From Nitrosomonas sp. (lineage in GTDB: Bacteria; Pseudomonadota; Gammaproteobacteria; Burkholderiales; Nitrosomonadaceae): 64,000 nucleotides of DNA. Below, piece after piece: positions 1-64,000 of the stretch. The translations under genes were made by a program, and so were the position numbers. Position 1 is the stretch's first letter, and each line of letters opens with the position of its first letter. The stretch spans positions 310,001 to 374,000 of the forward strand of contig JAMXAG010000001.1 in the NCBI GenBank assembly GCA_024281675.1. Reading direction: 5' to 3'. The notes beneath the pieces were generated by a model, which worked only from the letters and a program-made list of their open reading frames with translations, was not told the DNA's origin and made no database searches.

Positions 1-799
1 CACTGGCATCTAATTCCGGCTGTATTTTCGCACTAAGACCGGTACCTACCGATACCATTAATAATTGATCCACGCCGGTTTTCCAATTGACATGATACGG
101 TGCTGCCGTTGCCATTTGGAAAGCAAGAAATGACGGATTGTTATATGTGGTGGTGCCGCCATCAAGAAAAAGAAATTGTTTTCCAGAACCTAATGTTATG
201 ATTTCCGGAGGGAAGAAAGTCGGTGCTGCGGTGCTTGCGCGTACCACCTGCCATAAAGGCAGATTGAGATTGCAATCGGCGCGACTCCGAAGATTATATT
301 TCGCATCGGGATTATTCCATACCGGCCACGGAGAGTCAGTATTATGGTTACGCAGCACGACCATTAGTAACGTACGTAGGCCTTCGTCACCCAATGTTGC
401 TAACGGTTTACCTTTACTGTATTCGTATCCAAGCGCTTGGTTAAGCTCTTTTTTTAATGTTTCCGCCAAGGGTTCATCGTTATAACTATAATACAGGCGC
501 TTAATAATGAATGCCTTGTCGAACATTTGGTTACCGCCGTCGACGTAGAATTTTCGGATAGTATCCATAGACATGCCAGTAGAAATGCAAGCCGCGATCA
601 TGGCGCCGGTACTGGTGCCACAAACAAAATCAAACCAATCGGCAAGCACCAGATCCGGTTTTTTATACTGTATACGTAGGTCAGCTTCTAATTTGGCCAG
701 AATTTCCACACTGATCAGTCCCAAAATACCCCCACCATCACACGATAAGATTTTTTTGGGGCCTGGAGAAGTGATACGAATTTTCAATTTATCGCTCAT
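1..799 (-). CDS. Patatin-like phospholipase, 3' end cut by window edge
   Basis: The frame is open from an ATG at 799 to the left edge (266 codons, no stop), so the C-terminus is missing. Patatin features are clear: a glycine-rich oxyanion motif DGGGILG at residues 21-27, the nucleophile motif GTSTG at 61-65 (Ser63), and the DGG motif at 213-215 (Asp213) completing the Ser-Asp dyad. The family hydrolyses acyl chains of phospholipids. CapV-type patatins act as membrane-degrading effectors in CBASS, but no cyclase is visible here. An AAGAGA ribosome site lies 7 bases before the ATG. The gene follows the 856-2844 gene by 56 bases on the same strand, so the two are probably co-transcribed. Effector function in a conflict system is inference. 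Confidence 0.9.
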   Translation of the reverse strand, partial: MSDKLKIRITSPGPKKILSCDGGGILGLISVEILAKLEADLRIQYKKPDLVLADWFDFVCGTSTGAMIAACISTGMSMDTIRKFYVDGGNQMFDKAFIIKRLYYSYNDEPLAETLKKELNQALGYEYSKGKPLATLGDEGLRTLLMVVLRNHNTDSPWPVWNNPDAKYNLRSRADCNLNLPLWQVVRASTAAPTFFPPEIITLGSGKQFLFLDGGTTTYNNPSFLAFQMATAAPYHVNWKTGVDQLLMVSVGTGLSAKIQPELDAS

Positions 800-855
800 A
801 ATATTCTCTTGTAAGTAAATTCTGCCTAAAATCACCTCTAAACATCAATGAATTG

Positions 856-2844
856 CTAAAGTTCTCGGGTATCAATCCAAGTAACATTTCCTGTTCTTTC
901 TTTGACTTCCTGATACATATGCGCGGTGCCACCCACACCATCACCGCCGCTGCCATTCCAGAGACAAATAAAATGTACTTTTCTGATGCCGTATGACAAG
1001 GCTGTATAGAGTAACCACAAGTTGCAGCGCACATAGGGATCGATGCCTTTCGGCGGTGGCCCGAGTTGCCCAGGTGCTGAGCGAATGCCATGGGTAAGCT
1101 TTTCTTTCGCCGACCGATAGCGATCAAGCCAAATTTTATCTGGGTTGATGACGGATTTTTCTATGAATTGTGGTTCGTCAAATGGTTGCAGCCATTGCAC
1201 TTTAACGCCGAGTTGCTGACAGACTTCTGTGAATAAAAGATCACCGCCATTTGCGCCTTGAGTAAGCGCAAAATCTTCCGGTCCGGCATCCAGTTGATGC
1301 AAGGCATTGGCGATTTTTTGAGCCGCTGTGGATACTTTTTCTGCTGGAAACCGTGGTATGGGCCTATCCGGAGCATCCATCATATGGCCACTGAATAGAA
1401 ATACTTTTTTAGGCTTCCAATGATCGTCAGGTTTGTTCAATTTTTGCATTGCACGATCAAACGTTGCAATCCCCATTTCCACATTTTCTGGATGAAAGCC
1501 AAGATTCTTTAGGAGTATCAGTTGATCACGGCAAGAGTCAAGCGCAAACCAGTCTTTATTACTATGAACGATCGCTTCTTGGTATGCGATTTTTATACTG
1601 CCGGGTGTACCAGCAAGCACTTCTATATCTCCCAGTGTCGCTTTTGACCAGAACAATTCTGTTGGGTTGGTTGCATATTCAGCCGCATATCGGACGGCTC
1701 CGGATAAAATGGCAATTTCCCTGTCATAACGAAAATCGTTGGTTAAATGACGGTACAAATGCATTAATGTCAGTGCATTAATGCCTGAATAGAAGTGACT
1801 CTGGTCGTGACGATAACCGATTGCGTAATTTTCTATTGCGGCACGCAGTAGTGCTTCTTCGTAAGCAGCTTCTTGTCGCCACTGTTCGCTCGATTTGTTG
1901 TCCTGATACCAGGAAGCTATCCAGGCATCCTTATCCACGCGGCCTAATAATGACCAAGTTTCTGAATCGCTATTAAATTTTGAATTTTGCTTATCCAGGA
2001 TCTTGTGATAATGCGCTCGTACATCATCCAGCGAATGAGTTGATTCGCCTTGAAGCGCCAATCGTTGCAGGCAGATACCCATCTCGCGCAAACCGCGTAA
2101 ATTATCTGGATCAATGGCCAATCCACGTTGCAGTTGTTCAATGGCAAAGTTGAATCGTTTTGCTTTACGTAACGCAATACCGGCTTCAATCCAAGCTTCT
2201 GCTCGGAAAGCTGCAATCGGCGCTTCATCAGCCAGCACTAAGAGATCGCCGATTTGACTGGATTTTCTCGCTGAATCGATGCGCTGTTGCCATGCTTCAT
2301 GTTGATCCCAGAATTCGCGCACGTCTCCAATACGTAAAGATTTCCAATCCGGTTCCTGAAGATTGGGTAGCGCATGATAAATCGGGCTGATCTTGCGCTC
2401 ATGCCAGGATTCCATCGTACTCACGATCATATCCGTTAATGCTTTTTTATCTTGTTCCAGTGTTGCCGGATCAGGGCCGCCATCTTTAATGCTGTAGCGT
2501 AACTTACGATCCGGTTGAATATCAAACGCATTGGTGAGTTGCCCACCATTGATGAGCACGGTTCCTCGTGCGCGTAAGGCATGACGAACACCTAATTCAT
2601 ACCAGACATTGGGATTATCGACGGTGATATCAGCAACCACCAGATCTGCGACCAAAAGTTCTTGAAACATGTCGGTGATGATATTGCCCGCACGTATTTC
2701 TTCATCGGCCCTAAATGGTTCTAAATTTGCTGCTTCTAAAGCTGGTTTGATTAATTCTTCGTAAATGCGGTTGAAGTTGAGCTCGTTACCCTCACGGTTC
2801 TTTTTGATGCCGAACGGCATCGCTACAAAAGCATGGGGTTTCAT
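856..2844 (-). CDS. Three-domain putative nucleotide sensor: deoxyribosyltransferase/TIR-like + TPR + SLOG-like
   Basis: This 662-residue protein starts at an ATG preceded by AGGAG. Residues 1 to about 130 form a Rossmannoid domain of the nucleoside-deoxyribosyltransferase/TIR-like kind, with an N-terminal FVAMPFG strand and a VADIT..NPNVWYELGVRHA segment. Residues about 170-470 are helical repeats of the TPR/MAP3K TRAF-binding type, including a clear TPR near residues 215-260. From about residue 480 a second Rossmann domain has FSGHMMD and the turn TQGANGGD, resembling the SLOG/LOG/DprA superfamily that binds nucleotides or NAD-derived ligands. The patatin gene follows it on the same strand. 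Aravind and colleagues have described such combinations in bacterial conflict systems; the role here is inferred. Domain boundaries are by eye. Confidence 0.8.
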   Translation of the reverse strand: MKPHAFVAMPFGIKKNREGNELNFNRIYEELIKPALEAANLEPFRADEEIRAGNIITDMFQELLVADLVVADITVDNPNVWYELGVRHALRARGTVLINGGQLTNAFDIQPDRKLRYSIKDGGPDPATLEQDKKALTDMIVSTMESWHERKISPIYHALPNLQEPDWKSLRIGDVREFWDQHEAWQQRIDSARKSSQIGDLLVLADEAPIAAFRAEAWIEAGIALRKAKRFNFAIEQLQRGLAIDPDNLRGLREMGICLQRLALQGESTHSLDDVRAHYHKILDKQNSKFNSDSETWSLLGRVDKDAWIASWYQDNKSSEQWRQEAAYEEALLRAAIENYAIGYRHDQSHFYSGINALTLMHLYRHLTNDFRYDREIAILSGAVRYAAEYATNPTELFWSKATLGDIEVLAGTPGSIKIAYQEAIVHSNKDWFALDSCRDQLILLKNLGFHPENVEMGIATFDRAMQKLNKPDDHWKPKKVFLFSGHMMDAPDRPIPRFPAEKVSTAAQKIANALHQLDAGPEDFALTQGANGGDLLFTEVCQQLGVKVQWLQPFDEPQFIEKSVINPDKIWLDRYRSAKEKLTHGIRSAPGQLGPPPKGIDPYVRCNLWLLYTALSYGIRKVHFICLWNGSGGDGVGGTAHMYQEVKERTGNVTWIDTREL

Positions 2845-3272
2845 TGGTTCTCCTTTTAATTGGGCCAGTGGTACACGAGGTGACTACTTAAAGTGGCCTC
2901 ACTGTACTTGCCTAGGGATCGTGACTTAGTAGATCAAATAGTATTACAGGCAGGCTATAACTACAATCGATTGAAATATGGATGTCATTTTCCGGTTTTG
3001 TCTGTGTCATCATTTATTGCGGTGCCCATTATTCTTGTTTGCGATCAAAAGCTAATCTTATATCTACTATCTTAGATATTTTTTAGTTCCACGATGTGCT
3101 GGTGTAGAGTACAGCCAGTTACGGAGAGGTAATTTATGGGATAGATACTGCACAAGCGCCCGGACGACAGTAGTGGTGCGTCGAGCGATACGATGTGATT
3201 AAATGAGCTTGAGGGTTCTGGTTGCGCGCAGCTTACATTAAATGTTTGCCGAAAGAGATATTCGGGGAAAAT
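2845..3272. other. Intergenic region, divergent promoter space
   Basis: This lies between divergently oriented genes and must contain the promoter for the 856-2844 locus and probably that of the DUF924 gene. A 60-codon frame at 2893-3075 has no ribosome site or recognisable similarity, and I do not call it. I see no RNA gene or strong hairpin. Confidence 0.5.
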
Positions 3273-3809
3273 ATGTTTAACGAAGTTTTAAAATTCTGGT
3301 TTGAAGAAATTGACCCGAAAATGTGGTGGATTGCAGATCCAATTTTTGATGGCCGCATTAAAGATCGCTTTGTCCATCTTCTCAACCAGGCGGAAAAAGG
3401 TGAGTTATACGGTTGGCGTAAAGAACCAAAGGGACGACTGGCTGAGATTATTGTACTTGATCAGTTTTCGAGAAATATTTACCGAAATACACCCAAAGCG
3501 TTTTCAAATGATGCTATGGCATTAGTTTTAGCTCAAGAGGCCGTTCGTTTGGAAGTTCCCAAACTTTTATCAGCTACAGAGTGTACATTTCTATTAGTTC
3601 CATATATGCATAGTGAATCCAATAAAATTCATGAGATTGCGGAAATACTCTATCGTGAGTCGGTGCTACCATTGAGTTACGAATTTGAATTAAAGCATAA
3701 AGAGATTATTAATCGATTTGGTCGATATCCGCATAGAAATACCATATTAGGACGTATTTCAAGCACTGAAGAAACTGAATTCTTAAAGCAGCCGGGATCA
3801 AGTTTTTGA
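3273..3809 (+). CDS. DUF924 family protein
   Basis: The protein matches the DUF924 (UPF0262-like, TPR-like helical) family by its opening EVLKFWFEEIDP-type segment, the WW pair after it, the central EIIVLDQFSRNIYRNTPKAF block (residues about 58-77) and the PYMHSE motif. The frame is open further upstream, but family members begin at the MF..EVLKFWF methionine, so I use the ATG at 3273, giving 178 residues, the usual family size. The molecular function of the family is not established. It stands alone, separated from both neighbours by more than 250 bases. Confidence 0.85.
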   Translation: MFNEVLKFWFEEIDPKMWWIADPIFDGRIKDRFVHLLNQAEKGELYGWRKEPKGRLAEIIVLDQFSRNIYRNTPKAFSNDAMALVLAQEAVRLEVPKLLSATECTFLLVPYMHSESNKIHEIAEILYRESVLPLSYEFELKHKEIINRFGRYPHRNTILGRISSTEETEFLKQPGSSF

Positions 3810-4071
3810 ATATTTTGGCTGCTTGTGTGTAACAGCTTGTCTACCCCTTAACCTGGATTAAACAACCTTTCCGGTTTCTAAAAAATCTTATTTCTATCTG
3901 AGATGCGACAATTTGTCGCATTATCAGCCCCAGCGTTCTTCCCTACAATGGCAAGAAATAGTGGCAAAAGAGAAAAATCGGTGTCGTAGTTACAAGGCAA
4001 TAAAGCGATTCTTTTCTTCCCTATGTTTCCAACATCATAAGCAATAAATGCAATTTCATAAGGAAAGAGGA

Positions 4072-5343
4072 ATGATTCACAGAAAAACGTTAATGCCCAT
4101 AACACAGTTAGTTGTAGTTTTGCTTTTAGGGCAGATACTAAGTTTTAATAGCTTTGCACAAAGCAACCATTGCCAAATATTGCATGCCGATCGAGTGTTT
4201 GATGGCTTTAATTTGTTGGCAAATGCGGCCATCCTGTTTAAAGATAATAAAATCGTGAAAGTAGGCGATCAATCAGAATTAACAGGACATTGCCATCGTA
4301 CAATGGACTTGGGCGATGCGGCCATTCTACCCGGCTTCATTGAATCGCATGCACATTTGGCGATTCAAAATATCCCTCATGAAAAAGTTTTGAAGCATGG
4401 CATTACCACCGTCAGAGACACTGGTGGCCCCCTGCGAAAACCATCGGATAGCGCCGGTGCATTACGTGTTTTAAGCGCTGGCCCTATCATTCAGGCAATG
4501 GGTGGTTATCCATTGAATATTTTTGGCCACGGTCACAGTGCTCATAATAAATATGATGCTGTCGGGATTGCTGTTACTAACATAGAAGAAGCTGAGGCAG
4601 TAGTTAAAGACCTGGTTGATGGCGGCTCAACCATCATTAAAATCTCACTAGAGCCAGGGGGTGAGGCGGGTGCGCCTTGGATGTCCAGTCACGGTCATGG
4701 TGAACCACCCAAAACTCCCTGGCCGATTCTATCTTTGGATATTGTCAAGGCAATCGTCGCTAAAGCGCATTTTCTGAATAAACGGGTCATGGCGCATGTC
4801 GGTGAAAATACGGGTGTTGAGCTTGCACTGGAAGGTGGCGTTGACGAATGGGCACACATTCCTTGTGCTGAAATCCGCGAAGATTTACTGCATCGTGCAG
4901 TTGCTCAGAATGTTACCTTTGTAACGACCATCGATACACTTTCCGCTTGCACGGGTGTTCATACCAATATGCATAAACTTGCACATATCATGGCGCATAG
5001 TATGGATTCAAAATCGAAATTTATCTATGGCTCTGAAATCGGCCATGATAATGTACCTTGGGGCATCAATGGTGAAGAAATGCGATTGCTATTGCATTTA
5101 ACGAGTGGTGAGACGATCGAATTTACTGATGTGCTGAATATTTTTAAGGCGGCAACTTCTGAAGCAGGTAAGAATTTAGGTAAACCATTATTGGGTACAC
5201 TATTACAAGGTGAGCCTGCCGACATCATCGCTGTGCGTGGTAACCCATTCGAAAGATTTAAATTGTTGGAATACCCTGATTTAGTTATTTCGGGTGGTTA
5301 TGTGATTGTGAATGAATTTAAAAATAACAAAAAACATCATTAG
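4072..5343 (+). CDS. Exported metal-dependent amidohydrolase
   Basis: This is a secreted member of the amidohydrolase (imidazolonepropionase/prolidase-like) superfamily. I choose the ATG at 4072, because AAGGA lies 7 bases before it; an in-frame ATG at 4048 lacks a site. The first 30 residues form a hydrophobic signal peptide ending near FAQS. Metal-binding features are visible: the ESHAHL strand after ILPGFI, a candidate carboxylated lysine in IIKISLEPGG, the RVMAHVGE histidine, and EWAHIPC. The C-terminal ADIIAVRGNPFE segment is the usual return strand of the small beta domain. Substrate cannot be read from the sequence; periplasmic peptidase- or lactamase-like hydrolysis is typical for relatives. 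Confidence 0.85.
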   Translation: MIHRKTLMPITQLVVVLLLGQILSFNSFAQSNHCQILHADRVFDGFNLLANAAILFKDNKIVKVGDQSELTGHCHRTMDLGDAAILPGFIESHAHLAIQNIPHEKVLKHGITTVRDTGGPLRKPSDSAGALRVLSAGPIIQAMGGYPLNIFGHGHSAHNKYDAVGIAVTNIEEAEAVVKDLVDGGSTIIKISLEPGGEAGAPWMSSHGHGEPPKTPWPILSLDIVKAIVAKAHFLNKRVMAHVGENTGVELALEGGVDEWAHIPCAEIREDLLHRAVAQNVTFVTTIDTLSACTGVHTNMHKLAHIMAHSMDSKSKFIYGSEIGHDNVPWGINGEEMRLLLHLTSGETIEFTDVLNIFKAATSEAGKNLGKPLLGTLLQGEPADIIAVRGNPFERFKLLEYPDLVISGGYVIVNEFKNNKKHH

Positions 5344-5392
5344 GCTTAGAAACTTTCATCGGTCGAGGTAAGCTATTGTTCATGTTGTAATC

Positions 5393-5411
5393 CCCCGATT
5401 ATTAGTCGGGG
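5393..5411 (+). terminator. Weak hairpin after the amidohydrolase gene
   Basis: CCCCGA and TCGGGG form a 6-bp GC-rich stem around a 7-base loop about 50 bases past the stop codon. There is no good T-tract after it, so termination is only a possibility. Confidence 0.35.
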
Positions 5412-5554
5412 TTAAAAGTTGAAGTTAATGTGTAAGAGCTGTGATGAAAATAACCTCGACTGACTCATTACTGAGTCCACCATTCCATCCATATACCTAC
5501 TAACTAACAGAGTAAAGCCCGGGATAGGTAAGGTACCGTGGCGTCAGATGTGTA

Positions 5555-5790
5555 TCCCACGTAATGCTGCTAACGAAAGTTTCTTCAGCACACTGAAAAC
5601 GGAATTTTTCCGCTTCACCGAATTCGACAGTATTGAGCAGCTTGACGCAGGTTTGCATGAACATTCGTTATTACAACCATGAGCGGATAAAGCTCAAATT
5701 GAACGGATTGAGTCCGGTAGACTGTAGGTCACAGTTTGCAACGCAGTCAGCTATTTTGTAAACGTCCAACTTCTGGGGGTCAGTTCAAAC
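5555..5790 (+). mobile_element. Remnant of an IS3-family transposase (OrfB C-terminal end)
   Basis: From 5563 the reading frame gives NAANESFFSTLKTEFF, and after a frameshift near 5655 gives MNIRYYNHERIKLKLNGLSP. Together these form the conserved C-terminal part of IS3-family (IS150-like) DDE transposases. The 5' part of the element is absent and the frame is broken, so this is a dead fragment. The segment ending near 5788 (GTCCAACTTCTGGGGGTCAG) resembles the terminal inverted repeat of such elements, which fixes the right end. No intact left end is visible. Confidence 0.75.
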
Positions 5791-5975
5791 CCCGTGTCGA
5801 TTCATTTTGCTTGTTACTAATCTGGTCGCGGCATCCGATATTGATTCGAATCCGAGTTAACCAGCTTGCACGAATTGTGCGCGCAGCAGTTTGTCACATG
5901 ATGGTTTTACAATCAAAACAAGTTTAATATGAGCTAAATAACTTTATTGACCCAAAATTTGCTGGAAGGAATTTT

Positions 5976-7124
5976 ATGCAACAAGAAGAAGATTTGTTTA
6001 CGCACCAGGACACGTTGGCTAATCTGCATGAAAACCTGCCACTGACAGAAAAATTGCGTTTCTTGCATCAAGTCATGCGCCAGGATTTTCCATTTATTGA
6101 TCGCTTGGCTATTGCGTTGTTTGACGAAAAAACAGAAATGCTCAAAACTTATACTCACAGTACTGAAGGCAATGACAGTCCGGTAACCACTTACGACGCG
6201 CCGCTTAGTTCCGCGCCTTCATTACGAGCCATCATCGAGCATCGTCGCCCACGCTTGGTGCAGGATCTTGATATTTTTTCTCAAGGTACGCATGAGCATA
6301 CCAAACGTGTCGCTGCCAAAGGTTATAAATCCAGTTACACCATGCCGCTTTATCAAAGCGGCACTTTCATAGGTTTTCTGTTTTTTAATTCCCATCAGGA
6401 GCATCCATTTACACCTAAAGTACTGCGTCAGATCGATATCTATGGTCATTTAATCGCACTGATGGTCATTAATGAACTCACTGCCATACGCACTCTGCTT
6501 GCTGCAGTTCGCGCCGCACGTAGCATGACGCATTATCGTGATCTTGAAACCGGCTCGCATATTGATCGTACTGCGCACTACGCGCGGCTCATTGCTCGCG
6601 ACCTTTCTCCGAGCTATCAGATTACCGATGAGCAGATTGAGCATATTTTCCTGTTCTCGCCGATGCATGATGTCGGCAAGATTGGCATCCCGGACAGCAT
6701 CCTGCGCAAACCCGGCAAACTGAATGCAGCAGAATTTGATGTGATGAAAACCCATCCGGCAAAAGGCCGTGAAATTATTGATTCCGTTCTTGAGGACTTT
6801 AGTCTGGGGACATTCGGTCACGCCAATATCTTACGTAATATTGCCGAGTATCATCACGAGGCAATTGATGGCAGTGGCTACCCCAATGGCTTGAAAGGCA
6901 ATGAAATTCCAATTGAAGCACGTATCAGCGCCGTGGCCGATGTATTTGATGCGCTGACTTCACGTCGTTCATATAAGACACCATGGAGTAATGAAGAAGC
7001 TTTTGCGGTGCTGCAGCAAATGTCCAACTCCAAGCTTGATCGTGATTGTGTGGAGGCATTGATTAATAATGTCGATAAGGTATTGGAAGTACAGCAACGT
7101 TTCCGTGATAACGATCTCATTTAA
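5976..7124 (+). CDS. GAF/HD-GYP domain cyclic-di-GMP phosphodiesterase
   Basis: The 382-residue protein has an N-terminal GAF-like sensory domain (about 20-165) and a C-terminal HD-GYP domain (about 180-370). The HD pair is in the segment SPMHDVGKIGIPDSIL, followed by the HHE of EYHHEAIDGSGYPNG and the GYP-type motif GSGYP, with ADVFDALTS later. HD-GYP enzymes hydrolyse cyclic di-GMP to pGpG or GMP. No signal peptide or membrane segment is seen, so it is cytoplasmic. AAGGA sits 5 bases before the ATG. It stands alone, tail-to-tail with the symporter gene. A link to the exopolysaccharide locus at 21-27 kb is possible but unproven. Confidence 0.93.
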   Translation: MQQEEDLFTHQDTLANLHENLPLTEKLRFLHQVMRQDFPFIDRLAIALFDEKTEMLKTYTHSTEGNDSPVTTYDAPLSSAPSLRAIIEHRRPRLVQDLDIFSQGTHEHTKRVAAKGYKSSYTMPLYQSGTFIGFLFFNSHQEHPFTPKVLRQIDIYGHLIALMVINELTAIRTLLAAVRAARSMTHYRDLETGSHIDRTAHYARLIARDLSPSYQITDEQIEHIFLFSPMHDVGKIGIPDSILRKPGKLNAAEFDVMKTHPAKGREIIDSVLEDFSLGTFGHANILRNIAEYHHEAIDGSGYPNGLKGNEIPIEARISAVADVFDALTSRRSYKTPWSNEEAFAVLQQMSNSKLDRDCVEALINNVDKVLEVQQRFRDNDLI

Positions 7125-7148
7125 AAAGAATAGTAAGAAGCGAATATC

Positions 7149-8396
7149 TTATTCGCTTGGTTTATCTTGTCTGATCCATTTCTGCACCACCAAGCTTCCC
7201 ACCAGATCTCCTTCCACATTCACCGTGGTGCGAACAGTATCGAGTATCCGATCAATCGGTAACAAAATGGCAATCGCCTCAACGGGCAATCCAACCGATT
7301 GCAATACCACAACCATTGTAACCATGCCGGCACTGGGAATACCTGGCGCACCGATTGCTGCCAGCATGGCGGTGAGAAATACAATCACCTGTTGCAACAG
7401 GCTGAGTTCAATACCTACTAGATTGGCAATGAACAGGGCGGCGACTGCTTCATAGAGTGCAGTACCATCCATATTCATGGTAGCGCCCAGTGGAATTACA
7501 AACCCCGCCACATCCCGTTTGACGTGCAAATGCTGTTCAGCACAGCGCAATGTAACGGGTAGTGTTGCCGCGCTGGAGCTGGTCGCAAAAGCAGTAATGA
7601 GTGCTTCTCGCGCACCCAACCAGAATTTAATGGGTGTCATGCCAGTAATCAGATAGAGGATGAGCGGAAGAACCACCACGCCGTGCAACAATGTAGTGCC
7701 GATTACAATCGCCATAAACTTGGTCATGGTTGTCAGCAAACCGGTATCTTGTGTAGCAACTAGTTGCAGCAATAATGCCATGATACCGAAAGGCGCCAGA
7801 CGCATGATCCATCCCACCAGCATCAATATCAATTCCAGGAATTCCTGCATGAGTGTCAGGATATTGCGATAACGCTCACCACCCACCACCAACGCAATGC
7901 CTAGCAATAGGGCAAATATCACCACCGCGAGCACGTTGCCTTGCGCCAGTGCGGCGATTGGATTTTGAAATAATGAATGCAGAAAATGGGCAAAGAAATC
8001 AGGCAATGACATCTGCGTTGCCTGAAATCCCTGCATGGCATCCTGAAACATCGCAATTTGCAGCCCACTACCGGGTTGCAGTAAATTGGCAGCCGTTAAT
8101 CCCAGCACAACAGAAAGTGCCATGGTTGAAAAAAAGAAAAACAGTGTTCCCTGCCAAACACGATTCATTTGCTGATGTGAGCGTAAATTGGCCACACCAA
8201 CCACAATTGATGTAAAGACTAGCGGAATCAGTACCATACGCAACAAATCAATGAATAATGTACTGACCAGTTTTGCTGCATACAAAGTGTTTTGTGTCAC
8301 ACTGGATTCCTGGCCCAACATGGCAAACCAGAGGCCCGACAAAATACCGAATAAAGTGCCCAACAAGATTTGAGTATTCAGTGATATCTTGCTCAC
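7149..8396 (-). CDS. Dicarboxylate/amino acid:cation symporter (DAACS family)
   Basis: This 415-residue membrane protein has the hallmarks of the GltP/DctA/SstT family: an N-terminal transmembrane segment, the serine-rich re-entrant loop AFATSSSAATLPVT, and the substrate/sodium-binding motif GATMNMDGTALYEA. Several further hydrophobic helices are visible. It uses a GTG start at 8396 with GGAAA upstream. It should import C4-dicarboxylates, glutamate or related amino acids with protons or sodium; the exact substrate cannot be told from sequence. It is 48 bases downstream of hemF on the same strand and may be read from the same transcript. Confidence 0.93.
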   Translation of the reverse strand: MSKISLNTQILLGTLFGILSGLWFAMLGQESSVTQNTLYAAKLVSTLFIDLLRMVLIPLVFTSIVVGVANLRSHQQMNRVWQGTLFFFFSTMALSVVLGLTAANLLQPGSGLQIAMFQDAMQGFQATQMSLPDFFAHFLHSLFQNPIAALAQGNVLAVVIFALLLGIALVVGGERYRNILTLMQEFLELILMLVGWIMRLAPFGIMALLLQLVATQDTGLLTTMTKFMAIVIGTTLLHGVVVLPLILYLITGMTPIKFWLGAREALITAFATSSSAATLPVTLRCAEQHLHVKRDVAGFVIPLGATMNMDGTALYEAVAALFIANLVGIELSLLQQVIVFLTAMLAAIGAPGIPSAGMVTMVVVLQSVGLPVEAIAILLPIDRILDTVRTTVNVEGDLVGSLVVQKWIRQDKPSE

Positions 8397-8444
8397 CGAT
8401 TGATTTCCATTTTTTTATCCTGAGGTAATAAACGAAGCAAACTA

Positions 8445-9341
8445 CTACACCCAATCCTTTCCAATCAGAAAATCTGTATACAGCTTATCCTCGGCACTGC
8501 CCACGACTGGTTTCCAGTCATAGCGCCATTTCACAATCGGTGGTAGAGACATTAAGATTGATTCTGTGCGTCCGCCGGTTTGTAACCCAAATAACGTGCC
8601 ACGATCCCATACCAGATTAAATTCTACATAGCGTCCACGACGGTAGGCCTGAAAATCACGTTCACGTTCACCGTAGGGAATATCTTTGCGTCTCTCCAAT
8701 ATTGGGCGGTACGCTGGTAAAAAATGCTCGCCAACACTACGCGTTAGATTGAAACAAGTGTCAAAATTAGGTTGATTTAAATCGTCAAAGAAAACACCAC
8801 CAATACCTCGTGGTTCCTTGCGGTGCTTCAGGTAAAAATATTCATCACACCATTTCTTTAAGCGAGGATAACAATCGTCACCAAAAGGTTGTAAAGCGCT
8901 TTTACAAGCATGATGAAAATGAATCGCATCTTCTTCAAAACCATAGTACGGTGTTAAATCCATTCCACCACCAAACCACCAAACGGGCGCAGCGCCTTCC
9001 TTAAGTGCTTCAAAAAAACGTACATTCATGTGTACAGTAGGAGCATAAGGATTACGCGGATGCAATACTAATGATACACCCATCGCTTGAAACGAGCGGC
9101 CTGCTAATTCTGGACGTGCAGCCGTAGCGGATGCAGGCAATCCAGCGCCATATACATGCGAGAAATTAACACCACCACGTTCCAGCACGTTTCCTTCTTC
9201 GAGCACGCGACTAATACCACCTCCACCTTCCGGTCGATCCCATTGATCGCGTTTAAATGTTTTGCCGTCTACTGCTTCCAGTCCTTTTACGATATCATCT
9301 TGCAGTTTTACGAGAAATTCTTTTACTTGTGGTGTATTCAT
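8445..9341 (-). CDS. hemF: Oxygen-dependent coproporphyrinogen III oxidase
   Basis: The protein (298 residues, usual length) converts coproporphyrinogen III to protoporphyrinogen IX in haem synthesis, using O2. Family blocks are visible: the glycine-rich [11 protein letters not shown] near the N-terminus, [28 protein letters not shown] with the conserved histidines, [30 protein letters not shown], and the C-terminal [20 protein letters not shown]. The ATG at 9341 has AGGATC upstream. Haem demand is high in an organism with cytochrome oxidase and other c-type cytochromes. It is divergent from aroC across 285 bases. Confidence 0.97.
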
Positions 9342-9626
9342 ATAAGATCCTGATATTAATTTTGTTGATCACAGAGATATGGTTTTAAATGATAAGAAAA
9401 TTTGTTTTTATGGAGTGTTAAAAAATAATCGTTTTTAGGATGATTTATTGCAGTAATTAATACTGGAAGTAAAAAATGTATTCTGCATTTTACTGGTATA
9501 TAGAGATAACACGATAAGACAATTTCATCATTGATCTGAAACAATCTCAAGAAAATTAAACTATCTTTGTTTTAATAGAAAGCATCGACGATAGTTTCCC
9601 AATAAATTTGTTTAAGAGAACTTAGA

Positions 9627-10793
9627 ATGTCTGGTAATACATTAGGAAAGCTTTTTTGTGTTTCTTCTTTTGGCGAATCACATGGTCCGGCGATTGGCTG
9701 CGTAGTGGATGGGTGTCCGCCCGGATTGGCAATCTCGACGGAAGACATTCAACAGGAATTGGATAGGCGTAAACCTGGCACATCACGACACGTGACACAG
9801 CGCCGCGAATCGGACCAAGTGGAAATTCTATCCGGTGTATTCGAGGGCTTCACTACCGGTACACCCATTGCATTATTGATTCGTAATGAAGATCAGCGCA
9901 GTAAAGATTACAGCAAGATCATGGATGTGTTTCGTCCCGGCCATGCGGATTATACCTATTGGCAAAAATACGGTATTCGCGATTATCGAGGTGGTGGGCG
10001 TGCATCAGCACGTGAAACTGCCGTGCGTGTAGCAGCGGGTGCCATTGCAAAAAAATGGCTACGGGAAAAATTTTCAATCAATATTCGGGGCTATTTGTCG
10101 CAACTGGGACCTATCGAAATACCCTTTAAACAATGGGATGATATCAATCATAATCCCTTTTTTGTGGCCGACAACAGCTACGTTACACAATTAGAAAACT
10201 TTATGGACCAATTGCGCAAATCGGGCGAATCGGTCGGGGCCAAGATTAGCGTTGTTGCGGAAGGAGTGCCTGTCGGGCTGGGAGAGCCTGTTTACGATCG
10301 CTTGGATGCAGAAATAGCTTATGCCATGATGAGTATCAATGCGGTGAAAGGCGTTGAAATAGGCGCAGGTTTTTCCTGCATCACACAAAAAGGTACAGAA
10401 CATTCCGATGAAATAACACCGGATGGATTTTTGAGCAATAATGCCGGAGGTATACTGGGTGGCATTTCAACCGGACAAGACATTACTGTCAATATTGCGA
10501 TCAAACCAACATCCAGTATACGTTTAGAAAGACGTTCAATCGACAAAAACGGTATGCCGGTGATTGTCGAAACGCACGGTCGACATGATCCCTGTGTCGG
10601 CATTCGTGCTACACCTATTGCCGAAGCCATGCTTGCATTGGTGTTAATAGATCATGTATTACGTCATCGCGCACAGAATACCGATGTGTGTTGCGCAACA
10701 CCTAAAATACCCGGAAAAACGATGACCCATTATCAGAGTTCGAATATTCAGCCATCTGTGAAAGAAGATCCAAAACCGGAAGAAGATGTTTAA
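9627..10793 (+). CDS. aroC: Chorismate synthase
   Basis: This enzyme makes chorismate from 5-enolpyruvylshikimate 3-phosphate using reduced FMN, the last step of the shikimate pathway. Diagnostic blocks are present: [18 protein letters not shown] at residues 16-33, the RRESD segment with Arg48-type residues, the [14 protein letters not shown] and [12 protein letters not shown] motifs, and [13 protein letters not shown]. At 388 residues it is slightly long; the last 30 or so residues (after the HRAQNTD segment) are a polar, non-conserved tail. It is monocistronic here. Confidence 0.97.
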
Positions 10794-11010
10794 GGCATTA
10801 CTACAATAAATGATGCATTAAAATTGACGTGATAGGCTATAAATAATAAGTCTCTAGACTAGCAGACACAATCTATTAGTCTATTAAGATGTTAAGAAAC
10901 AGTAAATGAAATTTCAATATAATACTGTTCGATCGAATTATCCGTGTATACGGATTAGATTAGCCTGATGTAACGTAAAAAATATAACTTCGAATTCCGT
11001 TATTGCTGCA

Positions 11011-11022
11011 ATCTGATATAAT
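11011..11022 (+). promoter_or_regulatory. Extended -10 promoter of tRNA-Arg
   Basis: TGATATAAT ending at 11022 is an extended -10 box, 43 bases before the tRNA. A matching -35 is not obvious. The C-rich stretch just after it would start the leader. Confidence 0.5.
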
Positions 11023-11065
11023 CTCCCCCGCTGGTTAAAAAACCGGAACGAAATGATTATATTGA

Positions 11066-11142
11066 GCGCCCGTAGCTCAGTTGGATAGAGTACTTGGCTA
11101 CGAACCAAGGGGTCGTGGGTTCGAATCCTGCCGGGCGCGCCA
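11066..11142 (+). tRNA. tRNA-Arg(ACG)
   Basis: The 77-base gene folds as a cloverleaf: acceptor stem GCGCCCG with CGGGCGC, discriminator G and encoded CCA. The anticodon stem CTTGG/CCAAG encloses CTACGAA, so the anticodon is ACG (read as ICG after deamination), decoding CGU, CGC and CGA. Confidence 0.97.
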
Positions 11143-11221
11143 CGGGTACCATCATATAAAATATGTCAATGAGGGTTGGAAAAATTTTCATTGACATCAT
11201 AACAAACAGTACTTAGTAAAT

Positions 11222-11297
<76 letters not shown>

Positions 11298-11305
11298 ATA
11301 AAAAC

Positions 11306-11341
11306 AAGCACTTAGAGATCGATAATCTTAAGTGCTTTTTT
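11306..11341 (+). terminator. Rho-independent terminator after tRNA-Phe
   Basis: AAGCACTTA and TAAGTGCTT form a 9-bp stem extended by an inner AGAT/ATCT helix, followed by a run of Ts. It lies 8 bases past the CCA. Confidence 0.85.
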
Positions 11342-11539
11342 ATTTTCTGTGTTTGTGTAGCCATGGTGTAGGAAATTTAAATACAACTGAAAGGGACAGA
11401 ACAGGTATAGAAATGGAGTAAATCGAACATAAAAAGGGTTTTCTCATTTTACTGATCAAGTGTCAATGGGTTGATCATTTGTCACAGTGCTAGATTTTCA
11501 TTGCTTTTATCGAGAATTGTAGGGAACAAGAGACTTTGA

Positions 11540-11570
11540 TTGACCTGTATAGACTAGCTTGTGTTATAAT
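11540..11570 (+). promoter_or_regulatory. Promoter of the initiator tRNA gene
   Basis: TTGACC (11540-11545) and an extended -10 TGTTATAAT ending at 11570 are separated by 19 bases. Transcription would start just a few bases before the tRNA at 11582. Confidence 0.6.
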
Positions 11571-11581
11571 CCTCGTCCTGA

Positions 11582-11887
<306 letters not shown>

Positions 11888-11989
11888 TTTTATATATTCC
11901 TTATTTAAAATTATTTATTTAGAGATTCTCAAAGTTACGCTGCTAATAATACCCATTATTCCTACACTCTTCTGTACGGTATAGAACAT

Positions 11990-12320
11990 TGCTTCTGCTC
12001 CTCAATATAAGAAAGATCATAAGCTATGCTACAAGAAGGAGGAATTTGCTAATTAATTGATAATCAAATTGGATCTGAAAAAACCCCAATGCGTTCGTGA
12101 GAGAAGGGAGGAGAAAACGCACTGGGAGGGTTTAGATCTACTTCCTTGACGAATCCCGGCTATGCTAAACGCACTTCGTCATGCGGTCTTCACATCTAGA
12201 GAGTTATCAGCTGTGAGATAAGATTGTATTTATATTTTTGGATAAGTTCCGTGCGGTTGCTAACATAAGAACCATGACCGCCCCGCCGATATAAAAACAC
12301 GGGTATAGTATGTTTTCTGC
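11990..12320. other. Non-coding stretch with inverted repeat
   Basis: No gene is supported here. AAACCCcAaTGCGTT (12081-12095) is the imperfect complement of AACGCActggGAGGGTTT (12116-12133), making a stem of about 13 pairs around a purine-rich 20-base loop. A second short pair, TGACGAA with TTCGTCA, follows. These could be a terminator-like or replication structure of the island. Confidence 0.4.
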
Positions 12321-12326
12321 TGCGAG

Positions 12327-12518
12327 TTATTTGGCGGTCAATGTACGATTACCGTAAATATCCAGAATCTGAAAAACGCTAAGTGAGCAGCCAAGACTTT
12401 TGGTTTTTGCTTCAGCCTCTCCTTCGGTGGAGTACATGCCGATTAATTTATTTTTTGCGCCTAATTCGCATGATTTCAGAAGCTTGAGAGCGTAACCTTT
12501 CGGTAGTTTGTTTTCCAT
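12327..12518 (-). CDS. Small hypothetical protein
   Basis: A 63-residue frame with lysine-rich composition and a segment LIGMYSTEGEAEAKTKSLGC. I recognise no family. The upstream TTAGAAT is a poor ribosome site, so the call rests on the length and the position between island genes on the same strand. Confidence 0.4.
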   Translation of the reverse strand: MENKLPKGYALKLLKSCELGAKNKLIGMYSTEGEAEAKTKSLGCSLSVFQILDIYGNRTLTAK

Positions 12519-12630
12519 ATTCTAATATACTTAATATTGTGAATAATCAATTATGTAGCTGATTTGCTGCGGTTCAGGTTGTTTTGAAGATAAGCCTTAA
12601 GTGTTAAAAAATAATAGCTTATTCGTCATT

Positions 12631-13161
12631 CTACTGGTTGTATTCACTTAATAATTGATCTAGTGCCGCAATTCGTGACTTATGCTCTTTAGTGTTAATA
12701 CGCATCTCAAAAAGAGGCGGTAACTTGAAACTACCGTCAATCTCGAAATACCCGTAAACTATTTCATCCAAATATGTTGAAAATAACGTGTCCTGAATGT
12801 CAACCACTTGCCCACCAGTCACAGTAACCCCGGCTTCTTTCAAGGCGGCCACCAGCCAATCAACTCTTTCGAAATACCGATTCGGGATAATTTTAGTTAG
12901 GGTTCGTTCGTTAACAATGCGCTCAACCTCATGAGGTTGTATTGCTTTTATTGTTGTTGCGTTAACCTGTGAACCCGGTTTACTTTTTCCGCCGCCGGTG
13001 TTGCCCGTGATCCTGCCTTGTTTGGTCTGCGTTAAATCCAGATTCTTTGACCGCCAAAGAAGGGCAGATTCAAGGCTATCCGTTGGGCAGCCGCGTTTTA
13101 TGTGCCTGTGAAGCAACTTGCGACTGATCCCGATCTGCTTTGCAAGTTGCGTAATATTCAT
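12631..13161 (-). CDS. HTH protein resembling phage packaging/replication small proteins
   Basis: The 176-residue protein opens with a winged-helix/HTH-like segment, MNITQLAKQIGISRKLLHR, similar to the N-terminal DNA-binding part of terminase small subunits (Nu1 type) or other phage helper proteins. The rest (about 60-176) is not recognisable; it is polar and ends in a basic helix. AGAGGA lies 8 bases before the ATG. It belongs to the minus-strand island genes but is separated from hsdR by 236 bases. Function is not assigned. Confidence 0.65.
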   Translation of the reverse strand: MNITQLAKQIGISRKLLHRHIKRGCPTDSLESALLWRSKNLDLTQTKQGRITGNTGGGKSKPGSQVNATTIKAIQPHEVERIVNERTLTKIIPNRYFERVDWLVAALKEAGVTVTGGQVVDIQDTLFSTYLDEIVYGYFEIDGSFKLPPLFEMRINTKEHKSRIAALDQLLSEYNQ

Positions 13162-13397
13162 TATTAATTTCCTCTAATTTGTTGTAAAGATGTGAACCCG
13201 TTTTCATTTCCGCTCCGCTAGGAAATTAACGAGGATCGAAATACCCGCGTGCTCGAAAAGTCCAGGGAGGAACCGTGATTTTTTAGGATGAACATCCAGC
13301 ATGAAATTTTTTCCGTTTGCCAAATTTCATAAACCAACAAGAAAAACCGATGAAACCGATATAACCGACAAGATTCTCAAGTCTACTGAAGCGTTCT

Positions 13398-16211
13398 CTA
13401 GACACTTCCGCCCATCCCTTCAACAAATGTATCAATAAACGACTTGATCTTATCAGCCACCCGCTCAATGATCGGTTTGCGCTCCAATATCTTGGGCTTA
13501 AAGTTGAGCGTGTCGACAATTTCCTGATCACGTGGCAATCGATTAGCAAAGGTATAGTGGTTCAGTATTTTTTCCAGTTCTTGCGGTGACAGGTTTTCTT
13601 CTGCGCATAGCTTCTTGAGTGCTTCTTTTTTATTGGCCGTCCAATAATTCTCAAACGCTTGAATGACGTTTTCATTCGGCTTGAGTTTGGGCAGGTTTTC
13701 TTCAATGAAGGCTTCAATCAGTGCGCGTTTGCTGCGTAGTTGAATTTCACCGGCCACCAGGTCAATGATTTCCTTCTGGCGTTTCTTCGCTTCCTCAGGA
13801 TTGAGTTTATTCAGGCTAACCAGCAGATTGAGAATATAAGCCACATTGATTTCATCGCGGTGGATCAGGCTCAATTCAAAGTCGACATCTTCAAGAATGG
13901 AGACTTTATCAGGATCAGTGTGTTTTTTTACCTTATCGTGTATATCCAGATATTTGCTTTTGTAGTCTTCAAACTGCTGCGGCTCCAGGTTTAAGTTTGC
14001 ATCATCAAAATCGGCAAAAGTGGTAAGGATGTTCTTAATGCGCAGCAATTCCCTAAACTTGGTGACAAAGGCCAGCTCTGCTTTTTCATCGGGCAACACA
14101 TCCACGCTGGCAACTGTAGGGGCAATGTCTAATAATTCTTCAGTTGCCTTGTTGAATTGCGCCACATAGCTTTCATACGGTTCCAGCAATACTGTTTCTT
14201 TGGCATCCTTGTTTGAGAATAAGGCAATGGCCTCATCGGTGGCGGCTTTCAGATTCCTGAAACACACGATATTGCCCTGCGATTTCTTTTCATTCAGGAT
14301 GCGGTTGGTGCGCGAGAAAGCCTGCACCAGCCCATGAAATTTGAGGTTCTTGTCCACATACAAGGTATTTAAGCGCGGGCTGTCAAAGCCGGTCAGAAAC
14401 ATATTTACTACTAGCAGGATATCAATCTCACCGCTGCGCACCCGTTTGGCAATATCCTGATAATAGTTATAGAAGGATTGATTGTCGTTGGTGCTGTATT
14501 TGGTGCCGAACATCACATTGTAATCGTCAATAAACTCATCCAGCTTATCTCGGCTGCTTTGATTCACCCGTGCATCACTGGGCACATCAGGCGCTTCTTC
14601 CGGAATCATGCCATTGGCCAGCGGGCTGGGTTCATTCGCGGCATAACTGAATATCGTGGCAATTTTAAGCGGGCGTGCTATTCCAGCCTGTTTTTGTTTG
14701 AATAGCGCGTAATACTGGATCAGGTTGTCGATGCTGCTGACGCAAAACATTGCGGTAAAGCTGGGTGCTTTGGTCTTTTGTGCGTGGTGAGCCAGAATGT
14801 AATCGGTGATTTTCTCCAATCGCAGCGGGCTGTCGAATAATTCCTGCTTATTGATCGCCTCGACTTCAATATCCAGTTGATTGGCGCTGTCCTTGTATTG
14901 ATATTTGCCGACATATTCCACGGCAAAGCGCAGCACATTTTCATCCTTGATGGCATCGACAATCACATATTTATGCAAACATTCACCAAATAAATCTTTG
15001 GTGGTCTTGATCTGCCCAAATCCATTGCTGGCGTTATCAGCAAAGATCGGTGTACCGGTAAAGCCAAACATCTGCGCATTACTGAAGAAGCGCTTGATGT
15101 TCTGGTGCGTTTCGCCAAACTGGCTGCGGTGACATTCATCAAAAATAAATACAAACTTGTGAGCTTGCAGGTGTGCAATCTTATCGAAGTAATAGGGTTT
15201 GATCAGTGCGTTATTGAGTTTCTGGATGGTCGTGACAATCAGCTTGGTGCTGTCATCGGTGAGCTGCTTTACCAAATTGTGTGTGTCGGTGGTGGCATCC
15301 ACGCTGCCTTTGGAAAACGCATTGAATTCGCGTGTGGTTTGATAATCCAGGTCTTTGCGGTCGACCACAAACAGCACTTTATGCACCTTGGGCAGGCGCA
15401 TGATGATCTGGCTGGCTTTGAAGGAAGTCAGCGTTTTGCCTGATCCGGTGGTATGCCAGATATACGCATTGTCATTGCTGTTCTTGACCCGATCCACCAG
15501 CGCTTCCGTGGCGTAAAACTGATAAGGGCGTAAAATCTTTAATACGCCTTCCTCAGTAATCACGGTGTAATGCGTGATCATCTTGGCGACATTGCAAGGC
15601 TTTAAAAACTCCTTAGCAAATTTACATAAGTCTGATAGGCGATTATTCCCTTTATCTGTCCAGAAAAAAGTCTGTTCAAACGATTGGAATTTATTGTTTG
15701 AAAAATACTTGGTATTCACGCCATTGCTGATGATGAAGAGCTGCACATATTGAAACAATCCAGCCCCAGCATCATACGATTCATGCTGATAGCGGTTCAC
15801 CTGATGAAACGCCACTTTCAGCTCAGCACCGCGGCGCTTGAGTTCGATCTGCACCAACGGCAAGCCATTGATCAGGATAGTCACGTCATAGCGGTTGTTG
15901 CGTTTGCCTTCCATGCTGATCTGATTCGTTACCTGAAACTCATTCATGCACCAATCATCACAATTGAGGAAACTGATATAAAGCGTTTCAGCAGGTTGCC
16001 CATTGGCGGCTTCACGTTTCAATGCAAACTTGTCGCGCAGTATGCGGGCGCGTTCCACGATAGTGCCGGTGTTGAGATGATTCAGCACCCGGTCAAATTC
16101 GAGCTGGGTCAGCTGGATGTTATTGTTATGGATTTCAAGCTGGCGCTTGAGGTTGGCCAGCATGGCGGCCTCATTATCAATGCGCACGCGGCACTTGATC
16201 CGAGATCGCAT
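13398..16211 (-). CDS. hsdR: Type I restriction endonuclease HsdR, N-terminus missing
   Basis: The protein is the motor/nuclease subunit of a type I restriction system. The nuclease core is present (YDVTILINGLPLVQIELKRRG, with the D...E-K pattern near residues 107-127), followed by the helicase Walker A TGSGKT, DECHR motif II, FTGTP, and the motif V/VI block FLTGFDSPRLNTLYVDK plus QAFSRTNR. It lacks the first 30-40 residues seen in relatives: homology begins around RIDNEAAML, right where the overlapping primase frame breaks off. There is no hsdM or hsdS in the window. The ATG at 16211 is a chance start. Without a methylase and specificity subunit it is unlikely to restrict DNA; it may be a relic. 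Confidence 0.85.
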   Translation of the reverse strand: MRSRIKCRVRIDNEAAMLANLKRQLEIHNNNIQLTQLEFDRVLNHLNTGTIVERARILRDKFALKREAANGQPAETLYISFLNCDDWCMNEFQVTNQISMEGKRNNRYDVTILINGLPLVQIELKRRGAELKVAFHQVNRYQHESYDAGAGLFQYVQLFIISNGVNTKYFSNNKFQSFEQTFFWTDKGNNRLSDLCKFAKEFLKPCNVAKMITHYTVITEEGVLKILRPYQFYATEALVDRVKNSNDNAYIWHTTGSGKTLTSFKASQIIMRLPKVHKVLFVVDRKDLDYQTTREFNAFSKGSVDATTDTHNLVKQLTDDSTKLIVTTIQKLNNALIKPYYFDKIAHLQAHKFVFIFDECHRSQFGETHQNIKRFFSNAQMFGFTGTPIFADNASNGFGQIKTTKDLFGECLHKYVIVDAIKDENVLRFAVEYVGKYQYKDSANQLDIEVEAINKQELFDSPLRLEKITDYILAHHAQKTKAPSFTAMFCVSSIDNLIQYYALFKQKQAGIARPLKIATIFSYAANEPSPLANGMIPEEAPDVPSDARVNQSSRDKLDEFIDDYNVMFGTKYSTNDNQSFYNYYQDIAKRVRSGEIDILLVVNMFLTGFDSPRLNTLYVDKNLKFHGLVQAFSRTNRILNEKKSQGNIVCFRNLKAATDEAIALFSNKDAKETVLLEPYESYVAQFNKATEELLDIAPTVASVDVLPDEKAELAFVTKFRELLRIKNILTTFADFDDANLNLEPQQFEDYKSKYLDIHDKVKKHTDPDKVSILEDVDFELSLIHRDEINVAYILNLLVSLNKLNPEEAKKRQKEIIDLVAGEIQLRSKRALIEAFIEENLPKLKPNENVIQAFENYWTANKKEALKKLCAEENLSPQELEKILNHYTFANRLPRDQEIVDTLNFKPKILERKPIIERVADKIKSFIDTFVEGMGGSV

Positions 16212-16798
16212 AACCCAGCTTCAATGATTGAATTTAGCAGATTATCAGCTTTGGCCGGGTCGATGATTGGCTCTTCCAAAATAAAACCGATCTGGAAATT
16301 ACCCGAGGAAGTCTCGATCTTCCAGCTTGGTTCGAGCGTGATGCGATCAAAATCAACCTTGACACCAACATCATCTAACATGACCGCATACAATGCGACA
16401 AATTGCTTTTTCTGCCGCCTGTATTTGCCTTCGTCATCAGGCTTGAAAGTAGCAAAGCTGGTGTAGTTGTTACTATCATCAGGCAGTGATGTCTTGCCAG
16501 CAATCCAGTGCTTGCCAAACCACGCGCTTTTCCCCACTTTGTTTGGATCACCGGAAAAACTGACTACAATTGGGCGTTCACTGCCAACAATATCTCCAAA
16601 GATACCAGTTATAAAACCAGCATTACTGATTTTAGATAAATCGGTTTCATCGGTTTTGTTGGTTTTGTTTCCTGCTGTTCCAAAATTTGGCGGTGATGAA
16701 TTATTTTCTTCCGCATCTGGGTAAGTTATAATCAGGGCAGTGTTATTAGCTGTATCGAAAGTGCCCTGTTCCCGCAGGGCGTTTTCATTTTTCAGCAT
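16109..16798 (-). pseudogene. RepB-type phage/plasmid primase, C-terminus lost
   Basis: Residues about 100-190 match the RepB-like primase domain of phage and plasmid replication proteins: FATFKPDDEGKYRRQKKQF, a VKVDFDRITL segment, and the typical GFILEEPIIDPAKADNLLNS followed by EAGLCDLGSS. In relatives the next block is the RWMRLP catalytic part and then a helicase domain; here the frame instead enters hsdR sequence read in another phase. The N-terminal 60-70 residues are a low-complexity linker with KTNKTDETD. It starts 2 bases after the stop of the AlpA-like gene, so the two were an operon. The join is between about 16185 and 16225. Confidence 0.75.
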
Positions 16799-16800
16799 GG

Positions 16801-17046
16801 TTATACCTCCACACCTAATACTTTCTTAATCTCACTGACCGGCCATGCAAGGCGGTCATTAATACGGATAGGACGTATCGCACCGTTTTCTAGGCAAGCC
16901 CACGTTCTCAAAGTCTGAGGACGACGATTCAAATAGTGCGCGGCTTCTTCTGTCGTCAGAATCGTGCGCGTGATTTGTTCAAGTGGCGGGAAAATTTGCA
17001 GATTATGCGAAGCTAGTGCTTCTAATGATGCAGGGGTTGTTTTCAT
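16801..17046 (-). CDS. AlpA/excisionase-like helix-turn-helix protein
   Basis: This 81-residue protein has the MerR/AlpA-type winged helix: ILTTEEAAHYLNRRPQTLRTWA, then RPIRINDRLAWPVSEIKKVLGV, the wing. Such proteins activate integrase genes or act as excision/replication switches in P4-like islands. It precedes the primase fragment with 2 bases between them. The 11-bp repeat array lies directly upstream, a likely control or origin region. Confidence 0.8.
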   Translation of the reverse strand: MKTTPASLEALASHNLQIFPPLEQITRTILTTEEAAHYLNRRPQTLRTWACLENGAIRPIRINDRLAWPVSEIKKVLGVEV

Positions 17047-17121
17047 TTTGAACCATCCTTTGCCTTTTAGCGTTATTTAAGATGATTCATCATTGCAGGT
17101 ATGATTTAGTGGTGAAAATCT

Positions 17122-17202
17122 GGCGGAATATCGGCGGGAGAATGGCGGAAATCCGGTGGAAGTTTGCAGAGTTCGCTTAATAGTACGTCGGAATTTTGGC
17201 GG
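17122..17202. repeat. 11-bp periodic GGCGG repeat array (iteron-like)
   Basis: GGCGG/GGTGG blocks start at 17122, 17133, 17144 and 17155, exactly 11 bases apart, each followed by an A-rich half (GGCGGAATATC, GGCGGGAGAAT, GGCGGAAATCC, GGTGGAAGTTT). A fifth GGCGG is at 17198. The spacing of about one helical turn suits binding of a replication initiator or regulator. It sits upstream of the AlpA/primase genes. Confidence 0.6.
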
Positions 17203-18099
17203 TTAGTCTACGTCTCCGGTCAGTAGGTGCTTAGAGGCACGAGAACGTGCCGGCAGGTTATTTGCCAAAGTTCGATATAGACGAGCTTCATCCCATCCTT
17301 CCATCCCCTTGCGAATGAACCACACTCCGGCTTGGTAAGGATTAAACTTTGCTCTAGCTTTTCGGGCGCATATCAATCCTGTTGCTTTGGCCTTATCTGC
17401 CCATTGTTTCCATTTGCCATCAGAAGGAAACATTTTTTCCAGGAATTCCACTGGTACAGGATCAAACAAGGCTGCCAATTTTTCTTCAAAAGCATTTTCG
17501 TCTATCTCAGCCTTGGTTATTGATGCGGCGGATTGCGGCTCTGGTTGTTCGGTTTTCTTGTTCTTCTTTAAAAAATCACATAAGCTTTTTTCCGGAATTA
17601 AAGATTCGCTTCGGTTTGCCTCAAATGGGATGGGAATAGGCTCTTGTGCCAGTGGCTCCAATAAAATATTTAAAGTTGTTGCATCTTGCGGATGGAATGG
17701 AATTATTGAGGATGAATCCATCGGCTCGATTCTTCTGGCATACAACGTTGGAAAAAGTACTTTTTTTGCTGAAGGGTCAGTAAATATGCCATTACTTAAT
17801 TCTTCTATGACCCTTGCATATGAGAATGGTGAGAAACTATCTCTATCTGGATGAATTGCATCTACAGGAATTTTAATGTACCCGCGGAAATTATTTGCTA
17901 TGCAGAAAGATGGCCATAATCCGCCTTCTTCAGTATTTTCTTGTTGAAATTCAAGCGCACCATGAAAATATATACATAAGTCGAGTCCTGATTCTCTGCT
18001 TGCAGCAAACCTTAATACAGCATCAGGTGTGATTTTATCGCTCAGTTCTTCAGTTAAAAATGAAGCGGCTTCATCGAGAGTATAATAGTTTGTCTTCAT
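17203..18099 (-). CDS. Hypothetical island protein
   Basis: The 298-residue protein opens with YTLDEAASFLTEELSDKITPDAVLRFAASRE, a DNA-binding-like helical segment often seen at the start of proteins encoded next to integrases. A middle region is poorly conserved and the C-terminal 90 residues (from about 205) have KWKQWADKAKATGLICARKARAKFNPYQAGVWFI, which I recall in many integrative-element proteins of unknown function. No enzymatic motif is visible. It is transcribed with the other minus-strand genes, 156 bases upstream of the AlpA-like gene. Confidence 0.7.
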   Translation of the reverse strand: MKTNYYTLDEAASFLTEELSDKITPDAVLRFAASRESGLDLCIYFHGALEFQQENTEEGGLWPSFCIANNFRGYIKIPVDAIHPDRDSFSPFSYARVIEELSNGIFTDPSAKKVLFPTLYARRIEPMDSSSIIPFHPQDATTLNILLEPLAQEPIPIPFEANRSESLIPEKSLCDFLKKNKKTEQPEPQSAASITKAEIDENAFEEKLAALFDPVPVEFLEKMFPSDGKWKQWADKAKATGLICARKARAKFNPYQAGVWFIRKGMEGWDEARLYRTLANNLPARSRASKHLLTGDVD

Positions 18100-18249
18100 A
18101 AGTATTTATTCGTCGACGTCTTCAAGAAAACCACTCCAGACCTTGAAGATTTCCGCTTTTCATCCCATCGAGTTAGAGGCTGCCATAGTTGTTCACTTGA
18201 TGATTCCGCTTCTGTCGGATTCCGTCAGGTGGCAGTTATTGCTCGTAAA

Positions 18250-18534
18250 TCAGTGTTGCTTGTTGACCCAATCTCGTAGTGCTTCATTAAGCCTGGTTTG
18301 CCAGCCGTTGCCTGTAGCTTTGAATTGTTCAAGTATTTCAGTATCTATTCGCAGCGTTACTTGTTCTTTTTTTCCGCTTCCCTGTGGCCTTCCTCGCCCC
18401 CGCTTGAATTGACTTAACTCTGCATCAGTTAGCGGTAAATTATCAGGATCGGTAAGCGCGGCTGCTGTAATCTGCGCATCTTCTTCCGGTGAAGGTAGTT
18501 CCAAAATACGACCTGATTTAGTCTTGATTTGCAT
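18250..18534 (-). CDS. brnA: BrnA family antitoxin
   Basis: The 94-residue protein pairs with BrnT. It has a disordered acidic N-terminus and a C-terminal ribbon-helix-helix domain: KKEQVTLRIDTEILEQFKATGNGWQTRLNEALRDWV. This is the usual architecture of BrnA, which neutralises BrnT and represses the operon. Its start overlaps the end of brnT by 17 bases. The RGRGRPQGSGKK stretch is a typical basic linker before the DNA-binding domain. Confidence 0.92.
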   Translation of the reverse strand: MQIKTKSGRILELPSPEEDAQITAAALTDPDNLPLTDAELSQFKRGRGRPQGSGKKEQVTLRIDTEILEQFKATGNGWQTRLNEALRDWVNKQH

Positions 18535-18787
18535 ATTGAATTACCTCTCTATAGTTTGCTTTACGTAAGCTGATTATTCGCCGGTTATCTTCACGGTCGA
18601 CATAAACAGCGCAATATAATCTTTCTCTAATCGGTGCCAAGGCAATCATGCGGGTTTCCCCATAAGTCTGCCGTGTGTCTTGCCATATCAACGCAGCTTC
18701 CCAATCGATAAGCGCTGCATCGGTCAGTGATACGCCATGCTTTTCCTTGTTTATTGCATCCTTAGTGGCATCGCAAATCACTTTCAT
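18518..18787 (-). CDS. brnT: BrnT family toxin
   Basis: The 89-residue protein fits the BrnT ribonuclease toxin (RelE-like fold) family: an N-terminal KDAINKEKHGVSLTDA segment with the conserved KH, WEAALIWQDTR, GETRMIALAPIRERLYCAVYV and the C-terminal RRIISLRKANYREV. BrnT cleaves RNA and inhibits translation. Toxin first, antitoxin second is the normal BrnT-BrnA order. No clear ribosome site precedes the ATG. The pair lies between the integrase and the other island genes and probably stabilises the island. Confidence 0.93.
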   Translation of the reverse strand: MKVICDATKDAINKEKHGVSLTDAALIDWEAALIWQDTRQTYGETRMIALAPIRERLYCAVYVDREDNRRIISLRKANYREVIQYANQD

Positions 18788-18794
18788 ATATTAA

Positions 18795-18845
18795 TGTAGT
18801 TATGTTTATTATAAGAGTCAAGAATTATTTGTAGTTATGTTTATT
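18795..18845. repeat. Direct 16-bp repeat flanking the brnT promoter region
   Basis: TGTAGTTATGTTTATT occurs at 18795-18810 and 18830-18845, 35 bases apart. Between them, on the minus strand, lies TTGACT and TATAAT-like sequence upstream of brnT. The repeats are plausible BrnA operator sites. Confidence 0.55.
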
Positions 18846-20140
18846 TCTTCACAACATGCAAGCCTGATTGTGTTGGTACAAAATTAACCCCAGCTTCTTG
18901 CAATATCCAAGCTTCATACTTACCGTGCCATACTGCTAGCAATTCAAGCGGGCGGTTAATGTAATGACGTTCAGCGGTTGCGCTAGGTGCGTGTCCCATG
19001 ATCTGTGCCACAATACCGCGCGGCATTTCCACCCATTCGGCAAGACTGGCAAAAGTTCGGCGTAAACCATGTAGCGTCAATGGCGGTAATCCAGCCATTT
19101 GCTGCGGTAAGGCTACTAAAAACCCATTGATTGCGGCGTGGTAGGGTTGCCAATAAACTAGCAAAATAGGGCGATAGCGGGATTTTTCGGCCTTCTTCGC
19201 GTATTTTGTCTTTTATCCATATACTGCTCCATCGGAAGTCAACATCTTCCCAGCGTAAACCAGCCAATTCCTCGCGCCTACAACCAAGTAATAGCAATCC
19301 TTGCAAGTAAGCTGAAATGACTTGATTTTCTAACGATCGAACGGCTGCAAACCATGTGGGAAGGTGGGCCCGCTGCATAACATCAAACTGCTTACTTTTT
19401 CGACTTGGTACTTCGTCTCGTAGCTCTTTACTCTCGACTGCTTCAACATCAATAATATTGGTATATTCGGGACGTGACGCACACCAACGCCAGAATGCAC
19501 GAAACATTTCATAACCTTGCCGGGCGTTATTTGCTCGGGTCTCAGCTTCTTGCTTTTGCCATTCTTTAAGTACATCAGCGTTAATATCAATCATGCGCAT
19601 CTGTAGCAGCGGGTACAGTACGCCCGGTTTAGTCAATCCTTTGCCGCGTTGTTTTTCTATCCCGCCTGCCTGAGAAAGATTTTCATGGTCTTTTAAGTGG
19701 CGCGCACCCCATCGCTTACCGCGCTCAATGTGTGAGCGTTGCATTTTGTCTTTTTGGTATTCTAAATAATTTACCCATGCCGTACCCACTGTAGCAGTTT
19801 CGCGGGTTTCCTGCGCTTTTTTGGCAATGGCGGCGGCTGTCTTAGCGGCTGCTTGATCGGCCTTTACTTCGCGTGGGTCATTGCCTTGGTCAATGATGGT
19901 TTGAAGGCGGCGTGCTTCTATTTGGGCATCCCTAATGCTCCATATACTCACATCGCCAATGGTAATTCGCCTTGTTTGCTTGTTAACTTTTGATTGAAAA
20001 ATATAGCGATTGCGACTTGATCCAGGTGTTGCACGTACTGCAAGACCGGGCACTTCATCGCACCATAAAAAGGCTTGTGTTGCATCATCAGGGCATTTGA
20101 AGCCAGTAACCCGCCCGAAAGTTAGTTTTACCTTTGCCAT
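18841..20140 (-). pseudogene. Tyrosine-recombinase integrase of island 1, broken
   Basis: The gene begins at the ATG at 20140 (AAGGGCG before it) with an N-terminal DUF4102-like arm-binding domain, then a SAM-like core and the first catalytic arginine in LLLGCRREELAGLRWEDVD. After WVFSSLTAANG the frame is lost; a second frame supplies LPPLTLHGLRRTFASLAEW and the GH and RHYINRP motifs with the tyrosine, ending at 18841. Compared with relatives, about 20 residues and the frame are missing between the halves, so a small deletion near 19090-19150 has inactivated it. It reads away from attR at 20292. Confidence 0.85.
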
Positions 20141-20291
20141 AATATCGCCCTTAATATTTGTAACCGATTTTGCGGTATACTGACGAATATTAATCAACAC
20201 AACAATCAAGGGTAATGCTATTTAGTATATGATTATTAAGATAATTGTATTTCTAGGGAATGGCAATCAACACAGATAAATACTATTGCAA

Positions 20292-20342
<51 letters not shown>

Positions 20343-20349
20343 ATAAAAT

Positions 20350-20384
20350 AAGCACTTAAAGCGTGATTGCCCAAGTGCTTTTTT
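20350..20384 (+). terminator. Displaced original terminator of tRNA-fMet
   Basis: AAGCACTT and AAGTGCTT form a perfect 8-bp stem followed by six Ts, 8 bases beyond attR. It resembles the terminator of the neighbouring tRNA-Phe and was probably the terminator of the initiator tRNA before the island arrived. Confidence 0.75.
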
Positions 20385-20522
20385 GTTATGGAAATTCATG
20401 TTACCAATATGTCACCGTAACAATTCAGTAATTGAAGTAAAAAAATCTAAAGACCATAGAATCAATATCGATATAAATATTGCGTTTTATGAGAACGCAA
20501 TAGAAGTAATTTCTCTTAATTT

Positions 20523-20740
20523 GAAATGCCGGGAGGGTTCATTTGAGTCCTTCCGGCTATCCCAGCAATTTCTTCGCGTCTTGTTTCTGCTTTCTTGGCT
20601 CTAATTTCTTTAGCCGCTTGTAGTCTCTCCTTTTCACCGCGCGCAACAATTTCCACCTGCTCTTTTTTTGGTAATTCAGCTATTGCTGCTGCATTGTTGC
20701 CAACCTACTAGCAACCATTGCGCGCCGCGCTGTATATACC
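20523..20740 (-). pseudogene. Remnant of a ParB-like nuclease-domain protein
   Basis: The minus strand encodes ARRAMVASRLATM in one frame and then AAAIAELPKKEQVEIVARGEKE plus QAAKEIRAKKAETRREE in another. Both are signature stretches of ParB/Spo0J-type proteins found on plasmids and islands, which normally have about 60 residues between them. The N-terminal nuclease part is absent. It is a dead fragment left over from mobile DNA just outside attR. Confidence 0.65.
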
Positions 20741-20825
20741 TTGTACCTGTAAGTCGATAAGCTACTCCCGGCAACCCCCTTCAATCTCAATTTGAAGTGT
20801 GGCGCTATGGTTCTTTAATGTATTT

Positions 20826-20875
20826 GGGGCTATTCCATCCTAGCATCACTGCTTAGATGGAATAGCCCCTTTTTC
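20826..20875. terminator. Strong bidirectional terminator
   Basis: GGGGCTATTCCATC pairs perfectly with GATGGAATAGCCCC across a 16-base loop, with TTTTT on the plus side. In the minus direction it follows the 5S-like fragment at 20892-20911. Confidence 0.85.
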
Positions 20876-20891
20876 ATTGTAAAAAATCAAT

Positions 20892-20911
20892 GGCCTGGCA
20901 GCGGTCTACTC
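20892..20911 (-). rRNA. Possible 3' tip of a 5S rRNA gene (fragment)
   Basis: The minus strand reads GAGTAGACCGCTGCCAGGCC, which resembles the 3' end of many proteobacterial 5S rRNAs, and is followed by a strong terminator as in rrn operons. The rest of 5S is absent. The match is only 20 bases and judged from memory. Confidence 0.3.
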
Positions 20912-21202
20912 GATACCAAGTGCGAGTTTAGGTGAATCGACTGATTCCCAAGCGATCATTTCCTGAATACCATCACTCAATTTCTAAGCTGAAATATTCT
21001 CCATCATTTCCTATGGTTAAGCAGTAATAAGGCAGGGAATAGTTGCTTTATTTCTTTGATGATTATCTAAATTGAGAATGAATAATGCAAGTATTTAGAT
21101 ATTACAAAAGTATGTGGCAGGTTTCAGGAGGAAAAGCGAAATCAAAATGTTCCCGTTGACTAGGTTGGACCAATGTAAATCGATTCATGGAAATCATCAG
21201 AA
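20912..21202. other. Non-coding leader before the polysaccharide operon
   Basis: I see no gene. This region must hold the promoter for the four-gene operon starting at 21203. A TTGACT (about 21158) could be a -35 box, but no convincing -10 follows at the right distance. AGGAGG-like sequence near 21128 is too far from the start to serve it. Confidence 0.4.
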
Positions 21203-22585
21203 ATGTTGATATTTTTCTCGCCCAATAAAATTGGGCTCCCTGATGCTTATGCGAATTTATATCGCATCCATTACTGCAGCGATTTTTCGGAGTGGGAAGT
21301 CACAAAAACGGTTCCATTAGCATTCATCATTGATGGAAAGGATGCGCAGTACGTCAATAAGATGATCAACAAGATTCGCCGCGACGATGTGGTTTTTGCG
21401 TCACTTTGCTTTGTTACCGAATTACCTGCTGCTTTAGACAACCAATTATTGGATGGGCAATTGCCAGAGCCATCTGCGCTGCAGGAAAAAATCAGTGATG
21501 TTGAAGATCTATCAAAATCATTTAAAAATACTGAAACCTATATTACGCCACAGGGGCGATTGATCAAATACTTATGGTTGCGTACCGGCTTCATTATTCA
21601 ACCGCAACGGGAATGGAAAAATTCCCGGTACTATCGCTATACATTATTAGAAGCATTCAATGAAGATACTGACGATTCCTTTGCCTGGTTAAGAAAATTA
21701 GCTGTTGCCAAAATATTGGAGCCGGTTTCACTTATTGACCGGCAAAGAGAATGTACGCATTGCCGTTCTGCACATTTAAGCTTTATCGATATTTGCCCCA
21801 ATTGTTTCGAAATTGACATTGCGCTGCAACCCTCCTTGCATTGTTTTACCTGTGGCTGTGTCGATGCACAGGATAAGTTCCTACATGCAGGTATGTTGAA
21901 ATGCCCCAAATGCAGCACGCATTTACGTCATATCGGCAGTGACTATGATAGGCCGTTGGAGAATTATCAGTGCCAATCCTGCAATCACGCGTTTAGCGAG
22001 GGCGAAATCCGGGTGCGTTGCGCGGTGTGTGAAAAATCCATGAAACCCGATGAATTGGTCATCAACGAAATTCAACATTGGCAGCTTAGCGATCGGGGTA
22101 GGGTGATTGCATTCCGTGGAGAAGTTTTTGATTTGTCTTCCGGATTCGATCAACTGGACTTTATTTCCAAAGAATTGTTCGTTCATGATTTGGATTGGAT
22201 GATGGTGTTATCCCATCGCTATAAAAATATCAGTTTTAGCTTGTTTGGGATTTATTTTGTCAATCTTGTGGAGCTGGTCGATGAGATAGGTCATACCCGA
22301 TTGCTGCAGGTGATGGAGTCATTTGCACAACGGTTGAGAAATCTATTGCGTATACCCGATCTTTCGGCGAGAACAGCCGAAAATATGCTGTGGTTGTTGT
22401 TGCCGAATACCGATAAGCAGGGGCTTGCTGGTTTTCATAAGCGGATAGAAGCTAGTATGAATCAGCTCATGCTAGAAAGTGATCATAAACTGATTTATCG
22501 GTTTGGTAGTATTAGTTCGGATCAATTATCCGATCAGGAAGATGCAGAATTACTATTGGCAAGGCTTTCCGGTGAGTTGCTCTAA
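21203..22585 (+). CDS. TackOD1-like zinc-ribbon protein with degenerate GGDEF domain
   Basis: The 460-residue cytoplasmic protein has three parts. Residues 1 to about 110 resemble a degenerate receiver-like domain (PLAFIIDGKDAQYVNKMI). Residues 184-277 contain six CxxC pairs (C184 to C276), forming about three zinc ribbons; this cysteine-rich block resembles the TackOD1 output domain. Residues about 325-450 have the GGDEF-domain layout, but the catalytic loop is replaced by TAENML before the WLLLPNTD strand, so no cyclase activity is expected. It could bind cyclic di-GMP or a partner and control the glycosyltransferase encoded by the next gene, which starts directly after its stop. The ribosome site is weak. 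Domain names are by pattern recognition. Confidence 0.75.
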   Translation: MLIFFSPNKIGLPDAYANLYRIHYCSDFSEWEVTKTVPLAFIIDGKDAQYVNKMINKIRRDDVVFASLCFVTELPAALDNQLLDGQLPEPSALQEKISDVEDLSKSFKNTETYITPQGRLIKYLWLRTGFIIQPQREWKNSRYYRYTLLEAFNEDTDDSFAWLRKLAVAKILEPVSLIDRQRECTHCRSAHLSFIDICPNCFEIDIALQPSLHCFTCGCVDAQDKFLHAGMLKCPKCSTHLRHIGSDYDRPLENYQCQSCNHAFSEGEIRVRCAVCEKSMKPDELVINEIQHWQLSDRGRVIAFRGEVFDLSSGFDQLDFISKELFVHDLDWMMVLSHRYKNISFSLFGIYFVNLVELVDEIGHTRLLQVMESFAQRLRNLLRIPDLSARTAENMLWLLLPNTDKQGLAGFHKRIEASMNQLMLESDHKLIYRFGSISSDQLSDQEDAELLLARLSGELL

Positions 22586-23911
22586 ATGGATCCGTTTTTA
22601 GAAGCCTGGTATGTTTTTCGCCTAACGATTGCACAATATAGTGAGCTGCAATACGTGCTCATGCTCATTCCCTTTGTGCTATTCCTGGAGTTACCGCTGT
22701 ACTTGGTCAATTGGTTGGGGGTGTTACGGTATTTGTATCGAAAAAAAAACGATATCCCATGGATTGCTCTTTATTCTCCGCGTGTAACTTGCACGATCAC
22801 CTGTTATTCAGAAGGTAAAGCAGTACAAAACACCGTGCTTTCCTTACTGGAACAAATTTATCCGGGGCACATCGAAATAATTGCTGCGGTTGATGGTGTG
22901 AAAAAAAACCTGCCAACCTATCAGGCACTCAAGGAATTACTACCTTTGGTGAAAAATTACGCCAATCGTTCTTTGACGATTCTTCCCAAGATCCAACGGG
23001 GGGGCAGGGTTTCTTCGCTCAATGCTGGTTTAAGTCGTGCGCAAGGTGAGGTTTTTTTTGCTTTGGATGGTGATACTTCGTTTGATAATCGAATGGTCAG
23101 TAGCGCGGTTTCCCATTTTGGGAATCCTAATACGGTTGCAGTAACTGGTCCGATGCGGGTACGTAATGCCAAAAGTACGCTGGTCACTCGGTTACAAAAC
23201 CTTGAGTACATGCTTACCATGCAAGTGGGTAAGCTCGGTTTTACGCAACTCAGCGCGATTAACAATGTACCTGGTGCGTTTGGTGTTTTCCGCAAATCCT
23301 TCATTCAAAAAATTGGTGGATGGAATACAGGTACTGCTGAAGACCTCGATATGACTTTACGCATCAAGCAATATCATGTGCGTTATCCAGAGCTTAAATT
23401 CGTTTTTGAACCGAATGCTGTTTCTCACACCGACGTGCCTGAAAGTTTATTCGATTTTCTCAAGCAGCGTTTACGTTGGGATGGAGATACTTGGTACATC
23501 TATTCGAATAAGCATAAATCCGGCATTACAGCATCTGTGATGGGTTGGAAGAATTTCATTTTTCTGCTGTGGTACGGTGTTCTATTCCAAGTCATTATGC
23601 CGTTTTCCATCGTCATTTACACTTTCTATATGGCGGTTATGATTCCCACCCATATTTTCTTGCTAAGCATGGTGTTGGTATACGTATTCTATTTCTTATT
23701 GGTTTCCCTGCAATATGTTCTTTATTTGATCCTGCTCTCGGATCGAAAATTGGAAGATTGTCAGGCTTTCTGGGTTTTGCCGGTTTATCCAGGTTTTCAG
23801 TTTATCGGACGTGTCTGGAGTGCAGTGGCCATTCTCAATCAAATGTTCAATAAAGGTCACTTGGATTCTGCCATGGCGCCTCTGTGGGTGCTTAAAAAGG
23901 GCAAGCAATGA
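22586..23911 (+). CDS. Processive GT2 glycosyltransferase (PgaC/BcsA-like)
   Basis: The 441-residue inner-membrane enzyme probably polymerises a sugar nucleotide into an exopolysaccharide. An N-terminal membrane segment (about 20-45) precedes the GT2 domain, with CYSEG, IIAAVDG, the DGDTSF metal site, the base motif GTAEDLDMTLR and the processivity motif QRLRW. Three or four C-terminal membrane helices (about 310-425) form the translocation path. It resembles poly-N-acetylglucosamine synthase PgaC more than cellulose synthase; no PilZ domain is present. Its ATG abuts the stop of the upstream gene and its end overlaps the next by 4 bases, so translation is coupled. Confidence 0.9.
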   Translation: MDPFLEAWYVFRLTIAQYSELQYVLMLIPFVLFLELPLYLVNWLGVLRYLYRKKNDIPWIALYSPRVTCTITCYSEGKAVQNTVLSLLEQIYPGHIEIIAAVDGVKKNLPTYQALKELLPLVKNYANRSLTILPKIQRGGRVSSLNAGLSRAQGEVFFALDGDTSFDNRMVSSAVSHFGNPNTVAVTGPMRVRNAKSTLVTRLQNLEYMLTMQVGKLGFTQLSAINNVPGAFGVFRKSFIQKIGGWNTGTAEDLDMTLRIKQYHVRYPELKFVFEPNAVSHTDVPESLFDFLKQRLRWDGDTWYIYSNKHKSGITASVMGWKNFIFLLWYGVLFQVIMPFSIVIYTFYMAVMIPTHIFLLSMVLVYVFYFLLVSLQYVLYLILLSDRKLEDCQAFWVLPVYPGFQFIGRVWSAVAILNQMFNKGHLDSAMAPLWVLKKGKQ

Positions 23912-26091
23912 AAAGGCTTGCTTTTTTCCTATGGCTCTTGCTAATGCTACTGACTTTCAATGCGATTGCGCAAGTAAAGTTACTGAATGATTTTGGTTCT
24001 AAGCTCGATCAAGCCGCGATTGTGCTGAAAGCACAAGCAGATTTGGAAGCACAGCAATCTAACTTGTTGGCCCAAGAAGCTCAAAGAGGCTGGGAGGTAT
24101 TTGGTGGCATTTCGGTCGGCTATCAAAAAAGTCCTTTTGCTAGAGAGCCTTTCGGAAGATTCTTCGATCCCATGGCGCGTATTGGGCTTCGCTATCCTTT
24201 ACTGGGAAGCGCTGAGAGACAACAACGTGCAGTCAATGATGCGGCTACGCAAGTCAAAATTGAAGACATCCGGTTGGGATGGAGTAGGCGTTTAGCAGCT
24301 TCTTTTCTTGAGGAAAGCTATGCAGCTTACTGGAGTTCGCAAAAGATGTTGGCTTTGAGTGAGGCATACATTCGTTTGCGAGATGAAGGTTTTGAAAATG
24401 TTATCAGCAAGCGACGTGAAGCCGGGTTGTTGTTTATGTCCGACTATTTGGAATTTCTCTCGGCCTTTGATCGCGCCGAACGTACTCGGATTGAATATAG
24501 CAATAACCGGGAGCAAGCGCTGAATCGTTTATCCCATTTAACCAATTCAACTGTTATGCCTTTCGAGGCGGTAAAGCCTGTATTGGCTGAAATTACCAAT
24601 AATTTTACGGCGGATTATGATCAACCGGATTTAAGAATTATTCGGACACAGATCGATAATTTGCAAAATACCCGGGAAACCGAAAAGTGGCAAGGTATTG
24701 AATCGGATGTTTCCACCACGGCTTTTGTTGGACCGGCCATTCCGCATCCTTCTGCGGAAGCGATGCAATACGGTTACGGTGGAGCTGTTGGCGTTAATTT
24801 TAGGATGCCGCTCGAGATTGTAAATTACAGAAAAAGTGAACGTTCTCGGCTGAATAGCCAGCTGATCAGCTTTCGAAGTGAATATACCCGGCGTGAGCAA
24901 GAGTTGCAGCATGAATTTCATACACTCTTTAATAACTACCAGCAAACGGTTCAACAAATCAAGTTCCTGCATACCCGTCTAGCAGCGGCGAAGGAGTTGA
25001 TACGTGAAAGGAATCTACGCGTACGTGTCATGGATGGTGATGTATTGGAAAAATATTTGCAGGCGATTAATACTTATTATCGTATCGCGACAGAATATAT
25101 CGAAGCCGAGTCTGAGCACTGGAAGATACATATCCGTTTGCGTCAATATCTTTCTGACTCACTTCCAGTTGCGGGTACTAAACCAAAAGGTCATGACTCT
25201 GAAGTAGATCTTGTTTCGCTGATTGAGCCATTGAATCAGGCAAAACGGTTTCTCCAAGGAGATAAAAAGAACACTCAGATGCAGCAATCCAATGGTTTTG
25301 TTTTACCGGTGAGCACACAGTCAGTGGATGTGAAGTTTGCGACTTATGTGTGGAATTTTGAGGATTTAATGGATCGTCCGTATTTTTGGCAACAAAAATC
25401 CATTGAAAAAATTGATCGCTTTTTAATTTCGTTAAACACGAAACAAATCTTGAACTTTTCGCTCAACCCAGGAAAGATCAATCAATTTATCGAAAATGCG
25501 CATCGCCATGGAAGGAGAGTGGAGTTGCTACTGGGTGATCCTGGTTGGATTTTGCCGCAATATCGAAGCAAGCTCATAACGATCATCCGTTCACTCACGG
25601 CTATCAATTTTGATGGAATGCATCTGGATATAGAGCCTGATCAGCTTGAAGATGCCTTAACTGGAAAGGCGCGATTAATCGCATTTATCGAAACCATTCG
25701 CCAAGCAACCGCTGTCTCACCTTGGCCGGTCGGGGTCAGTATGCATCACCGTTATTTGCATAACAACTTATCGTTTGATTTATGTGTTGTGTGCAAACTC
25801 AAGCAGGTAGGTATTCGAGAAATCGCCATTATGTATTACTCAATGAACACCAGTGTGATTGTTAAAACACTCAGAGCTGCTATGAATAAACATCCGAGTA
25901 TGTTTTTTAGTCTCGCTCAAAGCTTGGAGCCGGTACTAGGACCAGAAAACAGTTACTTCCATCAATCACCCGCTGTTTTCAACAAGGCAATGCAGCGACT
26001 CGATACGCAGCTTCAAGATCATAATTTTAGTGGAATTGTAATTCAATCTTGGCAAGACTTTGAGAAATATCGCTATGAAAATTCGATTTAA
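23908..26091 (+). CDS. TolC-like outer-membrane channel fused to a TIM-barrel glycosidase-like domain
   Basis: The 727-residue protein has a signal peptide (1-21) and a TolC/outer membrane efflux region (about 25-410) with long coiled-coil helices (KLDQAAIVLKAQADLEAQQ, then YRKSERSRLNSQLISFRSEY). Residues about 455-725 are a separate barrel-like domain with the strand NFDGMHLDIEP: D574 and E576 sit in a DGxxxDxE arrangement, as in GH18-like hydrolases, with the middle Asp replaced by His. I know no common fusion of this kind. It could trim or deacetylate polymer as it leaves the cell. It overlaps the GT2 gene by 4 bases and the adaptor gene by 17 bases. Confidence 0.85.
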   Translation: MKRLAFFLWLLLMLLTFNAIAQVKLLNDFGSKLDQAAIVLKAQADLEAQQSNLLAQEAQRGWEVFGGISVGYQKSPFAREPFGRFFDPMARIGLRYPLLGSAERQQRAVNDAATQVKIEDIRLGWSRRLAASFLEESYAAYWSSQKMLALSEAYIRLRDEGFENVISKRREAGLLFMSDYLEFLSAFDRAERTRIEYSNNREQALNRLSHLTNSTVMPFEAVKPVLAEITNNFTADYDQPDLRIIRTQIDNLQNTRETEKWQGIESDVSTTAFVGPAIPHPSAEAMQYGYGGAVGVNFRMPLEIVNYRKSERSRLNSQLISFRSEYTRREQELQHEFHTLFNNYQQTVQQIKFLHTRLAAAKELIRERNLRVRVMDGDVLEKYLQAINTYYRIATEYIEAESEHWKIHIRLRQYLSDSLPVAGTKPKGHDSEVDLVSLIEPLNQAKRFLQGDKKNTQMQQSNGFVLPVSTQSVDVKFATYVWNFEDLMDRPYFWQQKSIEKIDRFLISLNTKQILNFSLNPGKINQFIENAHRHGRRVELLLGDPGWILPQYRSKLITIIRSLTAINFDGMHLDIEPDQLEDALTGKARLIAFIETIRQATAVSPWPVGVSMHHRYLHNNLSFDLCVVCKLKQVGIREIAIMYYSMNTSVIVKTLRAAMNKHPSMFFSLAQSLEPVLGPENSYFHQSPAVFNKAMQRLDTQLQDHNFSGIVIQSWQDFEKYRYENSI

Positions 26092-27139
26092 TCAGCCTGA
26101 AACTATGAGCCCGGATCATGATCGGGGATTGCTTGTTCAATACAGTCATGCCAAGCGTTTAGGTAAATCCTGGCGTTGGTATTTAATCGTATTGATAGTT
26201 AGTTTACCTTTGCTGTATCTATTAGGGCTGATTCTTTGGGGTGAAATTGCGATTGAAGCGAATGGACGGATCAGAGTCACGAATTTTGTGATGCGCGCGC
26301 CAATTGATGGCCATGTTCAGCAGATATTGGTGCGGCCGTTACAAAGTGTGGTGGAAGGTGAACCATTAGCGCAATTGGCGAATACATTGTTGCAAGAACA
26401 GCATGACCGCATACAAATAGAAGTTTCATCGTTAACAAAAGAAAAGCAAAAACTACTGGCTCAAGCCGGACAATCCAAATTGGCCTCCCTGCAACTATTG
26501 AAATTCTCCCAAGAACAAAAGGATTTCTTGCACAAACGCTTGCGCCAATACGAATCCTTATTTCAACAAGGTGCCGCAACACAGGCGGAAATAGCGACGA
26601 TTCGCAGTCAATATCAAGCAGCCTTGGAAAATTCAGCGCTATTACAAAAGGTACAGTACAGTGCACAAAACTTAACGCCAGAAATGCTTCAGATCACCAA
26701 TCATATGAATCAGAGGATGTCTGAGTTTGACAATATTCGCAATCAAGTAGAACAGCTAAAATTTGTTGCACCCACTGCAGGAATGGTGACTGAAATATTT
26801 GTACAACCAGGGGAATATCTAGGGAAAGGTCAACCGCTGATGGAAATTATTTTTCCGAATACGGTCTATATTGATGCATTTATTCCGCCGAAATACCAGG
26901 ACTATGCTGTCGTTGGACAGGTTGCTCAAGTCAAATTTCCTAATGGCGAAATCACCAAGGCAAAAATTATTGCTGTTCCCGGCATCGTACAAAAATCCAC
27001 TTCTGATGAAAATGGCCCGCTTGAAATTGTGCGTTCGGCGATCCTTGCACAGATGGAATTTATTGATCCGGTCAATAATCGTTTGATGAATGGAATGCCG
27101 GTTGAAATCTATTTCAGAGGTATCATGGGTGAATATTGA
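26075..27139 (+). CDS. HlyD-family periplasmic adaptor
   Basis: This membrane-fusion protein starts at the ATG at 26075 inside the end of the preceding gene. It has one N-terminal membrane helix (about 33-55), a lipoyl half (VMRAPIDGHVQQILVRPLQSVVEGEPLAQL), a coiled-coil hairpin (about 105-215), the second lipoyl half (FVAPTAGMVTEIFVQPGEYLGKG) and a beta-barrel domain. It would link the inner-membrane glycosyltransferase with the TolC-like channel. No ABC transporter or RND pump gene is present, so export energy would come from polymer synthesis. This matches the idea of a compact polysaccharide exporter. Confidence 0.9.
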   Translation: MKIRFNQPETMSPDHDRGLLVQYSHAKRLGKSWRWYLIVLIVSLPLLYLLGLILWGEIAIEANGRIRVTNFVMRAPIDGHVQQILVRPLQSVVEGEPLAQLANTLLQEQHDRIQIEVSSLTKEKQKLLAQAGQSKLASLQLLKFSQEQKDFLHKRLRQYESLFQQGAATQAEIATIRSQYQAALENSALLQKVQYSAQNLTPEMLQITNHMNQRMSEFDNIRNQVEQLKFVAPTAGMVTEIFVQPGEYLGKGQPLMEIIFPNTVYIDAFIPPKYQDYAVVGQVAQVKFPNGEITKAKIIAVPGIVQKSTSDENGPLEIVRSAILAQMEFIDPVNNRLMNGMPVEIYFRGIMGEY

Positions 27140-27311
27140 TATCATTAAAACCTACCGCGAACCAGCGCGATTCAAATCTACTAAGTGCATACCGACCATC
27201 TCAACATCCCACGGGTAACCGTTCGAATACTAGCTACGCCTTTTTTCCAGCCAGAGCAGCATTTCACAAGCCATCGTAACCAGGATTAACAGGACACTAC
27301 TCTAGTGCAAT
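27140..27311. other. Short gap between convergent genes
   Basis: The stretch separates the adaptor gene from the convergent TonB-dependent receptor gene. I see no gene and no convincing terminator. Confidence 0.4.
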
Positions 27312-29378
27312 TTAGAGACGCCATTCGACACCAGCATAAACCCCTCTGGGTATATAGGTTGGTATTGATGGAATGAAATCAGATTGAGATTCCTGATGCT
27401 GCTGGCTCAACAAATTCTGACCAACAACAAAGACTTCGATGTTTCTAAGTGGTTTCCAGGCAAGCTTGGCATCCATCGTGACATAATTGGGAATATTGTA
27501 AAATGTCAAGCCACTGACATAACGCAACCAGAGATTGTGTTGCAATCTCTCTGAAAAATCATAGTTGGAACGCAAAGAGAATTGTTGATGCGGATTGGCT
27601 TTATCCGCACCACCCGAGGTTGAGTCCAATTGTTTGAATTCGACACTAGAATTCATATGAATATTCAGATAGGAATAGCTACCCTGCAGACGCCATTTTT
27701 CATATGGCCGCCAATCGACTGAGGCTTCCGCGCCGTAGGAATGTGCGGAAGCTTGATTGCCAAAAAAGATAGGTAAAATCATGTGAGGATGAATGCCAGA
27801 ACCTGGCGTCATCTGGCCGAATCTGAAGTCCCGCAATTGACTATAATCGTTAAAGAAACCAGCAACGTCAATCGATGCATTCGATGCAAATTGATGGCGA
27901 TAACCCAATTCATAAGCAATTAATTTCTCGGAGTTAAAGCGATTATTGCCTTGCACCACCATCATGATCGGAATTGGTGATGTGGGCATGCCTGGGAATG
28001 ATTGCATCACTCTACCCGCAATCGTGACGTCATTCTCACCGCGGGAAGGTATGCGTACTGCACGTGATACTGACATCCAAAGTGAGTTCTGTTCATTGGG
28101 AGTCCACATCAAACGCCCGCTCGGTTGTACCTCCAAACCGGTGAAATCATTATGATCAATCCTTGTACCCAGTGACAAACGCAATTGATCAGGTAGTAAA
28201 GTGATCTCATCGCGAACAAATGCACTGATATTGTGATTGGTTTTCTGGTGTGGGGTAAAAACTGTAAGCTCTGTTGCTGGCACATTATTGTTATACAAAC
28301 GATAATTAATGCCCCAAGTCACATCGTGATGCGTGAGAAGGGGCAAACGGTGCTGAAAATCCACATCAAAGCTTTCGGCGTATTTTGTCCATGGTGCTAG
28401 CTGGTTATGTACCCGGTCGTAATAGGTTTGTAGCATGATGGAAGATTTATCCGAAAAATTCCGATCCCAGCGCAAACGGATGTTGCCACCTATTTCCTTG
28501 GCATCTGCAATTTCGAGTCGTGTGAAAGGCGCTGCTAATGAAGGTTGCAGTAGACTATCACCGATCCGATTAATGAAAATATCACCCTGCACCGTCAGTT
28601 GATCAATTCCACGGCTATGATCCAATCTAAAACCTGCCCTGACAGACTGCCAATCATCCTTCACATTCGCCCCCGATAACGAACTCATAGGATCCCTGCT
28701 GAATGCTTTGGCATAAATGCGAAAGGGTGTTTCTTCGTTAAACTTGCCACCATAACGCACGCCCACAAAGCCACGTTCGAAACTACCACCACCACTTGTT
28801 AGCAAAATACCTTGTGTATCGGCAGCTTTCTTGGTGATGATATTGATCACTCCATTGACAGCGTTAGCCCCCCACACAGTTGCACCGGGGCCGCGAATTA
28901 CTTCGATGCGCTCGATATCTTCCATGAAAGTATCTTGCTGACTCCATATCACCCCAGAAAACAGCGGTGTATAAACGCTGCGCCCATCCATCAGGACTTG
29001 TAATTTGTTAGCAAAACGTCCATTAAAGCCACGCACACTGATTGACCATTTGTCCGTACCTAAGCGAGCGACTTCGACACCTGGGGCCATACGTAAAGCC
29101 TCAGGAATACTGGTTGCACCCGAGCGGCGAATATCATCTTGTGTGATCACAAAAATTGCGGAAGATACCTCGGAGAGTTTCTGTGAGCGCCTTGATACAG
29201 AAGTTACTTCAATTTTCATCAACTCCTCGATACCAAGTGCTAACAAATCATTATCTTTAGGTTTAGTGCCACTCACAGTTTTACTCTCAGCCACTGCAAG
29301 ATTTGCTAGGCAGCAAAAAATAATGAAGAGCAAATACTTCAGATGCAATAGCGTTTTTGAGCAGCGCAATAAGATCAC
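27312..29378 (-). CDS. TonB-dependent outer-membrane receptor
   Basis: The 688-residue protein has a signal peptide (about 1-30), a plug domain (about 55-165) with SVSRRSQKLSEVSSAIFVIT, RSGATSIPEALRMAPGVEVAR, the VLMDGRSVYTPLF box and ERIEVIRGPGATVWGANAVNG, and then a beta-barrel ending in the aromatic-rich strand GVYAGVEWRL. It lies in the outer membrane and imports a large ligand with TonB-ExbBD. Receptors of this kind (BtuB/FhuE-like) take up siderophores, cobalamin or other chelates; the ligand is not readable. A TonB box near the mature N-terminus is not obvious. It is convergent with the polysaccharide operon. Confidence 0.92.
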   Translation of the reverse strand: MILLRCSKTLLHLKYLLFIIFCCLANLAVAESKTVSGTKPKDNDLLALGIEELMKIEVTSVSRRSQKLSEVSSAIFVITQDDIRRSGATSIPEALRMAPGVEVARLGTDKWSISVRGFNGRFANKLQVLMDGRSVYTPLFSGVIWSQQDTFMEDIERIEVIRGPGATVWGANAVNGVINIITKKAADTQGILLTSGGGSFERGFVGVRYGGKFNEETPFRIYAKAFSRDPMSSLSGANVKDDWQSVRAGFRLDHSRGIDQLTVQGDIFINRIGDSLLQPSLAAPFTRLEIADAKEIGGNIRLRWDRNFSDKSSIMLQTYYDRVHNQLAPWTKYAESFDVDFQHRLPLLTHHDVTWGINYRLYNNNVPATELTVFTPHQKTNHNISAFVRDEITLLPDQLRLSLGTRIDHNDFTGLEVQPSGRLMWTPNEQNSLWMSVSRAVRIPSRGENDVTIAGRVMQSFPGMPTSPIPIMMVVQGNNRFNSEKLIAYELGYRHQFASNASIDVAGFFNDYSQLRDFRFGQMTPGSGIHPHMILPIFFGNQASAHSYGAEASVDWRPYEKWRLQGSYSYLNIHMNSSVEFKQLDSTSGGADKANPHQQFSLRSNYDFSERLQHNLWLRYVSGLTFYNIPNYVTMDAKLAWKPLRNIEVFVVGQNLLSQQHQESQSDFIPSIPTYIPRGVYAGVEWRL

Positions 29379-29827
29379 GAGTAATTAGTATTTAGAAAGC
29401 AATGTCGCAGTTCGGGAATTGTTAATAGTAAAACGAATAAGACCACAGCTTATTCATTAGCATTATGGTAATGAATAAAAGGAACAATTAAAGCTCGGAT
29501 TACAGTGAATTTCACCCTTTTTTTAGCAAAAGCAGACAAGAATTTCTCGATCACAATCGCTCCGATATTTCCGGAGATAAAATGATTTGAAAGGAGGGAG
29601 GGATGAAGAACTAGATTAGTTATTCAGCGGAAAGTACGAGAACGAGTAGTATGATTGATATTTGAGCAATAAAAGGCGCATATCACAATAGTCGACGATC
29701 AAATCGACCGCATCGAAAATTGAATGCATAGCGGAGGTGTTACGAACATGAAAGGTGGATAGAAACCGATTAGGAATTCGTGAGAGCATGTCGTTATCGG
29801 GGCGGGCTCAGCAACTGGAACAGGAAA
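29379..29827. other. Intergenic region upstream of the TonB receptor
   Basis: No gene is supported. ATTCATTA/TAATGAAT (about 29452-29476) forms a short inverted repeat, a possible operator. A scrambled stretch from about 29690 may be the worn 5' end of the transposase remnant that follows. Confidence 0.4.
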
Positions 29828-30170
29828 ATCGGAAATGTTATGTGTTGTAGTAGCCCAGACTTAATCTGGCAGCCGAGCCTGCCAGGTGATGGGTTTTTCC
29901 TGCGATACTTTTTATCGTTACCAGGGTGCCATGGAAGCAGGCGGCGTTGAGGTCCTTATTGATGCTAACCGGCGCAAGCCCACAACAGCAAGAATTGCGT
30001 CGAAGAGGCGACGGAAGCAGAGCACAGCACAGCACAGCTTCTGCTCTGGAGCGGTCGGCTTTTGGCCAGGTTCGTGTTTCTAACGAACCGCACAAACGAG
30101 GGATCTTTGTTTCCCCATCCAGTGTTCGTTGCCAGTATTTGCCTGTGGCGTTAATCAACAAATATAGTCC
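29828..30170 (+). mobile_element. Degenerate transposase remnant (HTH-type, IS481-like)
   Basis: The plus strand reads ACQVMGFSCDTFYRYQGAME then a frameshift and SAFGQVRVSNEPHKRGIFVSP. These are fragments of a transposase family whose intact members have FSRDTFYRYQ and QPAFGQVR-type sequences. Several frameshifts and no open frame longer than 94 codons show it is dead. Element ends are not identified. Confidence 0.65.
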
Positions 30171-30397
30171 GGCCGGCCACCATTACCAATCTTGTAAGGT
30201 TTATCCTTAGCTTTGCCTTGACGAATTGCTACATCGTAAACATTTGATGGCATCAAATCTGTTTGGTAGTTTAACTACCAACAGAAATACCATTAAAATG
30301 TTGGTGTGTACAGATACTTGATACAGTCTGAAATTATCAATTCCAATTAGAGCTATTTAATTCAAGGAATCTGATACTATTTGAAACTTGAATTTGG
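30171..30397. other. Non-coding stretch with a perfect palindrome
   Basis: TTGGTAGTTTAACTACCAA near 30263-30281 is a perfect palindrome, possibly an operator. No gene is supported. Confidence 0.4.
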
Positions 30398-30417
30398 GAC
30401 GGCGGGAATCGAACCCG
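30398..30417 (-). repeat. att site copy, distal end of island 2
   Basis: GACGGCGGGAATCGAACCCG is identical to 36850-36869 in the T-arm/acceptor part of ssrA. It stands alone here, with no tmRNA body. Confidence 0.88.
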
Positions 30418-30606
30418 TGTTCATTTCAAAAAAATCAGTCATTTGTCGTTTACCTGTGCATATTTTGTGTCAAACTATGGAATCTATTAGTACTATTAGT
30501 AATATTGTGAGTAATTAAGTCTAAATATATTTACTAAATTTTTCATTTTAATTACTACCTCAGTATCCACCAAAAGTCTGTTAATTAATCGTGCTATGAT
30601 GATGTT

Positions 30607-32175
30607 TTATGAATATCCCTTATTCGAGCAATATACCCTTAATGCTCTATGAATAATCACGCCTTGACTCTTGTTAAAATCATAGATATCTGTGCTTGGT
30701 TCTCTATGCTTAAAGTACACAAATCCATTATCGCCCATACCACCAATTAAAGACCGATTAAACATATCTTCTAATAAGTCAGCAGCGGATACATCATGAC
30801 AATTAGACTGAATAATACTCATTGCATCATTATACGGTAAGAACTTAGCACTTGGGTCGCGAAGCTTAGAACTTATTTGACCAAATGCGTTAAAAATCAT
30901 TGTTATTTGATCGGAAGTATAGAAACAGGAAAATTCATTTTTTAATTCATTTACTACTTCTTCGCAATAACGTCCAATGAGATGATTGATGTCTTGCTTT
31001 GATAATGGGAGTGCATATTTGTGCGTTGAAAGTGGCTTAAAAAAAAGAAGCAGGTCTCTAGGTCTAAAAAGCGTGTGATCAAGCACATATTTAAAGCTGC
31101 TCTTTAAGCTATCTTCAGCACTTTTAAATGGCTCCTCTACAAGTGATCGCCAAGGATCAGCATTATCTACGACCAGATTTTCTGCATTGAAGGCGTATCT
31201 TATTCTGTCATTCAAAAATTTTCTTATATTAAGTGAGACTTCCTCATCTTTTAGATGGTATTCATCTTGGTACCAATTGATATTGACTGAATAAGAAGAA
31301 AATATCTTTGCTGTATCAGAAGCCATAGAGGAAACGGATTTACTTATATCATCCCTGAGTAGTATTACAACTTTGGATGCTAAATGATTTTTTGCAAAAA
31401 AATCATTATTAAGCTCTTTTGACACTCTAAGTAGAGATATAAGAGAATCTACTGTTGATTTGTCTTTCGCGTCAAAAGTTATATCAAGGTCATCAAAAAA
31501 TAAAATATAACTATTCTCATTATTCTTTTCTTCAGGGCTTGTCAATACTCTTAAAATTACTTCTTTTAAGTGAGGTATAAGCTTATAAAATGGAGCTCGT
31601 TCCTGTCGGATTTCCAAGTTTTTATTCATGCCACTTGAAAAAAATCGTTTTAAATAATTGATCTCTACATTAAATCCTTGTCTTTTTATAAGCTCTTTAG
31701 TTTCTGACTCTTTAATATCAATATACCCTGAGTTTTTATTTAAAAAATATTTTAATAAATTGTAATCTTTGTTACCAGCAACAGCTTGATTATCTGAGAA
31801 CAACTTAAGTATATTTGTGAGAATAAGCCATTTGTAAAGATTTTCTTTTTCAAGCTCATGCCCGGCTTGTAATCCAAATTGAATTATTTGTTCAAGATTG
31901 GCTTCGCCTTGTTTAATAAATTTAGCAAAAATATTTGCTTCTGATTTCGCGAGCATACAAACATGTTCAGCAAAAGCACTCTTTCCCGATCCTTTCCTGC
32001 CGACAATTATAAACTTTTCGTGTGCCAAGCCTTCCATGAGACCCGAATAATCTTTATAAACCTTTTCTAAAGGCATTCGAGAATTAGGCAGTGCTTCAGC
32101 TTCTGCTTCTGGTGACCCAAGAAAAATTGAATCATTATTCTTTCGGGGTTTTTTAATAAATTTATCAAATACCAT
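30607..32175 (-). CDS. Lone P-loop ATPase, Sll1717-like
   Basis: The 522-residue protein has an N-terminal FLGSPEAEAE-type segment, Walker A GRKGSGKS near residues 59-66, and Walker B ILFFDDLDITFD in the middle. The shape (short leader, P-loop, long helical C-terminal part ending in a winged-helix-like region) fits the Sll1717 family of STAND/AAA-like ATPases. The P-loop is complete, so it is probably active. It is cargo of island 2 and more AT-rich than neighbours, which points to transfer. Such lone ATPases on islands are often candidates for phage defence; this is inference only. GAGG lies 8 bases before the ATG. Confidence 0.75.
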   Translation of the reverse strand: MVFDKFIKKPRKNNDSIFLGSPEAEAEALPNSRMPLEKVYKDYSGLMEGLAHEKFIIVGRKGSGKSAFAEHVCMLAKSEANIFAKFIKQGEANLEQIIQFGLQAGHELEKENLYKWLILTNILKLFSDNQAVAGNKDYNLLKYFLNKNSGYIDIKESETKELIKRQGFNVEINYLKRFFSSGMNKNLEIRQERAPFYKLIPHLKEVILRVLTSPEEKNNENSYILFFDDLDITFDAKDKSTVDSLISLLRVSKELNNDFFAKNHLASKVVILLRDDISKSVSSMASDTAKIFSSYSVNINWYQDEYHLKDEEVSLNIRKFLNDRIRYAFNAENLVVDNADPWRSLVEEPFKSAEDSLKSSFKYVLDHTLFRPRDLLLFFKPLSTHKYALPLSKQDINHLIGRYCEEVVNELKNEFSCFYTSDQITMIFNAFGQISSKLRDPSAKFLPYNDAMSIIQSNCHDVSAADLLEDMFNRSLIGGMGDNGFVYFKHREPSTDIYDFNKSQGVIIHRALRVYCSNKGYS

Positions 32176-32284
32176 TATCCAAGCCTCATTTTTGCTTCTG
32201 AGAATAAATTAACTCATAATTAAATACGACAATGGGGTTACCTCTTACAATCACGCCTAATGTGAAAACCTAAATATGATCTGT
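32176..32284. other. Gap between ATPase and HigA genes
   Basis: A short AT-rich stretch that probably holds the ATPase promoter. No gene is visible. Confidence 0.4.
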
Positions 32285-32659
32285 TCATACCGGGTGCGTT
32301 TCAACAGATTGTTTTATCAAAGACTCAGCAGGAATACCTAATTCCTGATGCAATTTTCGGATCATTTTGAGTGTCAATGATCGCTTGCGGTTTAGTACTT
32401 CATAAACGCGGTTACTTTTTCCGATCATCGGTTCAAGGTCTTTGATTGTTAGACCTTTCTGTTCCATTTCAAATTTGATTGCTTCAACGGGATCGGGAAG
32501 ATCAAGCAGAAAATGTGTGCGTTCATAGGCTTCCATCAGTGTTGCCAGAATATCCAGTTTTTCACCTTCCGGTGTGTTGGATTCAGCTGTCATCAGTGAT
32601 TCTACTTCCTTAAGTGCTTCGCGGTAATCGATATCAGTTTTGATAGATTTGATGTTCAT
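32285..32659 (-). CDS. higA: HigA-type antitoxin with helix-turn-helix
   Basis: This 124-residue protein follows the HigB gene and has the XRE-like DNA-binding domain in its C-terminal half: KFEMEQKGLTIKDLEPMIG, KSNRVYEVLNRKRSLTLKMI and KLHQELGIPAESLI. The N-terminal half is acidic. This is the arrangement of HigA antitoxins that neutralise HigB and repress the operon. The toxin gene comes first, 18 bases upstream. It should help retain island 2. Confidence 0.9.
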   Translation of the reverse strand: MNIKSIKTDIDYREALKEVESLMTAESNTPEGEKLDILATLMEAYERTHFLLDLPDPVEAIKFEMEQKGLTIKDLEPMIGKSNRVYEVLNRKRSLTLKMIRKLHQELGIPAESLIKQSVETHPV

Positions 32660-32677
32660 TTCAGTTTAATCCTAGTA

Positions 32678-32980
32678 CTAAATCGTTTGTGCGTCGATTC
32701 GGTCGTATTGGGTATGTGTGCCAATGAATCGGATATATACAATGCCGTATACATAGTTAATCCATACCACTAACCAGTATTTATTCCCGGCAATATTGAA
32801 TACGACTCTGCCGCCTTTCAGGATACTGACATTTTTGAAATCTCCCTTCACCTCTGCGGGTGTTGTCCAGTTGGCCTTTAATGCATGTCTGTACCATGAG
32901 AGCGTGGGCTGAATTGCATCGGCGTAAGATGGATCATTTTCCCAGAATGCCTTTAAAGTAGACAGAGCGATGATTCTCAT
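32678..32980 (-). CDS. higB: HigB-type mRNA interferase toxin
   Basis: The family normally starts MRIIALSTLKAFWE; an upstream extension of 12 residues is possible, but the ATG at 32980 gives a standard 100-residue toxin. Conserved blocks are WYRHALKANWTTPAEVK, GGRVVFNIAGNKYWLVVWINY and GIVYIRFIGTHTQYDRID, as in PF09907 HigB proteins. It cleaves mRNA at ribosomes. The gene starts close to the end of the integrase (stop at 33017), perhaps in the same transcript. Confidence 0.92.
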   Translation of the reverse strand: MRIIALSTLKAFWENDPSYADAIQPTLSWYRHALKANWTTPAEVKGDFKNVSILKGGRVVFNIAGNKYWLVVWINYVYGIVYIRFIGTHTQYDRIDAQTI

Positions 32981-33016
32981 GGGCGAAATATTAGTCCCAT
33001 TATGGGACTTTGGCAA

Positions 33017-34103
33017 CTATTTTGATGGAGGAATCCATTGTCCATAAATCTTTATGATCTGTCCCCAATCTTTATGCCCCATTTGCTGGGCAACCCAAAG
33101 TGGGTTTTCACCTCTTGAAAGCAGTGTTGATGCGAAAGTGTGCCGGGTTTGATAGGGGTTTCGGTATTTAATGCCAGCTCTTTTCAGTGCGGGAGTCCAA
33201 ACATTCTTGCGAATGGGCTGATCGTTTTTCCACGGTTTGTTAGTATGGGGATCATGAAAAACGGTTTCATTGAGCTTTCCAGTAAAGTTTAATTGATCGA
33301 GAAGGGCTTCTCTGGCTTGTGGCTGAAGCGTGACTTCTCGTTTACCTGATTTTGTTTTGGGTTTCTTTCCTTTCACCACGAACACAAGCGCTTTTTACGA
33401 ATACCCGGTTATGCTGAAAGTCAACATCCTGCCATCGTAAGGCGATCAGTTCAGAAGTACGCAAACCTGACCAGAAGGCAAATTGAATCAGATTTTTTGC
33501 TTGACCTGTCAGTTCATTCAAAATTTTGGTGACTTCTTCTTGTGTGAAAGGTTTCGGCTCTCGGGATTGTGTCGGGAGGTTCTTGACTCTTGCCAGCGGA
33601 TTCTTATCAATAATTTCATCATGGTACATTTCTTCATACATTTGACGCAGCGGGGTAAGAACGTTGCTTTTGCGCTTATTGGAGCAGGGAAGTTCTGATA
33701 ACCATTCTTTGATCTTGCTGGCAGTTAGCTCAGCAATGGTTAGATCACCAAAGGTTGGAATCAAGTGATGATAGATAGCACTGTTATAATCTTGTAGCGT
33801 GCTTGTCTGAAATTTAGCCTGATTGCGTTGTAACCAGCTTTTTAAACCTTCGCCGATGGTGTAACGATCCGGACGGTTTTTGCGAAACTCTTTCGCTTTC
33901 TTGCTCTCTGGAAAATGCTCGCCATAATCGAAAATTCCCATACTGATTTCGAAAAGGATTGTTTGCCGTTTCAGTACCAATTGTTTTTGTGCGGCTTTAG
34001 TTGGTGGTATAGGAATAGTTTCCCGGCAGCGCACACCCTGATAAGTGAAAGCAATCTGGGCACTGTTGCCGCGAAACGTTATGCCCCGATTCCCTCGATC
34101 CAT
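33017..34103 (-). pseudogene. Tyrosine-recombinase integrase of island 2, frameshifted
   Basis: From the ATG at 34103 the protein has an N-terminal arm-binding domain, a SAM-like core (QDYNSAIYHHLIPTFGDLTI) and the first catalytic arginine in FWSGLRTSELIALRWQDVDF. The frame is lost after the VRGERKET segment near 33360; a second frame continues with KTKSGKREVTLQPQARE, TRHTFASTLLSRGEN and the GH and IYGQW tyrosine motifs. A single indel explains it. If real, the enzyme is inactive; a sequencing error is the alternative. The gene start overlaps the excisionase end by 25 bases. Confidence 0.85.
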
Positions 34104-34273
34104 GAGTAAGCTGCCTTTGTGTTGATGAAGATTCTGCCGTTTGGTGCTTTTCTCCAGTGAATTTTCTCCCTCCACAGGCCTTTCTTTATATATTGACGGA
34201 TGGCTTCTTCAGTTAAGCCGGTTAATTCAGCGAACTTCTTGATGGTGACCAAAATATGTTCGGAGTGATTCAT
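34079..34273 (-). CDS. Excisionase-like small HTH protein
   Basis: The 64-residue protein has the winged helix of phage excisionases: TIKKFAELTGLTEEAIRQYI, then KKGLWREKIHWRKAPNGRIF and a final aromatic helix. It lies directly before the integrase gene, the usual Xis-Int order, and overlaps it by 25 bases. Its own start overlaps the previous stop by 4 bases, so translation is coupled. Confidence 0.85.
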   Translation of the reverse strand: MNHSEHILVTIKKFAELTGLTEEAIRQYIKKGLWREKIHWRKAPNGRIFINTKAAYSWIEGIGA

Positions 34274-34689
34274 TTCTTCTCCTCCTTATCCATACCGGCC
34301 ACATGATCAGCTACATGCTGCTCAACTTCAGATTGATTCCCAATCTTGCCCTTGTCAGCTACCTTGCGCTTACCCATCACAACCGCCCAGAAGCTACCGA
34401 GTTTTTGAGTGATGGCATAACCAACGCTTTTAGTTTCGCTGTACTCAGTTTTTTCCGGGCAGACATCTTGAAATTTAAGACCAAGAATTTTTTCATAGCT
34501 GCGATAGGTCAATGGATTATGAAGTATTTTAAGTACACGCCAACCGAAGTATTGCCCCATGATTAGGGCGCCTAACGCGCTTTCAAGGGTAGTGCCAACG
34601 CCCCTGAATTCCTTAATGTTCTTTAAAATAATTTGCTCTTGCTCTTCACTGAGGTTTAGATCAAACAATTTTCTTTGATTGGTTTCCAT
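34270..34689 (-). CDS. Hypothetical island protein
   Basis: The 139-residue protein has an acidic N-terminus (LSEEQEQIILKNIKEFRG), a helical middle with GALIMGQYFGWRVLKILH, and a lysine-rich tail. I recognise no family. Its tight coupling to the excisionase (4-base overlap) suggests a role in excision or replication control, which cannot be shown from sequence. Confidence 0.65.
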   Translation of the reverse strand: METNQRKLFDLNLSEEQEQIILKNIKEFRGVGTTLESALGALIMGQYFGWRVLKILHNPLTYRSYEKILGLKFQDVCPEKTEYSETKSVGYAITQKLGSFWAVVMGKRKVADKGKIGNQSEVEQHVADHVAGMDKEEKK

Positions 34690-34766
34690 AACAAGTAGTG
34701 CCTCTCATAATTAATACTGCTGATGATCGTACACTATTATTTATGTCAGTCAATATGTCATTTGTC

Positions 34767-35039
34767 CTACTTATCTAAAAGTTTGACCTGCGCATAAAAT
34801 TCCTCTTTGGTGAATTGCCGCATTTCATCATGAAACTTGATGACAATCTCAATCTGGTCATTCAGTGTCAATACGCCGCAGATATGGCCGATTTGCGTGA
34901 TGCTGGGTTTTTGACCTAATTTTGGTGCGTTCTTTTTCAGAACGGCAAGCTGGTAAATTAAGGAAACCGCTTCTTCAAGATCGAATGTATTCATCATGTT
35001 TTTTCTTATGTCTTTTTTAGTGTTGAGTTGGGTATTCAT
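34767..35039 (-). CDS. Small hypothetical protein in the replication operon
   Basis: The 90-residue protein starts at the ATG at 35039, which has AGGAG 7 bases upstream, inside the end of the replication gene (overlap 23 bases). A second ATG inside the frame could also serve. It has a helical DLEEAVSLIYQLAVLKKN and ends in KEEFYAQVKLLDK. Function unknown. Confidence 0.65.
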   Translation of the reverse strand: MNTQLNTKKDIRKNMMNTFDLEEAVSLIYQLAVLKKNAPKLGQKPSITQIGHICGVLTLNDQIEIVIKFHDEMRQFTKEEFYAQVKLLDK

Positions 35040-36729
35040 GGATGATCTCCTGGTGATGAAATGAGGTTGGTATAGTTATTGATACAAGTCCAAGAGAAAC
35101 AGCTCCGGCGCGACATTGCGTGCGCTCGGCTTGTGCCTCGCTCCTTAATGTCACGTCCTCGCTGTCGACTTTGAAAAGCATCCAAACATGTTTGCGTGTG
35201 CTATAGATCGATCCTTTCCAAAGTATTCCGGATACGCGCAATGGAGCAGAATCGCCATAACGTCCAGTTGCCGGGGAATATATTTCACCATTCATTGGAT
35301 TTAATCGCTTGCTCTCATCGTAGAATGGTTTGATAGCATGTGAACGATGCGGAGCTTCAGGGTTTCCCATCGCCAGCATGAAAGCTGCCCAATCGCTGGC
35401 AGTTACAGATTGACGGATGGATTCAAGCTCCGGATCGTTGGATTTGTCGAGTTTTCTTAATTGACGCCATACGGTCACACTCGGGCCGCCGATTTGCTGA
35501 AACTGACGAATGCCCCAAGTATTTGCCCATGCGGTAATGCGCTCGGCTGCTTTTGCAGAATCATTCCCATACAAGTCTTGATCTAACGCATAACCGTCAA
35601 TATTCTTAGCGATGTACTTGGCAATGTAACCTGCGGCTGTGCCTTTTTCTGGATCAATGGCAACGGCTTTGAAGCGATGTTCTTGTGCGCCAGGTTCATC
35701 ACCATTATCCATCAAGGCGTAATGGCTCATAATTTTACGCATGGTTTCGCGATGCTTGTGTGGCATGAATAACAGCAAATGCCAATGCGGGGTGCCGTCG
35801 TGGTGCGGCTCTACGACACGGAATCCGTAAGCTCGTATGTCTTTTCTATCCAGTTCGGCACGGATCAACGCCCAAAGGTGCGTCAAGTATTCATGAGCCT
35901 GAAGTGTGGTCGTGCCGTCATGGCGTGGATTACTTGCGCCGTTGTGCAAGCAGGCATGCATGCGGGAAGGGGTGGTAAGAGTATAGAACTCTCCCACATG
36001 CCCCAGATGATCAGCGACCATTTCAAACCCTCGGATACGAACCATCAATTCAGCACGACGAATAGCTGGATTGGATACCGAACGATCGGCTAGGTTTTGC
36101 AGGGAAAAAAGCTCACCATTTTCATTACCTACAAAGGTAGAGGCCAGATAGAGCCGGTTTTTCTCCTTTTGCTTGCGTTTTACATGAATGGTGTAATCGC
36201 TGGCATAAGTGCCACGTAGTCGGCTGACCAACTCGATATTTCTGGAAATGGTTTCTATCTTGCGCAGTCGAAGAATCTGGATTCTGCGATACCACCAGCG
36301 ATGGCAACACATCCGGTTCAGAGCCGGTTCCAGATTATCACCTTTGATGGATGGTCGTTTGACTTGGTAGTGATCGACGATCCGCAAACAGGCTTGATAG
36401 GCTTCCAGTGGTATTTCTGTGCGATGCCGTGCCAGATAGCATTTTTCAGCGAACCGTTTAGCGGCAGTGAGCAGTTCTTCATGATCAGCGCATAGATTCA
36501 GGTCTTCAATGCGTAGCTGGTTATGAATATCGATTAATGCATGGTTTGCCTGCTCGAAACTGGATCGTTCAGCTGTTTTGACATAGTAGCTCGCCAAATC
36601 TCCCGCAATTGGGGAAAGCTCAGTGAAAATGTGTTGCCGAATGCGGCGACATTTTTCAGTTCCATAGGCTTTAGTGTAATTATCGGCATAAATGACTTGT
36701 GGCAAATTTGTGTCATTTTTGTGCCACAA
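35017..36729 (-). CDS. gpA-type HUH replication endonuclease
   Basis: The 570-residue protein is a phage P2 gpA-like rolling-circle initiator. The HUH metal site is in PHHDGTPHWHLLLFMP and the two catalytic tyrosines are in AAGYIAKYIAKNID. It nicks one strand at its origin and joins to the 5' end. It is shorter than P2 gpA (about 760 residues), as in satellites. No ATG fits; a TTG at 36729 has AAAGG 6 bases before it. The stem-loop and AGAC repeats at 36742-36836 lie directly upstream. Confidence 0.9.
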   Translation of the reverse strand: MWHKNDTNLPQVIYADNYTKAYGTEKCRRIRQHIFTELSPIAGDLASYYVKTAERSSFEQANHALIDIHNQLRIEDLNLCADHEELLTAAKRFAEKCYLARHRTEIPLEAYQACLRIVDHYQVKRPSIKGDNLEPALNRMCCHRWWYRRIQILRLRKIETISRNIELVSRLRGTYASDYTIHVKRKQKEKNRLYLASTFVGNENGELFSLQNLADRSVSNPAIRRAELMVRIRGFEMVADHLGHVGEFYTLTTPSRMHACLHNGASNPRHDGTTTLQAHEYLTHLWALIRAELDRKDIRAYGFRVVEPHHDGTPHWHLLLFMPHKHRETMRKIMSHYALMDNGDEPGAQEHRFKAVAIDPEKGTAAGYIAKYIAKNIDGYALDQDLYGNDSAKAAERITAWANTWGIRQFQQIGGPSVTVWRQLRKLDKSNDPELESIRQSVTASDWAAFMLAMGNPEAPHRSHAIKPFYDESKRLNPMNGEIYSPATGRYGDSAPLRVSGILWKGSIYSTRKHVWMLFKVDSEDVTLRSEAQAERTQCRAGAVSLGLVSITIPTSFHHQEIIHEYPTQH

Positions 36730-36741
36730 CCGAGGCCTTTG

Positions 36742-36836
36742 GAGACCTACTGAGACTAATGGGGGATTTGTGAGACTGGAACTAAGACCCTGTTTTATAT
36801 GGGTCTTAGTTGGTCTTGAGTGGTCTGGATTAGACC
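36742..36836. repeat. AGAC/GTCT repeat cluster and 11-bp perfect stem-loop
   Basis: AGAC cores start at 36743, 36753, 36773, 36785 and 36832, and GTCT cores at 36803, 36813 and 36823, mostly spaced by 10 or 20 bases. AACTAAGACCC (36780-36790) and GGGTCTTAGTT (36801-36811) form a perfect 11-bp stem with a 10-base loop. Lying between the attachment site and the replication gene, these could be integrase/excisionase arm sites, operators or the rolling-circle origin. Confidence 0.65.
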
Positions 36837-36842
36837 GCTTAT

Positions 36843-37203
36843 TGGTGGAGACGGCGGGAATCGAACCCGCGTCCGCAAGTCCTCTACAGACAGTTCTACA
36901 TACTTAGCCATATTATTTGTTTTAACCTGACAACCGCCAACTGGCAAGCTGATGACAGGCGAGCCACCTATTGTTTAACGTTCTGTAAAGTGACCCTACG
37001 GAACGCGATCCTCGTTAGTGACTCTGCTGTCTGTTGCCAGACCCGGCGTTGAGGCCCACCGGTACAGAGGCTAGCCGAATTAAGCGGCTAAAGCGTAGTT
37101 TTCGTCGTTTGCGACTATTGTTTTCAGATGGATTTACGAGGTAATCTGATCCTCGGTATGCCCTGCGCTGCTTTGCAACCCACGTCGAAACCAGATCGTC
37201 CCC
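36843..37203 (-). ncRNA. ssrA: Transfer-messenger RNA
   Basis: The 361-base gene reads GGGGACGATCTGGTTTCGAC at its 5' end, and ends with a T-arm, TCTCC and CCA. The two ends pair as an alanine tRNA-like acceptor. The tag ORF at 37080-37112 reads ANDENYALAA then a stop, with resume codon GCA. It rescues stalled ribosomes. Island 2 is inserted at the 3' end, but the gene remains whole because the element restores the sequence. Confidence 0.97.
36850..36869 (-). repeat. att site of island 2 inside ssrA
   Basis: This 20-base stretch of the tmRNA T-arm/acceptor region is identical to 30398-30417. Confidence 0.88.
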
Positions 37204-37293
37204 GGTGTTCGCTTTGATAATGTATCTGATAATGATGAAACTGAAAAGTTCAAGCTCCCATTAGTATTCTAGCATGCTTATAAATATATAAGC

Positions 37294-37941
37294 CTATAAA
37301 TAGGCGAGTAATTCGTGAGGATGGTCGATCAAATATTTTGCACCCCACTTTTCTGGTGGTTCGTTACTTCCTAGGTAACCATAGCGAGCAACGATCGGAA
37401 GAATGCCTGCAGCTAGGCTGGCGTGAACATCTCGTATGTCATCCCCCAGGTACAGGCATTCTTCTGGGATGATATTAATATATTTGCTGGCTTTAAGTAG
37501 GGATTCAGGATGTGGCTTGGTGTGGTTGACTTCATCGCCACAAATGACGCAGGCAGTTTGCTGGTCGAGCCCTAGTATTTTTAAGAGTGGTCGAGTAAAA
37601 CGTGCTGGTTTGTTGGTGACAATGCCCCAGGGAAGATTACGGAGTCGTAATTGTTCTAATAATTCACTGACACCTGGAAATAGGCGTGTATCGTGGCATA
37701 GTCGTTGTGTATAGAAATCCAGGAATTCATCACACATGGTTTCGTAATTATGATGACCCGGTTTAATGTTAAAGCCGAGTTCAAGAAGTCCGCGTGATCC
37801 GGCTGATGCAATTGGGCGAATTTGTTCAATGGTTAGCTCAGGCAATCCACGTATGATACGTTGTTGATTAAGTGCGTGGCCGAGATCGAGAGCGGTATCG
37901 GCTAGAGTTCCGTCAAAATCAAACAGAACAGCTTTAATCAT
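37294..37941 (-). CDS. gph: Phosphoglycolate phosphatase
   Basis: The 215-residue HAD-superfamily enzyme removes phosphate from 2-phosphoglycolate, a by-product of DNA repair and, in autotrophs, of Rubisco oxygenation. Motif I is VLFDFDGTLADT, motif II is the VTNKP of WGIVTNKPARFT, motif III is the HTKPHPE lysine, and motif IV is LGDDIRDV. It sits 29 bases downstream of ubiG on the same strand, a gene order seen in many betaproteobacteria and consistent with an operon. Confidence 0.92.
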   Translation of the reverse strand: MIKAVLFDFDGTLADTALDLGHALNQQRIIRGLPELTIEQIRPIASAGSRGLLELGFNIKPGHHNYETMCDEFLDFYTQRLCHDTRLFPGVSELLEQLRLRNLPWGIVTNKPARFTRPLLKILGLDQQTACVICGDEVNHTKPHPESLLKASKYINIIPEECLYLGDDIRDVHASLAAGILPIVARYGYLGSNEPPEKWGAKYLIDHPHELLAYL

Positions 37942-37970
37942 TGTGGCGGAGTTTGGTAATGAAACTGAAT

Positions 37971-38684
37971 TTAACCGCGATAAGCCATGATGTAATTAAC
38001 ATGGGTATCATTTTCCAGTGCATAAGTTTTGCTGATTGGGTTGTAGGTCATGCCGATTAATTTTCCATCGATTAAGTTTGCATTACGTGCCATGCGCGCA
38101 AGCTCGGAGGGTTTGATGAATTTTGCATAGTCATGCGTGCCGCGCGGCAATAGCTTTAGCAGGTATTCTGCGCCAATGATGGCAAACAAGTAGGACTTAG
38201 GATTACGGTTGATAGTCGAAAAGAATACCCAACCACCTGGCTTGACAAGCTCGGCACAAGCACGAATCACACTCATTGGATCTGGTACGTGTTCAAGCAT
38301 TTCCATACAGGTCACTACATCGAATTGATGTGGTTGTTCTTTTGCTAAAGACTCGACAGCGACTTTACGGTAGTCGATTTGATATTTGCTTTCTAGTAAA
38401 TGGAGTTTTGCGACTTTAAGTGCTTTCTCGCCGAGATCGATACCGGTAACGTGAGCACCTTTGGATGCCATGCCTTCCGATAAAATACCTCCGCCACAAC
38501 CTACATCAAGTACTTTTTTTTCAGAGAGCCCTACCAATTCATCAATGTAATTGAGGCGAAGTGGATTGATTTCATGCAGTGGTTTGAATTCACTGTTTGG
38601 ATCCCACCAGCGGTGAGCTAACTGACTAAATTTTTCTAGTTCGAGTGGATCAGCGTTAGTGCTACCGCCATCGTAATGATTCAT
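37971..38684 (-). CDS. ubiG: Ubiquinone O-methyltransferase
   Basis: The 237-residue SAM-dependent enzyme performs both O-methylations in ubiquinone synthesis. The N-terminal [20 protein letters not shown] and INPLRLNYI segments are typical of UbiG, followed by motif [15 protein letters not shown], the [13 protein letters not shown] block and the C-terminal [15 protein letters not shown]. Ubiquinone is the electron carrier for the respiratory chain that ends at the oxidase encoded downstream. AGGAA lies before the ATG. Confidence 0.96.
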
Positions 38685-38850
38685 GTATTTTTGTTCCTAA
38701 AATCGACAAACGATTCGAATGATATCATTATTGATGTTGATGGAGCGCTGATTTATGAGGTCTTTTCTGAGTGTAAGCAAGGGGCCGATTTGATTTGTAT
38801 GAGACCTCCAATAGCCTATCTTGAGGTTATTCGCATAGCTCCGTATAAAT
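38685..38850. other. Leader region of ubiG
   Basis: A short gap containing the ubiG promoter, with no recognised gene. Confidence 0.4.
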
Positions 38851-38880
38851 AAAAAAACCCTGTATAGACAGGGTTTTTTT
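38851..38880. terminator. Strong terminator after the OmpA-family gene
   Basis: AAAAAAACCCTGT pairs with ACAGGGTTTTTTT around a 4-base loop. For the OmpA-family gene on the minus strand, the stem is followed by a T-tract 15 bases past the stop. Confidence 0.92.
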
Positions 38881-38895
38881 ATTTAAGGAATTTAT

Positions 38896-39567
38896 TTATT
38901 GCTGCATGCCAATTGTTTCAATGTCAACTCGACGATCAGGTGCAAGACATTGTTTTAGCTCTTTACTATTTTTAATGTGATTACATGTATTGCCGGTTAC
39001 TGGATCTACTTCACCTTTACCGTCAATTGAGATTTTTGCTGGATCAATTCCTTTAGATACTAAATGTGCTTTTACTGCTTGAGCGCGTCTTAAAGAAAGA
39101 CGTTTGTTATAGTCATCTGAACCAATTCGGTCTGCATGACCTTCTACATGTATGCGTTCATATGTAACTGTTTGAATCCCACTTGAAAATTCATCAAGTG
39201 AACGAATACCCTCAGGCTTTAGAGTCGCTTTATCAAAATCAAACAAAGCATCTGCTGAAAAAGTGACCTTTTTAGCTACTGGAGCTGGTGGAGGCGGTGC
39301 TGCTGCAACTACAGGCTTTTTAAATAACTCGGGGTCACATTCTGGAATAGCCATGGCAGGTGTCCAATAACCGGTACGCCAGCATAAACCAGTAGTATTT
39401 CTGGAGACTATACCGCGATCATCAACCGCATATGCTTCGATTTTGTTTAAGGAAGGATCCTGGTCGACACCCGATTGCATGGCAGCTTGCGCTACAATGG
39501 CTCCGGAAAGTAGCATTGGTATGAAAGCCATTCCAATGAGTGTTTTTGGGGTAGACATTTTCTTCAT
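38896..39567 (-). CDS. OmpA-family outer-membrane/peptidoglycan-binding protein
   Basis: The 223-residue protein has a signal peptide (about 1-29), a conserved short domain with GLCWRTGYWTP and ECDPELF, a proline/alanine linker (VVAAAPPPPAPVAKK), and a C-terminal OmpA domain (about 105-220). The latter has FDFDKATLKPEG, VEGHADRIGSDDYNKRLSLRRAQAV and CLAPDRRVDIE. It anchors the outer membrane to peptidoglycan. The short beta-barrel seen in large OmpA is absent. AAAGGA precedes the ATG; a strong terminator follows, so it is monocistronic and probably abundant. Confidence 0.93.
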   Translation of the reverse strand: MKKMSTPKTLIGMAFIPMLLSGAIVAQAAMQSGVDQDPSLNKIEAYAVDDRGIVSRNTTGLCWRTGYWTPAMAIPECDPELFKKPVVAAAPPPPAPVAKKVTFSADALFDFDKATLKPEGIRSLDEFSSGIQTVTYERIHVEGHADRIGSDDYNKRLSLRRAQAVKAHLVSKGIDPAKISIDGKGEVDPVTGNTCNHIKNSKELKQCLAPDRRVDIETIGMQQ

Positions 39568-39599
39568 GCTGTTGTCCTTTAAAATAAAAATACGATTCT

Positions 39600-40089
39600 A
39601 AAATTACTGTTAATGTGTGTGAAGAAGCTGCACTGAGTATTTTAGTGTCAATCCAATTGTACTACTCCATGCTTTTCATTGTTCAATTATACAATAATTT
39701 GTTGTTTTTTCTAGATAGGGTGTTGTTAAATTGCAACGAGTTTGCTTGTTTGTGTCGATTTGGAAACTACTCGAATTTTTTATTCGATAAGATGAAGAGC
39801 ATCATATGCGGGGTAGCAGGGGGATATTAATTAGTTTTTTGCAAGCTTCCAATATTACGATCTTTGTATAACTAATTGATTTGGTTTGTTCTGGAAAATT
39901 AGTAAGTGTTTATTTCTAAAGTGATTGAAAAGCATTAAAAATATGCAGAAGCCTTATATTTATTATCAATATGAGTTTTGTTATGTATGAGCAGTTTTGT
40001 TCTAATATCTATAGCTACTCTAATTCTCTGTTCGGGGGTAAGTAATTTATTCATTTATCAAATTCCAGATTTTAGTGTGATCGAAATAT
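39600..40089. other. Long AT-rich intergenic region
   Basis: About 490 bases lie between the OmpA-family gene and mutM, which are divergent. They must hold both promoters. A 71-codon frame at 39615-39830 has no support. No RNA gene or strong hairpin is visible. Confidence 0.5.
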
Positions 40090-40923
40090 ATGCCAGAACT
40101 TCCTGAAGTTGAGGTTACTCGGCTAGGTATTGCACCTTATTTGGAAGGGCGCTCTATCGAGCAGATTGTTATAAGAAATCCGCGATTGCGTTGGCCGATA
40201 CCCGATAATCTTCCGTCAATATTACCTCGAGTAACTATTCAGAGTGTTTCAAGACGAGCAAAATTTTTACTGTTCGATTGTTGTATAGGAACATTACTGA
40301 TTCATTTGGGAATGTCAGGAAGTTTACGGATATTACAAGGTAAAAAGAAAGCCTCTGTTGATTTACCGGAAAAGCATGATCACTTTGATATAGTATTGCA
40401 CGATCAAACGGTACTGAGATTGCGGGATCCTAGACGTTTCGGAGCAGTATTGTGGCATGAGGGGGATGATATCTTCCAACATCCGCTTTTGAGGAACCTG
40501 GGACCTGAGCCACTCACGGAAAACTTCAATGCGAGCTATTTGCTTAGACAAACTCGAGGATCACGTGTAAATATCAAGCAAACGCTAATGAATAATCAAA
40601 TTGTTGTTGGTGTTGGGAATATTTATGCGAATGAAGCGTTGTTTTTGGCAGGAATTAATCCCAAAATAGCAGCGGGAAGAATTGGTTTGAAACGTTATGA
40701 AAAATTGGTTGGTACGATTAAAACACTTCTAAAGCAGGCTATTGCAGCTGGTGGCAGTTCTTTGCGTAATTTTGTTAATAGCAATGGTAATAAAGGATAT
40801 TTTCAGTATCAATATTGGGTGTATGCGCGTGGCAATCAGAGCTGCAAAAAGTGTGCTCATGTAATTAAGCAAATCAAACAAGGCCAGCGTTCCAGTTTTT
40901 ATTGTGCAGAGTGCCAACATTAA
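40090..40923 (+). CDS. mutM: Formamidopyrimidine-DNA glycosylase
   Basis: This base-excision repair enzyme removes 8-oxoguanine. It begins MPELPEVE, where Pro1 (after Met removal) and Glu2 are catalytic, and ends with a zinc finger (CKKCAHVI...CAEC). The H2TH region with [12 protein letters not shown] is intact. At 277 residues it is the usual length. It is probably the first gene of a run including proC, yggT and yggU, though proC is 55 bases away and may have its own promoter. Confidence 0.96.
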
Positions 40924-40978
40924 AATAATCATGATGTTTCATTTGCTATCTTAGAATGAAAAGGAAATCCTGATAATT

Positions 40979-41791
40979 ATGAATATTACATTCATTGGAG
41001 GCGGTAATATGGCTTCTGCGTTAATCAATGGGCTGTTGCAACAGGGCTATTTGGCAAAACAGCTTCATGTGGTAGAAATAAATGCAGAAAGTCGTGAAAA
41101 GATTAAAGATATATTTGGTGTATCAGCACTGGCTGATCTTGAAAGTGGTGTGATTGATACGGACGTGATTGTGCTGTCCGTTAAACCACAGCACTTGCAT
41201 GATTTGACACAACAACTTTCTCCTTTTTTAAAACGCCAACTCATTATTTCAATTGTTGCGGGAATTCGCGTTGGTGATATTGCACGTTGGTTGGGAGGAT
41301 ATTTGCGAATAGTTCGTACAATGCCAAATACTCCCTCGTCCATACAATGTGGAGTGACAGGATTGTATGCTGCTGCAAGTGTGAGCGAAGAAGATAGAAA
41401 AATTGCAGAATCAATACTGACCGCAGTAGGCCTAACGCTCTGGGTTGAAGATGAAGAGATGTTGCACGCTGTAACAGCGATTTCCGGCAGTGGGCCTGCT
41501 TATGTTTTTTATTTTATTGAATCTTTGCAAAAAGCCGCTGCTGCTTTGGGTTTGTCATCTGAAGAGGCCAAGCAGCTAAGTTTGCAGACTTTTGTTGGTG
41601 CGAGTAAATTGGCGAGTTTGAGCGATAAGGATATCGCTATTTTGCGCGAGCAGGTGACTTCAAAAGGTGGAACAACAGAGCAAGCAATCAGAACAATGGA
41701 GCAAGAGAATATTCAAGAAAAAATTTTAATGGCTGTTCGTTCTGCTGCGCAACGTTCTTGTCAAATAAGTGATGAATATAGCAATTTATGA
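40979..41791 (+). CDS. proC: Pyrroline-5-carboxylate reductase
   Basis: The enzyme performs the last step in proline synthesis using NADPH. It has the Rossmann motif ITFIGGGNMASALING at the N-terminus, VLSVKPQ, the RTMPNTPSSIQCGVTG block, and the C-terminal AISGSGPAYVFYFIESL plus TSKGGTTEQAI signature. Length 270 is typical. It is followed by yggT with 80 bases between, a conserved order (proC-yggT-yggU) in many proteobacteria. Confidence 0.96.
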   Translation: MNITFIGGGNMASALINGLLQQGYLAKQLHVVEINAESREKIKDIFGVSALADLESGVIDTDVIVLSVKPQHLHDLTQQLSPFLKRQLIISIVAGIRVGDIARWLGGYLRIVRTMPNTPSSIQCGVTGLYAAASVSEEDRKIAESILTAVGLTLWVEDEEMLHAVTAISGSGPAYVFYFIESLQKAAAALGLSSEEAKQLSLQTFVGASKLASLSDKDIAILREQVTSKGGTTEQAIRTMEQENIQEKILMAVRSAAQRSCQISDEYSNL

Positions 41792-41871
41792 AGGAATGCA
41801 GCGTTAGAGACTATGTAATATAAATAAGTAGTATTGTTCTTTGCTGGATATTATTTTTTCAGGAAACGCTT

Positions 41872-42444
41872 ATGTCTAATCAAATTTTTATTTTTTTGCT
41901 GAACACAGTAATCGGTTTCTTTTCATTAGCTTTGCTGCTGCGTTTTTATTTTCAGTTTTTTCGTCTTCCATACCGTCATCCGATCTCACAATTTCTTGTT
42001 GCCGTTACCGGTTTCATGGTGCGACCGGTGCGAAGATTTGTTCCCGGGTGGGGAGGCGTCGATCTGTCATCATTATTACTAGCATGGTTACTGGAGTGCG
42101 CTATTTTGTTCGGCACCTTTATGCTACGAGGTTATGATTTTAGCGTTAATATGGAAGCATCGCTGCCCGGTGTGCTGTTATTGGGTACGGTGGAAATTGT
42201 TAAGATGTCGCTGTACATCGTTTTGGTTTCCGTTATTCTGCAAGCTATCTTGTCATGGGTTAATCCGCATACTCCATTGGCACCTTTATTGGATGGCCTT
42301 ACTCGCCCGTTTTTGAATATCTTTCGTAATCGTATTCCACTCGTGGCGAATGTGGATTTGTCGCCCCTTTTTGTTCTTCTTGTGATTCAAGTCTTATTGA
42401 TGATAATTATGGAAGTGCATCGGGAAATTGCTACAATGCTTTGA
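41872..42444 (+). CDS. yggT: YggT family membrane protein
   Basis: The 190-residue protein has four hydrophobic segments arranged as two YGGT repeats, with the RLPYRHPISQFLVAVTGFMVRPVRRFVPG and NPHTPLAPLLDGLTRPFLNIFRNRIP loops. Function is not firmly known; it is linked to osmotic stress and cell-envelope processes in some bacteria. AGGAA lies before the ATG. It follows proC and precedes yggU. Confidence 0.92.
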   Translation: MSNQIFIFLLNTVIGFFSLALLLRFYFQFFRLPYRHPISQFLVAVTGFMVRPVRRFVPGWGGVDLSSLLLAWLLECAILFGTFMLRGYDFSVNMEASLPGVLLLGTVEIVKMSLYIVLVSVILQAILSWVNPHTPLAPLLDGLTRPFLNIFRNRIPLVANVDLSPLFVLLVIQVLLMIIMEVHREIATML

Positions 42445-42463
42445 TTTGAGTATTTAAACTACA

Positions 42464-42775
42464 ATGGGTTGGTATCATTACGACAATTCAAACAATTTAG
42501 TTCTGAAGTTGTATATACAGCCCGGTGCTAAAAATACTGCTGTTGTTGGATTGCATGCTGAAGCTTTGAAGATAAAGCTTGCGGTTTTGCCGATTAATGG
42601 AAAGGCAAATAAATATCTAATGAGGTTTCTTGCGGATTGCTTTCAAGTTCCTATTAGTCAGATTGAAATAAAGGAGGGCGATAAATCCAGGCAAAAATTA
42701 TTGCTGATTCGCAAATCTGGGTTAAATCCTGATGTACTGTATGGTGAGAAAAATAACAGCTTGATAAATGTATAG
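42464..42775 (+). CDS. yggU: DUF167/UPF0235 family protein
   Basis: The 103-residue protein has the conserved YIQPGAKNTAVVGLHAEALKIKL and INGKANKYLMRFLADCF motifs, plus EGDKSRQKLL, of the UPF0235 family. Function is unknown. It starts 19 bases after the yggT stop, and sixA follows after 27 bases. Confidence 0.92.
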   Translation: MGWYHYDNSNNLVLKLYIQPGAKNTAVVGLHAEALKIKLAVLPINGKANKYLMRFLADCFQVPISQIEIKEGDKSRQKLLLIRKSGLNPDVLYGEKNNSLINV

Positions 42776-42802
42776 GCATTAGCATATTTTTGTAACTAAT
42801 TT

Positions 42803-43249
42803 ATGGATCTAATTTTATGGCGTCATGCTGAAGCTGAAGAAGGTTTTCCTGATTCTGCGAGACAGTTAACTGTAAGGGGGAGAGCTCAGGCAAAACAAAT
42901 GGCTATCTGGCTTAGAGCTAGGCTACCGGAAAACACAGAAGTGCTTGTTAGTCCAACCAGTCGTACGCAGCAAACCGCTTCAACGCTTGAGTTTGATTTT
43001 AAAACCATCGATATCATAGCGCCAGGTGCAACTGTTCAAGATATTCTTACGGCGGCTGATTGGCCAAATAAGCAAGGCGCGGTAATAATCGTTGGTCATC
43101 AGCCAACGTTAGGAGAAGTCATTCATCATTTGATTCGTGATGTGCCAACCAGGCTGAAAGTGAAGAAATCTTCAGTATGGTGGATAAAAAAAGATAAAAA
43201 TGATATCGAGCCGCTGCTAAAAGTGGTGATATATCCAGACGTGTTGTAA
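42803..43249 (+). CDS. sixA: SixA-type phosphohistidine phosphatase
   Basis: This 148-residue histidine-phosphatase-fold protein has the catalytic RHAEAEE box at the N-terminus, the PTSRTQQTA helix, and the second catalytic histidine in IIVGHQPTLGE. SixA removes phosphate from phosphohistidine domains such as in the nitrogen PTS protein NPr or ArcB. It is the last gene of the proC cluster. Confidence 0.9.
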   Translation: MDLILWRHAEAEEGFPDSARQLTVRGRAQAKQMAIWLRARLPENTEVLVSPTSRTQQTASTLEFDFKTIDIIAPGATVQDILTAADWPNKQGAVIIVGHQPTLGEVIHHLIRDVPTRLKVKKSSVWWIKKDKNDIEPLLKVVIYPDVL

Positions 43250-43568
43250 TTCATATTCACTGGATTTTACATTTAATCAGTGATTTTTAATCCTAACGAT
43301 TTTTTCTATAAAGAGAAAGATCAATGTAGAATAGTTCGGTTAAAATTTATCAGCTTGTAAGTAAGCGAGTGATTTTATTCATAAAGCGTTATTTATGATA
43401 AACGGATTGAAAAAAATATTATTGTGCATACTCAATAATAGCTTAGAGTTTCTACAGAGTTCTTGTAGAGTAAATGTAGTTTATGGGGATGACTCTGGTG
43501 GCTTTGGTTTATACAAAGCGGGGTCAGTTTATTAAGTATTAAGAATTCTTTAAAAGGATTTTCGTGAA
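43250..43568. other. Intergenic region upstream of the desaturase
   Basis: No gene is supported. It should contain the promoter of the desaturase gene; I see no clear regulatory element. Confidence 0.45.
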
Positions 43569-44765
43569 ATGATTTCGGATTTTCTTAATTTAGTGTCTGG
43601 TGTTACAGATATGCCTTGGTGGGGGTATGTTGTCGTTACGCTGGTTATGACGCATATAACAATTGCGAGTATCACGATTTATCTACACCGCCATTCTGCG
43701 CACCGTGCGCTTGAATTGCATCCAATAGTGAGTCATTTTTTTCGTTTTTGGCTGTGGCTCACGACAGGAATGGTGACAAAAGAGTGGACAGCAGTCCACC
43801 GTAAACATCATGCCAAGTGCGAAACTAAAGCTGACCCGCATAGCCCGGTGACTGTTGGCATCAAAAAAGTGTTGCTGGAAGGCTCTGAGCTATATAGAAC
43901 GGAAGCAAAAAACCAAGAAACCTTGGATCGATATGGATATGGTACTCCTGATGATTGGGTGGAACGTAATGTCTATACTAAGCATAGTGCAAAAGGTGTT
44001 GCATTAATGCTGATCATTGATGTGATTCTATTTGGTCCAATTGGTATTACTATCTGGGCAGTACAAATGTTATGGGCACCAATTTTTGCTGCTGGCATTA
44101 TTAATGGTGTTGGGCATTACTGGGGTTACCGTAATTTTCAAGCGGAAGATGCGAGTAGAAACATAGTTCCTTGGGGTATTTTGATAGGGGGCGAGGAATT
44201 GCATAACAATCATCATGCTTTTGCGACATCTGCTCGATTGTCTAACAAGTGGTATGAATTTGACATTGGTTGGCTTTATATTTGTATTTTGCAAGTGTTC
44301 GGTTTGGCAAAAGTCAAGAAAACGGCACCTAAGCTACGAATGAATAAACAAAAAGATTGCTGTGACTTAGATACATTACAGGCAGTTATCTCTCACCGCT
44401 ACGAAGTACTTGCAAAATATACTAAATCGTTGCAACAAGCTTTTACAAAAGAAATGGATGGGTTGAAAGGAGCTATTGCAGAGTACGATATTGATAAATC
44501 AACATTAAAGCGTTGGGTAATGGCTGATTCCAGAACATTGCAAGCACATGAAAAGGAAAAATTGAGTCAAGTTTTGAGTAGTGCGCAAGCGAGAGAGCTG
44601 GATAAGATGTATGTAATGCGCGAGGAATTGATTGGAATTTGGCAACGTTCAACCGCATCGACTGAGGAATTGGTAAAACAATTGGAAGATTGGTGCAAAC
44701 GTGCAGAGGAGAGTGGAATTGAAGTATTGAGGACATTCTCGCAAAGTTTGCGTTGCTATGCTTAG
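43569..44765 (+). CDS. Membrane acyl-lipid/acyl-CoA fatty acid desaturase with C-terminal extension
   Basis: The enzyme introduces a double bond into fatty acyl chains, using a di-iron site. The three histidine boxes are HRHSAH (residues about 40-45), HRKHH (about 78-82) and HNNHH (about 215-219), with membrane segments before the first and between the second and third boxes. The catalytic part ends near residue 255. Residues 258-398 form an extra helical, coiled-coil-like part ending WCKRAEESGIEVLRTFSQSL, which resembles the C-terminus of ISL3-type transposases; I recall similar tails in other betaproteobacterial desaturases. AAGGA lies upstream. Confidence 0.9.
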   Translation: MISDFLNLVSGVTDMPWWGYVVVTLVMTHITIASITIYLHRHSAHRALELHPIVSHFFRFWLWLTTGMVTKEWTAVHRKHHAKCETKADPHSPVTVGIKKVLLEGSELYRTEAKNQETLDRYGYGTPDDWVERNVYTKHSAKGVALMLIIDVILFGPIGITIWAVQMLWAPIFAAGIINGVGHYWGYRNFQAEDASRNIVPWGILIGGEELHNNHHAFATSARLSNKWYEFDIGWLYICILQVFGLAKVKKTAPKLRMNKQKDCCDLDTLQAVISHRYEVLAKYTKSLQQAFTKEMDGLKGAIAEYDIDKSTLKRWVMADSRTLQAHEKEKLSQVLSSAQARELDKMYVMREELIGIWQRSTASTEELVKQLEDWCKRAEESGIEVLRTFSQSLRCYA

Positions 44766-44796
44766 CTCTTCTTGAGTTAATTTCTTTTAGTAAATA

Positions 44797-44829
44797 AAAA
44801 AAGACCCGTTTTTAACGGGTCTTTTTTTA
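44797..44829. terminator. Bidirectional terminator
   Basis: AAAAAAGACCCGTT pairs with AACGGGTCTTTTTT across a short loop. It lies between the desaturase and the convergent rpmG and can serve both. Confidence 0.92.
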
Positions 44830-44857
44830 TTTACTGGTTGGTAAGGTAATCAGATAG

Positions 44858-45013
44858 TTATTTTAATTTTGTTTCTTTATAAATGACATGTTTGCGAACT
44901 ACGGGATCAAATTTTTTGATTTCCAATTTTTCTGGCTTAGCTCGTTTGTTTTTTGTCGTTGTATAAAAATGTCCCGTTCCTGCAGAAGACTCAAGTTTTA
45001 TTTTTTCACGCAT
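44858..45013 (-). CDS. rpmG: 50S ribosomal protein L33
   Basis: A 51-residue protein beginning [20 protein letters not shown] and ending with lysine-rich VIYKETKLK matches L33. Cysteines of the zinc-binding (C+) version are absent, so this is the C- form. It lies 70 bases after rpmB, the usual order. Confidence 0.96.
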
Positions 45014-45083
45014 CGCAAATTCCTTTAGTTACATTGTTCTTTCAAGAAGAAAAAATTAAAATAAACAGTAACTGTATAAACAA

Positions 45084-45311
45084 TTACTTATCTGAACGTA
45101 ATTTGGCTAGTACCGCGTCGATGCCATTTTTGTCTATCGTGCGTAGTGCGGCATTCGATAAACGAAGGCTAATCCAACGATTCTCGCTCTCAACCCAAAA
45201 TCTACGGTGCTGAAGGTTGGGTAGAAATCGTCTCTTGGTTTTATTGTTTGCATGAGAAACATTGTGACCAGACATTGGTTTTTTTTGGGTTACTTCACAT
45301 ATTCTTGCCAT
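45084..45311 (-). CDS. rpmB: 50S ribosomal protein L28
   Basis: The 75-residue protein has [38 protein letters not shown] and the C-terminal [14 protein letters not shown], matching L28. It is the first gene of the rpmB-rpmG pair. It lies in the ribosome large subunit near the peptidyl-transferase region. Confidence 0.97.
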
Positions 45312-45971
45312 TTTAACTTTTGATCCGTATGAAAATCCTCGAACTCGTTAGTGTACCATATTCCAGATGAATTGTTGTAATGACTCATTCAAGTTTTTCT
45401 AGGGGGGGTGTTCGCTCGATTTTAGTCAATAAAAGGTTTGTTGGTGTTGTCTGATTTTGCTGGGCTTCTTGCAGATACTTCAATGGCGATGTCAATGATA
45501 AGAGTGAAATCATGAAATTGGTATGTTATTGGTATTGGAGTGATTTCGTAATGCTAACACCAGAAAATTAAAGGCGAGAGCTATAGCATAGAAAAGTTAT
45601 GAAAATGGATGCTGAGTCAAGCTAAAAAATTTTGGCTCTAAACGTGGAGATAATGATTGGCAATACCATTTTATAATCATGGATTATTGCTATAAAAATC
45701 ATGATTTTCCCTTGTTAGGGTAGCGTCAGCATGCTAAAATTTCGGCTCGATTAATTAGAATATGGATGATATCCATAGCTAAGAAAATCTAAGTTGCGGA
45801 TAATAATGAAATTGAGCCAAAGAAATTTAATAACCGTCAATCCTAATAGTTGTAAAGCAAGATTGTTATGTATGGCTTCCGTATACTGGCTACGACAGAT
45901 GAGCGTTAGAAATGAACAAACGCCGTAGTTGAGCCTAGGGTCTGTAAATCAGTAATCATGTGGGGGAAAAT
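45312..45971. other. Promoter region between rpmB and the oxidase cluster
   Basis: About 650 bases separate the divergent rpmB and ctaC genes. No open frame is supported. Both promoters must be here, but no confident boxes can be named. A small palindrome-like GCTAAAAAATTTTGGCTC near 45622 is the only structure noted. Confidence 0.45.
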
Positions 45972-46787
45972 ATGAGAAGTAAATCGGTAGTAGCCCTGAC
46001 CGGGGTGTTCGCTCTCGCTTTGTACTCAAGCATGGCGGTAGGGTCTAAATATAATTTACCCGAGCCTCAGAGTGTCATTGCGAAAGATATCTATGATCAG
46101 CATATTATGCTGATGTGGATTTGTTTGGCTATTTTTGTTGCAGTGTTTGGAGTTATGTTTTATTCGATTCTGAAACACCGTAAGTCTCTAGGTTATAAAG
46201 CAGCAAATTTCCATCATAGTACCGTTGTGGAAATTATTTGGACTGCAATCCCAGTCGCTATTCTTGTTGTGATGGCTCTACCTGCAACGAAGACAGTCAT
46301 AGCGATGAAAGATACATCAAGTCCTGATATGACCATAAAGGCCACCGGTTATCAGTGGATGTGGGGTTATGACTACCTTCAAGGGGAAGGTGAGGGTATT
46401 AGTTTCTTTAGTAAACTGTCAACGCCTAAATCTCAAGTCGAAAATAAGGAACCCAAGGGTGAAAATTATTTGTTAGAAGTTGACAATCGCGTTGTGGTTC
46501 CAGTGGGTAAAAAAGTTCGTATTATTTTGACAGCAAATGATGTGCTTCATGCTTGGTGGGTACCTGCACTAGGCATTAAACAAGATGCTATTCCAGGTTT
46601 TATTCGTGACACTTGGTTCACGGCCGACAAGCCCGGTATCTATCGTGGTCAATGCGCTGAATTGTGTGGTAAGGATCACGGATTTATGCCGATTGTGGTG
46701 GAGGTGATGGAGGCAGGTGATTATACGAAATGGGTGAGTACCCAAAACACATCAGCAATTAAAACATCAATGCATGTGGAAAAATAG
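45972..46787 (+). CDS. ctaC: Cytochrome c oxidase subunit II
   Basis: The ATG at 45972 is preceded by GGGGG at a good distance; a GTG 12 bases upstream is less likely. The protein has a signal/anchor segment, two transmembrane helices (about 45-70 and 85-110, with VEIIWTAIPVAILVVMALPA), and a periplasmic CuA domain with HAWWVPALGIKQDAIPG and the ligand loop CAELCGKDHGFMP. It receives electrons from cytochrome c. No fused cytochrome c domain is present. It opens the oxidase cluster, and ctaD follows after 25 bases. Confidence 0.96.
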   Translation: MRSKSVVALTGVFALALYSSMAVGSKYNLPEPQSVIAKDIYDQHIMLMWICLAIFVAVFGVMFYSILKHRKSLGYKAANFHHSTVVEIIWTAIPVAILVVMALPATKTVIAMKDTSSPDMTIKATGYQWMWGYDYLQGEGEGISFFSKLSTPKSQVENKEPKGENYLLEVDNRVVVPVGKKVRIILTANDVLHAWWVPALGIKQDAIPGFIRDTWFTADKPGIYRGQCAELCGKDHGFMPIVVEVMEAGDYTKWVSTQNTSAIKTSMHVEK

Positions 46788-46812
46788 GTAATTAGGTTAA
46801 AAGGAGATAGCT

Positions 46813-48399
46813 ATGGCAGCAGTACACGGTGACGCACATAGTCACGGACACGATGATCATCATCCCAGTGGAATAATGCGTTGGGTTACTACGACTAACC
46901 ATAAAGATATTGGTACGATGTATTTATGGTTCAGTTTTACAATGTTTCTGGTGGGCGGTTTTCTGGCGATGGGAATTCGCGCAGAGTTATATCAACCAGG
47001 TATTCAAATACTGGAACCGGAATTATTTAATCAGTTTACAACGCTGCACGGATTGATTATGGTTTTTGGCGCAATTATGCCTGCATTTGTGGGGTTTGCT
47101 AACTGGCAAGTGCCCATGATGATTGGTGCTCCAGATATGGCATTTGCCCGGATGAATAACTGGAGTTTCTGGTTGTTGCCAGTAGCGGCGACATTGTTAG
47201 TTAGTTCTTTCTTCGTACCTGGTGGTGCAGCAGCAGGTGGGTGGACATTCTATCCACCGCTTTCTGTGCAGGGTGGCCTAGGAGTGGATCTGATGATATT
47301 TTCAGTACATATCTTAGGTGCTTCTTCGATCATGGGATCTATCAATATTATTACAACCATTTTGAATATGCGTGCACCTGGCATGACATTAATGAAAATG
47401 CCGATGTTTGTATGGACATGGTTGATCACCGCATATCTGTTAGTGTTGGTAATGCCTGTGCTGGCAGGAACCGTAACAATGTTGTTAACTGATCGACACT
47501 TCGGTACTAGTTTCTTTAATGCTGCAGGAGGTGGAGATCCAGTATTATTTCAGCATGTCTTCTGGTTCTTCGGACATCCTGAGGTTTATATTATGATATT
47601 GCCAGCGTTTGGGATCGTTTCGGAAATTATCCCAACGTTTTCGCGCAAACCCCTTTTTGGCTATTCATCGATGGTTTATGCGACCGCTTCAATTGCAATT
47701 TTATCTTGTGTCGTTTGGGCGCATCACATGTTTACAGCTGGCATGCCTACGGTAGGTCAATTGTTTTTTATGTACGCAACCATGTTAATTGCTGTGCCAA
47801 CGGGTGTTAAGGTATTCAACTGGACTGCTACGATGTGGCAAGGTTCGATGACATTTGAAACGCCTATGTTGTTTTCGATAGGATTTATATTCTTATTTGT
47901 GCTCGGTGGGTTTAGCGGTGTGATTTGCGCAATCGTGCCAATTGATATTCAAGTTCAAGATACCTATTATGTAATCGCGCATTTCCATTATGTGTTGGTA
48001 TCGGGCGCATTATTTGCATTATTTGCTGGTGCATATTACTGGATACCAAAATGGTCTGGTCGTATGTACAACGAAACATTGGGTAAATGGCATTTTTGGT
48101 TATCCATGTTCTTCTTTAACTTGACCTTCTTTGTACAGCACTTCTTGGGCTTGGCAGGTATGCCGCGTAGGATTCCTGATTACAATTTGCAATTTGCAGA
48201 TTTCAATATGGTTTCTAGCATTGGAGCATTTGGATTTGGTTTAACGCAGCTTCTTTTTCTCTATATTATGATTAGTTGTATTCGCAGTGGGGAAAAAGCG
48301 CCTCAAAAACCATGGGATGGCGCTACAACACTGGAATGGACACATTTGCCATCACCAGCACCTTATCACAGTTTTGAGAAACCACCTGTTGTGAACTAA
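46813..48399 (+). CDS. ctaD: Cytochrome c oxidase subunit I
   Basis: This 528-residue catalytic subunit has twelve membrane helices and the haem-copper ligands: H in TLHGLIMVF (haem a), HPEVYI and WAHHMF (CuB and the cross-linked Tyr), and HFHYVLV (haem a and a3 ligands). AAAGGAG precedes the ATG. It reduces oxygen to water and pumps protons. The N-terminal 20 residues are histidine-rich ([13 protein letters not shown]), which could bind metal. The aa3-type identity fits the ctaC-ctaD-ctaG-ctaE order. Confidence 0.97.
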
Positions 48400-48422
48400 A
48401 GAGATAAGAAAGAGAAAAGGTA

Positions 48423-48548
48423 ATGATGTCACAAGAAACAGAAACAGAAACAGAAACGGGAAGAGGTCGTGGGAAGTATAAAACGGCGATCTTTTTGTTG
48501 ATTATGGTTGCAGCGATTTATTTGACGGTGATATTGAAAGAATGGTAA
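48423..48548 (+). CDS. Small single-helix protein in the oxidase cluster
   Basis: The 41-residue frame has a repeated ETETETET N-terminus followed by one hydrophobic helix (TAIFLLIMVAAIYLTVIL). Short membrane proteins sit in the same place between ctaD and ctaG in related bacteria and are probably assembly or subunit-IV-like proteins. It ends overlapping the ctaG start (ATGGTAA), so translation is coupled. GAGAAAAGG lies just upstream. Confidence 0.75.
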   Translation: MMSQETETETETGRGRGKYKTAIFLLIMVAAIYLTVILKEW

Positions 48549-49090
48549 GCAATACTGATACAAAAGCAAATAATTTGATGAAGAAAAAGTTGTTAATTTT
48601 CGCATTGATTATGTTTGTATTTGGTTTTGCGTTGGTACCGTTTTATGAGAAATTTTGTGAAGTGACCGGAGTGAATAATTTGCTGCAACCGGATGTTCGG
48701 GTTAAAGAAAATCGGGTGGATGAGGCGCGTTGGATAACTGTGGAGCTTGATGCCAATACGCGAGGTTTGCCATGGCAATTCAAACCACTTCAATCTAGTG
48801 TGAAGATTCATCCCGGTGAACCTGTCGATGTGATGTATGAAATTACTAATAATTCAGATCGCGAAATCAACGGGCAAGCAATACCGAGTTATAGTCCACG
48901 CAATCTGGAAAAATACTTGAAGAAATTTGAGTGTTTTTGTTTTACAAAACAGGTGCTAAAGCCAAATGAAACAAGGCAAATGCCGGTTCAGTTTGTTATT
49001 GAACCGGATTTGCCTCCAGAGATACACACGGTAACGATCTCTTATACTTTTTTTGAATTGCCGGATGGCGCTAGTGCAATTAGAAAATGA
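48542..49090 (+). CDS. ctaG: Cytochrome c oxidase assembly protein (Cox11-like)
   Basis: The protein delivers copper to the CuB site of subunit I. It has one membrane helix (about 17-35), then a periplasmic immunoglobulin-like domain with the copper motif CFCF in FECFCFTKQ and the AIPSYSPRNLEKYLKK block. Length 182 is usual. A second in-frame ATG (MKKKLLIF) 13 codons in could be the true start, but the overlap with the small gene favours the first. Confidence 0.95.
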   Translation: MVSNTDTKANNLMKKKLLIFALIMFVFGFALVPFYEKFCEVTGVNNLLQPDVRVKENRVDEARWITVELDANTRGLPWQFKPLQSSVKIHPGEPVDVMYEITNNSDREINGQAIPSYSPRNLEKYLKKFECFCFTKQVLKPNETRQMPVQFVIEPDLPPEIHTVTISYTFFELPDGASAIRK

Positions 49091-49302
49091 CGAATAATAA
49101 TATTGAGCAGAAGAAAAAAAAGATAGATATCTGGAAAATCGCTAAAGCTGTAATGTTCGCTTTTATGGGCATCAGAAAAAAAAGCGACCTGGAATCTGAT
49201 GCAGAATCATTGACTCCTGCGCAAGTTATTATTGGTGGAATTATTGGGGCTATATTGTTTGTTTTGTGTGTAATGCTGGTAGTTAGATTGGTTGTTAGTT
49301 AG
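49087..49302 (+). CDS. DUF2970 family protein
   Basis: The 71-residue protein has a charged N-terminus, a segment AKAVMFAFMGIRKKSDLE, then one membrane helix. DUF2970 proteins occur between ctaG and ctaE in betaproteobacteria and probably help oxidase assembly. Its ATG overlaps the ctaG stop (ATGA), so translation is coupled. Confidence 0.9.
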   Translation: MTNNNIEQKKKKIDIWKIAKAVMFAFMGIRKKSDLESDAESLTPAQVIIGGIIGAILFVLCVMLVVRLVVS

Positions 49303-49336
49303 AAATTGAATAATCATAAGTAGGAGGAGATAAAGA

Positions 49337-50200
49337 ATGAGTCACGAATCTGGACATGGGCATTATTTCGTTCCAGCTCCATCGATGTATCCAATCATTG
49401 GATCAACAGCAATCTTATTCATGGGATCAGGTGCAGCATTAACTATGAATAAGATGGAGTTAGGATACGGATTGTTAGCAATAGGTTTTGCTATTCTGAT
49501 TTATATGTTGTTTGGTTGGTTTGGAACAGTAGCCAGAGAAAGTGAAGCCGGGAAATATGGTGAGCAAGTGGATCTTTCTTTCCGCTGGGGAATGAGTTGG
49601 TTCATTTTTACCGAAGTAATGTTTTTCTGTGCGTTCTTTGGCGCGTTATGGTACATGCGTAACTTGTCCATACCTTGGCTAGCAGAAGAAAGCACAGTAT
49701 TAGGCAATTCATTTTGGGCTGCATATAATGGTATTTGGCCAACTGCAGGCCCAGGAACGCATGCTGAATTTACATCAATGGGCGCATGGGGGTTGCCAGC
49801 TTTTAATACATTCTTGCTGTTGACTTCAGGTGTAACCGTTACTTATGCACATTGGGCTTTGAAAAAGAATGACCGTGCAGGACTTAAAAAATGGTTATTA
49901 GCTACTGTATTTCTTGGCGCACTGTTTATTGCATGCCAAGCATATGAATACGTACACGCTTATAATGATTTGAATCTGAAACTGACAACAGGGGCTTATG
50001 GTTCAACTTTTTTCATGTTGACTGGCTTTCATGGATTCCATGTAACAATTGGTACTATCATGTTAACAGTAATTTATTTTCGGAGTGCTGCTGGTCATTT
50101 TACGCCAGAACATCATTTTGGATTTGAAGGTGTGGCATGGTACTGGCACTTTGTTGACGTGGTATGGCTAGGATTATTTATTTTTGTGTATTTAATGTAG
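49337..50200 (+). CDS. ctaE: Cytochrome c oxidase subunit III
   Basis: The 287-residue protein has seven transmembrane helices with the typical FRWGMSWFIFTEVMFFCAFF, GVTVTYAHWALKK, and C-terminal GFHGFHVTIGTIML and WYWHFVDVVWLGLF blocks. AGGAGG precedes the ATG. It stabilises the catalytic core and supports proton uptake. A 200-base gap containing a long inverted repeat follows. Confidence 0.96.
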   Translation: MSHESGHGHYFVPAPSMYPIIGSTAILFMGSGAALTMNKMELGYGLLAIGFAILIYMLFGWFGTVARESEAGKYGEQVDLSFRWGMSWFIFTEVMFFCAFFGALWYMRNLSIPWLAEESTVLGNSFWAAYNGIWPTAGPGTHAEFTSMGAWGLPAFNTFLLLTSGVTVTYAHWALKKNDRAGLKKWLLATVFLGALFIACQAYEYVHAYNDLNLKLTTGAYGSTFFMLTGFHGFHVTIGTIMLTVIYFRSAAGHFTPEHHFGFEGVAWYWHFVDVVWLGLFIFVYLM

Positions 50201-50208
50201 TCCATAAG

Positions 50209-50282
50209 AATTCCAGTTCTTACACCATCTCTTTCTGTAAGATTCTTAAAAGAATGGCAGTTTTAATGTGAGAACTGGAATT
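50209..50282. repeat. Long inverted repeat between ctaE and the SURF1 gene
   Basis: AATTCCAGTTCT (50209-50220) and AGAACTGGAATT (50271-50282) are perfect complements; ATTCTTAAAAGAAT lies inside. The structure could end or process the ctaE transcript. Confidence 0.5.
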
Positions 50283-50402
50283 AAAAGAAGGTGGTATAGT
50301 AAAAAAGCCTGGGGGAAATTAGTAGTCTCGTATGAAATTTGCACTTAAATAATACTGTTTCTTATAAATGGTTTTTGCGATATCACTAATGAGCGGACTA
50401 GA

Positions 50403-51137
50403 ATGAGTATATTGGGATATCGTTTTGAGCCAAAAATTTGGGCAATTATCCTGATGGTTGTTTTTGTTTTAATTTTTAGTTCTTTAGGACGATGGCAGCT
50501 AAATCGGGCGGAAGAAAAGACAACAAAATATGAACAAATTCAGCTGTACACAAAACAATCCCCAATAAATTTGCCGACAGTATTAGTTAAACTCAAAGAT
50601 TTTGAATACCGCGAAGTTGAGATACGTGGCGAATTTGCGAATGATAAAACTATATTATTAGATAATAAAACTTATCAACGCCGCGCTGGATATCATGTTA
50701 TAACGCCGATTAAAATTTCAAATAGTACATTATATGTTCCCATAAACAGAGGCTGGATTGAATTGGGCAAAGATAGATTAACTTTGCCAAAGATACAACC
50801 TATTGAGGGCGAGGTTACATTAATCGGAATGGTGATATCGCCAGAAATAAGAGCTTTGACGCTTGCAGAAGAATTTGTTAGGGGAATAGTTTGGGATAAA
50901 TTTGATCTGCAACGTTATCAGGATGAAACAGGATTGAATATGCAACCAATTTTAGTGTTGCAGAAGAATGATATAAATGACGGCTTATTGAGAGATTGGG
51001 ATAAACCAGATTCTGGAGCGAGTAAAAATATCGGCTACGCGATTCAGTGGTTTTCATTGGCTATTGCAACATTAATTATTTTTATAGTACTGAATGTCAA
51101 ACGAAGTTATACAAAGAGCGAAATCAAATCGTCGTAA
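50403..51137 (+). CDS. SURF1-family oxidase assembly protein
   Basis: The 244-residue protein has two terminal membrane helices, FSSLGRWQLNRAEEKT near the N-terminus, VEIRGEF, RRAGYHVITPI and VPINRGWI, as in SURF1. It helps insert haem a into subunit I. It overlaps the next gene by 44 bases, so the two are co-translated. Confidence 0.92.
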   Translation: MSILGYRFEPKIWAIILMVVFVLIFSSLGRWQLNRAEEKTTKYEQIQLYTKQSPINLPTVLVKLKDFEYREVEIRGEFANDKTILLDNKTYQRRAGYHVITPIKISNSTLYVPINRGWIELGKDRLTLPKIQPIEGEVTLIGMVISPEIRALTLAEEFVRGIVWDKFDLQRYQDETGLNMQPILVLQKNDINDGLLRDWDKPDSGASKNIGYAIQWFSLAIATLIIFIVLNVKRSYTKSEIKSS

Positions 51138-51681
51138 GTTTTTATTGCTGCTTGCTTTAATGAGTGCGCCAATATTGATATCTTATGCTTTATTCTTTAT
51201 AGATTATAGACCACAAAGTAAGCATTATGGGGATTTGATACCCATCGTTAAGGTTTCTGGAAAAGGAACAAACGTGGCTGATAATACGATTATTCGCATG
51301 AAGGATTTACATGGAAAATGGGTTTTGCTGACAGTAGATTCTGGTAATTGTGATGAAATCTGTAAAAATAAACTATATTTTATGCGGCAAGTTCGCATGG
51401 TTCAAGGCAAGGAAAAGCACCGTATTGAGAGGCTTTTTCTCGTTAATGACAAAATCCAACCCGATTCAGAATTGGTGAAGCAGTATGAAGGAACCTATTT
51501 TGTGAACGCTGCAGAAAGTGAAATTCTTGATTTGATAGAAACCAAAGATGTGCAAACGAAGCATATCTATCTGATCGACCCAATAGGCAATCTAATGATG
51601 AGGTTTCCAGAGAATATCGATGGTACCAAAATGGGTCACGATATTAAGCGGTTATTACATGTATCACAGCTGGAACACTAA
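51094..51681 (+). CDS. SCO-like membrane-anchored oxidase assembly protein
   Basis: The 195-residue protein has one N-terminal membrane helix and a thioredoxin-like periplasmic domain. It keeps the CxxxC pair (GNCDEIC) used by SCO proteins for copper delivery to CuA, and a later histidine in KMGHDIKRL; redox chemistry is therefore plausible. Relatives at this position (between SURF1 and ctaA/ctaB) are common in betaproteobacteria. It overlaps the SURF1 gene by 44 bases. Confidence 0.8.
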   Translation: MSNEVIQRAKSNRRKFLLLLALMSAPILISYALFFIDYRPQSKHYGDLIPIVKVSGKGTNVADNTIIRMKDLHGKWVLLTVDSGNCDEICKNKLYFMRQVRMVQGKEKHRIERLFLVNDKIQPDSELVKQYEGTYFVNAAESEILDLIETKDVQTKHIYLIDPIGNLMMRFPENIDGTKMGHDIKRLLHVSQLEH

Positions 51682-51767
51682 ACTAAAATTCAGCTGGATC
51701 TTTATTTAGAATTGAATTTAATCAAGTAGAGCGTTTTACTTGAAACGGACAAAGGAGATCAACAGCA

Positions 51768-52661
51768 ATGGCAACAAGTATTACTTGGCATGATACTGCA
51801 ACTCGTATCAATCAATTTTATCGATTAACAAAACCACGTGTTGTATCTCTAATTGTTTTCACCGCTGTAATTGGAATGTTTTTGGCGGTACCAGGTGCAG
51901 TTCCATTAGACACGTTATTTTTAGGGACTATCGGAATAGCTTTGGTTGCTGGTGCTGCCGCCGCATTAAACTGCTTAGTAGAACAAAAAATGGATGCTGT
52001 GATGGCAAGAACGAAAGGTAGACCGTTGCCTCTTGGAAAAGTGAGTGTTCCTGAAACACTATTTTTCTTGATGCTAGTTGGCGGTACGGGGCTTTTTATT
52101 TTATATCACTGGATCAATGAATTGACGATGTGGCTGACTCTTGCGACTTTTGTAGGTTATGCCATTATTTATACCGTTATTCTGAAACCCTTGACACCTC
52201 AGAATATCGTTATTGGCGGGGCATCTGGAGCTATGCCACCTGTGTTAGGCTGGACAGCGGTTACCGGAGAGATTACGAGTGATGCGCTGCTTCTATTTTT
52301 AATTATATTTGCATGGACGCCGCCACATTTCTGGGCTCTAGCGTTGTACAGAAAGAAAGAATACGCTTCTATTGGTATGCCAATGCTTCCAGTTACACAT
52401 GGTGATCAGTTTACACGGTTACATGTTTTATTATATACAGTGATTTTGTGTATTGTGACCGTTCTTCCTTACATTACCCAAATGAGCGGTTTGATTTATC
52501 TGGTTGGTTCTACTGCCTTAAATGTAGTATTTATGTATTATGCGATTGAGATCTATCGCAACTACAGCGATCAATTGGCACGGAATGCATTCCGCTACTC
52601 GATCCTTTATTTGGCTCTTTTGTTCGTGGCGCTGTTAGTTGACCATTATTACTTTTTCTAA
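51768..52661 (+). CDS. ctaB: Protoheme IX farnesyltransferase
   Basis: The 297-residue UbiA-family enzyme makes haem O from haem B. It has the two Asp-rich loops ([20 protein letters not shown] and the DxxxxD-like segment following [14 protein letters not shown]) and seven to nine membrane helices. AAAGGAG lies before the ATG. The haem A synthase gene (ctaA) that usually accompanies it is not here. It ends the oxidase cluster. Confidence 0.96.
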
Positions 52662-52700
52662 TAATTAGCAACATCAGACTATTATTAATTGAACTACCAT

Positions 52701-52737
52701 TTGTAATAGCATAACTAGAGGTATTATGCTATTACAA
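52701..52737. terminator. Hairpin between convergent ctaB and glcD-like genes
   Basis: TTGTAATAGCATAA and TTATGCTATTACAA form a perfect 14-bp stem with a 9-base loop. The T-tract is poor, but the position between two converging genes suits a bidirectional terminator. Confidence 0.6.
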
Positions 52738-52769
52738 GTAGATTTATGATTTCACAGTGTTTCCTGCAA

Positions 52770-54143
52770 CTAATTTTGAGGAAATAATTTACCTGGATTT
52801 AGAATGTTAGCAGGATCAAAAACCTTCTTGATTCCTTTCATTAAGTCTAAAGTCGCAAAATCAATCTCTTTAGTGATAAAGGCTCGTTTTTCACTTCCGA
52901 TACCATGTTCACCCGATAGGGTGCCACGTAACTTAATTACTAAATTAAAAATTTCATCAAGACAACATGCAGCACGACTAACTTCGTCAGGATCATCAGG
53001 ATTTATTAAGAGATTAACGTGAATATTACCGTTTCCGGCATGGCCAAAATTGACATTGTTGATTTTGTAATGAGTGCTCAGCTGTGTAACATTATCTAAA
53101 AATTGCGGTAGCGTATTAACGGGAACGACAACGTCCTCATTGATTTTTTTCGGGGCAATTTCACGCAGCAAAGGAGACAAAGCTTTACGAGCTTTCCATA
53201 GGTTTGCAATGTCGTCTGTTCGCGTAGCCGAAATCAATCCATCATTTTGGCATGCTTTAATGATCGCGCAAATTGAATCCGGGACGTCAATATGTGAACC
53301 ATCGACTTCAATCATTAACATAGCACGGCTCTCTTTCGGCAACATCTCAGGATAGTGATGGCGAATTAAATCTAATGATCTGGCATCAAGAAATTCAAGG
53401 GCACTCGGTAGTTGAGATAATGCCATAATATTGACTATAGCAGTTGTACAACTGGATAAGTGGCTAAAGTGTGCGGTAATTCCAGCGATAAGCGAAGGTA
53501 ATGCTGACAGCTTAAGTGTTGCTTCAGTAATTACTGCCAAAGTGCCTTCTGAACCGATCAATAGCCGGGTCAAATCATATCCGACGACACCTTTTGTCGT
53601 GTAACAGCCTGTGGTAATGAGTTGACCAGAGCCTGTTATTGCTTTTAAACCCAAAACATGTTCCCGGGTGGTGCCATACTTCACGGCATGCGGCCCGCCT
53701 GCGCCAGTAGCAATATTTCCACCAACAGTTGAGAATGCGGCACTGGAAGGATCAGGTGGCCAAAAAAAACCATGAGGTTTAGCAGCGTTTTGAACGCTTT
53801 GATTAAGCACACCTGGTTCGGTAACAATGACACGATTGGCTGGATCGACGGAAATAATGTTAAGCATGCGTTCCATGGATAAAGCAATGCCGCCTTGCTC
53901 GGGCAAACTTCCTCCCGCTGTACCAGTACCTCTTCCACGGGGAATGAGCGGTACTTGATGATAATTGCACAGTGTAATGGTGCGTTGTACTTCTTTACTT
54001 GTTAAAGGAAATACAACAGCGTCGGGTGGAAAAATTTTCCGGCTGTTGTCATAAGCGTATGCATAACAGTCAGTAGGATCGCTATAAAAACGTTCGGGCG
54101 GGAAAATATCCTGCAATGCGGTAATTAATTCTGCAGACAGCAT
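52770..54143 (-). CDS. GlcD-like FAD-linked oxidase (glycolate or D-lactate dehydrogenase type)
   Basis: The protein has the FAD-binding PCMH domain with PRGRGTGTAGGSLPEQGG and the C-terminal FAD-oxidase domain with NFGHAGNGNIHVNLL and GTLSGEHGIGSEKR. I choose the ATG at 54143 (457 residues); an upstream TTG immediately after the dolP-like stop is possible. It oxidises a 2-hydroxyacid such as glycolate or D-lactate, passing electrons to an unidentified partner. No glcE or glcF genes are adjacent. A glycolate role would fit with gph, but it is inference. Confidence 0.88.
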   Translation of the reverse strand: MLSAELITALQDIFPPERFYSDPTDCYAYAYDNSRKIFPPDAVVFPLTSKEVQRTITLCNYHQVPLIPRGRGTGTAGGSLPEQGGIALSMERMLNIISVDPANRVIVTEPGVLNQSVQNAAKPHGFFWPPDPSSAAFSTVGGNIATGAGGPHAVKYGTTREHVLGLKAITGSGQLITTGCYTTKGVVGYDLTRLLIGSEGTLAVITEATLKLSALPSLIAGITAHFSHLSSCTTAIVNIMALSQLPSALEFLDARSLDLIRHHYPEMLPKESRAMLMIEVDGSHIDVPDSICAIIKACQNDGLISATRTDDIANLWKARKALSPLLREIAPKKINEDVVVPVNTLPQFLDNVTQLSTHYKINNVNFGHAGNGNIHVNLLINPDDPDEVSRAACCLDEIFNLVIKLRGTLSGEHGIGSEKRAFITKEIDFATLDLMKGIKKVFDPANILNPGKLFPQN

Positions 54144-54164
54144 GAATGAATATCGTTGTAACAA

Positions 54165-54743
54165 TCAGTTGATATACTCGAACACCTTGACAACTTTCCT
54201 TACACCAGAAGTTCCACTCGCAATTTGGGCTGCATTATCTCCTTCTTGACGGGTGACCATTCCCATCAGATAGACCACTGCATTTTCCGAAACGATTTTG
54301 ACGTGATTGATTTGAAATTTACGCTCTGTAAGAAATCGTGTTTTTACTTTGGAAGTTAATAATGTATCGTTGCTTCGTGATGCTAATGAGGTAGCATTCG
54401 CAACAGCGATTTCATTGTAAATCTTTCGGACATTATCCACGCCCATAATTAATTTCTCGATATCGGCTTTAATTTCTGCGGTAGGTGCTTCTCCCGTTAA
54501 TAAAACCAATCGGTTATAGCTGGTAACATTGATATGCACATTACTGCCAAATTGCTGAGTGATACGTTTTGAGCTTTTTAGTTCAATGCCTTCGTCCTCA
54601 ATGAACATGCCGCTCGTTCTGCGATCTTCTGAAATATACGCCCCCGTTCCTGCTGCGGTACCTATTGCGAACATTGGAACACATCCGATCAAAGAAGGGA
54701 GAATTACAAGAAAAGATAGCCAGGAAAAATTAAGATGTTTCAT
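54165..54743 (-). CDS. BON-domain outer-membrane lipoprotein (DolP/YraP-like)
   Basis: The 192-residue protein has a lipobox LIGC at residues 18-21 and two BON domains (about 55-125 and 128-190), with RLVLLTGEAPTAEIKADIEKL and VVYLMGMVTRQEGDNAAQIA, each ending in the GV..V turn. DolP-like proteins bind phospholipids and support outer-membrane integrity. Its stop directly abuts the upstream end of the following oxidase gene. Confidence 0.9.
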   Translation of the reverse strand: MKHLNFSWLSFLVILPSLIGCVPMFAIGTAAGTGAYISEDRRTSGMFIEDEGIELKSSKRITQQFGSNVHINVTSYNRLVLLTGEAPTAEIKADIEKLIMGVDNVRKIYNEIAVANATSLASRSNDTLLTSKVKTRFLTERKFQINHVKIVSENAVVYLMGMVTRQEGDNAAQIASGTSGVRKVVKVFEYIN

Positions 54744-54884
54744 TTAATTAAAAACTCCTCAGAAAGCAAAATTTTAAATAAGATAATACAGTAAAATAGC
54801 CTGTCAACGAGAATTCAATCGCATAAAATGGCAAATACTAAAGCATACTTTGGTTAACTTGATAAACAAACGAGGATGTTAATA

Positions 54885-55355
54885 GTGCAAGCTGAACATT
54901 ATGCAAATAAGTTTGAAAATTCATCACCTGTATTAGGTGTTGCCGTAGGTGAAACTCGCTATCTAATACCGATGAGCGAAGTCAGCGAAGTAATCGATAT
55001 GTCAAAAGTAGTTGCTGTTCCTCTGACGCAATCTTGGTTCTTGGGTTTAACTAATATACGCGGAAATCTATATGGCGTTACTGATTTGGGCGCTTATCTT
55101 GGTGACGGAGCAACACTTTTTAATTTAAAGTCACGAATCCTGCTGACTTCACTCGATAAAAAATTATCCGGTGGTTTTGTGGTGGATAGTATGCTGGGTA
55201 TTCGGGAGCAGTCTGAATTTACTTTGTTGGAAGAAAATAAAAAAATGAAAGAGACTATGCGCAGACAATATAGGGATACTGAAGAACGTATTTGGGAGGA
55301 GTTAAGTTTGTTTGCATTGATGCGTGAAGAGAAATTTCTGCAAATCGCTTTGTAG
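54885..55355 (+). CDS. CheW/PilI-like chemotaxis adaptor
   Basis: The protein is a CheW-domain adaptor: LGVAVGETRYLIPMSEVSEVI, LTNIRGNLYGVTDLGAYLG and GGFVVDSMLGIRE are the expected strands. I choose the GTG at 54885, because GAGG lies 9 bases before it; an ATG 9 bases upstream has no room for that site. About 156 residues. Single CheW proteins like this (PilI) couple receptors to the twitching-motility kinase ChpA/PilL, but no pil genes are nearby. Confidence 0.85.
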   Translation: MQAEHYANKFENSSPVLGVAVGETRYLIPMSEVSEVIDMSKVVAVPLTQSWFLGLTNIRGNLYGVTDLGAYLGDGATLFNLKSRILLTSLDKKLSGGFVVDSMLGIREQSEFTLLEENKKMKETMRRQYRDTEERIWEELSLFALMREEKFLQIAL

Positions 55356-55399
55356 CGAATGTACTCTAAACTATTGAAGTAAGGCGCAAGATTTTATGA

Positions 55400-56317
<918 letters not shown>

Positions 56318-56397
56318 GGAAGTGTCGGATAAGTTACGATGTTCGATGATTTTTTGTGGTGTTCTTAATAATTGATTGGGAACCAAAAAATGAAAGA

Positions 56398-57120
56398 TCA
56401 GTTGCTATGCTTGGCTAAGGCCGATAAGATGCCCCGAAGTATTTGTACTTCTTCTTTCTCTAGTCGTGCGCGTGAAAATAACCTACGGATTCGTTGCATT
56501 AGCAGTTTGGGTTTCTGTGGATCCAGGAAGTCACTGTCAATCATTAACTCTTCTAGGTGTGTATAAAGAGCTTCGATCTCGTTGAAGTTAGCAGGTGAAT
56601 TGTTAGTGCGGGTGAAAGCTGAGTTTTCAGATAAACCCATGCGTAACTCATAAGCCATAATTTGCACTGCACTCGCTAAGTTTAAAGAAGAGCAATCCGG
56701 ATCAGATGGAATTCGAATAATGATTTGACACTTACTGACTTCTTCTGAGGTTAACCCGGAATTCTCACGCCCAAATAATAGAGCAACGGGTTGCTGCCGC
56801 AGTGCATAGTATAGTAATTCTTTGGCACCTTGCCGAGCATCAAAAACATCATGTGATAGCCCTCTTGGTCTAGCCGTAATAGCGGCAATAAAAACCGTAT
56901 CTATCAATGACTGGTCTAGTGATTCACAAGTAATTGCGTGCTGCAGAATGTCCATTGCATTTGATGCACGAGCATTTGCTTCTTCATTCGGAAAATGTTT
57001 AGGATTCACAAGATACAATGTGTGTAATCCCATTGTTTTCATTGCTCGTGCCGTTGCCCCAATATTGCCTGGATGGCTGGTGTGACTCAGAACGATGCGA
57101 ACAAAATCAAGGATGGTCAT
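56398..57120 (-). CDS. trmJ: tRNA (cytidine/uridine-2'-O-)-methyltransferase
   Basis: This SPOUT enzyme methylates the ribose at position 32 of tRNAs. Motifs: HPGNIGATARAMKTMGL at the N-terminus, LLFGRENSGLTSEEV and IRIPSDPDCSSLNLASAVQI, forming the trefoil knot, plus a C-terminal helical extension. Length 240 is normal. Nothing links it to its neighbours. Confidence 0.93.
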   Translation of the reverse strand: MTILDFVRIVLSHTSHPGNIGATARAMKTMGLHTLYLVNPKHFPNEEANARASNAMDILQHAITCESLDQSLIDTVFIAAITARPRGLSHDVFDARQGAKELLYYALRQQPVALLFGRENSGLTSEEVSKCQIIIRIPSDPDCSSLNLASAVQIMAYELRMGLSENSAFTRTNNSPANFNEIEALYTHLEELMIDSDFLDPQKPKLLMQRIRRLFSRARLEKEEVQILRGILSALAKHSN

Positions 57121-57600
57121 ATTTGCGAAGAGAGAAATTTATGCCATGCTGTCGATAATCAATTCTACCGAATTAAGTTGCGAGTAGATTGCATCTTAGT
57201 TCCGCTGCATAAACTATGTTGGAAATAAGCTACATGGTTTTATCTATTTATCACGCCGATTTATAAGAGTTATCGAAATGATGGGTATTCTCCTTAACGA
57301 CTCTTAGAAGTAATCATGTTGAATTATTGAAATAAACTCCTGGTAAGTTCTAAGTGTGGCATTGATTACCCTAGGCTAAGTCGATAAATAGCCTATAAAG
57401 TCAGGCCTATTTTTCAATTCTATTAAAATCCGCATATCTTATCATTCAATTTTGCTCGAGTTCCGGATGATTGAGGAACTGTGAATGGGGTGTGAATAAT
57501 ATATTGCCATTCTCTAGGATTTTTATAAAGTCGGGTTATACGATAGTTTCAAAAAGATAAAAACTTTAAATAATCTAATTCAACTAAAGGAGTTAACAGT
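57121..57600. other. Intergenic region
   Basis: About 480 bases separate trmJ and the next gene, which are divergent. AAATAGCC..GGCCTATTTTT near 57386-57416 is a terminator-like hairpin. No gene is supported. Confidence 0.45.
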
Positions 57601-57601
57601 A

Positions 57602-57820
57602 ATGAAAACGAGTCAAATATTTGCTATTTCTGCACTAATCATAAGTGGTGTGTTTTTTAGTGTTCTGTCGCTTTTCGAGTTGTCATTTATAGAGTGGTTC
57701 ATTTCTGATGTTATTCTTGGAGTAATCCTCTATTTCAGTTATCTTGTTATCGCTTCGGTTTGGGGTGGATCAGAATTGAGCTATAGCCGTTTTCTTAAAA
57801 AAGCAACTGTTCAAGAATAA
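57602..57820 (+). CDS. Small two-helix membrane protein
   Basis: A 72-residue frame with AAAGGAG 9 bases before the ATG and a strong terminator after it, which makes it a real gene. It has two hydrophobic segments separated by ELSFIEWF, and a charged end. I recognise no family. Confidence 0.7.
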   Translation: MKTSQIFAISALIISGVFFSVLSLFELSFIEWFISDVILGVILYFSYLVIASVWGGSELSYSRFLKKATVQE

Positions 57821-57836
57821 ATTTCTCATTTTTTTT

Positions 57837-57880
57837 GAAACAAAAAAGGAACAATATTAGTCCTTTTTTGTTTCATATCT
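57837..57880 (+). terminator. Terminator after the small membrane protein gene
   Basis: GAAACAAAAAAGGA and TCCTTTTTTGTTTC form a 14-bp stem. A T-rich stretch is built into the second arm. Confidence 0.8.
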
Positions 57881-57990
57881 CAAGGATTCCTATACAACCC
57901 TGAATATTTTGCTGTAGTGATAAGGGAAGGTTTCCAGATGGCACTTGTTGAGGTCTTTGCCAAATTCGATCCATTCGGACTTATTCCAGG

Positions 57991-58326
57991 TTATTGTTTC
58001 AGAATGATGTTGTTTCTAACTGCTCGAACACCATCGACACTTTTGGCCAAGCTTTCTGCTTTACTGATTTCATCTTTGGAATTTGCAAAACCGCTTAACT
58101 GCACAGTTCCTTTGAAAGTTTCAACACTGATAGCAGTGGCTCTTACTATTGAATCATCAAACAGTTTAGCTTTTACTTTCGCTGTAATTGCTGAATCATC
58201 AATAAGTTGACCGGTACTGGGCTGCGTTTGAGTTGAACTGCAGCTGATTAGCACTGCACTGAAAAGAATTACCAGCGTAGTGATAATGCGGCGCAAAATA
58301 TTTGAAACATATTGATTGTTGTTCAT
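57991..58326 (-). CDS. BON-domain lipoprotein (OsmY-like)
   Basis: The 111-residue protein has a signal peptide with a possible lipobox (LISC), and one BON domain (about 42-110) with DDSAITAKVKAKLFDD, SVETFKGTVQLSGFANSKDEI and AESLAKSVDGVRAVRNNI. AGAGAGGA lies before the ATG. OsmY-like proteins respond to osmotic or envelope stress in enterobacteria; here function is inferred from the domain. Confidence 0.9.
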   Translation of the reverse strand: MNNNQYVSNILRRIITTLVILFSAVLISCSSTQTQPSTGQLIDDSAITAKVKAKLFDDSIVRATAISVETFKGTVQLSGFANSKDEISKAESLAKSVDGVRAVRNNIILKQ

Positions 58327-58589
58327 AAATTCCTCTCTTAGAAAATGTTCATAGCACTTTACTTGAACTGGTTGTTAAAAAACTATTTGTTGTCGCTGCA
58401 GTGTTTAAAACAGATGCAGATTACTCGTTGATTAAGCATAAAATGTACTTCACCCGTTTCTTCTTTGCATGGATTATCTCCGATATGTTTTTTAACGGCT
58501 TATTAGCACGGGTTTTCTGATTTTACTTGGAAAAGCAGGCTGTCCCAATCCCATCTGTTGTATTTATGATTTTTTTGTAAGGTCATTAT
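58327..58589. other. Intergenic region
   Basis: This gap separates mnmA (ending at 58590) from the start of the BON gene. It contains the promoter of the BON gene and no recognised gene. Confidence 0.4.
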
Positions 58590-59711
58590 TTATTCGATTG
58601 AGTCCATATTAGGATGAGGCATATCGTCAATAATGCCGCCTCCCAAACACACTTTGCTTTCATAAATGACGACCGACTGCCCGGGTGTAACCGCCCATTG
58701 GTGCTGCGCAAAATCTACCTGACAATGGTGGTGTGTCAATTTTGTAATAGTGCAAGGAGCGTCAGTTTGTCGATAACGTGTTTTGCCTGCATAAACCCAA
58801 TGACAATGGGGAAGATCACCACTGATCCAGGTTAAGTTTGTTGCTCGTAGCGTTGAATGCAACAAATCTGGATGATCATGTCCTTGTACTGCGATGAGTA
58901 CGTTGCGTTGCATATCCTTATTCGATACAAACCAAGGAGCATCACTACCTTCCCGTGTTCCACCGATGCCCAAACCTTGCCGCTGACCTATGGTGTAATA
59001 CATTAAACCGATATGTTGTCCGATCACTTTGCCATCAGGCGTTTGTATTTCTCCCGGTTGTTGCGGTAGGTAGCGATTAAGAAATTCACGAAAAGGGCGT
59101 TCGCCGATAAAGCAAATACCGGTACTATCTTTCTTAGCAAAATTAGCAAGCGCAATTTCCTCGGCTATCTTGCGTACCTCACGCTTATATAAATGACCGA
59201 TCGGAAAAAGTGCTTTAGTTAATTGCGCTTGATTTAAGCGATACAAAAAATAACTTTGATCTTTGGTGCCGTCTTCTGCTTTGAGCAATTGGAGAAGTTT
59301 TCCTGTTTTTCTGATCTGTGCATAGTGCCCTGTGGCGATGTAATCAGCATCCAACTGAATCGCATGTTCCAAGAATGCTTTGAACTTGATTTCCGCATTG
59401 CAGATTATGTCAGGGTTGGGTGTCCGACCTGCCTGGTATTCCACCAAGAAATTAGAAAAAACTCGATCTTTGTATTCCGTCGAAAAATTCACGACTTCAA
59501 TCGGGATATCCAACACATCGGCGACGGATACCGCATCCAAAAAATCCTGGCGCGAAGAACAATATTCATCCGTATCGTCATCTTCCCAATTTTTCATGAA
59601 TACGCCTACTACGTCAAATCCTTGTTGTTTTAATAGGTAGGCAGCCACAGATGAATCCACCCCACCTGACATGCCTACAACGACACGTTGTTTTTTTAAG
59701 GTGTTAGTCAT
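58590..59711 (-). CDS. mnmA: tRNA-specific 2-thiouridylase
   Basis: The enzyme thiolates U34 in tRNAs for Lys, Glu and Gln, receiving sulfur from the IscS/Tus relay. It has the PP-loop motif [14 protein letters not shown] at the N-terminus, [12 protein letters not shown] with the first catalytic cysteine, and [12 protein letters not shown] with the second. Length 373 is normal. It overlaps the Nudix gene upstream by 8 bases, so they are co-translated. Confidence 0.96.
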
Positions 59712-60156
59712 AATGCTTAATCAAGTCAAGTGGAAATTGCCTTCCATTACGGTGATCTAAGATGCATTGCATAACCAATGGGCTGCGGTGCCGATTGATT
59801 TGCTGTGAAATTTCACTAAAATCAAACCAGGTTGCACGTACGATTCCATCATCCAATGTACGATGTGGATCATGTTGCGTAATGGATCCGGCAAATGCAA
59901 AGCGAATATAGGTGGTATCAGCGCGTTTGGAGTGCCACTGATAAATGCCAATCAAATATTCGGGTACGAAAGTGTAAGCAGTTTCTTCTAAGGTTTCACG
60001 GATAGCGCCTTGTAGCAGTGATTCTCCTGGGTCCAGGTGGCCAGCCGGTTGGTTTAAGAACAAACCTGAATCGGGTTCTTGCTTTTCTTCGACCAGCAAG
60101 TATTTTCCGTTTTGCTCAATAACAGCTGCGACGGTTGTACTAGGTTTCCAAATCAT
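59704..60156 (-). CDS. Nudix hydrolase (NudJ-like)
   Basis: The 150-residue protein has the Nudix box [23 protein letters not shown], with the conserved REUxEE pattern, after the QPAGH turn. NudJ relatives hydrolyse nucleoside di- and triphosphates or thiamine precursor pyrophosphates. It is commonly located next to mnmA, here overlapping it by 8 bases. Confidence 0.9.
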
Positions 60157-60317
60157 AATGTAAGGTAATAAGTCTATGCTATTGATACAAAGAGTATGCT
60201 TGCATCATTAGGTTAAAATAAAACTACACGGACACGCTGGAGTAAATCACATTGTGTCAAATAGAACAAAGAATGATACCAATCAGTACTCGCCGCGGGG
60301 GAAATTTCTTCTTAAAT

Positions 60318-60348
60318 AAGAACGGGAGCATCTGCTCCCGTTCCTATT
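60318..60348 (-). terminator. Terminator of the PEP-CTERM gene
   Basis: GAACGGGAGCA and TGCTCCCGTTC form an 11-bp stem around TC. On the minus strand it lies 20-50 bases past the stop; the T-tract is TTATTTAAG-like and modest. Confidence 0.75.
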
Positions 60349-60368
60349 TAAAGTATGCAATCTGAGAA

Positions 60369-61580
60369 TCAATGCACTGCAGATCTCCGACGTCGGACAA
60401 ACCAACCGATAAAGCCCAATCCTGCTAATAGCATCATATAGGTTTCCGGTTCTGGCACGGGGGGAATATAAATGGGTTGCGGATCAAATACGGTGTCAGC
60501 CGTATAAGACAATAAGAAAGCTTCGGTGCCACCCTCTTTATTGGTGCCAAATCCCACCATTTGACCATGATTGTTAATATCCACGATGAAAAGATCCCTC
60601 CACCCAGAACCAGTCACCACATCTAATGCTGATAAATCCGTCATTCCTCCATGGCTATATAAAAAAAGCCGATTATCATCCAAATTCGTGGTGGAATGCC
60701 CTATGACTTCACCTATATCATTAATGCCTACCGCAAAAGAAGAAGTGTCTCCTTTTAATGCACCTAGATCCATCATATTATTTCCATCTACTCCAGTTAA
60801 AAAGGCATGCGATAGACTACCTTCGGAGTTTGTCAGAAAATCAACAGCTCCGACTGCCTGCCCTGCATTATTGATACCAAAAGCAGTAACGCCATCGCTA
60901 TTGGATAGCCCTTTAATCTCGCGCATATCCATGCCATTGGAACCTGTAATCACACTGAATTTGGGCATAGACCAATCACCGGCCCATCCAACTATTTGGC
61001 CATCTTCGTTAATGCCGGTAGGAATAATCGATTTGTCCTTAAAGGTATCCAAAATATGGACATCTTTGCCATCAGCCCCTGTAATAAAGGTTGAAGTAGA
61101 GCCATCTATGCTGAAGATTCGTCCTAAAACCTGTCCAGCATCGTTGATCGAAAGACCCGAATTGAGCTTGCCGCCCGCATCTAAATCAACAATACCTTGG
61201 CCATTTGCACCGGTAACAAAGGCATGAAAGGGTGATTCACCTTGTCCGGGGAGTGTTGGTAAATAGTAAGCCCCGGTAACTTGTCCGGCGTTATTAATAT
61301 CTTGAGCATAACTGGTACTAATTGATGGAAATAAATCCGTTATTCCTATTCCGTCGGGTTGAGTAAAAAAAGCTTTCGTTTCACCTGCGGCATTGAGCGA
61401 TTGGCCGACAATTTGACCAGAATCGTTAATTGCACTTGCTTTACTATAATTTCCTCCCAGCGATCCTAGCCCTATAAAAGACCAATCTGCATATAAGCCT
61501 GTACTAAAAAATGAAAATATAATTAAGAACAATGGCTTGAATGATATTTTAGGTTTTAAGCATTTCGACTGGAAATTCAT
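60369..61580 (-). CDS. PEP-CTERM exported protein with HAF/beta-propeller-like repeats
   Basis: I choose the ATG at 61580, because AGGAG lies shortly upstream; the open frame extends further. A signal peptide (about 1-31) is followed by repeats containing 'INDSGQIVG', 'INNAGQVTG', 'INDAGQVLG', 'INEDGQIVG', 'INNAGQAVG', 'INDIGEVIG' and 'INNHGQMVG'. This is the HAF repeat pattern, predicted to form a beta-propeller-like fold. The end is PVPEPETYMMLLAGLGFIGWF followed by RRRR, a PEP-CTERM sorting signal recognised by exosortase. Such proteins are linked to exopolysaccharide and biofilm matrix. About 403 residues. Confidence 0.92.
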   Translation of the reverse strand: MNFQSKCLKPKISFKPLFLIIFSFFSTGLYADWSFIGLGSLGGNYSKASAINDSGQIVGQSLNAAGETKAFFTQPDGIGITDLFPSISTSYAQDINNAGQVTGAYYLPTLPGQGESPFHAFVTGANGQGIVDLDAGGKLNSGLSINDAGQVLGRIFSIDGSTSTFITGADGKDVHILDTFKDKSIIPTGINEDGQIVGWAGDWSMPKFSVITGSNGMDMREIKGLSNSDGVTAFGINNAGQAVGAVDFLTNSEGSLSHAFLTGVDGNNMMDLGALKGDTSSFAVGINDIGEVIGHSTTNLDDNRLFLYSHGGMTDLSALDVVTGSGWRDLFIVDINNHGQMVGFGTNKEGGTEAFLLSYTADTVFDPQPIYIPPVPEPETYMMLLAGLGFIGWFVRRRRSAVH

Positions 61581-61654
61581 TATCTCTCCTAAATTTGAAT
61601 AGCATGATTTACGGCAAGCCATATTTTTTGATCGATTGTTATAAAAAAACAATG

Positions 61655-62455
61655 CTAGGCCGAAGGCGTACCAGTCATATCATGGATACGTTTTACCGCA
61701 TCTGCATCTAAACTAAGTGCTTGAGCCAATTCTTTTAAATATTGTCTTTCCGCATTGGTATTGACATCGATGGCAAATAATGAAGCTGCATAAACTTGCG
61801 CAGCCACCAGAGAATTAGGAATGCCTGAAACAAGATTTTGTATATTGAGTGGCTTATTAATCTCACTGCGAATGAAATTTTGTTCTTCTGCGGTAATACC
61901 ATTCTCACCCACTTTCCCCATGATTCTGTCCATTTCCTGGTCATCCAATTGACCATCGGCTTTGGCTGCACTGATCATCGCACACAACATCAGTTTTTCA
62001 GTGTCCTCAGACTTCATGGATTCGATCTGGTCTTCATTGAGGATTTTTTCCAATGGTTCTGAAGCTAGCGCAGCAGGTTGGATGTTCAATTTATTTTGCA
62101 ACGCATTGATGGCAAGTGTCCCTAGCATCGCTAATGCACCGCCACCCAACGCACCTTTGATCGAGGAACTGCCTCCCCCTAGTATAGCTCCAGCAATAGC
62201 ACCGATACTGCCGATTTGGCCCGATGTCATATTATTGGTAGCATTTGCCGCTGTATTAACAGCGTTTGTAACTTCTTTTGAGCCAAATAATTTTTTAAAA
62301 ATTCCCGTGATGCCTTCTTCTTCAGCATTTGCATGAGTACTCCCACTGATACTGCCCCCCGAATTTATTGAATTTCTTGCCATATGCTCAAGTCTTGTTT
62401 TACCTTCTTTTGCCAGCGCTTTTATTAGATTTTCGACAATAGATCCGTATGCCAT
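61655..62455 (-). CDS. DUF533/YebE-type TerB-like protein
   Basis: The 266-residue protein has a low-complexity, glycine-rich membrane-associated stretch (GSIGAIAGAILGGGSSSIKGALGGG) and a C-terminal TerB-like helical domain (about 140-264), with LMLCAMISAAKADGQLDDQEM. DUF533 proteins are predicted inner-membrane proteins of unknown function. AAAGGAG lies before the ATG. The gene lies between two unrelated genes on the same strand. Confidence 0.88.
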   Translation of the reverse strand: MAYGSIVENLIKALAKEGKTRLEHMARNSINSGGSISGSTHANAEEEGITGIFKKLFGSKEVTNAVNTAANATNNMTSGQIGSIGAIAGAILGGGSSSIKGALGGGALAMLGTLAINALQNKLNIQPAALASEPLEKILNEDQIESMKSEDTEKLMLCAMISAAKADGQLDDQEMDRIMGKVGENGITAEEQNFIRSEINKPLNIQNLVSGIPNSLVAAQVYAASLFAIDVNTNAERQYLKELAQALSLDADAVKRIHDMTGTPSA

Positions 62456-62527
62456 TTTATACTCCTTTGAATTAGAAACTTAATATTCCGGAACGCAAAT
62501 ACTGCAATTATTTTCATTCTTTTTGTA

Positions 62528-63367
62528 TCAAATACCCGCCTCACAATCGTTTAAATTTTTTGCCTGAAGTCCCTGATTTAACCAGTTCATTCGATCTTTG
62601 GCAGAACCATGTGTAAATGCTTCGCGGCGAGGTGGGATACCAGCTTGACGCATAATATTATCATCGCCAACGGCCGCAGCAGCTTGCATAGCTTCTGCTA
62701 GATCTCCATTTTCTAGGAACTGCGTCCTTTTTTGCGTGTATTGTATCCACACGCCAGCTAAACAATCAGCTTGCAGCTCCATTTTAACCTGAATTGCATT
62801 CGCGCCAACCCGGGTCGACTGACTTTGTAAATCTCTCACTTTGTGAGAAACACCTGTCAAAGTTTGCACATGATGTCCTACTTCATGTGCAATGACATAG
62901 GCCACTGCGAGGTCGCCACTGGCACCCATGCGTTGCAGCTGTTTTAGGAAACTCAAATCGAGATAAATTTTTTGATCGCCTGGGCAATAAAATGGGCCAG
63001 ATGCGGCTTGCCCCGTCCCACATGCAGTAGGAGTCATATCGGTAAAGACGACTAAGCTTGGTGGTTTATAGATTTGCCCAGTTTTTTGGAAAATTTGACC
63101 CCAGGTATCTTCTGTATCTGCCAAAACGACACTGACGAAGTTGAAAATTTCTTGTTCTTGATCACTGGGTTGGTAGGGCTCTGATCTTGAAATCGATCCA
63201 TTTTGCTGTTGCAAACTTTGCAGCACCACGAGAGGATCTTGTCCAAAAATAAATACTGCAATCAATGCTATGATAATACCACCGCTACCAATCGCAGTTC
63301 CACCACGCACAAACTGACCACGCCTGTCTTCAACGTTGTTACTTTGTCTTCTTCCACGCCAAAGCAT
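62528..63367 (-). CDS. ypfJ: Neutral zinc metallopeptidase (YpfJ family)
   Basis: The 279-residue protein has an N-terminal membrane segment (about 26-45) and the zinc motif HEVGHH in VAYVIAHEVGHHVQTL, followed by ELQADCLAGVW. The start MLWRGRRQSNNVEDRR is the family start. GGGAG precedes the ATG. Its substrate is unknown. It lies 72 bases from the DUF533 gene on the same strand. Confidence 0.93.
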   Translation of the reverse strand: MLWRGRRQSNNVEDRRGQFVRGGTAIGSGGIIIALIAVFIFGQDPLVVLQSLQQQNGSISRSEPYQPSDQEQEIFNFVSVVLADTEDTWGQIFQKTGQIYKPPSLVVFTDMTPTACGTGQAASGPFYCPGDQKIYLDLSFLKQLQRMGASGDLAVAYVIAHEVGHHVQTLTGVSHKVRDLQSQSTRVGANAIQVKMELQADCLAGVWIQYTQKRTQFLENGDLAEAMQAAAAVGDDNIMRQAGIPPRREAFTHGSAKDRMNWLNQGLQAKNLNDCEAGI

Positions 63368-63523
63368 ACATCTCCCACAGCAATTATTGCTTAATAATTT
63401 TGGATTATCATATCAGATTGAAATGTTTGTGTGGTTTAATTAAACCTTGTAGCCTGTGGCGGTAAATTCTTTTGATTGGTGTATATCCCCCACATTCGCG
63501 AATTCATTATTTATGGAGGTATC

Positions 63524-64000
63524 ATGCGTATTCTTTTGGCACTCATAGCGACTTTTCTGTCCTTTTCTGTCTGGGGTTGCAAAAGCAATTTGCTCGATCA
63601 AAATTTTCGACGTCTTGCGTCATCGGAAACGGTCAATCTATGTCAGGAATTTTCGGGTAAAGTATTATTGATCGTCAATACAGCCAGCAAATGCGGTTAT
63701 ACACCCCAATACGAAGGATTAGAGCGGCTGCATGAAAAATATCAGCAACAAGGTTTGGTGGTTCTGGGTTTTCCATCTAATGACTTTATGGGACAAGAAC
63801 CAGGTACCGAAGCAGAAATACAAGATTTCTGTCGTTTGACTTATGATGTCAAATTTCCAATGTTTGAAAAAACCCCCGTAAAAAAAGAACATGCGCACCC
63901 GTTTTATGTGCAGCTTGCACAATTATCCGGGACCTATCCGAAGTGGAATTTTCACAAATACCTAATCGGGCGCGATGGTCAATTAATCACGCAATTTAGT
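63524..64000 (+). CDS. Glutathione peroxidase, truncated by window end
   Basis: The frame opens at the ATG at 63524 (GGAGG 5 bases before) and is still open at the right edge (159 codons). Signature motifs: VNTASKCGYTPQYEGLE with the active-site cysteine, GFPSNDFMGQEP and WNFHKYLI. A hydrophobic N-terminus ending SVWGCKS suggests export, possibly as a lipoprotein. It removes hydrogen peroxide and lipid peroxides. Selenocysteine is absent, as usual in bacteria. Confidence 0.95.
   Translation, partial: MRILLALIATFLSFSVWGCKSNLLDQNFRRLASSETVNLCQEFSGKVLLIVNTASKCGYTPQYEGLERLHEKYQQQGLVVLGFPSNDFMGQEPGTEAEIQDFCRLTYDVKFPMFEKTPVKKEHAHPFYVQLAQLSGTYPKWNFHKYLIGRDGQLITQFS

Follow-up and report, generated by a model that had tools for sequence, protein, structure and literature searches.

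What might a bacterium export with an operon that encodes a regulator, a membrane synthase, a periplasmic adaptor and a TolC-like channel? Such an operon lies at 21203-27139, all on the + strand, in 64,000 nucleotides of Nitrosomonas sp. DNA (the window, meaning the whole stretch that was analyzed). The original prediction was that it specifies a new, little-studied exopolysaccharide exporter with a tripartite-like path. The results presented here make it quite probable that the operon encodes an Mxd-type, c-di-GMP-gated, synthase-dependent exopolysaccharide system whose product leaves through an HlyD-TolC exit rather than a TPR-porin. The features of the operon are as follows.

21203-22585, + strand: gene A (mxdA-like), from the open reading frame (ORF) listing
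21536-22087, + strand: TackOD1 domain of A, residues 112-295, cysteine-rich (Pfam E 1.2e-62)
22349-22360, + strand: RxxD c-di-GMP inhibitory-site (I-site) motif of A, RIPD, residues 383-386 (from conservation)
22376-22390, + strand: position of the lost GGDEF signature of A, AENML, residues 392-396 (from alignment)
22586-23911, + strand: gene B (mxdB-like), from the ORF listing
23908-26091, + strand: gene C (TolC-like channel fused to a hydrolase-like domain), from the ORF listing
25294-26073, + strand: C-terminal TIM-barrel, GH18-like hydrolase domain of C, residues 463-722 (from fold and conservation)
25612-25635, + strand: motif DGMHLDIE of C, residues 569-576, with L573, D574 and E576 invariant
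26075-27139, + strand: gene D (mxdC-like), ATG start at 26075, with an alternative upstream TTG start at 26060

Operon layout and conservation of the neighborhood

Genes A and B abut with 0 bases between them, B and C overlap by 4 bases, and C and D overlap by 17 bases when D is started at its ATG, which are the spacings that had been claimed. This arrangement and the conservation of the neighborhood uphold the proposal of a single unit. Pfam matches bore out the proposed content of synthase (GT2), adaptor (HlyD), channel (TolC) and regulator (TackOD1/GGDEF). As predicted, no ABC or RND pump was found in the four operon proteins or the four neighbors scanned with Pfam, and the same eight proteins had no TPR or PilZ domain among matches at E <= 1. 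One neighbor, of 522 aa, had a weak ABC_tran match under the family cut-off. No known RNA, including the c-di-GMP riboswitch, matched Rfam at the gathering score between 15000 and 34000, and a promoter and terminator scan was uninformative (11 promoter-like sites versus 17.6 in shuffled sequence).

A lack of conserved synteny had been named as grounds for abandoning the unit, but the neighborhood is kept among relatives. The named loci are the best 80 of at least 588 confirmed, ranked by similarity to A, and the set therefore leans towards close relatives of A. Within it, B adjoins A in 78 of 80 loci, and the hydrolase and D are present in 76; three of the four loci without them (L085, L119 and L121) end at contig ends. 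The same genes were together in all 13 of the opened same-genus relatives of close type, one of which had B and C frame-broken. A sample of the class comprised 369 genomes, of which 17 had A, counting that of the window. From the other 16 genomes 17 loci were opened, and 15 of these had a GT2 gene near A. Three of these 17 loci had the A-B-C-D form, and in six C was ahead of A (one of the six, L062, with shifted frames). In the order to which genome G199 belongs, C was absent from 12 of 12 loci and D was beside the synthase in all 12. The four-gene system recurs across many Proteobacteria; named carriers outside Pseudomonadota are metagenome-assembled, as judged by record titles. NCBIfam family TIGR03507 was matched in 45 of the 369 class-sample genomes, with no clear Shewanella among these, and G227 and its relatives yielded no Shewanella (0 of 80). 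Literature searches found no work on Pseudomonas putida exopolysaccharides with HlyD and, judged by title, none on Nitrosomonas matrix genes.

Relation to the mxd operon of Shewanella oneidensis

Three of the four genes have homologs in the mxdABCD operon of S. oneidensis MR-1. A was 31% identical to MxdA over 390 columns (E 3e-64), B was 44% identical to MxdB (E 6e-130), and D was 26% identical to MxdC (E 4e-24). The Shewanella locus was pinned by its upstream DNA, where the genome-derived portions of five published Pmxd primers are located. MxdA, MxdB and MxdC are in the same order as A, B and D, and MxdA also has a degenerate GGDEF domain with RxxD kept. B and MxdB share one 74-row branch (SH-aLRT 96) of a tree of 94 of the 111 unique B proteins, 16 having been dropped as near-copies by judgement and 1 for a missing label. 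Since MxdA, MxdB and MxdC, the homologs of A, B and D, form a core with published biofilm phenotypes, the designation of the operon as new and little studied is not supported. According to the available sections of the published reports, mxdA and mxdB mutants of S. oneidensis do not aggregate, and mxdB mutants remain a monolayer (PMC3691769). In the same limited material, MxdA is called a c-di-GMP-binding protein, with earlier work cited, and is bound by CheY3 (PMC7666153), and it is said to influence c-di-GMP levels only indirectly (PMC3691769, PMC3409153). The sections available from the literature examined identify no Mxd polymer, which counts against the preferred explanation.

The Shewanella operon differs in being without the TolC-hydrolase. 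The fourth ORF of that operon, which has 122 aa and is MxdD judging from its position, had no similarity to C, so MxdD is not the equivalent of C. In the B tree, 16 proteins (from S. oneidensis, 12 further loci of that order and 3 plasmid rows) formed a supported clade with no C alongside, indicating that a dedicated channel is not essential. What is new here is the retention of the I-site without GGDEF, the TolC-hydrolase fusion, and the invariance of L-D-x-E in the hydrolase.

The synthase and the route out of the cell

Gene B is, as read from its sequence, a membrane polysaccharide synthase of the processive GT2 type. It matched Glyco_trans_2_3 (E 6.5e-17) in Pfam and has hydrophobic windows at both ends, one at the N-terminus and about three, which overlap, at the C-terminus. 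Its catalytic residues are intact (D103, D161xD163, D253, and QRLRW at 294-298), and D103, D161, D163, D253, Q294, R297 and W298 were kept in all 111 unique B proteins, obtained by merging those of 123 rows that had identical last 200 residues. The top NCBIfam match was the PNAG synthase PgaC/IcaA (E 2.1e-39), at 135.6 bits versus an equivalog cut-off of 422.3, and membership in a pga/PNAG (pgaABCD) operon was rejected on that basis. The sole sequence match in the PDB at E <= 0.001 was 6yv7 (E 8e-9, two chains), a family 2 transferase, which tells nothing about the polymer.

It is conceivable, though improbable, that the products of B are short oligosaccharides or a sugar-lipid, in the manner of NodC, that D and C export these as in small-molecule efflux, and that there is no matrix polymer. 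B does match NodC (E 2.7e-17, NCBIfam) and the Pfam chitin-synthase family (E 4.1e-10), and HlyD-TolC pairs are classical exporters of small molecules and proteins. However, B matches PgaC/IcaA far better than NodC, a conserved hydrolase-like domain is beside the synthase, and the mxd homolog is required for aggregation and three-dimensional biofilm in the available account (PMC3691769).

In gene C, Pfam recognized the OEP (TolC) family (E 5.3e-23) and nothing credible, including any GH family, across the last ~270 residues; a hydrophobic segment is at residues 5-23. The predicted structure (pLDDT 87.9) has a TolC fold, its matches being TolC channels and next TIM barrels, led by two chitinases. 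Other TIM barrels (isocitrate lyase, MTHFR and GH10) scored near the chitinases, likeness to GH18 in profile comparison was below significance (chitinase E 0.21), and the best profile match was a structure titled putative GH97. W482, W547, L573, D574, E576 and M642, and with them the L-D-x-E motif, were kept in 100 of 100 hydrolase rows, which were not de-duplicated. The consensus reads FxxLHLDLE, many rows have DG, and MxY is also there. The matched chitinases belong to GH18, a family with the motifs DGxDxDxE and MxYD, relative to which the hydrolase has His replacing one Asp and no Asp after Tyr. The TIM-barrel fold and the invariant D-x-E predict that the fused domain is a hydrolase. The fusion is frequent in close relatives of A: among the best 80 of at least 588 loci, the hydrolase was a stand-alone protein in 9 of the 76 that have it. 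Pseudomonas umsongensis has the stand-alone form. We found no TolC-hydrolase fusion named among the papers that our literature searches listed, which is not proof that none is in print.

Gene D has a single N-terminal membrane segment, a Pfam HlyD_3 match (E 7.8e-15), and NCBIfam matches to the EmrA, RND and type I adaptor families. Those matches would also suit an improbable arrangement in which D and C work with an ABC, MFS or RND pump encoded elsewhere, the synthase merely shares the operon, and the polymer exits by another route. The genome encodes eight further TolC-type proteins that exceed the family cut-off, which makes it likely that such pumps are present. However, D adjoins the synthase in 76 of the 80 named loci and in 12 of 12 in the order of G199, and it does so in both branches of the deepest split in the B tree. 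Furthermore, in the class-sample and G199-order loci the genes are close, with no extra same-strand ORF of pump size inside.

The HlyD-TolC exit is the preferred reading. The GT2, HlyD and TolC genes do stand together with no TPR domain, as the proposal of tripartite-like export held; the path of the polymer through D and C is what we infer from that grouping. In common with the synthase-dependent systems for alginate, cellulose, PNAG and Pel, the operon has a membrane synthase, a candidate c-di-GMP receptor, a putative periplasmic enzyme and an outer-membrane exit. Those systems, in the portion of the source available, couple a TPR domain to an outer-membrane pore (PMC7112194), whereas the TPR domain and porin are replaced here by HlyD and a TolC-type fold, and the hydrolase is part of the channel protein. 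PgaB, PelA and BcsZ are separate proteins, whereas the channel-fused domain is proposed to take the polymer-trimming role here.

Two other systems share parts of the design. As far as the available text goes, the XcsA-XcsB-TolC model proposed for cyanobacterial cellulose secretion comprises a GT2 synthase, an HlyD-like adaptor, a TolC-like channel and a glucanase, a set shared with the Nitrosomonas operon, and is said to lack experimental proof (PMC12430437). The Thermosynechococcus vulcanus xcs genes are scattered, XcsA has a PilZ domain and XcsC is a separate endoglucanase (PMC12430437), whereas the Nitrosomonas parts are all in one operon, with the regulator separate and channel and hydrolase in one protein. 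BgsBA, which makes mixed-linkage beta-glucan in rhizobia, likewise pairs a GT2 with an HlyD-domain partner and is activated by c-di-GMP (PMC9495663), as proposed for the Nitrosomonas operon, but there c-di-GMP binds the synthase itself, not a separate receptor. The accessible part of that report describes the operon as bicistronic, and thus without a receptor gene or channel.

Gene A and a proposed mechanism

Gene A matched TackOD1 and, more weakly, GGDEF (E 9.6e-6) in Pfam, and its predicted structure (pLDDT 88.1) recovered the GGDEF fold. Our reading of the model places a receiver-like alpha/beta domain ahead of the zinc-ribbon-like TackOD1. Rows with identical last 200 residues were merged, reducing 129 A proteins to 117; TackOD1 residues C187, C198, C201, C257, C260, C273 and C276 were kept in all 117, and C184, H213, C217, C234 and C237 in 116. 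The R and D of RxxD were kept together in 109. Among the eight departures, the Arg is replaced by Ala in three Nevskia/Solimonas rows and by Gly in one from Nevskiaceae; one row has Lys, and three rows on inspection were short, split or frame-shifted. A GGDEF or GGEEF signature was found in 0 of 117, which rejects the public annotation of two plasmid relatives as active diguanylate cyclases. The genome has 17 further GGDEF matches, every one scoring above that of A; TackOD1 was found in 0 of 14 control genomes. With the I-site kept and GGDEF lost, the earlier label of regulator can be sharpened to putative c-di-GMP receptor: A looks like a receptor and not an active cyclase. PelD and BcsE function likewise, according to the part of the review available (PMC8461298).

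Least probable of the alternatives is that A regulates independently of c-di-GMP, through a zinc-ribbon output and a receiver partner with the GGDEF remnant as a scaffold: TackOD1 is described, in the source as available, as an output domain of archaeal response regulators with function unassigned (PMC5847659), MxdA is bound by CheY3, and RxxD is not intact in every A protein, but R383 and D386 are the sole invariant residues outside the TackOD1 region (alignment A3, 27 proteins) while GGDEF drifted freely, and the available text reports c-di-GMP binding for MxdA (PMC7666153).

A receptor role for A leads to the following model. Other GGDEF proteins of the cell would supply the c-di-GMP that binds the RxxD of A. 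As a cyclase that is dead and serves as a receptor, in a logic resembling that of PelD, A would then switch on B. B would polymerize a sugar, probably an N-acetylhexosamine, threading the polymer across the inner membrane, and D would span the periplasm as far as C, whose TolC-like channel would let the polymer out. The C-terminus of the channel is periplasmic in TolC. The GH18-like domain at that end of C may trim or clear polymer at the channel mouth.

It is an evenly balanced proposition whether the operon represents a distinct, widespread class of exopolysaccharide machine, with a GT2 gated by a stand-alone I-site receptor and export via HlyD and a TolC-type trimer, each subunit carrying a polymer-cleaving enzyme, the fusion being ancient and Shewanella mxd a reduction from it in which the dedicated channel was lost. 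The relatives suggest answers on Mxd itself, namely that MxdA is an I-site receptor and that polysaccharide exits through HlyD and TolC, with a hydrolase tethered to this conduit. If so, TolC-type channels, known for drugs and proteins, would also pass a growing polysaccharide, and the proposed cyanobacterial XcsAB-TolC model would gain a genetically compact counterpart. Ammonia oxidizers gain a concrete biofilm-matrix candidate, and the export idea becomes testable in S. oneidensis or Pseudomonas. A minority of loci give a hint of what the donor sugar may be: a galE-like epimerase gene, missing directly after D in 121 of 129 loci (some of these stretches end early), is in that position in the other 8, from Pseudomonas, Nevskiaceae and an alphaproteobacterium.

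Organization and conservation of the operon

The original prediction described a four-gene unit whose members abut or overlap (by 0, 4, and 17 bases), and both the ORF coordinates and the Pfam domains agree with it. With the ATG start of D, the successive spacings are 0, -4, and -17 bases.

A, 21203-22585, + strand: mxdA-like ORF; Pfam TackOD1 (E 1.2e-62) and weak GGDEF (E 9.6e-6)
B, 22586-23911, + strand: mxdB-like synthase ORF; Pfam GT2
C, 23908-26091, + strand: channel-hydrolase ORF; Pfam OEP/TolC, last ~270 residues without a credible Pfam match
D, 26060 or 26075 (two candidate starts) to 27139, + strand: mxdC-like adaptor ORF; Pfam HlyD

The host genome is 2.81 Mb. Among the matches listed, A has its closest named relatives in Nitrosomonas (96% in a metagenome-assembled genome [MAG] of that genus), and B is 98% identical in one relative genome. 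B (E <= 1e-30) was present in 15 of 61 genomes searched, all of them within the 37 same-genus genomes. The order A-B-C-D was found in 13/13 opened relatives of the close type, in one of which (G008) frame breaks split both B and C; the fourteenth, G004, is of a distant type with the order D-A-B. In the class sample 17 of 369 genomes, counting that of the window, contain A. In the other 16, 17 loci were opened: 15 have a GT2 gene near A (at L062 only a partial match), and L047 and L063 have none.

Conserved synteny, which the original prediction had named as one of its checks, was found on a wider scale. Scanning for named loci with an A alignment gave at least 591 stretches, at least 588 of them confirmed. 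Among the best 80 of these at least 588 loci, tblastn detected GT2 at 78, the hydrolase domain at 76, HlyD at 76, and TolC at 57. At L085, L119, and L121 the contig ends before the neighborhood does; L123 is a genuine exception. Hosts among the matches listed include Nitrosomonas, Pseudomonas, Stutzerimonas, Thioalkalivibrio, Nevskiaceae, Marinobacter, and Vreelandella, with desulfobacterial groups, a Planctomycetota bin, and Synechococcus represented as MAGs only.

L047 (6624-8015) and L123 use the receptor as an orphan: their TackOD1-GGDEF protein has no synthase, and a gene for a PhoR-like histidine kinase is close by. B and C each have one frame break in a Nitrosomonas ureae MAG (L026/L078), through either decay or assembly errors. 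By Pfam, the operon has a tyrosine-integrase-like gene (18983-20209) 1 kb upstream and a TonB-dependent receptor gene (27312-29378) convergent with it; the near-identical relative G024 (L014) has differently sized ORFs at the former position and an equal-length ORF (688 aa) at the latter. The window also holds a tmRNA gene (36843-37203), a common type of integration site, and a 522-aa P-loop NTPase with weak Pfam matches (30607-32175), possibly a mobile or defense gene, in a stretch where GC drops to 0.32.

Relation to Shewanella mxdABCD and evolutionary history

According to PMC3691769, mxdB mutants remain a monolayer, neither mxdA nor mxdB mutants aggregate, MxdC is efflux-pump-like, and MxdD resembles nothing known. 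One primer from that paper, Pmxd-fw-300, matched 1 of 129 genomes with zero mismatches over its genome-derived part; in that genome the corresponding parts of five Pmxd primers map just upstream of an A-type ORF. The locus was assigned to S. oneidensis by these primer matches; two genomes of this genus have several OmcA/MtrC-type cytochrome matches. It encodes homologues of A (31% identity, E 3e-64), B (44%, E 6e-130), and D (26%, E 4e-24). Its fourth ORF (122 aa, MxdD by position only) showed no resemblance to C. We class the operon as an Mxd variant with a putative function, its core being known and its proposed export-and-trimming module new.

In a quick, midpoint-rooted tree of 94 B proteins, 60 rows represent the fused form. 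A 16-row clade without C (SH-aLRT 99) comprises S. oneidensis, 12 further loci from the order of genome G199, probably Enterobacterales judging by SeqA, and three rows from plasmids, of which one is alphaproteobacterial. It adjoins a mostly fused Pseudomonas-Halomonadaceae clade. The rows with a stand-alone hydrolase, from Pseudomonas and from Synechococcus, occur at two places. In a distant clade the genes run C-D-A-B. The C of this clade and the C of the A-B-C-D form share an alignment of 383 columns (E 3.6e-22) that covers most of the hydrolase and a portion of the channel. The fusion is present in both branches of the deepest split, which suggests that it is old and was lost in Shewanella's line. 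Against this, the root is by midpoint only and four of the early-branching lineages lack C.

The 29-kb Aeromonas caviae plasmid pKAM329_3 (NZ_AP024139.1, L144), typed as mobilizable, carries a complete A-B-C-D operon at 4617-10439. In the tree, branches of ~0.003 separate its B from the nearly identical B of Stutzerimonas degradans, a case of recent horizontal transfer. Two Synechococcus MAG loci (L128 and L141) have B within the Pseudomonas-Halomonadaceae part of the tree and a stand-alone hydrolase, lipoprotein-like in L141, and would be explained either by an inter-phylum transfer or by faulty binning.

Putative c-di-GMP receptor and synthase

Two alignments, of 27 and of 24 A proteins, have R383 and D386 of the RxxD inhibitory site as their sole invariant residues outside the TackOD1 region, the first Met aside; R59 was invariant as well in a first, 20-row alignment. 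RxxD is kept in 109 of 117 unique A proteins, with Ala in L084, L085, and L129, Gly in L091, Lys in L170, and short, split, or frame-shifted rows in L053, L062, and L146. A GGDEF-like signature was found in 0/117. The predicted structure of A (pLDDT 88.1) matches GGDEF domains, as does a profile search, and we read the N-terminal part as having a receiver-like beta/alpha order. In PelD and BcsE, inactive GGDEF domains bind c-di-GMP at the I-site (PMC8461298), which makes them precedents, and PMC7666153 terms MxdA a c-di-GMP effector and partner of CheY3, citing its reference 40 for c-di-GMP binding. The host genome has 17 further GGDEF matches, each scoring above that of A, so c-di-GMP is likely made in the cell.

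In B, D103, D161, D163, D253, Q294, R295, R297, and W298 are kept in 111/111 unique proteins; the top NCBIfam match, PgaC/IcaA, is far below cut-off. A galE-like epimerase gene directly follows D at 8 of 129 loci (L084, start unsure; L091; L114; L124; L129; L138; L140; and L146, annotated galE), and a GH16 gene takes this place in L050. Together with the chitinase-like domain of C, these genes hint at a polymer of the N-acetylhexosamine or galactose type.

Proposed export route and the channel-hydrolase fusion

Synthase-dependent systems usually comprise a synthase, a c-di-GMP receptor, a periplasmic enzyme, and an outer-membrane exit, according to PMC7112194, in whose main text "mxd," "HlyD," and "TolC" do not occur. 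The operon would fit this list, supplying a synthase, a putative receptor, a periplasmic-enzyme candidate, and a probable outer-membrane exit, but with HlyD-TolC in place of the TPR-porin. The closest conceptual precedent is XcsA-XcsB-TolC, a model described in PMC12430437 as lacking experimental proof. For PNAG, PgaB hydrolase activity increases upon contact with the export protein PgaA (PMC9384988); those are distinct proteins, whereas here channel and hydrolase form a single chain.

The first 39 matches of the predicted structure of C (pLDDT 87.9) are TolC-family channels. Two chitinases come next (E 3.7e-4 and 4.9e-4; the second we take to be a chitinase), ahead of other TIM barrels, isocitrate lyase among them. 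W482, W547, L573, D574, E576, and M642 are conserved in 100/100 hydrolase-domain rows. The consensus carries LHLDLE and MIY at the places of the GH18 motifs DGxDxDxE and MxYD, with His replacing one Asp and the Asp after Tyr absent. None of the Pfam families searched fits the domain. A profile search of the PDB places first 10yv, a structure with the title putative GH97 (E 1.3e-7), and next a fungal chitinase (E 0.21) whose alignment spans the LHLDLE/MIY motifs.

At the 76 domain-bearing loci among the best 80 of at least 588, the domain lies in an ORF of at least 400 aa at 67 and is its own protein of 277-314 aa at 9. These stand-alone forms, some of which by eye have a signal-peptide- or lipoprotein-like start, indicate that the hydrolase domain is a separable module, probably periplasmic.
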